Positions 1 to 33,459 of a DNA stretch of 33,459 bases are shown piece by piece; position 1 is the stretch's first letter, and each line of letters starts with the position of its first letter. The stretch lies in the IMG/VR virus record IMGVR_UViG_3300030101_004502, positions 1-33,459 of that record; one strand, given 5' to 3'. The stretch comes from a virus. The notes beneath the pieces were generated by a model. It saw nothing but the letters and a program-made list of their open reading frames with translations, ran no database searches and had not been told where the DNA came from. The translations under genes and the position numbers were made by a program.

Positions 1-93
1 GCTTACCGTGCATACTACAACGGTGAGAAGAGTTACTTCGCCAAGTGGTCGGGGCGTGATACCCCTGACTGGTTCCTGAATCCTGAATCCTGA
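1..93 (+). CDS. 3' end of an unrecognised phage gene (partial)
   Basis: An open frame runs from the first base to TGA at 91-93, giving 30 residues that end in RDTPDWFLNPES. The start lies outside the window. The fragment is aromatic and charged (YRAYYNGEKSYFAKWSGR), looks like real protein, and sits three bases upstream of the next start codon, as expected for a packed phage operon. I do not recognise a family. The stop codon falls inside a triple 7-base tandem repeat, so the exact C-terminus could vary between relatives. Confidence 0.6.
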   Translation, partial: AYRAYYNGEKSYFAKWSGRDTPDWFLNPES

Positions 94-95
94 AT
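75..95. repeat. Three tandem copies of CCTGAAT across a stop codon
   Basis: CCTGAAT occurs three times head to tail at 75-81, 82-88 and 89-95. The third copy contains the TGA stop of the upstream gene, and the next gene starts two bases after the array at 97. A one-unit slip would shift the frame by one and change the C-terminus of the upstream protein. Confidence 0.85.
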
Positions 96-96
96 C

Positions 97-303
97 ATGA
101 GTAAGATAATTGATGTCCGTAAATGGATGCCCGCCATCCGACAAATGGCACAGAGAAAGCTGCCTATGATCTTGTTGCAAGAGGAGCTTCGCAGGGAGAA
201 GGAACGGACATCTCAACTAATAGACAAACTTAGATCGGTAAAAAATAGAACAGTACAAAAAGTAATAAAAGAATATGAAAACAATGACACCAAACCCTTT
301 TAA
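97..303 (+). CDS. Small basic helical protein, unknown function
   Basis: Encodes 68 residues from ATG at 97. The sequence is rich in Arg, Lys and Glu with almost no glycine (QEELRREKERTSQLIDKLRS near residues 29-48), which predicts one long charged helix or short coiled coil. There is no signal peptide or membrane segment. It starts 3 bases after the preceding stop and overlaps the next gene by 29 bases, so it belongs to a tightly packed plus-strand set of small genes. No family is recognised. Small accessory genes in such phage positions often act early on the host, but that is only inference from position. Confidence 0.6.
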   Translation: MSKIIDVRKWMPAIRQMAQRKLPMILLQEELRREKERTSQLIDKLRSVKNRTVQKVIKEYENNDTKPF

Positions 304-595
304 GGGGAAAGCCGCGACGACCGTCTTTGATATGTCCTGCCGTAAGGGACTGAAGACCGCCGTCCGTTACCACGACACCAACATAGTAGAGTTTACACCT
401 TCCGAGGTTGTTCTGAACTCGGGTGGTTGGAGAACCGCTACCACGAAACGTAGAATGAATGAGGTCTCAGACCACTATGGTCTACGCTTTCACATTTATC
501 AGGAGGACTTCAAGTGGTGGGTTGTCCTCCACGACTCCCACTTAACCAGCAGAACTATGCCCTTCAGTGATGGCATGCAATTCCCAAGAGTATGA
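275..595 (+). CDS. Conserved-looking small phage protein, unknown function
   Basis: Encodes 106 residues from ATG at 275, inside the end of the previous gene. After a short N-terminal tail it has a compact mixed alpha/beta look: RYHDTNIVEFTPSEVVLNSG, then a WRTATTKRRMNEVSDHYGL helix, then FHIYQEDFKWWVVLHD. The pattern 'Y-x-T/N-x-I-V-x-F ... L-x-S-G-G-W-x-T-A-T-T-K-x-R-M-N' is one I associate with small hypothetical proteins of marine phages. No function is established for it, and the association is from memory. It has no catalytic motif and no membrane segment. Its stop overlaps the next start as ATGA. Confidence 0.65.
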   Translation: MKTMTPNPFKGKAATTVFDMSCRKGLKTAVRYHDTNIVEFTPSEVVLNSGGWRTATTKRRMNEVSDHYGLRFHIYQEDFKWWVVLHDSHLTSRTMPFSDGMQFPRV

Positions 596-897
596 AAACA
601 AAAATAAATACAGCAGTGACTGAAGTAAATGACGTTACTGTCAAACTACAATCGAAGCCTGACAACGAAGCCGTCAACGGGTGGGCCGTGATCGCCTACC
701 TACCCGACTTCTCTATCAGGTCTAAGTCGCTCCACAGTAGAGATAAGATGGGGCGTTTCCTATCAGCAATAGGCATCGCCGCAGGTTATCAGCTACATGA
801 GCTGAGGCCCGACATCGAAGACCCCTACATGACGCGAGCCGAGGAGGAGATAGATGAGCTTGAGAGAACCTGCGAAAGACTAATGCCCACGATATGA
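592..897 (+). CDS. Unknown small protein
   Basis: Encodes 101 residues. The ATG at 592 overlaps the previous TGA (ATGA), which favours translational coupling and decides the start. The N-terminal half looks like beta strands (VNDVTVKLQ, GWAVIAYLPDFSIRSKSL). The second half is helical and acidic and ends in EEEIDELERTCERLMPTI, so a small alpha/beta fold with a C-terminal charged helix is plausible. No motif, signal peptide or family is recognised. It is third of four plus-strand genes that run head-on into the giant minus-strand gene. Confidence 0.6.
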   Translation: MKTKINTAVTEVNDVTVKLQSKPDNEAVNGWAVIAYLPDFSIRSKSLHSRDKMGRFLSAIGIAAGYQLHELRPDIEDPYMTRAEEEIDELERTCERLMPTI

Positions 898-1127
898 TCC
901 ACATGGTTCGTGAGTTCCTACCAAACGGTATGCCTATCATGATAGACGGAGTGGTAGAGGGGGATAGAGTATCCCCCGATTCTGCCCGCATCTTCCCCCT
1001 CAGTGTGGGGGAGGATGCACCGTCTGTGATTGGCACACCCTTCTATTGTTTCAACGACCCAGATGATCTCGGCAAGAAGATAGCTGATCGTCTTACCAAA
1101 GTTTACAGGGACTCAGTTGATGACTAG
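894..1127 (+). CDS. Unknown small protein ending at the convergent junction
   Basis: Encodes 77 residues. The ATG at 894 overlaps the previous stop as ATGA; a second Met four codons in (903) is an alternative start. The sequence mixes short strands (MPIMIDGVVEGDRV) with a charged C-terminal helix (DDLGKKIADRLTKVYRDS). No family is recognised. The TAG stop (1125-1127) shares the palindrome CTAG with the TAG stop of the giant minus-strand gene, so the two convergent genes end on top of each other with no room for a terminator between them. Confidence 0.6.
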   Translation: MIHMVREFLPNGMPIMIDGVVEGDRVSPDSARIFPLSVGEDAPSVIGTPFYCFNDPDDLGKKIADRLTKVYRDSVDD

Positions 1128-4100
1128 GGGGTGTCCGATCCTTGACCCGTGTAGACGTCCTCGTATCTTTTCTCCTGAGAGATTCTCTGCACTGCCGCGT
1201 CATATACACGGGCTCGGTTGTCAGGCCAGCTTTCGTCAGGGTCGGCTTTCAATAGGTCTACATACCAAGCTTCTGTAGGAAGGTACCTTTCAGTCCTACT
1301 GTTCATCACTGCTTTCGCCCTGTTTTTCCCAACACCACCTTTTATAAGCGCATTGTATATCTGATCGTCTGTAAGACGGAGCGCAGGCTCCTCAAAGTTT
1401 CTTGATGTTTCAATCATAGAGATCAGTTTCTTATCAGTCTGAACCGTGTTCTCTATGACTCTTCTGGCTAGGTCTTCGATTTCTTCATCGGTGTAGGAAA
1501 CACTACCGTCCTTGAGTTTATCTTTGATAAGGGCTCTGACCGCCTCCCTGTCTCGGTTTATCTCGTACGCTACCGCCCGCATACCTTGAGATGGGTCTAC
1601 CTCCCGCACCTTCAGGGGCGACATAACGGAGGCGAGAGTTTGCTCTGATAATCTTTGAATATCTGTATCTTCGGCATCCCTTTGCTTGTAGTGTCTTCTT
1701 AGCTTCTCCAGATTAGAAGGTAGCAAGGTGTCTAAGATAACCTTATCTCTGATAGCCTTGAACTTCTCGTTGTTGTCCATCCCATCTTTGAAAAGGGGGC
1801 GACCGTCTGGGTCTCGCCCCGTGAAAGCCTTAGCTATTGTATCTGGTACTTGGCCTAAAGGTAACGCGTCAACGACGTTGAATTCTGGTTTACCCGTTGA
1901 ACGATTAAGAGTAAATGTCTGCCCCAAGAATCTCTCAAGGTACGTTACATACATTTTACCTGCGGCTTCCCTGAACCCCGCACCCACTTCACCTTCCTTC
2001 AATCCCGCGAGGAGTTTTATGAAAGCCTGTTGAGATCCATCAATCACGGGGGACATCCCGTTGATGTAGGTTATATCTACTGAATAAATCTTGTTTGGGT
2101 CAATCTCAGGGGGTAGTCCCGAGAACATGTCAATTATCTGGGGAACAGAGCTCGCCCCCATGTCAATGAGAGTGGAGCCTTTTATATAAACGTATGAGTT
2201 GTTCCGCGCATAAGAGGGCCTATTTGCTTCCAGCAATTCTTCTTCGTCTCTATCCAGTAAAACTTTAAGGGTGATAAACACAGAAGACGTGGCAGCAGCG
2301 GCAAAGGAACCATGTGTGAGCATCGCCGTCCGTCTCCTCCTTCTTCCATTTCTCTCAATGATAGGGTTTCTGTCTTTGATCTCTTGGTAAGAAGTACCTC
2401 TCAATACTTGATTGTACAGAATCCTAGCTTGGTCTACGAAAAAGCCAGAGAATGCATCAAATATGAAGGGATTAAATCTTCTAATGAGCCTCTGTATTCG
2501 TGTTGCTTCAGAGTAAGTAGGTGCAACAGACACGGCTTTCCTTGCTGCCAGTTGCTGCATCGCCTCTTCAGACATATCCAGATATCCTAAATCTAGGCCG
2601 TTGTCTTTTTCATACTGCTGGGCCTCTTTAAGAACACTCTTTTCTTTTTTGTATATAGCTACTTTGGTAGCTGTGTCTATCGCTTGAGCCATAGACGCCA
2701 CAAAATCATAAGATGCTTTGAACGGGGCTTGAGATATGTCTTTTATTTTACCCAGTCTAGATTTCTTTGATGTCTCAAAGACATCTCCCAAAGACTCAAA
2801 GAAAAGTTGACTCACATCCTTTGTTTTACCCGCCTTGAGTTGGTTGTTAATCGTGCTTATTTCTAAGGTTCTCTGATCAAGTCCGAGCATCCGGTATTCT
2901 GTCGCACTCAGCTCCTGCTCACTACCCGGTCTACGTTCGGGGGATATTTTAGATCCGCCTCTAAATGGTTGATCCAACCTAGACATGAATAAAATAAACA
3001 GCTCTCTCGCAACATCTTTCGGAGTTATTCCATTGGCTGACCCATATGAACTTATTGCGGTAATCATGTTACGAAGTGGGTATGCGGGGATGTTGAAAGC
3101 CGTCTTAGCTACGAGGAACAGACCATTAACAATCTCTATAGATCTGACCCCGAGTTTACCAGCCGCTGTCACATACCTTCCTTCTTTAGCGAGCTGGATT
3201 ACCGTACGCCCGTCGCCTATGGATGTACCCGCACTGGTTCCACTCAGCTTTTGATAATCTTTGAACGCTTCAAACGATTCGGTAGGGATAAACATGTCGT
3301 AAGTAAAATCAAATACATCCCGACTCTTCACAGTTTTAGCGCCATCCCCATCTGTATCTGTCCTGTTGTTGGAGTCTATGTACTCTTTCAACAACCTCCC
3401 AGTCCTTGCGTTAGTGTATTCGCTACCATCTAGATCTGCATCAATCGCTTCTTGTAGAGTAAACACAAAAGCGTTTTCAAAGTCTCCGTCTACCACACCA
3501 CCAATACGTTTTAACTGACTGAAGAAAGACGACTGCTCTGCCATTCTGGTCAAAGCAGTGAAGGTCTGCTCGAAAGCTACCAAACCTTTCTCTTCAAACG
3601 TACCATCCTCATTTAACTCTAGACCGTATTGACCCAGAAGATACCGAACCCTTGGGTCAATCTCTGACTTTCTTTTAAGAGCATCTGTATCAAGCTGTAG
3701 AAGCCGCTTAAGTTTCGGAGACTTATCACTCAATACCGCAGATACGTTCTGGCCCATTTCTCCGCGTGACTTCTCCTCGATAGCCTTGAGGAGAGTATTC
3801 ATTGTTGAAACAGTTTTGCTGCGCGAGTCTTTAACGGAGAACTCTGCTTTTATCCGAGCTTCCTCAAGCATTTCAGGCTTGGAAAGAGAGCTTATCCGTT
3901 TAGCCTCCGCTTCCTCTTCGGCGTCCTTGAATTCTACTTTCTGTCTTACTTTATCCCGCTGCCCCCGCATTTTAGCCAGTTCTTCTTTCGTCTCTGCCTC
4001 CACACGCAGCTCTTCAAAATAGCTCATGGCCGCGTCCCTACGTGCAGCGAACTTTCCTTTAGGTTTTTGAATCTCCTCTAAGTATGCGAAGTCATCGTAG

Positions 4101-7100
4101 CCTTTGTACTGACGGGTAAGATACACACCAGACTGCCTGTCTATTATCATCTTAAGTTTACCACCCCGAACTTCGCTCAACCCGTAGTTCTTAGAAACCA
4201 ACTGACTCAGAGCATCTAGGGAAGCTCGTATGGCCCCCATCTTGACCACGATCTCTGGGCCTAGCTCGGTATCATCGTTGATGGCTTTGTACGCAATCTT
4301 TTGTTTTTCCTTAAACGCTTTGACTTTTTCTACGCGGGCTTTTTCCAGAGGAATCGTGAACAGCACACGCCTCATACTAGCAAGAGCCTCTGGTTCAACA
4401 TCAGTGTCGGGGCGCAGACCGTCCTTTACTTCTTTCTTAATCTTCCGCGCCACGGATCTGTAAACTGAATTCAAATTTTCTTTGAACTCTGGTTCTACAT
4501 CTAGGCTGTCGGTTGTCCCCGCCGCTGTGTTTAGAGCTACCAATATGTCATCAGGGATTCCACCTTTGTACGCTCTCTTCAGTAGTTTAACAAGAACCGT
4601 AAAGTCAGAAAGCTTCTGTCCTTCCATTGCAGACACCCATAACTGAATCTTCTTTATGAGTTCTTGCACTCGCGGGTCCTGCATCCCAATCTTACCTCTT
4701 TGAACAAGCGCCTCGATACCTTTTAGTGTGCTGGCCCCCGAAAAACCCCCTCTTTCAAATTTTAGAACTGCTTCTGACTGGCCTACCTGCCGCTGCCTCA
4801 CAAGCTTTATAGCCTCCAACCGTTCTTCAGGTGTGGATTCAGGATCTGTGGCCTTTTTGAAAAGGTTCGACTGTCTTTCAAATGAATTTATCAACGTCTC
4901 CACCCCAGCTAAAGGATCTCCCTCGGGAGAGAACCCCGCGTCCTCGGGCCTGTTATTATCAAGAGCTTTCATAGCTCCAACAATACGTTGAACTACCTGT
5001 TGGTAGTTTGAGTTCCGCTCACCGCGAAGCATTGGCCCTAATCGAGCCGCGACTTTTGTGAGCTGTTTGTTTAACGCCGTGACGTAAGGGGAGCTCAAGC
5101 CTTCAATCGCAGCCGCGTCAACTGATTCAGTTGTGGTCCCTTTCACTATCCTCTGCACATCCATACGGATCATCTCAGATAACGCATGTCTCACCTCATC
5201 TGGGTCCCCGTCTCTAAGTGCTTGTAACTTGGGCTCGGCTTCTGCCTCTCGTTTCGCTCTTGTCTCTGGGTTAAGATAATTAAATCTATCACTTACCTGT
5301 AGGTAGTCTTTGTATGACTCTACAAGAGTATCGATCCCGACCTCTTCAAGTAACGCCTGCTTTTCTGCATCTGGTATCACCAGATTGTCCACTGTATGAA
5401 CAGTCTCCTCCAACACCGCTAACTCTATCTCATCTCTTACTCTCCTCGCTGCGAGTCGAAACCTCTCTGTAGCTTTAGCTCTACCCTCTTTACTCATGAG
5501 ATCAATGATCGGCCCACTTGTCGCAGACAGAACCGCGACGTCTCCTATGAGGTCTACTCGATCCTGCATAGCATCGAGGTCAAAGTTAATCTGAGTGATT
5601 CGTTTCCGTACCCCGTCCTCTACGATGGTGCTCTCCTCAGTGAAAGCAGGTTGGAAAGCTTTGTAGCCTAAACCCCTACTCCTCAAATCCTTGGCATTAG
5701 TAAACACGACACGCACCCCAGTGGGTACTTGTCTGCTTACCTCATCTTTGAGGATTTGTGTGAACATAACCTGATCCGCGAGATAAGCTTCCTCATCGCC
5801 GGACCTTCCTTCTTCCCGAGCTTTGATAAAGTCATCGAGGTATGCGTTGTACAAATCAAACTCAGGCCCGTCAACTAGACCCTCAGACATTCGTTTAGCT
5901 AAGTCCGCACTTAAACCCCGTGTCAGTCCAACGCGATCAACCTCTTGCTGGACTGCCTTAATGATACTGTCTCGGGTAGCCTCGAAAGATCGCGTAAGAT
6001 CTCTCGACCCTTTCATCTTCGCGAAGTTATAAATAGTCTCAACTACTTCGGTCTGTTGTTTCTCGACCCCTGTCTGTCTACCAAACATGGTCTTGATCGC
6101 ATCAATAATTCTGCGGAAAAGACTCCTGTCGCCGATGGCTATCCTACGGGTGGCGTCTTGAAAATCAGAAGCACTAAGCCAGCTAGTAAAGAATTCTTCA
6201 AACCCACGGGCGGCAGGGAGAATGACATCCGATCCAGCCGTTCCCTTCATTGCTGCTTGAGATGCGTCGAGTGTTGTTTCATCGGCTCCTGCGTAGAAGG
6301 GGAGGTCCCCACTAGCAGCTACAACTCCCGAAGGACCCACCATTCTAACTGTCTGTCTTCCTGTCTCGAATACATAATCGAGATTACGGTTCGCCATACC
6401 CCTCTTCTTAGAGTTCTCCCACTGCTTGCGTGCGCGATCATAGATCACCTGCATTTGTTTTTTGGCAGCTCTCTGACCAGACGTAAGTTCTGCGTCAGGG
6501 GTAGTGATGATCTTCTGGAACACGGCATGACCCACTTCGTGTAAGACAACAGAGATGACACCATCTCCATATCTCCCATTCACATTCACAGTAACTTCCC
6601 CCGTGGTAGGGTTAAAGCTACCGGCAAAGTGATTGCCAGCCTCAGTTGTAACTGGAGTTAAGTTTGTTCTTATGTAGTCCTCAAATTGAAGCAGAAGATC
6701 TGCGGCCATACGATGTTCTGGCCCAGCATTCTTGAGGACATTGATAAGAGATTCTACGTTTCTGTTTTCCAAACCAAGCTCTAGAATCTCTTGGACGTTC
6801 ATCTCTTTTATTCTCTCGACGAACTTCTTATCCAAGAAATTAGGAGCATTCTGTTCTTCTGATATCCGTCTGTAATCGTTGACTACCTTAATAACCTCAT
6901 CAGCATTCGTTTCAATACCAGCAGCTTCGACTATTTGAGAACCTCTCTCTGGGTTAAGATCTCCTCCCATCGCGTTGATCTTGAATAAGTATAGAATCGC
7001 GGCTGCCGCCCCCTGCTGCGGTGAAGGGGGATTAAACGCAGCAGCGCCTAATATACTAAGCGCAGTTTGCTGAGCCGTTCTCACCTCGTCTGGTACGCTT

Positions 7101-10100
7101 TTCGCCCAGTCCTCTTGCAGACTACGTAAACCCTCTTCAAATCTCTCGATCAGAACCTCGGGTTCCATGTCGTCAGCGGATCGGAGATCCTGTGCTGGTT
7201 CTACATTCATCACCCCCGCTTCTTGCAGAGCATTCGCAATCCTCCTGATGACTTCCGCTTGAGTACCTTTAAGGAAGTTAATACCTCTACTGCGAATGTC
7301 TGCTATTAACGGATCTACCTTGAGGTCGACGCTTTTTAACGTATGGACATTCGGATCATCAGGGGGCGGAGGCGCACCTTCATCGAAGTTGAAGTCGACA
7401 TCAACACTAGGGGGTTGAACTGGTGCCCCCGACTCAGCCCTTCTTTTTGGTACGTCTTGTGAATCAATCGACTTATCAAGTCTACTATCTATCTCGGCTT
7501 TGCCCGTACGTAAATCTGGAGTAGGTGTAGCAGAAGTTCTACGACCTTCTTCAGTCTGCACTCCCTCATTTCTGGAGAGACCTAATACATAATCGGCAAC
7601 CACATCAAAAATATTCTTATCTTTTTTGGCCGGTATCCCCCTCCCCAAAAAGTTGCTCAAAACAAACCCAAACAACTCATTGTCGTTTGCAAAGTCGGAC
7701 TGTGTTTTTCCTGTGGCTTTGGTAAGACCAGACAAGTCTTTCTCGCCTTTCTTAAAGAGACTCATGATAGCCTCTTCGTTCGTTTGCCCTGTCGACTTGT
7801 TCGCTACAGCCTGAAGTATGGCGACCTCAACCGCATAAAGCCTACCTTTAGCAAAGATATCTAGACCATACAGGTTCTTTAGTACATCTTTCTCGAACTT
7901 CCCCCGAACTCTATTACTTACTGGGGCTTGATCACCAGACTCGATGATAGGCTTTAGATAAGCTGAAATTCTATCTATTGTCTGAGCGATGGTTATAGAT
8001 TCTTCCACTCGATCAGCGACTGAGGTAGGGTCGCTTTTGTTAAGAGAGACATCTATCCGCACACCAGTGTCGATAAACTCTAGCAAAGTGTTGGTCCTTT
8101 CGTACGCCCTAGTTACTAGTTTGTCGGGGCTACTGGTTCTCTTTTGGGTGTAGTTTCCGTCTGCCCTGACCTCACTTCCACTGCCATCTCCGACAGGGTA
8201 GTAAACAGATCTTACTACGCCCTTGAGGGCTGCGGGCTCGTTGCCCTCGCGGTCGGCTCGAAAGGTTGGGTTGACCTTTTCCATTGGGAAATCTTTCGGG
8301 ATAAGAATCGAGTCAGTGTCTGCTACCTGATCGAGCGCCACCTTCATAGCCCGAGGGTCATTGTTAAACAGCACCACCTGTTCTCCAGTACCGCCAATGC
8401 CATTACCCCTATCGAAGATACCTCCTTTAGTATCTTCGATTGTGTAGATCTCTGTCTTACTGAATTGTAATGTGGTTTCCTCTAAGGTCATCCATTGTTC
8501 GTCATCAATGCTGCCCAAGATAGACTCTAAACGTGCCCTTACGTCGTCCCTTTTTGTCAGTCCTTTGCCTGCTTCATCAAACTGAACAAGAGGGTACCTC
8601 TCGTTCACACCTTTATACGTTCGGTCAGCCGCTGCTTTTTGGTCAGTAGAATTTGCTTTGATTCTTGAAGGGAACCCAAACACAGCGGTCCCCATCAGCC
8701 GTGTAGAATTCTTAGCACTCCCCCTGCGGAGAGCACCGGCTTCTATATCTTCCTCGACAAGAGTGTCGAGTTCATCCTTGGCCTTCTGCTTTGGATCAAT
8801 CCCCGAGATGATTCCTGTATCCTTTCTCGGGGACCCTGAGTCCTGATCCTTGGTTCCCGATTCACTACGCCGGATAGTCGGGGGTGGGATCTGTATAACT
8901 TCACCGTCTGAAGTTCGGCCCTCGCCAGCAGTAAGAATCTCTGGGTCCACATAATCCGTGGCTCCTTTAAAAAGAATCCTACCATCCGGTGTCACATCTT
9001 CCACTACATCTTCACCGTCTTCGTCTACCAGTGCATCTCCCGGCTTCAGTGTGAGGGCGACTCTTTTAGCCGCCTCATCCCGCGCTTTTATTGCGGCGCT
9101 AAACGCCGCGTCATCGCGGGTCCCATCATCTGCTCGGGTTCGCTCCCTAATAGAATTCGCAGGTTCCGAAGCTACTTGTATATCGCTGTCCGGCGCGGGC
9201 TCAGCGGGCGTAGGAGGTGTTTCTTCTATAAGCTCTGGCTCTGGCTCTGGCTCCAGTTCTTTCTTACGCCTATTCAGCGTCAGTAAATCTTCGAGAGTAT
9301 TTTTTAATCTCTCCAGAAGTTCCAGCTCCGCTACGCGGGTGCCTACATCAGTGGACCTACCCCCTACCGCTGCCTTATCTGCCATCCTCTGGCCCAGTTT
9401 GTCTATCAAACCCTGTGTGGGTTTATCCGTAAAATAAACCTCCCCCACTCCCCCCTGATATGCTTTCGGAAGACCCTGCTTTGCACGCTCTTTAAGAGCA
9501 TCTAGCCCATTTTTGATGCGGCTGATTGTTTGTTTCAGGACGGGCTCATCCCTTTCGATACGGGCCAAGTCCTCTGTCTCTTGTGGATCTCTCCGAACCT
9601 GAGACATCAATTCTTCTACCTCTATTGTGGCCTCCTCCTCTGTCATGCCCTTCCCCACAACGAACGCCCTGATAAGCTCTTTTTTCGCGTCAGGTGTGAC
9701 AACAGTAGCGCCCGTACCTGAAGTCTTTTTCGCGGCTTCCGCTGCTGCTTGAGCTGCGTTGCCTGCCTCGACTGCTGCGTTTTGCTGCTCCGGTGTGGAG
9801 TTTTCTACGTTAGCATCAGCTTGAGCCTCGGTGATGCCCGTCTTTATCTGATGAATAATATAATTTAGGATGTCCTTCTGGGCATCAGTAAGGACCATGT
9901 TAGCCGAGTACTGCTCAATCACAGAAATAGCTGACAGTCTTTCAGACAGCTCAAACTTATTGGGATCTTTAATAACTGCCACCAGCTCTTCAGCAATCGG
10001 AAGCAGGCCAATTTGATTCAACAGGTTGAGAATTCTAGCTTCCCCTTCGAACTCAGACGTCGCTTCTTCCGCATCCTGTTCGTTTGATTTCTTTTGGGCT

Positions 10101-13100
10101 TCTTCAGAGGATGGTGATTTAGATAAAGGAGATTTTGGTGTCCCGAATTCAGCAGCTAATTTAGCAGTAATGTCTCTCTGTTCTTTACTCCCCTTCTTTT
10201 GTTCTCCGAATTGTTTTATGTCCGAGGCTAAGGCTTCTGATTTCTGCTCCTCCCTACTAGCGTCTAGCTGCTCCTGAGCTTCGTCTGCATCGGCCTGTGG
10301 ATCTGCCTGTGAATCTGCCTTCGTGTCGGTGTCAGTGTCAGTTTCTACCTTTGGAGCAGGACTCGCTTCATCCATCGCTGCGAGTATCTCTTCTACTGTG
10401 TTCGCAGTCTCTGTGCTTCCGGTAGCTCTTAGCCTCGCCACCGTTCGTTTCCTAATATCTTTAGCTAGTTCAAGACGAACTCTCTGCTCGTCGCTCTCTT
10501 TCATCGTCCCCCTGTTTGCGCGGGATTCAATAACCCCTCTAGCGCTACCACCTAGAGCCCCGAGACCCGCCCCATACGCGGCACCAAGAAGACCCTCTTT
10601 TGCACGGTCTAAGAAGGGACGGTCCCAATCATCTGCGGAGGTATCCCTCGCCCCCAGTGAGCGAGCGAACGTGTTGAGTAAAGCATCTGTTCCTTCTTGA
10701 AGGGATTCCGCAACCACACCTCCACCTGTTCTCTTTAGAACGGTGTAGTTCATTTTAGAAAAACCCTCTTTTAAGATTTTATTAGTTATGTCTTTTGTAG
10801 CTTCCCCTAAAGAAGCGTAAGGTTTGCCCCTTAGTTTCTCTAGTATCGCTCTGAGCCCGCGAGTAGTCCCCCCTCTAGCAGCCCATGTCTCCAGACCACC
10901 TAGCTTATCGCCTAACCCCACTACTCTACCAAGACTGTGAAGACCAATCACGGTACTTGCTGTTATTAGTCCTGCTAAGAAAGCTGTCCCCGTCGCCCTA
11001 TCTTCAATTTCTTCGGCACTAAGAGGCTTGCCATCAGCGTCAGTAGCCCCCTTTAAAAGCATGTGCATGTCGCCATACGTAGCTCCCGCTGACCTAAGAA
11101 AAGCTGGAGCTGCCATTGCGGGAAACATCACTCTTTTAGAGCGCATTCCTTTTGCGGCGGCTTCAAAAAGTTTTACTGCCGAGGCTGCCTCAGCGGTCTT
11201 TGCCACCCCCTCGCGTATGAGAGGCTGGGGCTTAACTTTGATAAGCTTTTTCTTTATTGCCTTGTCTACGAAAGCCTCCGCAGATTCTTCACCGGCTTCT
11301 TTCAGAAGTGTTCTTAGTCCCCCACCTGTCAGACCCGCAGCGTAAGCTTTCGCGGTGCTTCGGATACCAGCCTTAGACCCAGCCGCACTGATGTACGCAG
11401 CTGCCCCCGCAGGACTCGTCGTTGCTGCCAACACACCAGTGGCGAAAAGGTCTACAGCGAGCGGGGCAATAAACTGCACCCCGTCGTCCACGTAAGTCGC
11501 TTGCTGACCAAACATACGACCAATAGATTTATTGGCCTCTCTTGTCATTGCCGTTCCTTTTAAGATGTCACTTCCGGTGCGCTCTAAGAAGGTAGGATCA
11601 TCTCCCGGCGTAATGCGATTTACTGCTTTCCCTCCTACCAGAGAGATCGCCCCCACCAAATCTCCCAAGCCTTGTAGAATAGACTGACCGATTCTATTGT
11701 AGAAATTTTTCCCGTTCTCTGTATCCAACCACTCCCCTAAAATTTCTCCTCTTGATTTATCAGTCTTGTAGCGTTCGTCTCCTAGTTCCGTTGTACTAAT
11801 GTGGTCCAGCCAAGAATTTCTTATGTCCGCAGTAGAGTCATAAATGCTGTCGACCATATTATCATACATACGATCCAGCGTCTTCTTTCTCGTTGCGAGG
11901 AGACGATCTTTTTGTGTTCTGCCCTCGGAGTCTTCCTTCCCGTCTAGATTTACAAAAATTCTATCCCCGTCTTCGTCCACATCTTGGAATACGAGCTCTT
12001 TGCTCTCGACAAGATTATCGAAGTCCGCTTTGGCTACTAGCAACTGGGGGTGGATATAAGTCTGCCCAGTTACTGGGTCTTTATATACATTCTGTTTAAC
12101 CCTTTCCGCAGACTGCTCTGCCCTAGTTTTTTTGCCGGAGAATAATATGCTTCTCTTTTCGTGAAAATTAAAGACCCCATTTTCGATTGCAACGCCAGAT
12201 GCAACAGACCTTGCGGCATTTAAAATCTCAGCGTCACTTACGTGCCCCCGCAGTGGATAAAGCTTTCTAAAGTCTTCTAAGAAATTCTTATAGTTATCTG
12301 AAACAAACTCATTGTATTGGCCCTTAACGGGTTTGGTCTTCCCAGTAGGAACACCATCCTCGGTAAGAAACTCATGTAGTTGCCCATCAGTAGGTTTAAG
12401 ATGAGAGAACCTAAGCCTTCTTATTTGTGACGTTAGTGTGTCGTACAATAGACTCTCTCGTGGGGCAGACCTAATCAGTCTCTCTGCTTCCTCCGTGTTC
12501 TGCCTCTCAATAGAAAGCTTCCGAGGGTTTTGTAAAAGATCAGTAACTTGTCCTCTAAGCGTCGGGTTTATCGCTCCTGCTCGAATAGACCTATCGACCT
12601 CTGCATTTATGTCTTCTTTGGGGATGTCTCTTGTAACCAATGCGCCATTTACAATGGCGACATTCAAGATTCCGTCAGACAACTTTGTTCTCAAACGGTC
12701 TTCTTGAGAACTCTCCACAAGAAGTCTTACGGGATTTTCAAATTTTTCTAAGTATTCAAGTTCCGGCTCAGTAAGAACTTCCTGCTCACCCGCAGCATTC
12801 GGTTTAAGTGTTTCTATCCTAGCTTGTTTTTCTCTCAGCTCGTTAAAATAAAGATGACCAAACTCCATGCTATCAAGAGCATTGAATAGCTCTCCCGCAC
12901 TATCCCCATCTTCGTATGTTGACGAGGCGTTTTTACGTAGCTCAAGATAGTTCTCTAGTACCTCAGCCTCTTGTTCGGCGTACGGGACTTCAGAAACTCT
13001 ACGGATGGCTTCGTCTAAATCCTCTTGAGAGGTGAACCCTTTAACTAGAAACCTATTTGCAGATTCAACCGCGCCCTTTTTTTGCAGGGGGCTCTGAATG

Positions 13101-13252
13101 GTATTGATAAACCCATCTAAATAATTTTTGTAAGCGAATCGCAGAGCGAAATCGTCTTCAAGATCTATGGGTTTGTTCCTGTGGTCGACAGGATTATTAT
13201 TCTTCCACTCCCTAAATGGGACCGCCGCTTTAAGCTCATTCACCGATGACAT
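1124..13252 (-). CDS. Giant polyvalent virion protein, 4042 residues, with zincin metallopeptidase motif and LPD38-like C-terminus
   Basis: One uninterrupted 12.1 kb frame. Residues 1-500 are charged and helical. Hydrophobic Gly/Ala-rich stretches lie near 520-540, 592-620, 752-776 and 884-907. Acidic and repetitive linkers follow (a TDTDTDT run near 975; EPEPEPE near 1335). HEVGH at 2238-2242 follows a strand (GEVTVNVNG) and is matched by EE at 2352-2353 in GFEEFFTSW, the layout of a gluzincin-type zinc peptidase. EETVH at 2615-2619 is a second related-looking site. Long coiled helices fill 2700-3300. The C-terminal part (FNPFIFDAFSGFFVDQA near 3590-3610, then a hydrophobic helix near 3641-3664) resembles the LPD38 region of phage large polyvalent proteins. 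Such proteins are thought to be packaged and injected with DNA, so a role in ejection and in the newly infected cell is inferred. It follows terL and two helical proteins. I saw no RNA polymerase motif. Confidence 0.9.
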   Translation of the reverse strand: MSSVNELKAAVPFREWKNNNPVDHRNKPIDLEDDFALRFAYKNYLDGFINTIQSPLQKKGAVESANRFLVKGFTSQEDLDEAIRRVSEVPYAEQEAEVLENYLELRKNASSTYEDGDSAGELFNALDSMEFGHLYFNELREKQARIETLKPNAAGEQEVLTEPELEYLEKFENPVRLLVESSQEDRLRTKLSDGILNVAIVNGALVTRDIPKEDINAEVDRSIRAGAINPTLRGQVTDLLQNPRKLSIERQNTEEAERLIRSAPRESLLYDTLTSQIRRLRFSHLKPTDGQLHEFLTEDGVPTGKTKPVKGQYNEFVSDNYKNFLEDFRKLYPLRGHVSDAEILNAARSVASGVAIENGVFNFHEKRSILFSGKKTRAEQSAERVKQNVYKDPVTGQTYIHPQLLVAKADFDNLVESKELVFQDVDEDGDRIFVNLDGKEDSEGRTQKDRLLATRKKTLDRMYDNMVDSIYDSTADIRNSWLDHISTTELGDERYKTDKSRGEILGEWLDTENGKNFYNRIGQSILQGLGDLVGAISLVGGKAVNRITPGDDPTFLERTGSDILKGTAMTREANKSIGRMFGQQATYVDDGVQFIAPLAVDLFATGVLAATTSPAGAAAYISAAGSKAGIRSTAKAYAAGLTGGGLRTLLKEAGEESAEAFVDKAIKKKLIKVKPQPLIREGVAKTAEAASAVKLFEAAAKGMRSKRVMFPAMAAPAFLRSAGATYGDMHMLLKGATDADGKPLSAEEIEDRATGTAFLAGLITASTVIGLHSLGRVVGLGDKLGGLETWAARGGTTRGLRAILEKLRGKPYASLGEATKDITNKILKEGFSKMNYTVLKRTGGGVVAESLQEGTDALLNTFARSLGARDTSADDWDRPFLDRAKEGLLGAAYGAGLGALGGSARGVIESRANRGTMKESDEQRVRLELAKDIRKRTVARLRATGSTETANTVEEILAAMDEASPAPKVETDTDTDTKADSQADPQADADEAQEQLDASREEQKSEALASDIKQFGEQKKGSKEQRDITAKLAAEFGTPKSPLSKSPSSEEAQKKSNEQDAEEATSEFEGEARILNLLNQIGLLPIAEELVAVIKDPNKFELSERLSAISVIEQYSANMVLTDAQKDILNYIIHQIKTGITEAQADANVENSTPEQQNAAVEAGNAAQAAAEAAKKTSGTGATVVTPDAKKELIRAFVVGKGMTEEEATIEVEELMSQVRRDPQETEDLARIERDEPVLKQTISRIKNGLDALKERAKQGLPKAYQGGVGEVYFTDKPTQGLIDKLGQRMADKAAVGGRSTDVGTRVAELELLERLKNTLEDLLTLNRRKKELEPEPEPELIEETPPTPAEPAPDSDIQVASEPANSIRERTRADDGTRDDAAFSAAIKARDEAAKRVALTLKPGDALVDEDGEDVVEDVTPDGRILFKGATDYVDPEILTAGEGRTSDGEVIQIPPPTIRRSESGTKDQDSGSPRKDTGIISGIDPKQKAKDELDTLVEEDIEAGALRRGSAKNSTRLMGTAVFGFPSRIKANSTDQKAAADRTYKGVNERYPLVQFDEAGKGLTKRDDVRARLESILGSIDDEQWMTLEETTLQFSKTEIYTIEDTKGGIFDRGNGIGGTGEQVVLFNNDPRAMKVALDQVADTDSILIPKDFPMEKVNPTFRADREGNEPAALKGVVRSVYYPVGDGSGSEVRADGNYTQKRTSSPDKLVTRAYERTNTLLEFIDTGVRIDVSLNKSDPTSVADRVEESITIAQTIDRISAYLKPIIESGDQAPVSNRVRGKFEKDVLKNLYGLDIFAKGRLYAVEVAILQAVANKSTGQTNEEAIMSLFKKGEKDLSGLTKATGKTQSDFANDNELFGFVLSNFLGRGIPAKKDKNIFDVVADYVLGLSRNEGVQTEEGRRTSATPTPDLRTGKAEIDSRLDKSIDSQDVPKRRAESGAPVQPPSVDVDFNFDEGAPPPPDDPNVHTLKSVDLKVDPLIADIRSRGINFLKGTQAEVIRRIANALQEAGVMNVEPAQDLRSADDMEPEVLIERFEEGLRSLQEDWAKSVPDEVRTAQQTALSILGAAAFNPPSPQQGAAAAILYLFKINAMGGDLNPERGSQIVEAAGIETNADEVIKVVNDYRRISEEQNAPNFLDKKFVERIKEMNVQEILELGLENRNVESLINVLKNAGPEHRMAADLLLQFEDYIRTNLTPVTTEAGNHFAGSFNPTTGEVTVNVNGRYGDGVISVVLHEVGHAVFQKIITTPDAELTSGQRAAKKQMQVIYDRARKQWENSKKRGMANRNLDYVFETGRQTVRMVGPSGVVAASGDLPFYAGADETTLDASQAAMKGTAGSDVILPAARGFEEFFTSWLSASDFQDATRRIAIGDRSLFRRIIDAIKTMFGRQTGVEKQQTEVVETIYNFAKMKGSRDLTRSFEATRDSIIKAVQQEVDRVGLTRGLSADLAKRMSEGLVDGPEFDLYNAYLDDFIKAREEGRSGDEEAYLADQVMFTQILKDEVSRQVPTGVRVVFTNAKDLRSRGLGYKAFQPAFTEESTIVEDGVRKRITQINFDLDAMQDRVDLIGDVAVLSATSGPIIDLMSKEGRAKATERFRLAARRVRDEIELAVLEETVHTVDNLVIPDAEKQALLEEVGIDTLVESYKDYLQVSDRFNYLNPETRAKREAEAEPKLQALRDGDPDEVRHALSEMIRMDVQRIVKGTTTESVDAAAIEGLSSPYVTALNKQLTKVAARLGPMLRGERNSNYQQVVQRIVGAMKALDNNRPEDAGFSPEGDPLAGVETLINSFERQSNLFKKATDPESTPEERLEAIKLVRQRQVGQSEAVLKFERGGFSGASTLKGIEALVQRGKIGMQDPRVQELIKKIQLWVSAMEGQKLSDFTVLVKLLKRAYKGGIPDDILVALNTAAGTTDSLDVEPEFKENLNSVYRSVARKIKKEVKDGLRPDTDVEPEALASMRRVLFTIPLEKARVEKVKAFKEKQKIAYKAINDDTELGPEIVVKMGAIRASLDALSQLVSKNYGLSEVRGGKLKMIIDRQSGVYLTRQYKGYDDFAYLEEIQKPKGKFAARRDAAMSYFEELRVEAETKEELAKMRGQRDKVRQKVEFKDAEEEAEAKRISSLSKPEMLEEARIKAEFSVKDSRSKTVSTMNTLLKAIEEKSRGEMGQNVSAVLSDKSPKLKRLLQLDTDALKRKSEIDPRVRYLLGQYGLELNEDGTFEEKGLVAFEQTFTALTRMAEQSSFFSQLKRIGGVVDGDFENAFVFTLQEAIDADLDGSEYTNARTGRLLKEYIDSNNRTDTDGDGAKTVKSRDVFDFTYDMFIPTESFEAFKDYQKLSGTSAGTSIGDGRTVIQLAKEGRYVTAAGKLGVRSIEIVNGLFLVAKTAFNIPAYPLRNMITAISSYGSANGITPKDVARELFILFMSRLDQPFRGGSKISPERRPGSEQELSATEYRMLGLDQRTLEISTINNQLKAGKTKDVSQLFFESLGDVFETSKKSRLGKIKDISQAPFKASYDFVASMAQAIDTATKVAIYKKEKSVLKEAQQYEKDNGLDLGYLDMSEEAMQQLAARKAVSVAPTYSEATRIQRLIRRFNPFIFDAFSGFFVDQARILYNQVLRGTSYQEIKDRNPIIERNGRRRRRTAMLTHGSFAAAATSSVFITLKVLLDRDEEELLEANRPSYARNNSYVYIKGSTLIDMGASSVPQIIDMFSGLPPEIDPNKIYSVDITYINGMSPVIDGSQQAFIKLLAGLKEGEVGAGFREAAGKMYVTYLERFLGQTFTLNRSTGKPEFNVVDALPLGQVPDTIAKAFTGRDPDGRPLFKDGMDNNEKFKAIRDKVILDTLLPSNLEKLRRHYKQRDAEDTDIQRLSEQTLASVMSPLKVREVDPSQGMRAVAYEINRDREAVRALIKDKLKDGSVSYTDEEIEDLARRVIENTVQTDKKLISMIETSRNFEEPALRLTDDQIYNALIKGGVGKNRAKAVMNSRTERYLPTEAWYVDLLKADPDESWPDNRARVYDAAVQRISQEKRYEDVYTGQGSDTP
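8411..8440. repeat. Perfect 11-bp inverted repeat inside the giant gene
   Basis: ATCGAAGATAC (8411-8421) and GTATCTTCGAT (8430-8440) are exact reverse complements around an 8-base loop. In the mRNA of the giant gene the loop reads UAAAGGAG and runs into GGU of the 3' arm, so it displays a near-perfect Shine-Dalgarno core. The encoded peptide there is IEDTKGGIFD. It may be coincidental, a translation-pausing element or a pairing trap. Confidence 0.7.
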
Positions 13253-13274
13253 GCCTAATGTATGTGTATGTATG

Positions 13275-14483
13275 TTATTCTCCTGTTTCTCCTGTAAGAC
13301 CTTCGACGCCGCCTTTCCCTTGTTCTATTTTTATTTGATCGGGATTAAGATCTAGATCTATGTCAACCGCTTCCCCTAAACGAGAAGCTCGTTCACTTAG
13401 ACTTTCTTCGAGGTCAAGCCGCTGCTCAAATATTTTTGCAATAAGGGATGCACCAAAATCATCGAGACTTTGTTTCGTTACATCGAAATCTTTGCCTTCT
13501 GGATTTTGTAACTGTTTGATGATTTTTTTGGTGTTAAATTTAAAATTGCCATCATCGTCCGTAAACAGTTTGTTTTTGTCGACAGCAGGAATCAAGTCGC
13601 TTAGCTCGTCTGATGATGGCCTATATAATTTTTTGTACCGTGTTAATAAACCAACCAAATAAGTTGGGGACAAACCTTCAACAACAACCTCGTCCGCAAA
13701 AGAAGTGTCATCCTCCTTGCGTTTCTTTTTGAAACTCACAGGCTTTTCAGCATCTTCTACTAGTTTAGCAACTTGTGATCGTATAGATGAGATACTCTTT
13801 ATTTCAGATTTAACTCTTTTATCCGCTAGATTAAGCGCGGAGTCCCTAGTCGAAACATCAAAGGGACGGTTGTCTGGAAAGACGAGCAGCTCTTGAAGGT
13901 CTTTAGAAAGATCATCTACAAAGTTTCCGTCTTCATCTTGTTTGATGATACTTAAAAAATTATCGAACTTAATGTTCGTGGCGTCCTGTTTAGTTCGATC
14001 AGCAATGAGATCTTCCAATACTTTTTGTTGGTTACTTATAACCTGATCTCTATTCTCCCGCGCCTGCGCCCCCATTATTTCGTAACCAACAAGCATCTTA
14101 GGATCATTTGCCATTCTACGTGTCTGAGCCATGTAAGCTTTTGCAGCCGCCTCTCCACCCTCACTAAACATAGCGCGTAGCTCAGACTCCCTACCCCGCA
14201 GCGAAGCCAAGTGCCCCGACACGTTTTTACTAGCCGCAGCAGCAGCCTCTCCTGTTTGAGTAGCTTTCCTGCTGTCGGCTATTGCATCCCTAAGTTTTAA
14301 TTGAGTAGCGAGAAGGTTGGTCCTGCGCGTAGCCATCTCGTCGTACGTCGCAGCAATCTTGTTCAATCGGTCGGCCCGCTCAAGAGAGCGGTCGGCTTCG
14401 CGCTGCCTTCCCTTTGAGGAAAGGTTAGTGCGAAACTTAAAAGTATCTCTAAGAGCCGCTGTTCCTAAATCTTCTTCAGCCAT
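13275..14483 (-). CDS. Charged coiled-coil protein, probable internal virion protein
   Basis: Encodes 402 residues. ATG at 14483 lies one base after the stop of the upstream gene. The protein is almost wholly helical and charged: residues 20-130 are a heptad-like, Ala/Arg/Glu-rich region (SLERADRLNKIAATYDEMATRR, then an AAAAASKN stretch). A second basic/acidic section around 235-260 contains SFKKKRKEDD, and the tail is Asp/Gly-rich (DIDLDLNPDQIKIEQGKGG). There is no enzyme motif, signal peptide or membrane helix. It is transcribed just ahead of the giant gene with only 22 bases between, and phage internal core or ejection proteins commonly form such sets. Function is inferred from position and composition only; a scaffold-like role is another possibility. 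Confidence 0.7.
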   Translation of the reverse strand: MAEEDLGTAALRDTFKFRTNLSSKGRQREADRSLERADRLNKIAATYDEMATRRTNLLATQLKLRDAIADSRKATQTGEAAAAASKNVSGHLASLRGRESELRAMFSEGGEAAAKAYMAQTRRMANDPKMLVGYEIMGAQARENRDQVISNQQKVLEDLIADRTKQDATNIKFDNFLSIIKQDEDGNFVDDLSKDLQELLVFPDNRPFDVSTRDSALNLADKRVKSEIKSISSIRSQVAKLVEDAEKPVSFKKKRKEDDTSFADEVVVEGLSPTYLVGLLTRYKKLYRPSSDELSDLIPAVDKNKLFTDDDGNFKFNTKKIIKQLQNPEGKDFDVTKQSLDDFGASLIAKIFEQRLDLEESLSERASRLGEAVDIDLDLNPDQIKIEQGKGGVEGLTGETGE

Positions 14484-14484
14484 C

Positions 14485-15129
14485 TTAACGGTTCTTAAAT
14501 TTTGCCTGCTTTCTTTCTTGCTTGAGCTTCTTTATCGCTTGTTTCAGATCTTTGCCCGTCTTCTCTGCATCACCCACATTTTTCTCCGCTGCGCCTTCTG
14601 CTTTGTCTGCGTCCTTCTTTTTCTGTATCTCCCTCGCACGGTCTACTTGAGCGTCGTCTTGCGTTCTGCGCCCCCTATCGGCGCGTGCGTCAGGGTCTTG
14701 GCGAGCGGCTGCGGCTGTTTGGCGATCTCCTGCTGCTTCTGCGGCTCTTATATCTCGTCGAGCTTGTGCGCCCGGAGTATCAAGAGATCGTGTGTATGGA
14801 TTTCCGAACTCATCTCTAAGGCCAGTGACAACTAGACTTGTTCTCATGGGTTCTCTTCCAGAGACAGCATCTGGTTGCCGTGCTCTCTTTATAGCCTCGG
14901 CTCTATCCTGACGGCGTGCCGCGTTTTCTCGCCTCAACCTCTCTACCGGAGTACCTAATTTACTGATGAATCTATCTAGACTTTTATTGTCTATCCCTAG
15001 AGCGCCTGCTCTATCACGCATATCTTCAGACAAACCACCCATAATCTGAGAAGCGTCTAAAGACCCTTTGTCATACATACCTCTTAAGATATCAGCAAAT
15101 TCTTTTCGAGGGTCTTTTAACTCGGCCAT
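14485..15129 (-). CDS. Ala/Arg/Asp-rich helical protein, unknown (virion-associated?)
   Basis: Encodes 214 residues from ATG at 15129. The N-terminal 70 residues look like a small helical domain (FADILRGMYDKGSLDASQIMGG). After residue about 75 the sequence becomes low-complexity, highly charged and probably disordered (RRDIRAAEAAGDRQTAAAAR, then EIQKKKDADKAEGAAEKN), ending in a basic tail LKQERKQAKFKNR. It sits between terL (29-base gap upstream) and the 402-residue helical protein. No family is recognised. The composition would suit a scaffold or an internal virion component, but nothing in the sequence proves either. Confidence 0.65.
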   Translation of the reverse strand: MAELKDPRKEFADILRGMYDKGSLDASQIMGGLSEDMRDRAGALGIDNKSLDRFISKLGTPVERLRRENAARRQDRAEAIKRARQPDAVSGREPMRTSLVVTGLRDEFGNPYTRSLDTPGAQARRDIRAAEAAGDRQTAAAARQDPDARADRGRRTQDDAQVDRAREIQKKKDADKAEGAAEKNVGDAEKTGKDLKQAIKKLKQERKQAKFKNR

Positions 15130-15158
15130 GCTCCATACTATATTTTAGGGTTTATAAG

Positions 15159-16943
15159 TCAATCCAGCAGTACGGCGTCGGGGTTGTTCAACGCACCGCT
15201 TAGCTGTTTGATAGTCACGGGTGGGCGGACTGGCCCCGAACTCGACTGAGGAGGGTCAACTGCTACGAGCCCCAACCGCTGGCGGGCGCAGTCCAAAGCT
15301 AGAAATGCTGCGTCAGCTAAGTCAGGGCTCTTTCCAAAACGCCCCTTAAATTCAGGCTTAGGCTCGATCTTTACTTTGAGCGACCCGCTCTTCACCAGCT
15401 CATAGTTCCGCGCTGTTATTTCCTGCGCCAGATCTGCCTGAACTCCAAACATCTGCTTGGTCCGCATCAATTCTTTTCCCACGAACCACATCTCAGAGAC
15501 CCTGTTTGTGTACATTTCAGCGCCTGTCAGCTTGCTGCTAAGACTCACTCGCTTGTCGCTGGGCTTGCCCCCGAAGCTGACCCGAAGAAAGGTACCCGCC
15601 CATTCCCCCGCCAAAACATCACAGAAAGGAGCCCCCGCTCCGGTGGCGTCGACAGCCACATTCTCTACGGATATGTTTCGCTTCTGGCATTGCTCCTTAA
15701 TTTGCCTGACAATCTGATAAGTTCGGGGCACCGCTTTATTTGTAGCGTCATCGTTCAGGTGTATGGCTTCCCCAAACTCTATTACGTATTGACCGGATTT
15801 ATCGTAGCCAACTGAGGCGGTGTACAAAATCGTGCGGTCGCCCCCATTTGTGAATGCGGGGTCACACCCCGCAATATTAGTGGGGGTGCCCGCCCATTCC
15901 ACTTTGTTCATAGCCCCCGAAGTAGTCAGCTCTGATTCGCTGTAGATGCCGGTAGTCTCATCCGAGTCAAAGAATACGGCGCGGACCATTCGCATGTAAC
16001 CCCGAGACTCGACTCCCAGTAAGGCTTTGTCCTCATCAAGCTTTTCCTGTGTGGGTAGCCACGGGTATAGCGACTCTCCCGCCACAATGTTGGGGGACCT
16101 CTCTCCATCTAAGCGTAGATAATGTCCTCCCCACTTCGTCTCCCAGTTATCGTAAGTATTTGTATCAACAGAGTCCCACCCATCTTTGGGTTGGGACCAG
16201 ATGCCAAAAGCGTCGAACCTGCTGTTCGGGTTCGACATGCCGATGAGTTGGAATTCAGGGTTCTTCGACAGGTTCGTCAATCCTGCTTGAAGAATAGCTT
16301 CCGAAAGCTCAGACAGCTCATCGCCGATTAAGATCACCCTCTTCTGTTTAATACCAATAAACTTACCGACAGCTTCTCTTGTCTTAGATTTCTCTGCTGA
16401 TATGAGGCTGAGACCCGCTCGTTCGATAAGAGTCTGGTTCTCGTCAACATATGCTGCGTTCCCTATCGAGTCCCTGATTTTTATTGGAGCCCCTTCAATG
16501 ACGGTAAGCAAAGACATAACAGAACCCCATATACGTTTCCTCGCTTCCCTTAATGTAGTAGAGGTCATCAACACCAGAGTATCTTTGGGCTGTGATAACC
16601 AATTAACTATTCCCCAAGCGGCCATAGTGTGTGACTTCCCCGAAGAAGCTGACCCACCAATAGCTAGGTATTTGTGTTCTATGGCAGATCTAATCATCTC
16701 CTCTGCCCAAGGATGTTTTACCATCAGCTTTTCCGGCAGATCTTCGTGATTCCACAGCTCATCACACACCCTCCAAAAGTAATACTCTTTTGCCTTGGCA
16801 TGTGTGTGGTGTGCGAATCCGTAGAGTAAAGCAGTTATTAAACTCGTAGGTGGTATCAACAGACCACCAACATCCATGCGTTTACTTTTCGGGTCGATGG
16901 TCGGTTCTAGTATCTGCTTGTAGGTCTTCTTCTTTGAAGCCAT
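15159..16943 (-). CDS. terL: Terminase large subunit (packaging ATPase and nuclease)
   Basis: Encodes 594 residues from ATG at 16943. This is the motor that pumps phage DNA into the prohead and cuts the concatemer. The ATPase has Walker A GSASSGKS at 97-104 and Walker B VILIGDE at 203-209 (Asp208, catalytic Glu209), followed by the coupling-like segment GMSNPNSRFD near 235-244. The RNase H-like nuclease shows Asp361 (IAGCDPAF), Asp432 (VAVDATG) and Asp541/Asp544 (SPDLADAAF), the expected acidic set. Length is normal for the family. Its small-subunit partner lies on the opposite strand only 30 bases away, an uncommon arrangement, since terS and terL are usually co-oriented. A candidate promoter for terL lies within the start of terS. 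Confidence 0.95.
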   Translation of the reverse strand: MASKKKTYKQILEPTIDPKSKRMDVGGLLIPPTSLITALLYGFAHHTHAKAKEYYFWRVCDELWNHEDLPEKLMVKHPWAEEMIRSAIEHKYLAIGGSASSGKSHTMAAWGIVNWLSQPKDTLVLMTSTTLREARKRIWGSVMSLLTVIEGAPIKIRDSIGNAAYVDENQTLIERAGLSLISAEKSKTREAVGKFIGIKQKRVILIGDELSELSEAILQAGLTNLSKNPEFQLIGMSNPNSRFDAFGIWSQPKDGWDSVDTNTYDNWETKWGGHYLRLDGERSPNIVAGESLYPWLPTQEKLDEDKALLGVESRGYMRMVRAVFFDSDETTGIYSESELTTSGAMNKVEWAGTPTNIAGCDPAFTNGGDRTILYTASVGYDKSGQYVIEFGEAIHLNDDATNKAVPRTYQIVRQIKEQCQKRNISVENVAVDATGAGAPFCDVLAGEWAGTFLRVSFGGKPSDKRVSLSSKLTGAEMYTNRVSEMWFVGKELMRTKQMFGVQADLAQEITARNYELVKSGSLKVKIEPKPEFKGRFGKSPDLADAAFLALDCARQRLGLVAVDPPQSSSGPVRPPVTIKQLSGALNNPDAVLLD

Positions 16944-16946
16944 AAT
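16918..16946 (+). promoter_or_regulatory. Candidate promoter for the terS/replication block
   Basis: TTGTAG (16918-16923), a 17-base spacer and CATAAT (16941-16946) give a weak sigma70-like match. It would start RNA about 20 bases before the GTG of the small terminase. It lies inside the 5' end of terL, as it must, because the divergent gap is only 30 bases. Matches are partial (3/6 and 5/6), so this is tentative. Confidence 0.25.
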
Positions 16947-16955
16947 TAAACCACG

Positions 16956-16984
16956 AAAGTAATTTCAGTTCTTGTGAGTGACAA
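16956..16984 (-). promoter_or_regulatory. Candidate promoter for the terL/giant-protein block
   Basis: On the minus strand TTGTCA (16984-16979), a 17-base spacer and TACTTT (16961-16956) precede the terL ATG (16943) by 12 bases. The -35 matches 5/6 and the -10 only 3/6. It overlaps the first codons of the small-terminase gene. If both divergent promoters are real they occupy the same about 70 bases and should compete or be co-regulated. Confidence 0.25.
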
Positions 16985-17567
16985 CCCCAAAGACGAGCTA
17001 AAGAAACGAGCTCTAGAAATGCACGAAAAGAATTACAAGATGAACGTGATCGCACGGGAACTTGGAGTTCATTCAGGAACTGTGCGCCGTTGGTTCAAAG
17101 CGATGGGTCTTCCTCCAAGAAAAGGAGGTAATGTACCTCACGTACCCGTTGTAAGTAGTGAAGCTCCGGTTGACCAGTTGGGCGCTGACATCGACAGCGA
17201 GCTAAACAACATGACAGATGAAGCTATTCTCTGCGCTCAGCACGATGCCCGAAACGAAGAAGATCAGTCTATGATGGAGATTGCAGAAAGGCAGTCCACT
17301 CCGGCTGATAAGTATCAGCACTACATTGCTGCCGCAGGAATAAAGCTTCTACGGGACAGTGTGAAAAACCTTCGCGGTCCTAAAACCGTCAGAGAACTGT
17401 CGGAACTAGACCAGCTAATACGTAGAAATTTAGGTCTGAATGCTAAGGGTGGGGGTAGTAGCTCCATGCAGATAGACATTTCTATTCTCAACAACACGAA
17501 AGCGGACAGAGGGGGAGGCGCTATCGCCCCCAAAAAGGTCATAGATATAGACCCAGACAATGATTAA
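16974..17567 (+). CDS. terS: Terminase small subunit-like protein with N-terminal helix-turn-helix
   Basis: Encodes 197 residues from GTG at 16974 (no upstream in-frame ATG; no obvious Shine-Dalgarno). Residues 10-45 form a resolvase-like helix-turn-helix (KNYKMNVIARELGVHSGTVR then RWFKAMGLPPRKGG), matching DNA-recognition domains of small terminases and phage regulators. The middle (about 70-150) is helical and would suit oligomerisation. The C-terminus is Gly/Ser-rich then acidic (IDIDPDND), a typical TerL-contact tail. Its place beside terL supports a small terminase, which recognises the packaging site and loads TerL. A DNA-binding regulator controlling the divergent promoters it straddles is the main alternative, and both roles could coexist. 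Confidence 0.7.
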   Translation: MSDNPKDELKKRALEMHEKNYKMNVIARELGVHSGTVRRWFKAMGLPPRKGGNVPHVPVVSSEAPVDQLGADIDSELNNMTDEAILCAQHDARNEEDQSMMEIAERQSTPADKYQHYIAAAGIKLLRDSVKNLRGPKTVRELSELDQLIRRNLGLNAKGGGSSSMQIDISILNNTKADRGGGAIAPKKVIDIDPDND

Positions 17568-17895
17568 TAACTTCGACGACTTCGACTATGGGCGTATGGA
17601 TGATCTGTCTTTTGACAGGACATCTCACATCCATTGTGAAATGGATTCCGTCGAACAAGAAGATAAGCCATTCATTTTGTTAGCTGAACTAGAAGACGCA
17701 CTTCTGGGTGTGATCGAGGGGGCTGACACTCATCCTCGGGCTTGTTACAGCATCAACATGGTTAGGCACATCCTTCAGGAAAAACACGACTTGAGCGAAG
17801 ACCTAGCACAAGAAGCTTTAGACACTCTTGTGAGAACGTATTTAGGTCCGTCGACGCCGTGTTTTTTAGATACGAGCATACTTACAGATGAATGA
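17560..17895 (+). CDS. Unknown acidic protein in the replication operon
   Basis: Encodes 111 residues. ATG at 17560 overlaps the end of terS by eight bases. The N-terminus is strikingly acidic and aromatic (INNFDDFDYGRMDDLSFD). The rest is helical (FILLAELEDALLGVIEGADT; VRHILQEKHDLSEDLAQEAL). No catalytic motif, metal cluster or membrane segment is seen, and no family is recognised. It is transcribed with the resolvase and helicase genes downstream, so a replication, recombination or host-interaction role is possible. Confidence 0.65.
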   Translation: MINNFDDFDYGRMDDLSFDRTSHIHCEMDSVEQEDKPFILLAELEDALLGVIEGADTHPRACYSINMVRHILQEKHDLSEDLAQEALDTLVRTYLGPSTPCFLDTSILTDE

Positions 17896-18136
17896 ATTGT
17901 TTCCAAACAAAGTTAAGGAGACAAAACCTGTCGGTGTAATCAAGGTAGATCTCCCTGACATAAACGATTTCAAGTTTACTAAAGTAGAACTTGTTGGGAG
18001 TTTTTATCGGGTAGTCCCTAAGACGGGAAAAGAAGTAGATTTTTTAAGATGTCTTCAAAAAAATATGGATCTTTTCGTTCCCGAATCAGGTAACGGTCTG
18101 TTAGTCTCGTCTAAGATAATAGACCAACTTATATGA
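17888..18136 (+). CDS. Unknown small protein
   Basis: Encodes 82 residues from ATG at 17888, eight bases inside the previous gene. It appears beta-rich (GVIKVDLPDINDFKFTKVEL then GSFYRVVPKTGKEV) with a C-terminal helix. The stop overlaps the resolvase start as ATGA, so the two are probably translated together. No family is recognised and there is no signal or transmembrane segment. Confidence 0.6.
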   Translation: MNELFPNKVKETKPVGVIKVDLPDINDFKFTKVELVGSFYRVVPKTGKEVDFLRCLQKNMDLFVPESGNGLLVSSKIIDQLI

Positions 18137-18615
18137 TAGTAGGTGTAGACAACGGATTAGACGGGGGGCTCTGCGCGATATCCAAACATGACGGGTCTAT
18201 AATAGACAAGATAGCCATGCCTTGTTTGCAGCGGTCTAAGAAACGTGAAGTAGATGTCCGCAAAGTCCATGACTGGCTAATGGATCTATGCACCCCGTTC
18301 ACACTGGCTATAGAAGAACCGTTAGCCCACGCAAAAAGTTCGCAAGCTGTGCGGTCTATGGCCCTGAGCTTTGGCAAGCTTTTAGGTATGGCTGAGTCTA
18401 GAGGCTACGAGGTTAGCCGTATTAGCATACACAAGTGGCAGAAGCAAATGTTAGGCAACACTGCGAAAGGATTTACCAAGGTCGCGGCCCTCAACGCAGC
18501 AGAGAGGCTAGCCCCGCAAGAGAACTGGCTAAAGAACAAGAGATGCCGCACCCCTCATGATGGGATGATCGACGCTTATCTTATTGCCCGTTACCTCTTG
18601 GAAAGAATTAAATAA
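18133..18615 (+). CDS. RuvC-like Holliday-junction resolvase
   Basis: Encodes 160 residues; ATG at 18133 overlaps the previous stop. The RNase H-fold catalytic set is in place: Asp6 in MIVGVDNGLDGG, Glu61/Glu62 at the end of strand 4 (TLAIEEPLAH), and the C-terminal HD-x3-D pair His142/Asp143 and Asp147 (TPHDGMIDAYLIARYL). Length fits RuvC-type nucleases. In phages these resolve branched recombination and replication intermediates so that DNA can be packaged. It sits between small-terminase and helicase genes, consistent with that late replication role. The segment RGYEVSRISIHKWQKQMLG is the usual RuvC-family region before the final acidic helix. Confidence 0.85.
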   Translation: MIVGVDNGLDGGLCAISKHDGSIIDKIAMPCLQRSKKREVDVRKVHDWLMDLCTPFTLAIEEPLAHAKSSQAVRSMALSFGKLLGMAESRGYEVSRISIHKWQKQMLGNTAKGFTKVAALNAAERLAPQENWLKNKRCRTPHDGMIDAYLIARYLLERIK

Positions 18616-18638
18616 TTTTCTGGTCTTGGTTTCGGCCT

Positions 18639-18650
18639 GTGGTAAACCAC
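18639..18650. repeat. Short palindrome upstream of the helicase gene
   Basis: GTGGT-AA-ACCAC is a perfect 5-bp inverted repeat with a two-base centre, ending four bases before the GTG start at 18655. The centre is too small for a stable RNA hairpin, so a protein-binding operator is more plausible than a terminator. The 39-base gap is otherwise featureless. Confidence 0.35.
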
Positions 18651-18654
18651 CACG

Positions 18655-19950
18655 GTGAAATCACTATACCCAATGCAACAAGTCGTTGCGGACGCATTCA
18701 TAGACTGCCTGTTTCGTAGGCAAAACACTCTGGATAGCTCGCACACAGGCTGCGGTAAAACCGTAGTAGCCTGTTATATCGCCAAGGTTATGAAATATCC
18801 TGTGGCGGTCATCTGCCCCAAAGCAGTGATAACAAGCTGGAAACGAGAACTAGCCGAGTTCGGAATCGAGCCTGTCTTTGTTCTTAACTACGAGAAGATA
18901 CGGACGGGCAACACAAAGTTCATGAGCCGTAAAGGTAAGAAGATCTTCAAGTGGCACCTGCCTCGAAACACTATGGTCTTCATGGACGAGATCCATAAAG
19001 CTAAGGGACCGTTCACCCTTAATGCCCAACTACTTATATCTTTAGTTCTACAGAAATTCAGGGTCCACGGCATGTCTGCCACTGCAAGCGAGAGCCCTGT
19101 GGAAATGCGAGCGTTAGGATTCTGTTTGGGTCTGCACTCTCTGAACAAAGATGTGTACCCGTTGAAAAACTGGTTCCGTTGGATGACAAAAAACGGATGC
19201 CGGAAAGATCAGTGGAACAACTGGAGGCTCATGAACCGGTCTTGTCTCAAGGGGCTGCACGGAGAAATGTATGGGGAATATGCTCATAGGCTATCAGTCA
19301 AAGACTTCCCAGACTCGTTTAGAGACAACATGATTTTTGTAGAACCTATTGATTTTAAGGATTCTAAGAAAATAATGGATGCTTACGAAGAGCTGGGCAT
19401 CACCCCCGAGATAATATGTGACTACATTGAGAATGGCACTGTGTCCGACAGTGAGCACCTCATCGTTAATCTTGGGCGAGCTAGGCAACTAGCTGAGTCT
19501 TTCAAAGTAGCGGAGATGGTGGAGATAGCCAACGACCTTATTCACGAAGGGAAGAGCGTAGTCCTGTTTGTTAATTACAAAGCAACCGTAGATGCGTTGT
19601 GTGGGCTTCTTAAAGCGGGGCGAATAGAAGGTGGACAATCTGAGGAGGAACGGCAGAAAGTTATCGACGACTTTCAAGCAGATCAGACGCACTGTGTCGT
19701 AGCCAATATAGCCGCAGGGGGTACGGGTATTTCTCTACACGACACGCACGGCAACCGCCCCCGAGTCTCCTTGATAAGTCCTACATTTGACGCTAAAAGC
19801 TACATGCAAACACTGGGGCGTATCCACAGAAACGGAGCTAAAAGTGACTCTATTCAAAAGATTCTCGTCGCCGCAGGCACAGTCGAAGAATCTGTTATGG
19901 CTTCCGTGCAACGCAAAGCAAAGAACATCCAAGAACTACATGGAGAATAA
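18655..19950 (+). CDS. SF2 DNA helicase, SNF2/DEAD-like
   Basis: Encodes 431 residues; GTG at 18655 is used because it extends the conserved Q-motif-like start (LYPMQQVVADAFIDCL); Met7 is an alternative. Helicase motifs appear in order: motif I SSHTGCGKT (Lys35), DEIH box at 111-114 (VFMDEIHKAKG), motif III SAT at 141-143, a strand like motif IV (VVLFVNYKATVDAL), motif V AAGGTGISLHD, and motif VI QTLGRIHRNG (385-394, arginine fingers Arg389/Arg392). The compact size and GR(I)HR motif resemble the SNF2-type helicases that accompany phage PolA and DUF2800-type nucleases. Likely role: ATP-driven translocation or fork remodelling on duplex DNA. Confidence 0.9.
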   Translation: MKSLYPMQQVVADAFIDCLFRRQNTLDSSHTGCGKTVVACYIAKVMKYPVAVICPKAVITSWKRELAEFGIEPVFVLNYEKIRTGNTKFMSRKGKKIFKWHLPRNTMVFMDEIHKAKGPFTLNAQLLISLVLQKFRVHGMSATASESPVEMRALGFCLGLHSLNKDVYPLKNWFRWMTKNGCRKDQWNNWRLMNRSCLKGLHGEMYGEYAHRLSVKDFPDSFRDNMIFVEPIDFKDSKKIMDAYEELGITPEIICDYIENGTVSDSEHLIVNLGRARQLAESFKVAEMVEIANDLIHEGKSVVLFVNYKATVDALCGLLKAGRIEGGQSEEERQKVIDDFQADQTHCVVANIAAGGTGISLHDTHGNRPRVSLISPTFDAKSYMQTLGRIHRNGAKSDSIQKILVAAGTVEESVMASVQRKAKNIQELHGE

Positions 19951-19982
19951 ACTGTTACACTCACCAATAACCAAATGACAAC

Positions 19983-20282
19983 ATGAGCATAGACCTAAAC
20001 ACTAAAGAAATGCAGCAAGCCGTTTATAACGCAATAACCCACACGATAAGTGGGGCTATCTACGACCTGTTTGATCCAGAAAACGTCAACGAACCAGTAT
20101 TTATGCCGCGTCTTATTCGTGAAGCGATAATAGACGGCATAGACAAAGCCCTATGCACTGGACCTGATACCATGGATGCCATCGAGATGGGCATGAAGCG
20201 AGGTGTCGAAGAAGCAATGAGCGATGTCCCAGCACTAAACGAAATCATCGCTGAGCATTTGCAAGAGCATCGTGATGACTAA
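19983..20282 (+). CDS. Unknown helical protein
   Basis: Encodes 99 residues from ATG at 19983, 32 bases after the helicase stop; that gap shows no hairpin or clear promoter. It is mostly helical and acidic (LNTKEMQQAVYNAITHTISG; REAIIDGIDKALCTG; MKRGVEEAMSD). The last 11 bases overlap the nuclease gene. No family or motif is recognised. Its position between helicase and recombination nuclease suggests a replication-associated accessory role, unproven. Confidence 0.6.
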   Translation: MSIDLNTKEMQQAVYNAITHTISGAIYDLFDPENVNEPVFMPRLIREAIIDGIDKALCTGPDTMDAIEMGMKRGVEEAMSDVPALNEIIAEHLQEHRDD

Positions 20283-21390
20283 TAAGCCAGACCATGGTTC
20301 GCGGGGACACGCGGAGTTTAGCCCATCCAGCCTCAAATATGTGGCTGGGTGTGCTGGATACCACGGCAGAGATGGCACTAACGCTGCTGCCGAAATGGGT
20401 ACCCGCATTCACGAAGCCTTAGAAGTCCATGACCCTTCTGCTCTGCACAACGAGCAAGAGCTACAGATCTACGATCAGATCGTGGACATGGAGAAAGCGT
20501 TCATGGATAATTTTTCTGGGATACAAGAAGAGCACAACGAGATACAGGTAGACGTAGAACTAGACGGCACAGGCACATGGGGAACCTGTGACCGATTCCT
20601 GATTCTTGATTCCGGCACCAAGGCCGTGATGGCTGATTACAAAACAGGGATCAGTATCATCGATCCACCAGAAAAGAACTGGCAGGCTAAAGCATATACA
20701 GTGGGGGCCTTCCAAAAGTTCCCAGACATCGAACAGATAATCTTCGTGTTCTACGTCCCACAACATAACGCCAGTCTTCACCACACATTTGAGCGTAGCG
20801 ACGTAGACGGCATTGTCTCGGAGCTTAGTTCCGTAATCAAGAAAGCGGAGAAGATCCGCCCCAAATGGGATCAAGGAACTCCCACACTCGATGACCTCAC
20901 ACCGAATGTGAACTGTAGGTTCTGCCGCCACGAAGATTCCTGTCCTGCTCTCGGTGGTCTCGTCATCGAAGTAGCGAAGAAGATCAACCCACATCTACCA
21001 GACGTAGACATCGAAGAAACAGAAGACCCAGAGATCGTGGAGCAGTTGTGGGCTATTGCTAAGATCGTTTCTAACTGGGCCGACAGATTTAAAAAGAAGG
21101 CCGTGGCTCTCGCCAAAGACGGCACCGAATATCCCTCCCTCAAGCTGAGGAGTATGGGGTCCTCTCGAAAGATAACGGACAACGAAAGTCTACTGGAAGT
21201 TGCATCTGAGTTCGGAGTAAGTGCCGAAGAGGTGCTCCAACACGCAAATATTCCACTGGCGAAACTCGCTAAGGCTATAGGAGATACAGCCGAAAAAGGT
21301 GGTAAGAGAAAATTATCTGAAAATTTCGTTGACGCATGTCAAGATGCGGGCATTATCGAAACATCAGACACACGATACACTTTGTCGTGA
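20272..21390 (+). CDS. RecB/Cas4-type PD-(D/E)XK nuclease (DUF2800-like) with probable 4Fe-4S cluster
   Basis: Encodes 372 residues. Active-site motifs of the RecB nuclease family are all visible: GTRIH at 43-47 (His47), Asp107 in GTCDRF, DYK at 122-124, and QAKAY at 138-142, the hallmark QxxxY. A cysteine at 27 (GCAGYHG) and three near the C-terminal side (Cys215, Cys218, Cys224 in NCRFCRHEDSC) are spaced like the iron-sulphur staple of Cas4/AddB. This is the protein type called DUF2800 in phages, usually found with a ssDNA-binding protein, PolA and a primase-helicase, exactly as here. Likely role: DNA end-processing exonuclease for recombination-dependent replication. Met2 (20275) is an equally possible start. 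Confidence 0.88.
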   Translation: MMTNKPDHGSRGHAEFSPSSLKYVAGCAGYHGRDGTNAAAEMGTRIHEALEVHDPSALHNEQELQIYDQIVDMEKAFMDNFSGIQEEHNEIQVDVELDGTGTWGTCDRFLILDSGTKAVMADYKTGISIIDPPEKNWQAKAYTVGAFQKFPDIEQIIFVFYVPQHNASLHHTFERSDVDGIVSELSSVIKKAEKIRPKWDQGTPTLDDLTPNVNCRFCRHEDSCPALGGLVIEVAKKINPHLPDVDIEETEDPEIVEQLWAIAKIVSNWADRFKKKAVALAKDGTEYPSLKLRSMGSSRKITDNESLLEVASEFGVSAEEVLQHANIPLAKLAKAIGDTAEKGGKRKLSENFVDACQDAGIIETSDTRYTLS

Positions 21391-21419
21391 GTCGTAACAG
21401 GAAACAAGAAACACGAAAC

Positions 21420-22070
21420 ATGAGTGATGATACCACGGCTCTCGCAGCCGCACCAAAAGCAGGGATGATCCCTAACGAAGCTGGCTTCATTATTGACGCC
21501 TCGGATATTGATATCCCCCGCTTGAACATCGTCCAAAAGACGAGTGACATCGACGCCCCCTTTGGGAGTGTCGTTCTAGATAAGAAGCACATCATGGCTG
21601 AGCCGGAGGTCGCGACAGAAGTATCCGTTCTGTCGGCTACCAAAGGATGGCGCGAGGATGTGCCTTTCGACGACGATGTGATGCCGCAGATCGCCTACAC
21701 AGAGGCTGATCGGGCGCGTATCGCTGAGTCTTCGGAATACAACCTGTTGGAGTTTGCAGAGATTACTCTGCTGTTCCAGCAGCCAGAGGATAGCTCCAAT
21801 GATCACGCCTACCCGTTCGGAATCGGGGATCGTAATTATGCGCTGGGCAAAATCAACGTAGCGAAGGATGCCTATCGGCAGACCTTCAAGCGTCTCGCAA
21901 CTTATGCAGCATTTAACCGAGATAAGAATCTCGGGGAAATCCTGTGGAACTTCGAGTCGTGCCCCATCACTAGGGGTAAATACAGTTGGTTTGCTCCTAT
22001 GCTGACCGTATCGCAGAACGCGCCTGCCGAGGCAGTTTCAAAATGGATCTCAGACTTCAACGGTAAGTAA
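21420..22070 (+). CDS. Probable ssDNA-binding/recombination accessory protein
   Basis: Encodes 216 residues from ATG at 21420. An in-frame Met at 21336 would overlap the nuclease by 55 bases and add a 28-residue basic tail, so the later start is preferred; it is followed by MSDD like neighbouring genes. The core alternates strands and loops (IDIPRLNIVQKTSD; GSVVLDKKHI; EVSVLSATKGW; FAEITLLFQQP; YSWFAPMLTVSQNAP) as in OB-fold proteins. It occupies the slot held by DUF2815-type ssDNA-binding proteins in related gene clusters, between the DUF2800-like nuclease and PolA. I do not recognise the sequence itself, so the function is inferred from fold impression and gene order. Confidence 0.6.
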   Translation: MSDDTTALAAAPKAGMIPNEAGFIIDASDIDIPRLNIVQKTSDIDAPFGSVVLDKKHIMAEPEVATEVSVLSATKGWREDVPFDDDVMPQIAYTEADRARIAESSEYNLLEFAEITLLFQQPEDSSNDHAYPFGIGDRNYALGKINVAKDAYRQTFKRLATYAAFNRDKNLGEILWNFESCPITRGKYSWFAPMLTVSQNAPAEAVSKWISDFNGK

Positions 22071-22071
22071 G

Positions 22072-22290
22072 ATGTCTGACGAAAAAATAACTACTGAGGT
22101 CCTCACTAACGAGGCAAGAATGCTCCAGCAAATGATTACAAAGCTGGATGAGCAGCTCGAAGAAATTCAAATGAGCAGGCTCAAGTTAGTGACGGTCCAA
22201 AGTTGTCTCCTTGAGAAACTAGGCTTGGAGCTGGAGCAGCTAGAACTTCCGTTCAAGGAATGCGTAGAAGCAGCGGAGAACTCCGAGTAA
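22072..22290 (+). CDS. Small coiled-coil protein
   Basis: Encodes 72 residues from ATG at 22072, one base after the previous stop. Residues 10-60 form a regular coiled coil with Leu/Met/Ile at heptad positions (ARMLQQMITKLDEQLEEIQM, then LLEKLGLELEQLEL). There are no catalytic or membrane features. It probably dimerises and, from its place directly behind the ssDNA-binding candidate, may be its partner. It is the last gene before a structured gap and a strong terminator, so it ends the first half of the replication operon. Confidence 0.65.
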   Translation: MSDEKITTEVLTNEARMLQQMITKLDEQLEEIQMSRLKLVTVQSCLLEKLGLELEQLELPFKECVEAAENSE

Positions 22291-22296
22291 AAATTT

Positions 22297-22380
22297 GGGT
22301 GGTAAGGAATTGCGGCGGGGACGTATCTCTGGTTAGTGATTCATCTCCTGTTCAGTAATCGCATAAAACTGAACCCACCC
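22297..22380 (+). ncRNA. Candidate structured RNA (three-way junction) upstream of polA
   Basis: The 145-base gap 22291-22435 codes for nothing but has nested complementarity. Helix P1 pairs GGGTGG (22297-22302) with CCACCC (22375-22380). P2 pairs AGGA (22305-22308) with TCCT (22346-22349). P3 is GTTCAGT (22350-22356) with ACTGAAC (22368-22374). P2, P3 and the 3' strand of P1 are directly adjacent with no spare bases, as in a compact junction. A terminator follows five bases later. Possibilities are a regulatory leader, a small phage RNA, or part of a replication origin. Only P1 and P3 are individually convincing, and folding was done by eye. Confidence 0.35.
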
Positions 22381-22385
22381 ATACC

Positions 22386-22430
22386 GGCCCCCACTGGTTT
22401 TTAGAGATTTTCCAGTGGGGGCCTTTCTTT
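22386..22430 (+). terminator. Strong rho-independent terminator just before polA
   Basis: GGCCCCCACTGG (22386-22397) pairs perfectly with CCAGTGGGGGCC (22412-22423), a 12-bp GC-rich stem with a 14-base T-rich loop, followed by TTTCTTT. There is no matching T-run on the other strand, so it acts on plus-strand transcripts. The last T lies 5 bases before the polymerase ATG at 22436. Transcripts reaching polA must read through it or start at a promoter I could not find. Confidence 0.9.
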
Positions 22431-22435
22431 GAATT

Positions 22436-24208
22436 ATGGAAACCTATGCCCTCGATTACGAGACATACTATGACAAGTCCTGTAGTATCAGGACACTCGG
22501 TCCTCTCGGATATTTTTCTCACCCCGACTTCGACGCATACATGGTGTCCGTGGTTGGGACAGACGGCACCTCATTCGTGGGGCACCCCCGAGACTTCCAA
22601 TGGGATCTCTTAACTGATAACGTAGTACTAAGTCATAACGCATCTTTTGATGAAACCCTATATCTATATGGCGTTACCCAGTCGTGGTGGCCCGAAGTCA
22701 AACCAGCCGAGTGGCATTGTACCGCAGATATGGCGGCGTATATGCACATGCCTCGCGCCCTTAAAGGCGCTGCGGAAGTTGCTCTGGGGGTGAAGGTTGA
22801 TAAAAGCACCCGTGATAATATGAGCGGGAAGAGGTGGGAAAAGATGACGGACGAGTTCCGTAAAGAGGTTAGCGACTACGCCTTAGTTGACTCTGAGCTT
22901 TGTTTAAAAATTTGGTTAGAGCATGGGTTTGCGTGGCCGGAAACAGAAAGAGTAATAAGTCGTTTGAACAGAGAGATAGTTCAGCGAGGACTACCCATCG
23001 ACGCTGACTTGCTGAAGACTCAGCTCGAAACAATAAAAGGTAAACTGTTTGAAGCTGAAGAGAACATACCGTGGCTTGGCGAAAAACCTCTTCTAAGCCG
23101 TGTAGCCTTCGACGATCAATGCAGGACCGAAGGAATTGAACCGCCCGGTAGTCTAGCTGCTACAGATAAAGAGGCCCAAAAATGGATAGACTACTACGGT
23201 AAGAAGCACGCATGGATAGATGCGGTTCGTAGTTGGCGTCGTATTAACTCTCTCAAGAAAAAGCTGGAGAGCTTTGACCATGCGACGATGCCAGATAGCC
23301 GGTACTACGGGGGCCTTATGTATTACGGGGCTCATACAGGACGCTTCAGTGGGAGTGGGGGTAATCTGAATCTTCAGAACCTCCCAAGGGAAGAGATGTT
23401 CGGAGTGAACTTGAGGAATCTAATAGCCACAAAACCAGACAAAAGACTGATTGTAGCTGACCTGAGCCAGATTGAAGTAAGGACCCTATGCTGGTTAGCT
23501 GAAGACGATAAGATGCTCAAAGAAATTGAGCAATCGGAAGACATCTACGAGGCATTTGCGATTCGATTCGGTCAATGGGATCCTGATGATGGGTCTCTCA
23601 AACAAGAGCCTAAGCTAAGGCACAAAGTAAAAGCAATGGTTCTGGGTTGTGGTTATGGTGCGGGTAAGAAGAGGTTTGCACAAATGGCAAACATGACACA
23701 GACCGAAGCAAATAGTGCTGTGGATCTGTATAGAAACTCAATGCGTAGTGTGACACGGCTCTGGGGTAACTACAGCTCAGGAATATCTAGCGCCTACAAC
23801 TTAACTGTGAACGGGGCTGAGACTCCGTTCACAGTAGATCTCCCCAGCAATAGGCATCTTAACTACGGTTTTATACGGTCAGACGGGAAGGGTGAGGACA
23901 GGCACTATTACGCATATTTAATGCGTCATGGTAAAAATGTAGCCGTCAAGATGTGGGGTGGGTTCGTGGCAGAGAACGCTTCCCAAGCCTTAGCCCGAGA
24001 CATTTTCAGTGATATGCTTGTCAGGATAGACGAGGCGGGCTACAAGATTGTGCTACATGTGCATGATGAGGTAGTGATCGAAGCTGATGCAGATCAAGCT
24101 GAAGAGTCCTTGCAGCATATTCTGAAAATAATGTCGGAGCCTCCTGAATGGATACCCGACATCCCGTTAGCTGCCGAAGGATCAATCTTATCACGATATA
24201 CCAAATGA
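22436..24208 (+). CDS. polA: Family A DNA polymerase with 3'-5' exonuclease
   Basis: Encodes 590 residues from ATG at 22436; no Shine-Dalgarno is visible. The exonuclease domain has DYE at 7-9 (Exo I), SHNASFDE (Exo II) and YALVDSELC (Exo III, Y-x3-D), so proofreading should be active. The polymerase domain has motif A VADLSQIEVR (catalytic Asp342), motif B RHKVKAMVLGCGYG (Arg395, Lys399, Leu403) and motif C HVHDEV (Asp544). Leu403 sits at the position equivalent to Phe762 of E. coli Pol I; viral PolA with leucine there form a recognised ecological group tied to slower, less processive synthesis. There is no 5'-nuclease domain. This is the replicase; the next gene is the primase-helicase, joined by an ATGA overlap. 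Confidence 0.97.
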   Translation: METYALDYETYYDKSCSIRTLGPLGYFSHPDFDAYMVSVVGTDGTSFVGHPRDFQWDLLTDNVVLSHNASFDETLYLYGVTQSWWPEVKPAEWHCTADMAAYMHMPRALKGAAEVALGVKVDKSTRDNMSGKRWEKMTDEFRKEVSDYALVDSELCLKIWLEHGFAWPETERVISRLNREIVQRGLPIDADLLKTQLETIKGKLFEAEENIPWLGEKPLLSRVAFDDQCRTEGIEPPGSLAATDKEAQKWIDYYGKKHAWIDAVRSWRRINSLKKKLESFDHATMPDSRYYGGLMYYGAHTGRFSGSGGNLNLQNLPREEMFGVNLRNLIATKPDKRLIVADLSQIEVRTLCWLAEDDKMLKEIEQSEDIYEAFAIRFGQWDPDDGSLKQEPKLRHKVKAMVLGCGYGAGKKRFAQMANMTQTEANSAVDLYRNSMRSVTRLWGNYSSGISSAYNLTVNGAETPFTVDLPSNRHLNYGFIRSDGKGEDRHYYAYLMRHGKNVAVKMWGGFVAENASQALARDIFSDMLVRIDEAGYKIVLHVHDEVVIEADADQAEESLQHILKIMSEPPEWIPDIPLAAEGSILSRYTK

Positions 24209-26355
24209 ATTACCGTTACATAAAAAACCTAAGAGACACGAAATGCTATAAAACATCGGACCTATCCACGTTAAACAAATCAAAACCTAAGTTCCCCAGC
24301 AAAGCCGACTTTAGATCGTGGTGCGCGGATGCAAAAACAGACCACATTTTTTACAGCACGGTCGAAGGAAGTGCCCCATCTAAGCGCATATCCACAGACA
24401 ACCCACCAAATGTAATACACGGAGTTGTCGCCGACTACGACGCGCCCGTAAACTGGACTGAGGTCGACGCGATAATATCTGCCAAATGTTCCAACCACCC
24501 TCCCACATGGAGATCTAAAACGCAATCTGGCTACATACGTCTTGTGTGGGAGTTTGAGAAGAGTCTACCAATCGCTCCCGAGATGTTTGACACCTTCATC
24601 AAATGTCTGAAGAACATAATAAAAGTGGACCGAGTGTTTGCGGGTTTTGATTCGTCCTCTCTGCGAGCATCTCAATATTTCGAGTTAGGAGAAGACTGGG
24701 TAAACATGGGTGGGGTTGTGTCTAGCGCAACCATTCAAACAGCACTTACTAAGGCGGCGAGTATGAAGCCTCCTACAACCAACGACACCGCGATCCCAAT
24801 CGAAGTAGTCGCCGAGGAGATTGATAAACAATTTCCCAATAGATGGATAGGAGATGTAGAGATTGGTGCCCGAGGTCCTTTGTTTTGGATAGACGACGGC
24901 ATTCATCGAGAGGGATGTCAGGTAGCTGAAGACGGTATGATCTGTTATTCGGACAGAGCTGGGAAGGGCTTCATGAGTTGGCGCGAAATATTTGGCGCTA
25001 AGTTTGTAGCGGATTATGAAGAGACCAAGATGGGTAATCTTCTGGATGAGTACTGGTTCAACGGTAGGAATTTCTTCAAGCTGCTATACAGCTCTGCGGT
25101 AACAATCCCGAAAGAGCAGCTTATTCTAGAGCTGCGGCAGACAGGCTTTTCTATGAAACCCAAGAAAGGGCAGGCACTAACTGAAGTTGAGGCGGCTCTT
25201 TTGACTATAAGTAACCACAATCGCATAGACGAGATCGCTCCAGTCATATTCTCTAAGGATCGTGTGGTGTCATACAACAGTCAGAGAATATTGAATAACG
25301 CTAACATCACCCCCGTAGAACCAGAAACAGACGGCGACCCCACCAACTGGCCGTTTATTCATGACTGGCTGGGCCAGCTTTTCAAGAACTCTACCCCTGT
25401 GATTACAGTCAACTACTTCTACGCTTGGCTCAAAAGGTTTTATGAAGCTGTCATTGAGCGTAAGATGTCGCAGGGGCAGGCACTCATATTAGTGGGGGCC
25501 ACTAGCAAAGGTAAAAGCCTCCTATCCAATAGAGTTATTTCAGGACTGGTGGGTGGTTATGCTGACGCTAGTGACTACCTATCAGGGCAAACTAAATTCA
25601 ACAAGGACTTGGGAAGGGTCGCTGCATGGGTCATCGACGACACCACATCAGCCGCCAGCTTCCAAGATCAACGAAAGGCTACAGAGCTAATCAAAAGGTC
25701 GGTCGCCAATCCGCGTGTAGAGTATCAGGCCAAGTATGCAGACGCGCTATCAGTCCCATGGGCCGGTCGTGTAATCCTGTCATTGAACATGGACGCGAAT
25801 AGCCTATCGGTTATACCGGCTCTAGATAGCAGCAACCGAGATAAGCTGATGGCCCTCCGTGTTCGGGATGATGCTAGGAGTAAGTTCCCAGCGAACAGTG
25901 TAGTAGAAGCCACCATCAAAAAAGAGCTGCCTCATTTTGGGAGATGGTTACTAGACTGGGATCCTCCTGAAGAAATTATGGTCGGAGGAAGATTCGGGGT
26001 CGCTAGTTTCATTGACGAATCTGTGGCTTCTGCCGCTTACGACAACTCTAGCAGGTCCTCTATAGCCGAGCTGGTCGAGTTCTTCTGTAAGAGATGTCGT
26101 GAGCAGAACGACACCATACCAGAATGGAGAGGAACCCTCACGGAGTTTCAGGTCCTTTTGCATGAGTTCAACAATGGTAGAAGTGTTGGCATGAGTCACA
26201 ACCTAGAGTTCGTCCGGCGCGGTATGGCTTCGCTAGAAGAAGCTGGAAAAAACAACACACATGTCCGACCTGTTTTCTCTAAAGGGAAAGGTGGAGGTAA
26301 GATGTGGACGATTAACCTAGCGAAAACTTTTGACATATCTGAAAGCCCGGTTTAA
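24205..26355 (+). CDS. Bifunctional primase-helicase (AEP-like primase plus SF3/VirE-like helicase)
   Basis: Encodes 716 residues. The ATG at 24205 overlaps the polymerase stop (ATGA); an upstream Met at 24148 lies inside polA and is unlikely. The N-terminal third resembles archaeo-eukaryotic-type primases: Asp77-Tyr-Asp79 in GVVADYDAP, and QSGYIRLVWEF at 107-117, a pattern seen in phage/plasmid prim-pol domains. The C-terminal half is an AAA+ SF3-type helicase: Walker A GATSKGKS (431-438), Walker B AAWVIDD (Asp478/Asp479), and sensor-like RVILSLN (Asn528). It unwinds the template and lays down primers for the adjacent PolA. The last 130 residues are a charged helical tail. The helicase half is more certain than the primase half. 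Confidence 0.85.
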   Translation: MNYRYIKNLRDTKCYKTSDLSTLNKSKPKFPSKADFRSWCADAKTDHIFYSTVEGSAPSKRISTDNPPNVIHGVVADYDAPVNWTEVDAIISAKCSNHPPTWRSKTQSGYIRLVWEFEKSLPIAPEMFDTFIKCLKNIIKVDRVFAGFDSSSLRASQYFELGEDWVNMGGVVSSATIQTALTKAASMKPPTTNDTAIPIEVVAEEIDKQFPNRWIGDVEIGARGPLFWIDDGIHREGCQVAEDGMICYSDRAGKGFMSWREIFGAKFVADYEETKMGNLLDEYWFNGRNFFKLLYSSAVTIPKEQLILELRQTGFSMKPKKGQALTEVEAALLTISNHNRIDEIAPVIFSKDRVVSYNSQRILNNANITPVEPETDGDPTNWPFIHDWLGQLFKNSTPVITVNYFYAWLKRFYEAVIERKMSQGQALILVGATSKGKSLLSNRVISGLVGGYADASDYLSGQTKFNKDLGRVAAWVIDDTTSAASFQDQRKATELIKRSVANPRVEYQAKYADALSVPWAGRVILSLNMDANSLSVIPALDSSNRDKLMALRVRDDARSKFPANSVVEATIKKELPHFGRWLLDWDPPEEIMVGGRFGVASFIDESVASAAYDNSSRSSIAELVEFFCKRCREQNDTIPEWRGTLTEFQVLLHEFNNGRSVGMSHNLEFVRRGMASLEEAGKNNTHVRPVFSKGKGGGKMWTINLAKTFDISESPV

Positions 26356-26363
26356 TCAAAGAC

Positions 26364-26576
26364 ATGGCTGAAACAGAAACCTACTCCTACCTCGATGAGT
26401 TCTCTGACTTGGAGCAGGTCGAGACCAGAATACAGTTGCTGAGGGAAGACTATAGAGCTCTGACAAATCGAATAGAGCACTACGGAAACAATCGTAGTAG
26501 ACTGGAACTCGATATAAGAAAGCTCAAGGGATTAGCCGCTAGTATTAAAGAGAGACGGGCGAACGAAGACATTTAA
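26364..26576 (+). CDS. Small coiled-coil protein at the end of the replication operon
   Basis: Encodes 70 residues from ATG at 26364, eight bases after the primase-helicase stop. It is a charged helix with a heptad pattern (DLEQVETRIQLLREDYRALT, then RLELDIRKLKGLAASIKE). The final 32 bases overlap the 3' end of the convergent nuclease gene on the minus strand, with no terminator between them. No family is recognised. A role as a partner of the primase-helicase is possible from position only. Confidence 0.6.
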   Translation: MAETETYSYLDEFSDLEQVETRIQLLREDYRALTNRIEHYGNNRSRLELDIRKLKGLAASIKERRANEDI

Positions 26577-27081
26577 TGGGTACATGATACCCACTTACTT
26601 TGTAGCTAAAACCATCCTCGTCTTTCTCCCCACGCTTCTTGTAGCACCCCTTGCTCAGTAGCTGATTTGTTGGCAACCACCCAAGTAGCCATACCTTGCT
26701 AAGGTCTTTGCGAACACGGATAAAATAGTAAAACTCCGCAGCGGGTTCTTTGCTGGCGGGACAGTTTACAGAAGCCGTAAAATGGGGTTGGGGTCGGCTG
26801 CTGCAAGTTTTAGACTTTATATCTATTTTCTTTTCGCCGAGACAATAGTCGTGCGTAAAGCTGCGCCCACCCACGTAACGTGCTTCAGGGTAAAGAAGAC
26901 CGAAGGCTACTTCACCTAGAAAGCCGGTCATCCGGCCAAGCCCCCGAGTAAATGAGCTAGGCGTAATACCTAGCTTTTGACTGCGCTCAAAGGCTTGTTT
27001 TACATTCTCTGAAGATGGGGTGAACACTATGTGCCGACATCCCCGCTTCTTAGAGAACTGACGGGGGAGTTTTCGGCTCAT
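26545..27081 (-). CDS. PD-(D/E)XK-like endonuclease, unclassified
   Basis: Encodes 178 residues. ATG at 27081 overlaps the last base of the upstream TAA (TAATG). The likely active site is Glu57 (TGFLGEVAFG), Asp78 in SFTHDYCLGEK, and the D-x-K motif Asp87-Ile-Lys89 (KKIDIKSK), the signature order of a restriction-endonuclease fold. The N-terminus is basic (RKLPRQFSKKRGCRH) and could hold DNA. After residue 110 strands and aromatic residues follow (AEFYYFIRVR; KVWLLGWLPTNQLL), as in PD-(D/E)XK proteins that end with a beta-rich cap. Function could be host-DNA breakdown, packaging-related cutting or recombination. It ends the minus-strand late operon. Confidence 0.65.
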   Translation of the reverse strand: MSRKLPRQFSKKRGCRHIVFTPSSENVKQAFERSQKLGITPSSFTRGLGRMTGFLGEVAFGLLYPEARYVGGRSFTHDYCLGEKKIDIKSKTCSSRPQPHFTASVNCPASKEPAAEFYYFIRVRKDLSKVWLLGWLPTNQLLSKGCYKKRGEKDEDGFSYKVSGYHVPIKCLRSPVSL

Positions 27082-27374
27082 TACCAGAGACGGCTACATG
27101 CCCAATATCTAGCCGTGGTTTTGTCTTTAGCAGAGGAGCAGTTGTGGCGAGCGCGAAAGTTGGCTCTTCTTTTGGGATCTTTGTGTTTAGTGAAATCGCT
27201 ATAGTCCCGATGGCCGTAAGATACTTTCTTCACTTTGTTCCCTTGTTTGGCTAAGACTACGAACTTCTTCTTAGATCCTTTGGGGGCTCTCTTAGGCTTG
27301 TTGAAGCCCGGATAAGTCTCACCCATGTAAGATATCCTACCAGACGGTAATCGTTTAAATCGTTTCTGTGTCAT
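27081..27374 (-). CDS. DUF5754-like small basic phage protein
   Basis: Encodes 97 residues. It begins with a compact beta-type motif (RLPSGRISYMGETYPGFNKP) followed by FVVLAKQGNKVKKVSYGHRD, and ends with FRARHNCSSAKDKTTARYWA. This pattern (SGR-x-S-Y-x-G-E-x-Y-P-G-F-N-K-P, V-L-A-K-x-G-x-K-V-K, then F-x-A-R-H ... A-x-Y-W-A) matches what I know as DUF5754, found in phages and some giant viruses without a known function. The protein is very basic. Its ATG overlaps the upstream TGA. It belongs to a run of four such basic genes, suggesting a nucleic-acid or virion-interior role, which is inference. Confidence 0.75.
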   Translation of the reverse strand: MTQKRFKRLPSGRISYMGETYPGFNKPKRAPKGSKKKFVVLAKQGNKVKKVSYGHRDYSDFTKHKDPKRRANFRARHNCSSAKDKTTARYWACSRLW

Positions 27375-27649
27375 GCCATTCTTTTCTTTTGCTTGTTCTT
27401 TCTTTTCTTCTCTACAAAACCATGAGCGCGTCTTTCGGCATCAGTGTACTTGGCGGTTTGTTTGCCCCTAGAATGAGCTTTACGTTTCCGCGCATTCGCG
27501 GCAGCTTTCTCTGAAGAGGATAAACTATCTCTTACACGCTTTGGCCCATACCGCCCTCTTTGACTGCGGGGTTTCTTTTTGTCCGACTCGTTGTAGAAGT
27601 CCCAATCTTCATCGGTCCACTTCTTAAGGGACTTCTGCGAAGCTTTCAT
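27371..27649 (-). CDS. Lys/Arg-rich small protein, DUF5872-like
   Basis: Encodes 92 residues. The start SLKKWTDEDWDFYNESD followed by long basic runs (KKKPRSQRGRYGPKRVRDSL; EKKRKNKQKKRMA at the C-terminus) resembles, from memory, the DUF5872 type of small phage protein, though the match is uncertain. It has no enzyme motif. The charge suggests DNA or RNA binding. The stop overlaps the next start (ATGA), so it is probably translated with the DUF5754-like gene downstream. Its own ATG at 27649 lies three bases after the preceding stop and has no Shine-Dalgarno. Confidence 0.65.
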   Translation of the reverse strand: MKASQKSLKKWTDEDWDFYNESDKKKPRSQRGRYGPKRVRDSLSSSEKAAANARKRKAHSRGKQTAKYTDAERRAHGFVEKKRKNKQKKRMA

Positions 27650-27652
27650 AGT

Positions 27653-27835
27653 CTAAGAGGTGTAGCCTCCTCCTTTTTTCTTATATTCCATAGCTAAGAA
27701 CTGCGCTTTCCGCGCCGACCACTGTCCCGGTTTACCGCCTTTGGAGCCCGCCATTATTCTTTTGAACAAGCGTTTTCGCATTCCCGGCTTGGTGTAGTTA
27801 CCGGCTTTATTGACTGTAGATTTCTTCTTAGCCAT
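27653..27835 (-). CDS. Small basic conserved phage protein
   Basis: Encodes 60 residues from ATG at 27835, chosen over an in-frame ATG at 27850 because GGGGGAAAG, one of the few Shine-Dalgarno-like sequences in the window, sits just upstream of the later start. The motif VNKAGNYTKPGMRKRLF followed by GGKPGQWSARKAQFLAMEYK and a Gly-rich end is one I recall from small hypothetical proteins of marine phages. It is strongly basic with a predicted central helix. No function is established. It overlaps the upstream gene by eight bases. Confidence 0.7.
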   Translation of the reverse strand: MAKKKSTVNKAGNYTKPGMRKRLFKRIMAGSKGGKPGQWSARKAQFLAMEYKKKGGGYTS

Positions 27836-28115
27836 AGTTCTTTCCCCCATCCATTCTCTTTGCTACGGCCTGCAAGAAATCCATTTTTTTCTCCTTCTTG
27901 GTCATCTTCTTTGCGGCTTTCTTTGAGGCCTTTTTGGGAGCGGCTTTTGACCCCTTAGCTTTCTTCTTAGCTGAGTCACTCAACTCTTCAAAATGAAAGA
28001 GCTTCTGACTTTTATCGCTATGAGATTTACCCGTGTGGACTTCTCCATTGGGCATTTTGTGTGATCCTCCTTTGTGGAGGGTTCCGTCTTTTAAGTAGTG
28101 TGGTACACCTTTCAT
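27828..28115 (-). CDS. Lysine-rich, histone-tail-like small phage protein
   Basis: Encodes 95 residues. The first 50 residues hold a repeated short strand pattern (GTLHKGGSHKMPNGEVHTGK then SHSDKSQKLFHFEELS), which I recall from small conserved proteins of aquatic viruses. Residues about 52-78 are nearly pure Lys/Ala (KKKAKGSKAAPKKASKKAAK), like histone H1 tails, ending in a short amphipathic helix (FLQAVAKRMDGG). DNA condensation in the virion is possible but unproven. ATG at 28115 overlaps the previous TGA. Confidence 0.7.
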   Translation of the reverse strand: MKGVPHYLKDGTLHKGGSHKMPNGEVHTGKSHSDKSQKLFHFEELSDSAKKKAKGSKAAPKKASKKAAKKMTKKEKKMDFLQAVAKRMDGGKNYG

Positions 28116-28411
28116 TTTTTAGTTAGTCGTTTTGAGGTTCTTTCCCAAGCTGGGAAAAAAATTTCATCCATGCATCGAACAATCGCTTCTTCTTCGTAAC
28201 GCTCGCAGTAACCCAAACCAGATATAGCGAACGCTGCATGTATCATTTCGTGACGTAGTGTTTCGTATAGGTCTTTACCTTTGAGGGTTTTGTCTAGGGT
28301 TATTAGTTTTCTACGGTGTGAGTAGAGGCCATAACAGTCGTCGTCTCCCAAATCTCTGAACTGTACCCGAACTCGGATTCCAGCCATAGTTATGCTTTTG
28401 GGGGCGGTCAT
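28112..28411 (-). CDS. Small zinc metallopeptidase-like protein (HEMIH)
   Basis: Encodes 99 residues. A strand pair (IRVRVQFRDLGDDDCYGLYS; KLITLDKTL) leads into helix ETLRHEMIHAAFAISGLG with the zinc motif His54-Glu55-x-x-His58, and acidic residues at 73-75 (RYEEEAIVRCMDEI) can supply the third ligand. This is the minimal SprT/ImmA-like zincin layout seen in small phage proteins. Substrate is unknown. It lies directly behind the endolysin with an ATGA overlap, so cleavage of virion or host proteins late in infection is plausible. It may be unrelated to lysis itself. Confidence 0.75.
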   Translation of the reverse strand: MTAPKSITMAGIRVRVQFRDLGDDDCYGLYSHRRKLITLDKTLKGKDLYETLRHEMIHAAFAISGLGYCERYEEEAIVRCMDEIFFPAWERTSKRLTKK

Positions 28412-28965
28412 CCGTCAGCATATTTATTTATAGCTCTAACGTAAACTCCGGCGAGCTTCCCGCGATTGTTGTTAATCATCTGCCACTCTTCGCAGTTACT
28501 ACCAAAAAATGGTTCTGCAATCACAGCGACACATGGTGTCTTCCTAAGAAAGTAACTACCACGTTGACGAGATGCTCTGGGTTTTGCGCCCCTAGATTTC
28601 ATGTCGGGATAAGACTCATCCATCTCTTGTTTGAGAGCATAAGCGAGCTCGCTACCCCCCTTACTCGTATGCCAATAAAGCCATTCGTGACCTGTTGCAG
28701 TGGGTGTGGCAGAGTTAAAATGAAACTCTATTACAGCGTCTACATCATCCTCTTTGAGTTTATCTGCTAGATATTCTATCGCTCCCACATAATCGGGTTC
28801 TTTGTAATTATCGTAGATTACATAATCTACGTGTAACCCTTTTGCCACCCGGCGAACCAAATCAGAGTTAAACATAAACTCTGATATACTGTAGCCTGAC
28901 TCTCTAGTAGTCATCGCGCCTTCGTCTCCTTTTCTAGAGTGCCCTACTGCCAAACCTATTTTCAT
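28408..28965 (-). CDS. Endolysin, N-acetylmuramoyl-L-alanine amidase (Amidase_3-like)
   Basis: Encodes 185 residues from ATG at 28965, chosen because it overlaps the stop of the small membrane protein upstream and starts at the fold's first strand (MKIGLAVGHSRKG); an in-frame Met 24 codons earlier lies within that gene. Zinc ligands are His9 (VGHS), probably Glu29 (YSISEFMFNSDL) and His82 (EFHFNS). The catalytic Glu is probably Glu151 (VIAEPFFGSN). The domain fills the whole protein, with no cell-wall binding module and no signal peptide, so export relies on the holin. It cuts the amide bond between muramic acid and the stem peptide. Neighbouring holin and lipoprotein genes confirm the lysis role. 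Confidence 0.88.
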   Translation of the reverse strand: MKIGLAVGHSRKGDEGAMTTRESGYSISEFMFNSDLVRRVAKGLHVDYVIYDNYKEPDYVGAIEYLADKLKEDDVDAVIEFHFNSATPTATGHEWLYWHTSKGGSELAYALKQEMDESYPDMKSRGAKPRASRQRGSYFLRKTPCVAVIAEPFFGSNCEEWQMINNNRGKLAGVYVRAINKYADG

Positions 28966-29126
28966 TTTTTGATAAGACGATAAAGAGAGGCTAGACCTAC
29001 CGCGATGCCAACAATCAAAGAGCCTACTCGCAACCAATATTCAAACTGTTCTTGCATGCTGGTAACGAGACCAATAACTGGGGCGGCCATTCCAATCAGT
29101 GAGTCAAAAATTCGAGTATTGATCAT
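28962..29126 (-). CDS. 54-residue single-span membrane protein in the lysis cassette
   Basis: This gene is easily missed because it is under 60 codons. ATG at 29126 overlaps the lipoprotein stop and TGA overlaps the endolysin start, both as ATGA. The translation begins MINTRIFDSLIGMAAPVIG and ends in a hydrophobic helix (WLRVGSLIVGIAVGLASLYR) followed by LIKK. One transmembrane segment of about 18 residues, possibly a second weaker one at 9-22 (SLIGMAAPVIGLVT), would fit a pinholin, second holin or antiholin. Position between lipoprotein and amidase supports a lysis function. No family is recognised. Confidence 0.75.
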   Translation of the reverse strand: MINTRIFDSLIGMAAPVIGLVTSMQEQFEYWLRVGSLIVGIAVGLASLYRLIKK

Positions 29127-29359
29127 TTTTCTCCAATAATAATTGCTCGTTGATAACTATAATCAGAATGAAATTTGTGATTCTTTCGACCAATTAAAGT
29201 TCCCTCAACAAAATCATAAGGTACGCCCTCGACTAAAGTAATCGTCGGGGGATCATAAAGAGCGGAGTCGTTTACGCTCTCTGCGAATTCTTCGTGCCAT
29301 ACGTTCGAGGAGCAGCTTACTAGAAGGACTACCGTCAGCAGCCAAACGAGCAAGCTCAT
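29123..29359 (-). CDS. Lipoprotein, Rz1-like outer-membrane spanin candidate
   Basis: Encodes 78 residues from ATG at 29359. This start is chosen over an upstream in-frame ATG at 29416 because it puts a clean signal peptide at the N-terminus (MSLLVWLLTVVLLVSCSSN) with lipobox LVSC, Cys16 being the lipidated residue. Serine after Cys suits outer-membrane sorting. The mature part is short (about 62 residues), with PP near the middle (ALYDPPTITLVEG). The first 107 bases overlap the preceding gene in another reading frame, the classic Rz/Rz1 arrangement of Gram-negative phages. That would make the host Gram-negative. A small exclusion lipoprotein is the alternative. Confidence 0.72.
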   Translation of the reverse strand: MSLLVWLLTVVLLVSCSSNVWHEEFAESVNDSALYDPPTITLVEGVPYDFVEGTLIGRKNHKFHSDYSYQRAIIIGEK

Positions 29360-29453
29360 CTTCCAGCTCGTCAATGCGTCGGTCTCTTTTGAACCTGACA
29401 CTTTCGATGTAAGCATTGAGTGCAGCAGTTAAAAGTTTAACAAAGGATTTCAC
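29253..29453 (-). CDS. Charged helical protein in the Rz position
   Basis: Encodes 66 residues. GTG at 29453 overlaps the holin stop (GTGA). The N-terminal helix is mildly hydrophobic (SFVKLLTAALNAYIESVRF) and the remainder is a strongly charged coiled coil (RDRRIDELEDELARLAADGS; ERMARRIRRERKRLRSL). Gene order and the nested downstream lipoprotein suggest an inner-membrane spanin (Rz), but the N-terminal segment is a poor transmembrane anchor and the protein is shorter than usual Rz. It could instead be a soluble partner of the holin. Confidence 0.6.
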   Translation of the reverse strand: MKSFVKLLTAALNAYIESVRFKRDRRIDELEDELARLAADGSPSSKLLLERMARRIRRERKRLRSL

Positions 29454-29629
29454 TTGCTCTTAGCTTTGCCTACATTAAGGGCAAGCCATGAGATGACTGC
29501 TGAAATGCGGGATACCCATTTGTTGTCGCTCTCGTTAGGAGTCAAGGTAGCAACAAGAGACGCTACGGCGATGACACTTGCTGCAATCTGCAACAAGCTG
29601 TCTACGTTTTCTGTAATGTATTCGATCAT
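29450..29629 (-). CDS. Holin (59 residues)
   Basis: A short gene of 60 codons from ATG at 29629, ten bases after the upstream stop. Translation begins MIEYITENVDSLLQIAASVI and continues AVASLVATLTPNESDNKWVS, ending RISAVISWLALNVGKAKSK. Segment 12-30 is a good transmembrane helix. The C-terminal amphipathic segment ISAVISWLALNVG followed by a basic tail matches a small holin family that I recall from marine phages. It forms the membrane hole that releases the amidase encoded three genes downstream. Its TGA overlaps the next GTG, so the cassette is translationally coupled. Confidence 0.8.
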   Translation of the reverse strand: MIEYITENVDSLLQIAASVIAVASLVATLTPNESDNKWVSRISAVISWLALNVGKAKSK

Positions 29630-29639
29630 TGTTTAAGAG

Positions 29640-30698
29640 TTACATGAGGTTTGGTGTGCTGCCTCGGTCGGCGGCAAAAAAGATTGATGGCTTGGCTGCG
29701 CCACGATGGGAGTCTAACTGCTGATCAAGGACCTGCTGACACACGGCCCAGTGATAGTTAGCTCTTTCTAGATCAGCATTGGTTTCGGCAATAGACCCCA
29801 ACAACGCGTGTTTGATTGCGCTAAGGCTGGAAATATACACAACGTCGTTCGCCGTTAATAATGGTGTGAACTTCCTCTTAAGAAGACATCGGATAGAAAT
29901 AGTCTTCTTGTCCACGTTGGACACCCTATACCTGCGGTAACGAGTGACTTGATTAGCCATTTGTAAGTTTGTAGCCGCTACCAAGTCTCCAAAACTTTCC
30001 GAATCGTGAGTGTTGGCATACGAATTACCATCTGCGGCTGTTTCAAACATCACTAACTGAACTGGCTTAGATAGTTGTTCAGGCCCCACTCGTATCTCGC
30101 TTATGCTCGTTATGTCCTTCGCAGTAGTAGTTAGAAATTCATCTGTGGTGTCTTCCCCGTTACAAGTAAACTTTCCCCCGTTATTGCCGCCGTCGTCTTC
30201 TTCTTTAGTAAGATCTGAAGTATTCGTACCGTCAGAATAAGTTACAAAAACAGTCCCGCTAACAGGTAGTGTCGTGTTAGTTTCGCTAGACCTAAGACGC
30301 AATCTATAGGACTTACCAGCGACAGGCTCTTCAACAGTAGCCGAATAGCCGTCGTCTACTATCCCGTAAATAGCTAGTGTACTGCCGTCATCATCCCGCC
30401 CACTAAGCCTATAATCGTGAAACTGAGAGCGGACGGGTTGGGGGGAAGAGAAATCGGTGGAAGTAGAATCGTAATCTACGATTGCGTTTATAATAGCCTC
30501 TGACTCAGGGGGTATAGTGAAAGTATCACTAGATGTGGTTATTACTTTCTCGTAAAGCAGGTCTCGCCACATACCCATACTGTAGAGCCGTGGCAAAGCC
30601 ATGTTAAGTTCTTTTCTAAAGTCATCAGGGGTGGCTGCTGGTGACCCAGCAATGCCAATAAGCGCATCTTGTACACCCTGAACGGTCAGTGTAGCCAT
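29640..30698 (-). CDS. Conserved virion-associated protein, possible head-tail adaptor
   Basis: Encodes 352 residues from ATG at 30698. The N-terminal part (VQGVQDALIGIAG, then FRKELNMALPRLYSMGMWRD) and the C-terminal part (CLLKRKFTPLLTANDVVYIS, a helix starting LSAIKHALLG, then ANYHWAVCQQVLDQQLDSHR) resemble a protein type widespread in aquatic phage genomes that I associate with the neck or tail tube. The middle (about 110-210) is a Thr/Asp/Gly-rich beta-type insert. There is no membrane or catalytic motif. It is followed directly by the holin and preceded by a hairpin and a candidate promoter. The adaptor assignment is a guess from memory; a structural role is likely. Confidence 0.6.
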   Translation of the reverse strand: MATLTVQGVQDALIGIAGSPAATPDDFRKELNMALPRLYSMGMWRDLLYEKVITTSSDTFTIPPESEAIINAIVDYDSTSTDFSSPQPVRSQFHDYRLSGRDDDGSTLAIYGIVDDGYSATVEEPVAGKSYRLRLRSSETNTTLPVSGTVFVTYSDGTNTSDLTKEEDDGGNNGGKFTCNGEDTTDEFLTTTAKDITSISEIRVGPEQLSKPVQLVMFETAADGNSYANTHDSESFGDLVAATNLQMANQVTRYRRYRVSNVDKKTISIRCLLKRKFTPLLTANDVVYISSLSAIKHALLGSIAETNADLERANYHWAVCQQVLDQQLDSHRGAAKPSIFFAADRGSTPNLM

Positions 30699-30703
30699 AC
30701 ATA

Positions 30704-30732
30704 AGGCTACCAGAATAGGTCTGGACCGTCAA
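30704..30732 (-). promoter_or_regulatory. Candidate promoter abutting the adaptor-like gene
   Basis: Minus strand: TTGACG (30732-30727), 17-base spacer, TAGCCT (30709-30704), then five bases to ATG at 30698. The -35 matches 5/6 and the -10 only 3/6. The spacer itself contains the perfect palindrome CCAGA-ATAGG-TCTGG (30710-30724), a possible operator. If used, transcription would start at or near the start codon. Confidence 0.35.
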
Positions 30733-30745
30733 GAATAGGGGTTTG

Positions 30746-30761
30746 AGCCGGTATAACGGCT
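30746..30761. terminator. Short GC hairpin after the His-rich structural gene
   Basis: AGCCG (30746-30750) and CGGCT (30757-30761) pair across a six-base loop, overlapping the TAG stop of the gene ending at 30760. No T-run follows on the minus strand, so a weak terminator, mRNA-end stabiliser or processing site is more likely than a full terminator. Confidence 0.35.
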
Positions 30762-31764
30762 ATATTTTAACCCTGTCCATTACTGTGGGGGACCAGACTA
30801 CATCACTAGACACTAGTTGTGTAATCTCATTGCTCTCAGTAACGGTGCCTATCTTCATTTTGAAAACTCCTTCGTCGTCTCCTTCGGGCTGGCCCGTCCC
30901 AACTTTAGGATCACCTGCGGCCCTTCGGTCAGTGGTCGAATTTCCCATCGGCACTTGCTTAATACCAGATCCTGCGGGGTCCCCAACTTGGACCCAGCAT
31001 TTCTCTACTTCTCCCCCAACATTTTCTAGGTCCACTTTCCATACCAAGTAAACGTCCCCAAAAGATCCTAAATCGTGGTATTTCGTTTCGTTTATTCCGG
31101 CGTCCATAGCTGTTCCATCTTCAGTGGGATACTTAGGTACTTGCTGCGTTATGTTCCCAATCGCTGATTGTGAAGCCCCGTCACAATAAGTGATCACGTT
31201 GCCTGCTCCTTCTAATCCTGTGACCGTGTGGTTCAGAACTCCGCTTGGCGCAGTGGATGTTCCGTCAGAAGCGTCTTTAACACCTGAGTGTGTTAATGTT
31301 TCTGAGCCAGCAGACCCTGTAAGCCCCCCGTGTTTATGGGTATATTCTGATCCCTGTGGGGAAGTTCCCGCGCTATCATTTGTAGTAGAATATTCGTCTC
31401 CTGTGTTACCCGCGCTGCCCGTCCCGTAAGTTGACGTTCCACCACCATGATCATGTCCGTCGTGAGTATCGCTAGCTATGGTGTGTTGATGGCTAGTAGT
31501 TGTGTGGGGCGCATGACAGTGATCAGGGTGCGGGTCTACGGCGACCGTTTTTTGCTGAAACTGTAAAGTAAATACGTCAACTCTCCAGTGTAGTTCTCCG
31601 TATGCAATCTTCGCCCCTCCACTACCATGCATCAAAGCGAACGCGTGGGGGCGATGGAGTAACTCTTGTTTTTCGGGTGGGTTGTTTTGAGCGGATACTC
31701 TCCCATCGCCGTGATTGACGTCAGGAGTGTCGACTTCTCCTGCTCTTTCTAACTCAACAGCCAT
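30760..31764 (-). CDS. Structural protein with histidine-rich belt, probable tail fibre or receptor-contact protein
   Basis: Encodes 334 residues from ATG at 31764, four bases after the upstream stop. Nine histidines lie between residues 79 and 106 (HPDHCHAPH, then SHQHTIASDTHDGHDHGG), with further HKH at 143-145. The next 90 residues are Gly/Ser/Thr-rich low complexity (STYGTGSAGNTGDEYSTTND). The C-terminal third (about 230-334) looks like a beta-rich domain (GDVYLVWKVDLENVGGEVEK). H-x-H motifs bind metal ions in trimeric phage fibre tips such as T4 gp37, which makes a metal-holding fibre or spike plausible. No family match is recognised. Confidence 0.6.
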   Translation of the reverse strand: MAVELERAGEVDTPDVNHGDGRVSAQNNPPEKQELLHRPHAFALMHGSGGAKIAYGELHWRVDVFTLQFQQKTVAVDPHPDHCHAPHTTTSHQHTIASDTHDGHDHGGGTSTYGTGSAGNTGDEYSTTNDSAGTSPQGSEYTHKHGGLTGSAGSETLTHSGVKDASDGTSTAPSGVLNHTVTGLEGAGNVITYCDGASQSAIGNITQQVPKYPTEDGTAMDAGINETKYHDLGSFGDVYLVWKVDLENVGGEVEKCWVQVGDPAGSGIKQVPMGNSTTDRRAAGDPKVGTGQPEGDDEGVFKMKIGTVTESNEITQLVSSDVVWSPTVMDRVKI

Positions 31765-31768
31765 ATAA

Positions 31769-33067
31769 TCAAGGAATTACTCCCGTTACTGTTTCGACCA
31801 AAAAACCGCCGCGAAACTGGCGGGAGGAGGCGGATACATTAACAGTCGAATTAGCGGCGGGTTGCTTAGTGGGGGTGCTGCCCTGCTCGAAGAAGTTGTT
31901 GGCGTAAGCTCCGGGCCTATATGTGGGGTGTCCTGTTCCTACAGTGTCGATCAAAGTAAACGGTTTGGTAAGAACATTAGAATAACTCAGACTAAAGAGA
32001 GCGCCGGAGTAGCTACCACTACGAGGTTTGAACGTGTCTATTACAAAATCTTCCACAATCCCGTTTGCAGTAGAAGCGGTTTCGTACCACCTCCTCGTCA
32101 CAGTCATTAGAATAGGACCAGAGAACGCGTCTTTTTCTTGTGCTGTAACCGAGTTTTCTGCGGACCCGTCTCGTCTATCTATGGTGGTAAACTTAAACCC
32201 TATTAACTCCGCAGGGTATGAGTAATTCTGCCGCGTCTTAAAGACATAACCATTATACAGATTTGATCCTACAATCTGCTGTTCAGTTATCTTCCACCAA
32301 TCCGTGGATAATCTTTCAACCTCATAATTATAAACACCATCGTTGTCGGTGAGCGATAGATCAAAAGCTTTTATACCCCAGTTCGCTCTAGTAGCGGAGG
32401 AATCCGCAGCCCATGTTATGTCCCCCGCTTTGGTAGGCACGTTTGTTTTACCAACGTAAGCTAGAATCTCTGTGGTCTTAAGCTCATCGTTGAACTCAAG
32501 GTCAGTGTTAAAAGTAACCTTGTCTTCGTATCGGAAGTAAACTCGCTGCTCTACAACAAATACGCCGTCTAGCTCGGCTTCACCAATACGTTTTTGCTGT
32601 CGGGTCATTAAGATGTACGAGTCATCAAACTGATCCGTGGGGACATCGGGCATCTGATCGCCCGCTTTAGGGTTATCTTTCTGATGCTTAGTACTATCAG
32701 TAGTCGCTGCTGTAAAGGTGTCGTTAAAATCTGATCTGAGGCGTACGTACGTCCTTATAACTGTATCATATTCATTGCCTCCCAAGTCGGCTTGGCTGAA
32801 TTCAAAGTTGTAATCATCCTGTGAGTCCCTATCTGCGGCATAGTAATACTCATAGAATAACCCATTAGCATCGGCTTGTTTTACGTAACAAAGCTTATGA
32901 TTCGGAAAATTATTGGTGTCGGGGTGGGCAGTCCCATATGCGGGTGGCGTCTTGCCAGCTCTCTGCGCGTCAACCGTCTCAAAAAACAGAAGGTCCGCTA
33001 CCTTCGGCGAGACGAAAGAGAGGACCGACTGCCGCTGCGGGCTGGGCTGATTCCTAGATACAGGCAC
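31769..33067 (-). CDS. Unrecognised structural protein (beta-rich)
   Basis: Encodes 432 residues. The start is GTG at 33067 (protein MPVSRNQPSPQ...); no ATG exists for more than 100 codons, and upstream codons run into the hairpin/promoter gap. The protein is rich in Thr, Asp, Asn, Tyr and Phe with alternating strands (ELDGVFVVEQRVYFRYEDKV; WWKITEQQIVGSNLYNGYVF; AELIGFKFTTIDRR) and no helix bundles, typical of tail or baseplate proteins. It ends GFLVETVTGVIP, four bases before the next gene. No motif or family is recognised. It lies between the end of a structural gene and the His-rich protein, so a virion or fibre-associated role is likely. Confidence 0.6.
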   Translation of the reverse strand: MPVSRNQPSPQRQSVLSFVSPKVADLLFFETVDAQRAGKTPPAYGTAHPDTNNFPNHKLCYVKQADANGLFYEYYYAADRDSQDDYNFEFSQADLGGNEYDTVIRTYVRLRSDFNDTFTAATTDSTKHQKDNPKAGDQMPDVPTDQFDDSYILMTRQQKRIGEAELDGVFVVEQRVYFRYEDKVTFNTDLEFNDELKTTEILAYVGKTNVPTKAGDITWAADSSATRANWGIKAFDLSLTDNDGVYNYEVERLSTDWWKITEQQIVGSNLYNGYVFKTRQNYSYPAELIGFKFTTIDRRDGSAENSVTAQEKDAFSGPILMTVTRRWYETASTANGIVEDFVIDTFKPRSGSYSGALFSLSYSNVLTKPFTLIDTVGTGHPTYRPGAYANNFFEQGSTPTKQPAANSTVNVSASSRQFRGGFLVETVTGVIP

Positions 33068-33073
33068 CTGTCG

Positions 33074-33101
33074 AGTATATTCAAACAGGGCTGGATTTCA
33101 A
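33074..33101 (-). promoter_or_regulatory. Good sigma70-like promoter ending six bases before a start codon
   Basis: Minus strand: TTGAAA (33101-33096, 5/6), 16-base spacer, TATACT (33079-33074, 5/6). The GTG start of the 432-residue structural gene is at 33067, about where RNA synthesis would begin, so the mRNA may be leaderless. No Shine-Dalgarno exists in between. A hairpin lies two bases upstream of the -35. Confidence 0.5.
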
Positions 33102-33103
33102 GT

Positions 33104-33124
33104 GGTTAAGCGTGGTGCTTAACC
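33104..33124. terminator. Perfect 8-bp hairpin after the small acidic gene
   Basis: GGTTAAGC (33104-33111) and GCTTAACC (33117-33124) pair perfectly around GTGGT, directly after the TAG stop (33127-33125). No T-run follows on the minus strand, so it may act as an mRNA 3' stabiliser, processing site, weak terminator or operator for the adjoining promoter. Confidence 0.5.
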
Positions 33125-33313
33125 CTATGAATCTTCCCCCTCTTCAGGGGCTTCAGGGGCTTCAACCGCTTCGAGCTGTGGTTCTACGTCGCGAATCTTA
33201 GCGAATAGGAGGGTGGCGGGTTCTGCCACTCCGAGTCCACCTGCTTTCACAGCGATGTCAATGAGTTGGACGAGAGAGCGACGTTCGTCGTCGGATAGTT
33301 CGATTTTTGCCAT
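33125..33313 (-). CDS. Small acidic conserved phage protein
   Basis: Encodes 62 residues from ATG at 33313. The first half is a helix pair (LSDDERRSLVQLIDIAVKAG, then GLGVAEPATLLFAKI), a pattern I recall in short proteins next to tail genes of aquatic phages. The second half is acidic and probably disordered (EAVEAPEAPEEGEDS). No function is known. It follows a structural gene and is closed by a perfect hairpin, so it may be a monocistronic or end-of-operon unit. The base run just before the ATG is CCTCC, the opposite of a Shine-Dalgarno. Confidence 0.65.
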   Translation of the reverse strand: MAKIELSDDERRSLVQLIDIAVKAGGLGVAEPATLLFAKIRDVEPQLEAVEAPEAPEEGEDS

Positions 33314-33319
33314 GGAGGA

Positions 33320-33348
33320 AAACTAGAGAGAAAATGGTTCGGGTTCAA
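33320..33348 (-). promoter_or_regulatory. Weak candidate promoter before the small acidic gene
   Basis: Minus strand: TTGAAC (33348-33343, 4/6), 17-base spacer, TAGTTT (33325-33320, 3/6), then six bases to ATG at 33313. It is weak by sequence but shows the same close spacing to the start codon as the two other candidates in this block. Confidence 0.25.
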
Positions 33349-33362
33349 CTATTTTCTTATTT

Positions 33363-33459
33363 TTAAGATAAGGTAATTATAGCACTTCTAACGACCCCAT
33401 CGGTGCCTTTCAACTTAAAAGTAATTTTGCTATTCGTAGTTGCTTCGACGACCAGCTCG
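33363..33459 (-). CDS. 3' end of a phage structural gene (partial)
   Basis: An open frame enters from the right edge and ends at TAA (33365-33363), giving 31 residues: NSKITFKLKGTDGVVRSAII followed by TLS, after ELVVEATT. The beta-strand ending KLKGxDGxVRSAxxTLS resembles C-termini of tail or fibre proteins in aquatic phages, from memory. The bulk of the gene is outside the window, which continues the minus-strand structural block. Confidence 0.6.
   Translation of the reverse strand, partial: ELVVEATTNSKITFKLKGTDGVVRSAIITLS

What the first reader, a model, noticed from the sequence alone, without database searches (positions are those of the whole stretch)
1124..13252. A 4042-residue polyvalent phage protein taking up over a third of the window
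A single uninterrupted gene encodes charged helical domains, several hydrophobic Gly/Ala-rich segments, acidic repeat linkers, a HEVGH...EE zinc-peptidase module (2238-2242 with 2352-2353) and an LPD38-like C-terminus. Such proteins are proposed to be packaged and injected with the genome. Most of the length (about 900-2150 and 2700-3550) has no recognisable domain, so new effector domains could hide there.
Basis: partly seen in the sequence, partly recalled or inferred. Interest (0 to 1): 0.7.

Follow-up and report, generated by a model that had tools for sequence, protein, structure and literature searches.

The report
Giant phage ejection protein, swappable modules
The 4042-residue gene is real and is the hallmark protein of a large group of uncultured, apparently marine phages: by homology it is packed in the virus particle and pushed into the bacterium ahead of the DNA, and its relatives carry exchangeable enzyme modules in one fixed slot that is empty in this copy.

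Summary
One uninterrupted 4042-codon ORF runs on the minus strand (13252→1124), under purifying selection (dN/dS 0.19-0.28; zincin 0.09). All 48 inspected relatives whose DNA reaches far enough share the layout TerL, ~200-aa gene, ~350-400-aa gene, giant ORF; 22 full-length relatives encode 3250-5394 aa, unbroken. The zincin is supported: HExxH plus a downstream Glu are conserved in most members, a family profile matches solved podophage ejection proteins (9sfn E 9.8e-6; phiM1 gp48 E 1.3e-4), and the predicted fold aligns with the N4 vRNAP zincin (Z 7.4). The C-terminal domain is homologous to Cellulophaga phage phi18:3 gp123 (E 1.4e-32), annotated as a virion protein from MS/MS. It is most likely the largest ejection protein of a short-tailed phage. 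The polyvalent reading rests on relatives: GNAT, methyltransferase, ART-PolyVal and extra zincin modules occupy a 171-2238-aa slot, and two protein pairs 97-98% identical differ by one ~250-270-aa cassette there. The window's slot is empty (181 aa). LPD38 was not found; residues 2895-3550, suggested as hidden effectors, are conserved core. New variant of a known kind; host, catalysis and injection untested.

The parts
1124..13252 (-). Giant ejection/polyvalent protein, 4042 aa
10553..11692 (-). Residues 521-900: conserved N-terminal hydrophobic Gly/Ala-rich domain, possible membrane segments
   Evidence: block found in all 23 proteins, E 1e-103 to 1e-136
8867..9190 (-). Residues 1355-1462: 108-aa insert absent from the 97%-identical L002; variable slot 1 (L003 has a HEMKH zincin-like insert here, L112 another insert in the same slot region)
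8090..8620 (-). Residues 1545-1721: conserved block with F-x-NDP motif, function unknown
6068..6820 (-). Residues 2145-2395: zincin metallopeptidase domain homologous to that of podophage ejection proteins
6527..6541 (-). HEVGH, residues 2238-2242
6194..6196 (-). E2353, predicted third zinc ligand, invariant in alignment A6
5111..5443 (-). Residues 2604-2714: conserved domain with invariant EExxH (E2615, E2616, H2619)
   Evidence: relation to zincin inconclusive
4571..5110 (-). Residues 2715-2894: main cassette slot, empty here (181 aa between blocks); up to 2238 aa in relatives
1127..4570 (-). Residues 2895-4042: conserved, mostly helical C-terminal domain homologous to phi18:3 gp123
2255..2311 (-). 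Residues 3648-3666: second conserved hydrophobic zone, seen in 22 of 23 proteins
13275..14483 (-). 402-aa gene, candidate second ejection protein (by position and size only)
14485..15129 (-). 214-aa gene, candidate smallest ejection protein (by position and size only)
15159..16943 (-). Terminase large subunit, conserved marker used to find the clade

Best explanation
The protein is the largest of a three-protein ejection set of a short-tailed (podovirus-like) phage lineage with no cultured member found in the collection searched. Inferred working: copies are packed inside the capsid above the portal, leave ahead of the DNA through the tail, and the N- and C-terminal hydrophobic zones help to form or anchor the inner-membrane end of the channel, as for T7 gp16 and N4 vRNAP. 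The conserved framework (N-domain, F-x-NDP block, zincin, EExxH domain, C-domain) is the virion/ejection part. Between the EExxH and C-domains, and less often between the N-domain and the NDP block, lineages insert or lose enzyme modules (GNAT, methyltransferase, ART, further zincins) that would be delivered to the cytoplasm before any phage gene is expressed. This window carries a near-minimal version. Shown: ORF, conservation, zincin homology, homology to MS/MS-annotated virion proteins, module turnover. Inferred: packaging and injection in this phage, membrane role, peptidase activity, and that the modules act on host targets.
For: Zincin profile hits ejection proteins 9sfn and 8vb2; fold match to N4 vRNAP residues 2135-2355, Z 7.4, and 8vb2, Z 6.5, and to phage internal/core and structural proteins in BFVD. 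C-domain homology to phi18:3 gp123, E 1.4e-32, with none of 200 shuffles passing; gp123 and the syntenic gp120 and gp121 are annotated from MS/MS. A Pachyviridae member, Gundel, is podoviral with a 22.7-nm tail (PMC8776804). Same gene order after TerL in all relatives that reach far enough. Conserved hydrophobic zones. Modules in the slot and cassette presence/absence between 97-98% identical proteins.
Against: No proteomics of this phage. The window protein alone matches phi18:3 gp123 only weakly (blastp E 0.019); the link runs through the family profile. The zincin model has low mean confidence (pLDDT 57.8), and unrelated zincins such as anthrax lethal factor match at equal or higher Z, so the fold match alone shows only a zincin. 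The upstream 214- and 402-aa proteins show no detectable homology to phi18:3 gp120 and gp121. Portal and capsid proteins of the clade match no family searched, so podovirus morphology is inferred.
Confidence: 0.78

Rival explanations
1. Tape-measure protein of a long-tailed phage that has picked up a peptidase and other domains.
For: Very large, helical, with Gly/Ala-rich hydrophobic segments; some weak structural matches to annotated tape-measure proteins (E 0.013 to 0.3).
Against: About 4000-5400 residues would imply an implausibly long tail, and length would vary with cassettes between near-identical phages. The best matches are internal/ejection and phi18:3-type proteins, and a relative of phi18:3 has a 22.7-nm tail.
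Confidence: 0.05
2. N4-type virion RNA polymerase whose polymerase domain has diverged beyond recognition: same order of membrane N-domain, polymerase, zincin and large helical C-domain.
For: Zincin at nearly the same coordinates as in N4 (about 2145-2395 here; C1 is 2124-2375 in PMC12633501), hydrophobic N-domain, about 1100-residue helical C-domain.
Against: No polymerase match for the N-half profile against the PDB, which holds N4 polymerase structures, none in Pfam for any member; almost no conserved Asp, Lys or Tyr in residues 960-2140; that region shrinks to about 750 residues in some relatives.
Confidence: 0.07
3. A polyprotein made during infection and not packaged, acting only in the cell that makes it.
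For: Nothing in this record shows packaging directly; cytoplasmic enzyme domains occur in relatives.
Against: Gene placement next to TerL, homology to MS/MS-annotated virion proteins and ejection proteins.
Confidence: 0.08
4. Sub-question within the best explanation: the zincin is an active protease that cuts the protein into separate effectors after entry, rather than a structural module.
For: HExxH and the downstream Glu conserved in most members, lowest dN/dS of any part between window and L003; proposed for polyvalent proteins generally (PMC5512222).
Against: Some relatives have lost the first His (LEExxHA in L084, L085, L091/L109, L096) and L102 has no HExxH, yet all keep the domain; N4 vRNAP is packaged uncut.
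Confidence: 0.45

Closest known systems
Cellulophaga phage phi18:3 gp123 (Pachyviridae)
   Same: Homologous C-terminal domain (profile E 1.4e-32), last of a small-medium-large gene set, annotated as virion protein from MS/MS.
   Different: 1935 aa; no match to the N-domain, NDP, zincin or EExxH profiles; upstream proteins not detectably homologous.
N4 virion RNA polymerase gp50 (Schitoviridae)
   Same: Giant ejected protein; putative membrane N-domain, zincin C1 with matching fold (Z 7.4), large helical C-domain.
   Different: No polymerase found here; no demonstrated relation of the C-domains; variable cassette slots.
phiM1 gp48 tetrameric ejection protein (8vb2) and internal virion protein 9sfn
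   Same: Zincin-region homology by profile (E 1.3e-4 and 9.8e-6); gp48 is resolved inside the capsid (PMC11440229).
   Different: About 1300 aa; the rest of the protein is not detectably related.
Phage-type polyvalent proteins (Iyer et al. 2017, PMC5512222)
   Same: Zincin plus, in relatives, GNAT, methyltransferase and ART-PolyVal in one polypeptide.
   Different: 3250-5394 aa with a fixed framework and a defined cassette slot; LPD38 not found; the window copy has only the zincin recognised.
crAss-like phage cargo proteins (PMC10172136)
   Same: Very large proteins stored in capsid and ejected; zincin model matches some crAss-like proteins in BFVD.
   Different: RNA-polymerase cargo; different genome organisation.

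Membership tests
Zincin metallopeptidase | HExxH on a helix with a downstream Glu ligand | tested here: met
   H2238, E2239, H2242 and E2353; E2239, H2242, E2353 invariant and first His over 90% in alignment A6
Zincin metallopeptidase | Three-stranded sheet, N-terminal helix, two active-site helices | tested here: met
   Model order helices, three strands, HExxH helix, later Glu helix; block pLDDT mostly 66-91 over the core but lower around the Glu helix; zincins head the fold list
Zincin metallopeptidase | Zinc-dependent proteolysis | not testable with these tools
   No assay; His lost in a few relatives
Podophage ejection (internal virion) proteins | Sequence homology to a known ejection or internal virion protein | tested here: met
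Podophage ejection (internal virion) proteins | Present in the virion | not testable with these tools
   Homolog gp123 of phi18:3 annotated from MS/MS; this phage not cultured
Podophage ejection (internal virion) proteins | Three adjacent ejection genes of increasing size | tested here: inconclusive
   Position and size match; homology of the two smaller ones not detected
Polyvalent proteins | Several unrelated enzymatic domains in one polypeptide | tested here: inconclusive
   Met in relative L101 (GNAT, methyltransferase, two DUF7178 stretches, ART-PolyVal); window protein has no Pfam hit
LPD38 (PF18857) | Match to the Pfam model | tested here: inconclusive
   No match at E 0.1 in 32 records, but the model rang in no control genome either; not among Pfam hits of any member half; BFVD matches to unspecified LPD proteins
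N4-type virion RNA polymerase | Single-subunit RNA polymerase domain | tested here: inconclusive
   No sequence match and no catalytic-type conserved residues; no structure of 960-2140 was predicted
N4-type virion RNA polymerase | Zincin-type C1 domain | tested here: met
   Z 7.4, 166 residues, rmsd 4.0

The most novel reading that the evidence does not exclude
A conserved virion-ejection framework that serves as a delivery vehicle with a fixed docking slot in which interchangeable effector cassettes are gained and lost between near-identical phages, in a manner like the toxin-tip exchange of polymorphic toxins, so that the phage's first-minute anti-host repertoire is swapped without touching the ejection machine.
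Probability: 0.5. Interest if true: 0.75.

Novelty: new variant of a known kind. Interest (0 to 1): 0.6.

Why it matters
It gives one protein family, found downstream of TerL in every relative whose DNA reaches far enough in an abundant uncultured phage group (449 contigs hit with TerL), a testable role, and links two literatures: polyvalent proteins and cryo-EM ejection proteins. The cassette slot offers a natural experiment: phages whose giant proteins are 97-98% identical but differ by one module can be compared for defence escape, and the slot is a place to look for new injected enzymes.

Tried and rejected
Direct searches of the window protein in Pfam, PHROGs and PDB gave nothing usable beyond phrog_4529 'minor head protein and DNA pilot' (E 0.012; 0.0025 for the segment). 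TerL, portal and window giant-protein pieces have no match in 50,697 phage records. LPD38 search: no match. I first took the L003 slot-2 insert (GIYFTRS) for an ART from memory; neither Pfam nor comparison with the ART-bearing region of L101 supports it, so it is dropped as a claim. The EExxH domain as a second, degenerate zincin: profile comparison inconclusive. C-domain against the PDB: only generic helical matches. Host from MAG contigs: Blastopirellula, Opitutae and Altibacter labels conflict and look like binning noise. Foldseek of the whole zincin-EExxH model against the PDB was dominated by long helices. Homology of the two upstream genes to phi18:3 gp120/gp121: none above shuffled controls.

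Full report
THE OBSERVATION. The ORF is exactly where stated, 1124-13252, but on the minus strand. It begins with ATG, encodes 4042 residues and has no internal stop. HEVGH is at 2238-2242 and EE at 2352-2353. The window is a 33.5-kb linear IMG/VR fragment. Two long relatives exist, G002 (56.4 kb) and G003 (61.6 kb, whose two ends overlap by about 100 bases inside this very gene), so the real genome is probably near 61.5 kb and the gene about a fifth of it. The gene is under purifying selection: dN/dS 0.28 against L002 and 0.19 against L003; the zincin is among the most constrained parts (0.09 in both comparisons).

THE FAMILY. The terminase found 449 matching stretches in IMG/VR contigs, of which the best 80 were kept. 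I inspected 52 of these loci; 4 end too early, and in the other 48 the order is TerL, sometimes an extra gene, a ~200-300-aa gene, a ~310-480-aa gene, then a giant open frame. Twenty full-length genes were fetched, plus two from the first search; they encode 3250-5394 aa without a break. I therefore treat the giant as a hallmark of this clade. TerL of the window is 99% identical to that of G002 and G003, while the giant is about 70% and the 214-aa protein 48-61%, a steep gradient across neighbouring genes. The clade has no relative among 50,697 deposited phage records for TerL, portal or window giant-protein pieces; the DNA polymerase, in contrast, is widely matched.

ANATOMY. Six blocks found by profile occur in the same order in all 23 proteins: N-domain (window 560-962), F-x-NDP block (1545-1721), zincin (2145-2395), EExxH domain (2604-2714), and two C-terminal blocks (2895-3100, 3370-3619). 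Hydrophobic segments lie in the N-domain in all 23 proteins and in the C-domain in 22, comparable to the two putative membrane zones of T7 gp16 described in PMC8954989 and the membrane N-domain of N4 vRNAP.

THE ZINCIN. A profile of residues 2053-2785 from 19 members finds two PDB proteins, both ejection or internal virion proteins: 9sfn_G 'internal virion protein' (E 9.8e-6, aligned across LHEAVHA and the N-x-x-E helix) and 8vb2_A, phiM1 gp48 tetrameric ejection protein (E 1.3e-4). The AlphaFold model has low overall confidence (57.8), but much of the core helix-sheet-HExxH region is at 66-91. Structural alignment puts zincins at the top: anthrax lethal factor (Z 8.4, shared fold only), N4 vRNAP 2135-2355 (Z 7.4) and phiM1 gp48 (Z 6.5). 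The N4 stretch is the C1 domain that its authors describe as carrying HExxH (PMC12633501). In BFVD the hits include phi14:2 structural protein, Ab05 internal core protein (1337 aa), BB8 internal protein D and crAss-like proteins. The domain is found in the giants of 57 loci (some overlapping) and the window; several relatives have LEExxHA instead of HExxH and L102 lacks HExxH, so catalysis may be dispensable in some lineages.

THE C-DOMAIN. It is mostly helical (pLDDT 65). By tblastn from relative L101 it matches virion structural proteins of Cellulophaga phages phi18:3, phi13:2 and phi19:3; by family profile phi18:3 gp123 scores E 1.4e-32 (database size set to 100,000) and none of 200 shuffled copies passes the filters. 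A profile of the window's own subclade alone still aligns with gp123 (hhalign probability 82, E 9.9e-6), while the single window sequence gives only blastp E 0.019. The predicted fold agrees (phi19:3, E 5e-17, TM 0.54 of target). In phi18:3 the genes gp120 (227 aa), gp121 (499 aa) and gp123 (1935 aa) are annotated as virion proteins from MS/MS. Pachyviridae phage Gundel has podoviral shape with a 22.7-nm tail (PMC8776804), which argues against a tape-measure role. LPD38 gave no match, but that search had no positive control, and the C-domain model matches several phage proteins whose UniProt name is 'large polyvalent protein associated domain-containing', without saying which domain.

CASSETTES. 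The distance between the EExxH domain and the C-domain ranges from 171 to 2238 residues. The window has 181, essentially empty. In relatives this slot holds GNAT (L100, L101), a methyltransferase-like domain, DUF7178 and ART-PolyVal (L101), DUF7178 (L099, L103) and second zincin-like copies (L100, L101). L113 and L114 are 98.2% identical but L114 has about 273 extra residues in the slot; L115 and L116 are 97.3% identical but L116 has about 251 extra; the two inserts are the same cassette at 75-80% identity. A second slot lies between the N-domain and the NDP block: the window has a 108-residue insert (1355-1462) missing from the 97% identical L002, and L003 has a HEMKH zincin-like insert there (weak SprT-like match, E 0.026). 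These are recent, in-frame, whole-module changes. All are assembled metagenomes, so single-molecule confirmation is desirable.

MECHANISM. Most likely the protein is packaged and ejected ahead of DNA, its framework forming part of the trans-envelope channel or its inner-membrane end, and any cassettes delivered into the cytoplasm at once. Packaging is shown for homologs, not for this phage; membrane insertion, peptidase activity and effector function are inferred. A polymerase is not detected between the N-domain and the zincin, which separates it from N4 vRNAP on present evidence.

NOVELTY. Proteins of this kind are known in principle (Iyer et al. 2017; N4, T7, phiM1, crAss001). New here are the clade, the size range, the absence of a detectable polymerase, the link of zincin and C-domain to cryo-EM and MS/MS-annotated virion proteins, and the natural cassette polymorphism. 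My paper searches did not return a description of this clade, but the library is partial.

Noticed in passing
window 14485-15129 and 13275-14483 versus 15159-16943: Steep divergence gradient between adjacent late genes: TerL 99%, 402-aa protein 78-83%, 214-aa protein 48-61%, giant about 70% identical to G002/G003, suggesting fast evolution of ejection genes or recombination.
   Followed up: partly
L030, L032, L035, L036, L040, L041 downstream of TerL: Many relatives carry an extra 450-712-aa gene between TerL and the smaller late genes that the window lacks.
   Followed up: no
window 28112-28411: Small 99-aa metalloprotease-like protein (HEMIHA; phrog_1233, phrog_87) overlapping the endolysin gene 28408-29037.
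   Followed up: no
window 27081-28115: Cluster of four small, very Lys-rich basic proteins (65-97 aa) between the small metalloprotease gene and a 178-aa gene.
   Followed up: no
window 5111-5443 (residues 2604-2714): Conserved EExxH domain with invariant E, E, H after predicted short strands; resembles the LEExxHA form of the zincin seen in L091, L096, L084, L085, but profile comparison was inconclusive.
   Followed up: partly
L114 protein residues 2607-2704 and other cassettes: The C-terminal tail of the L114/L116 cassette (ANPNQIKS...IPLSQRFD) recurs within other slot regions of L099, L101, L104, L113 and elsewhere in L114, perhaps a shared module ending.
   Followed up: partly
L117, L119, L118/L120: TerL of the clade occurs on MAG contigs labelled Blastopirellula, Altibacter and Opitutae; the conflict suggests binning noise, host unknown.
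   Followed up: no
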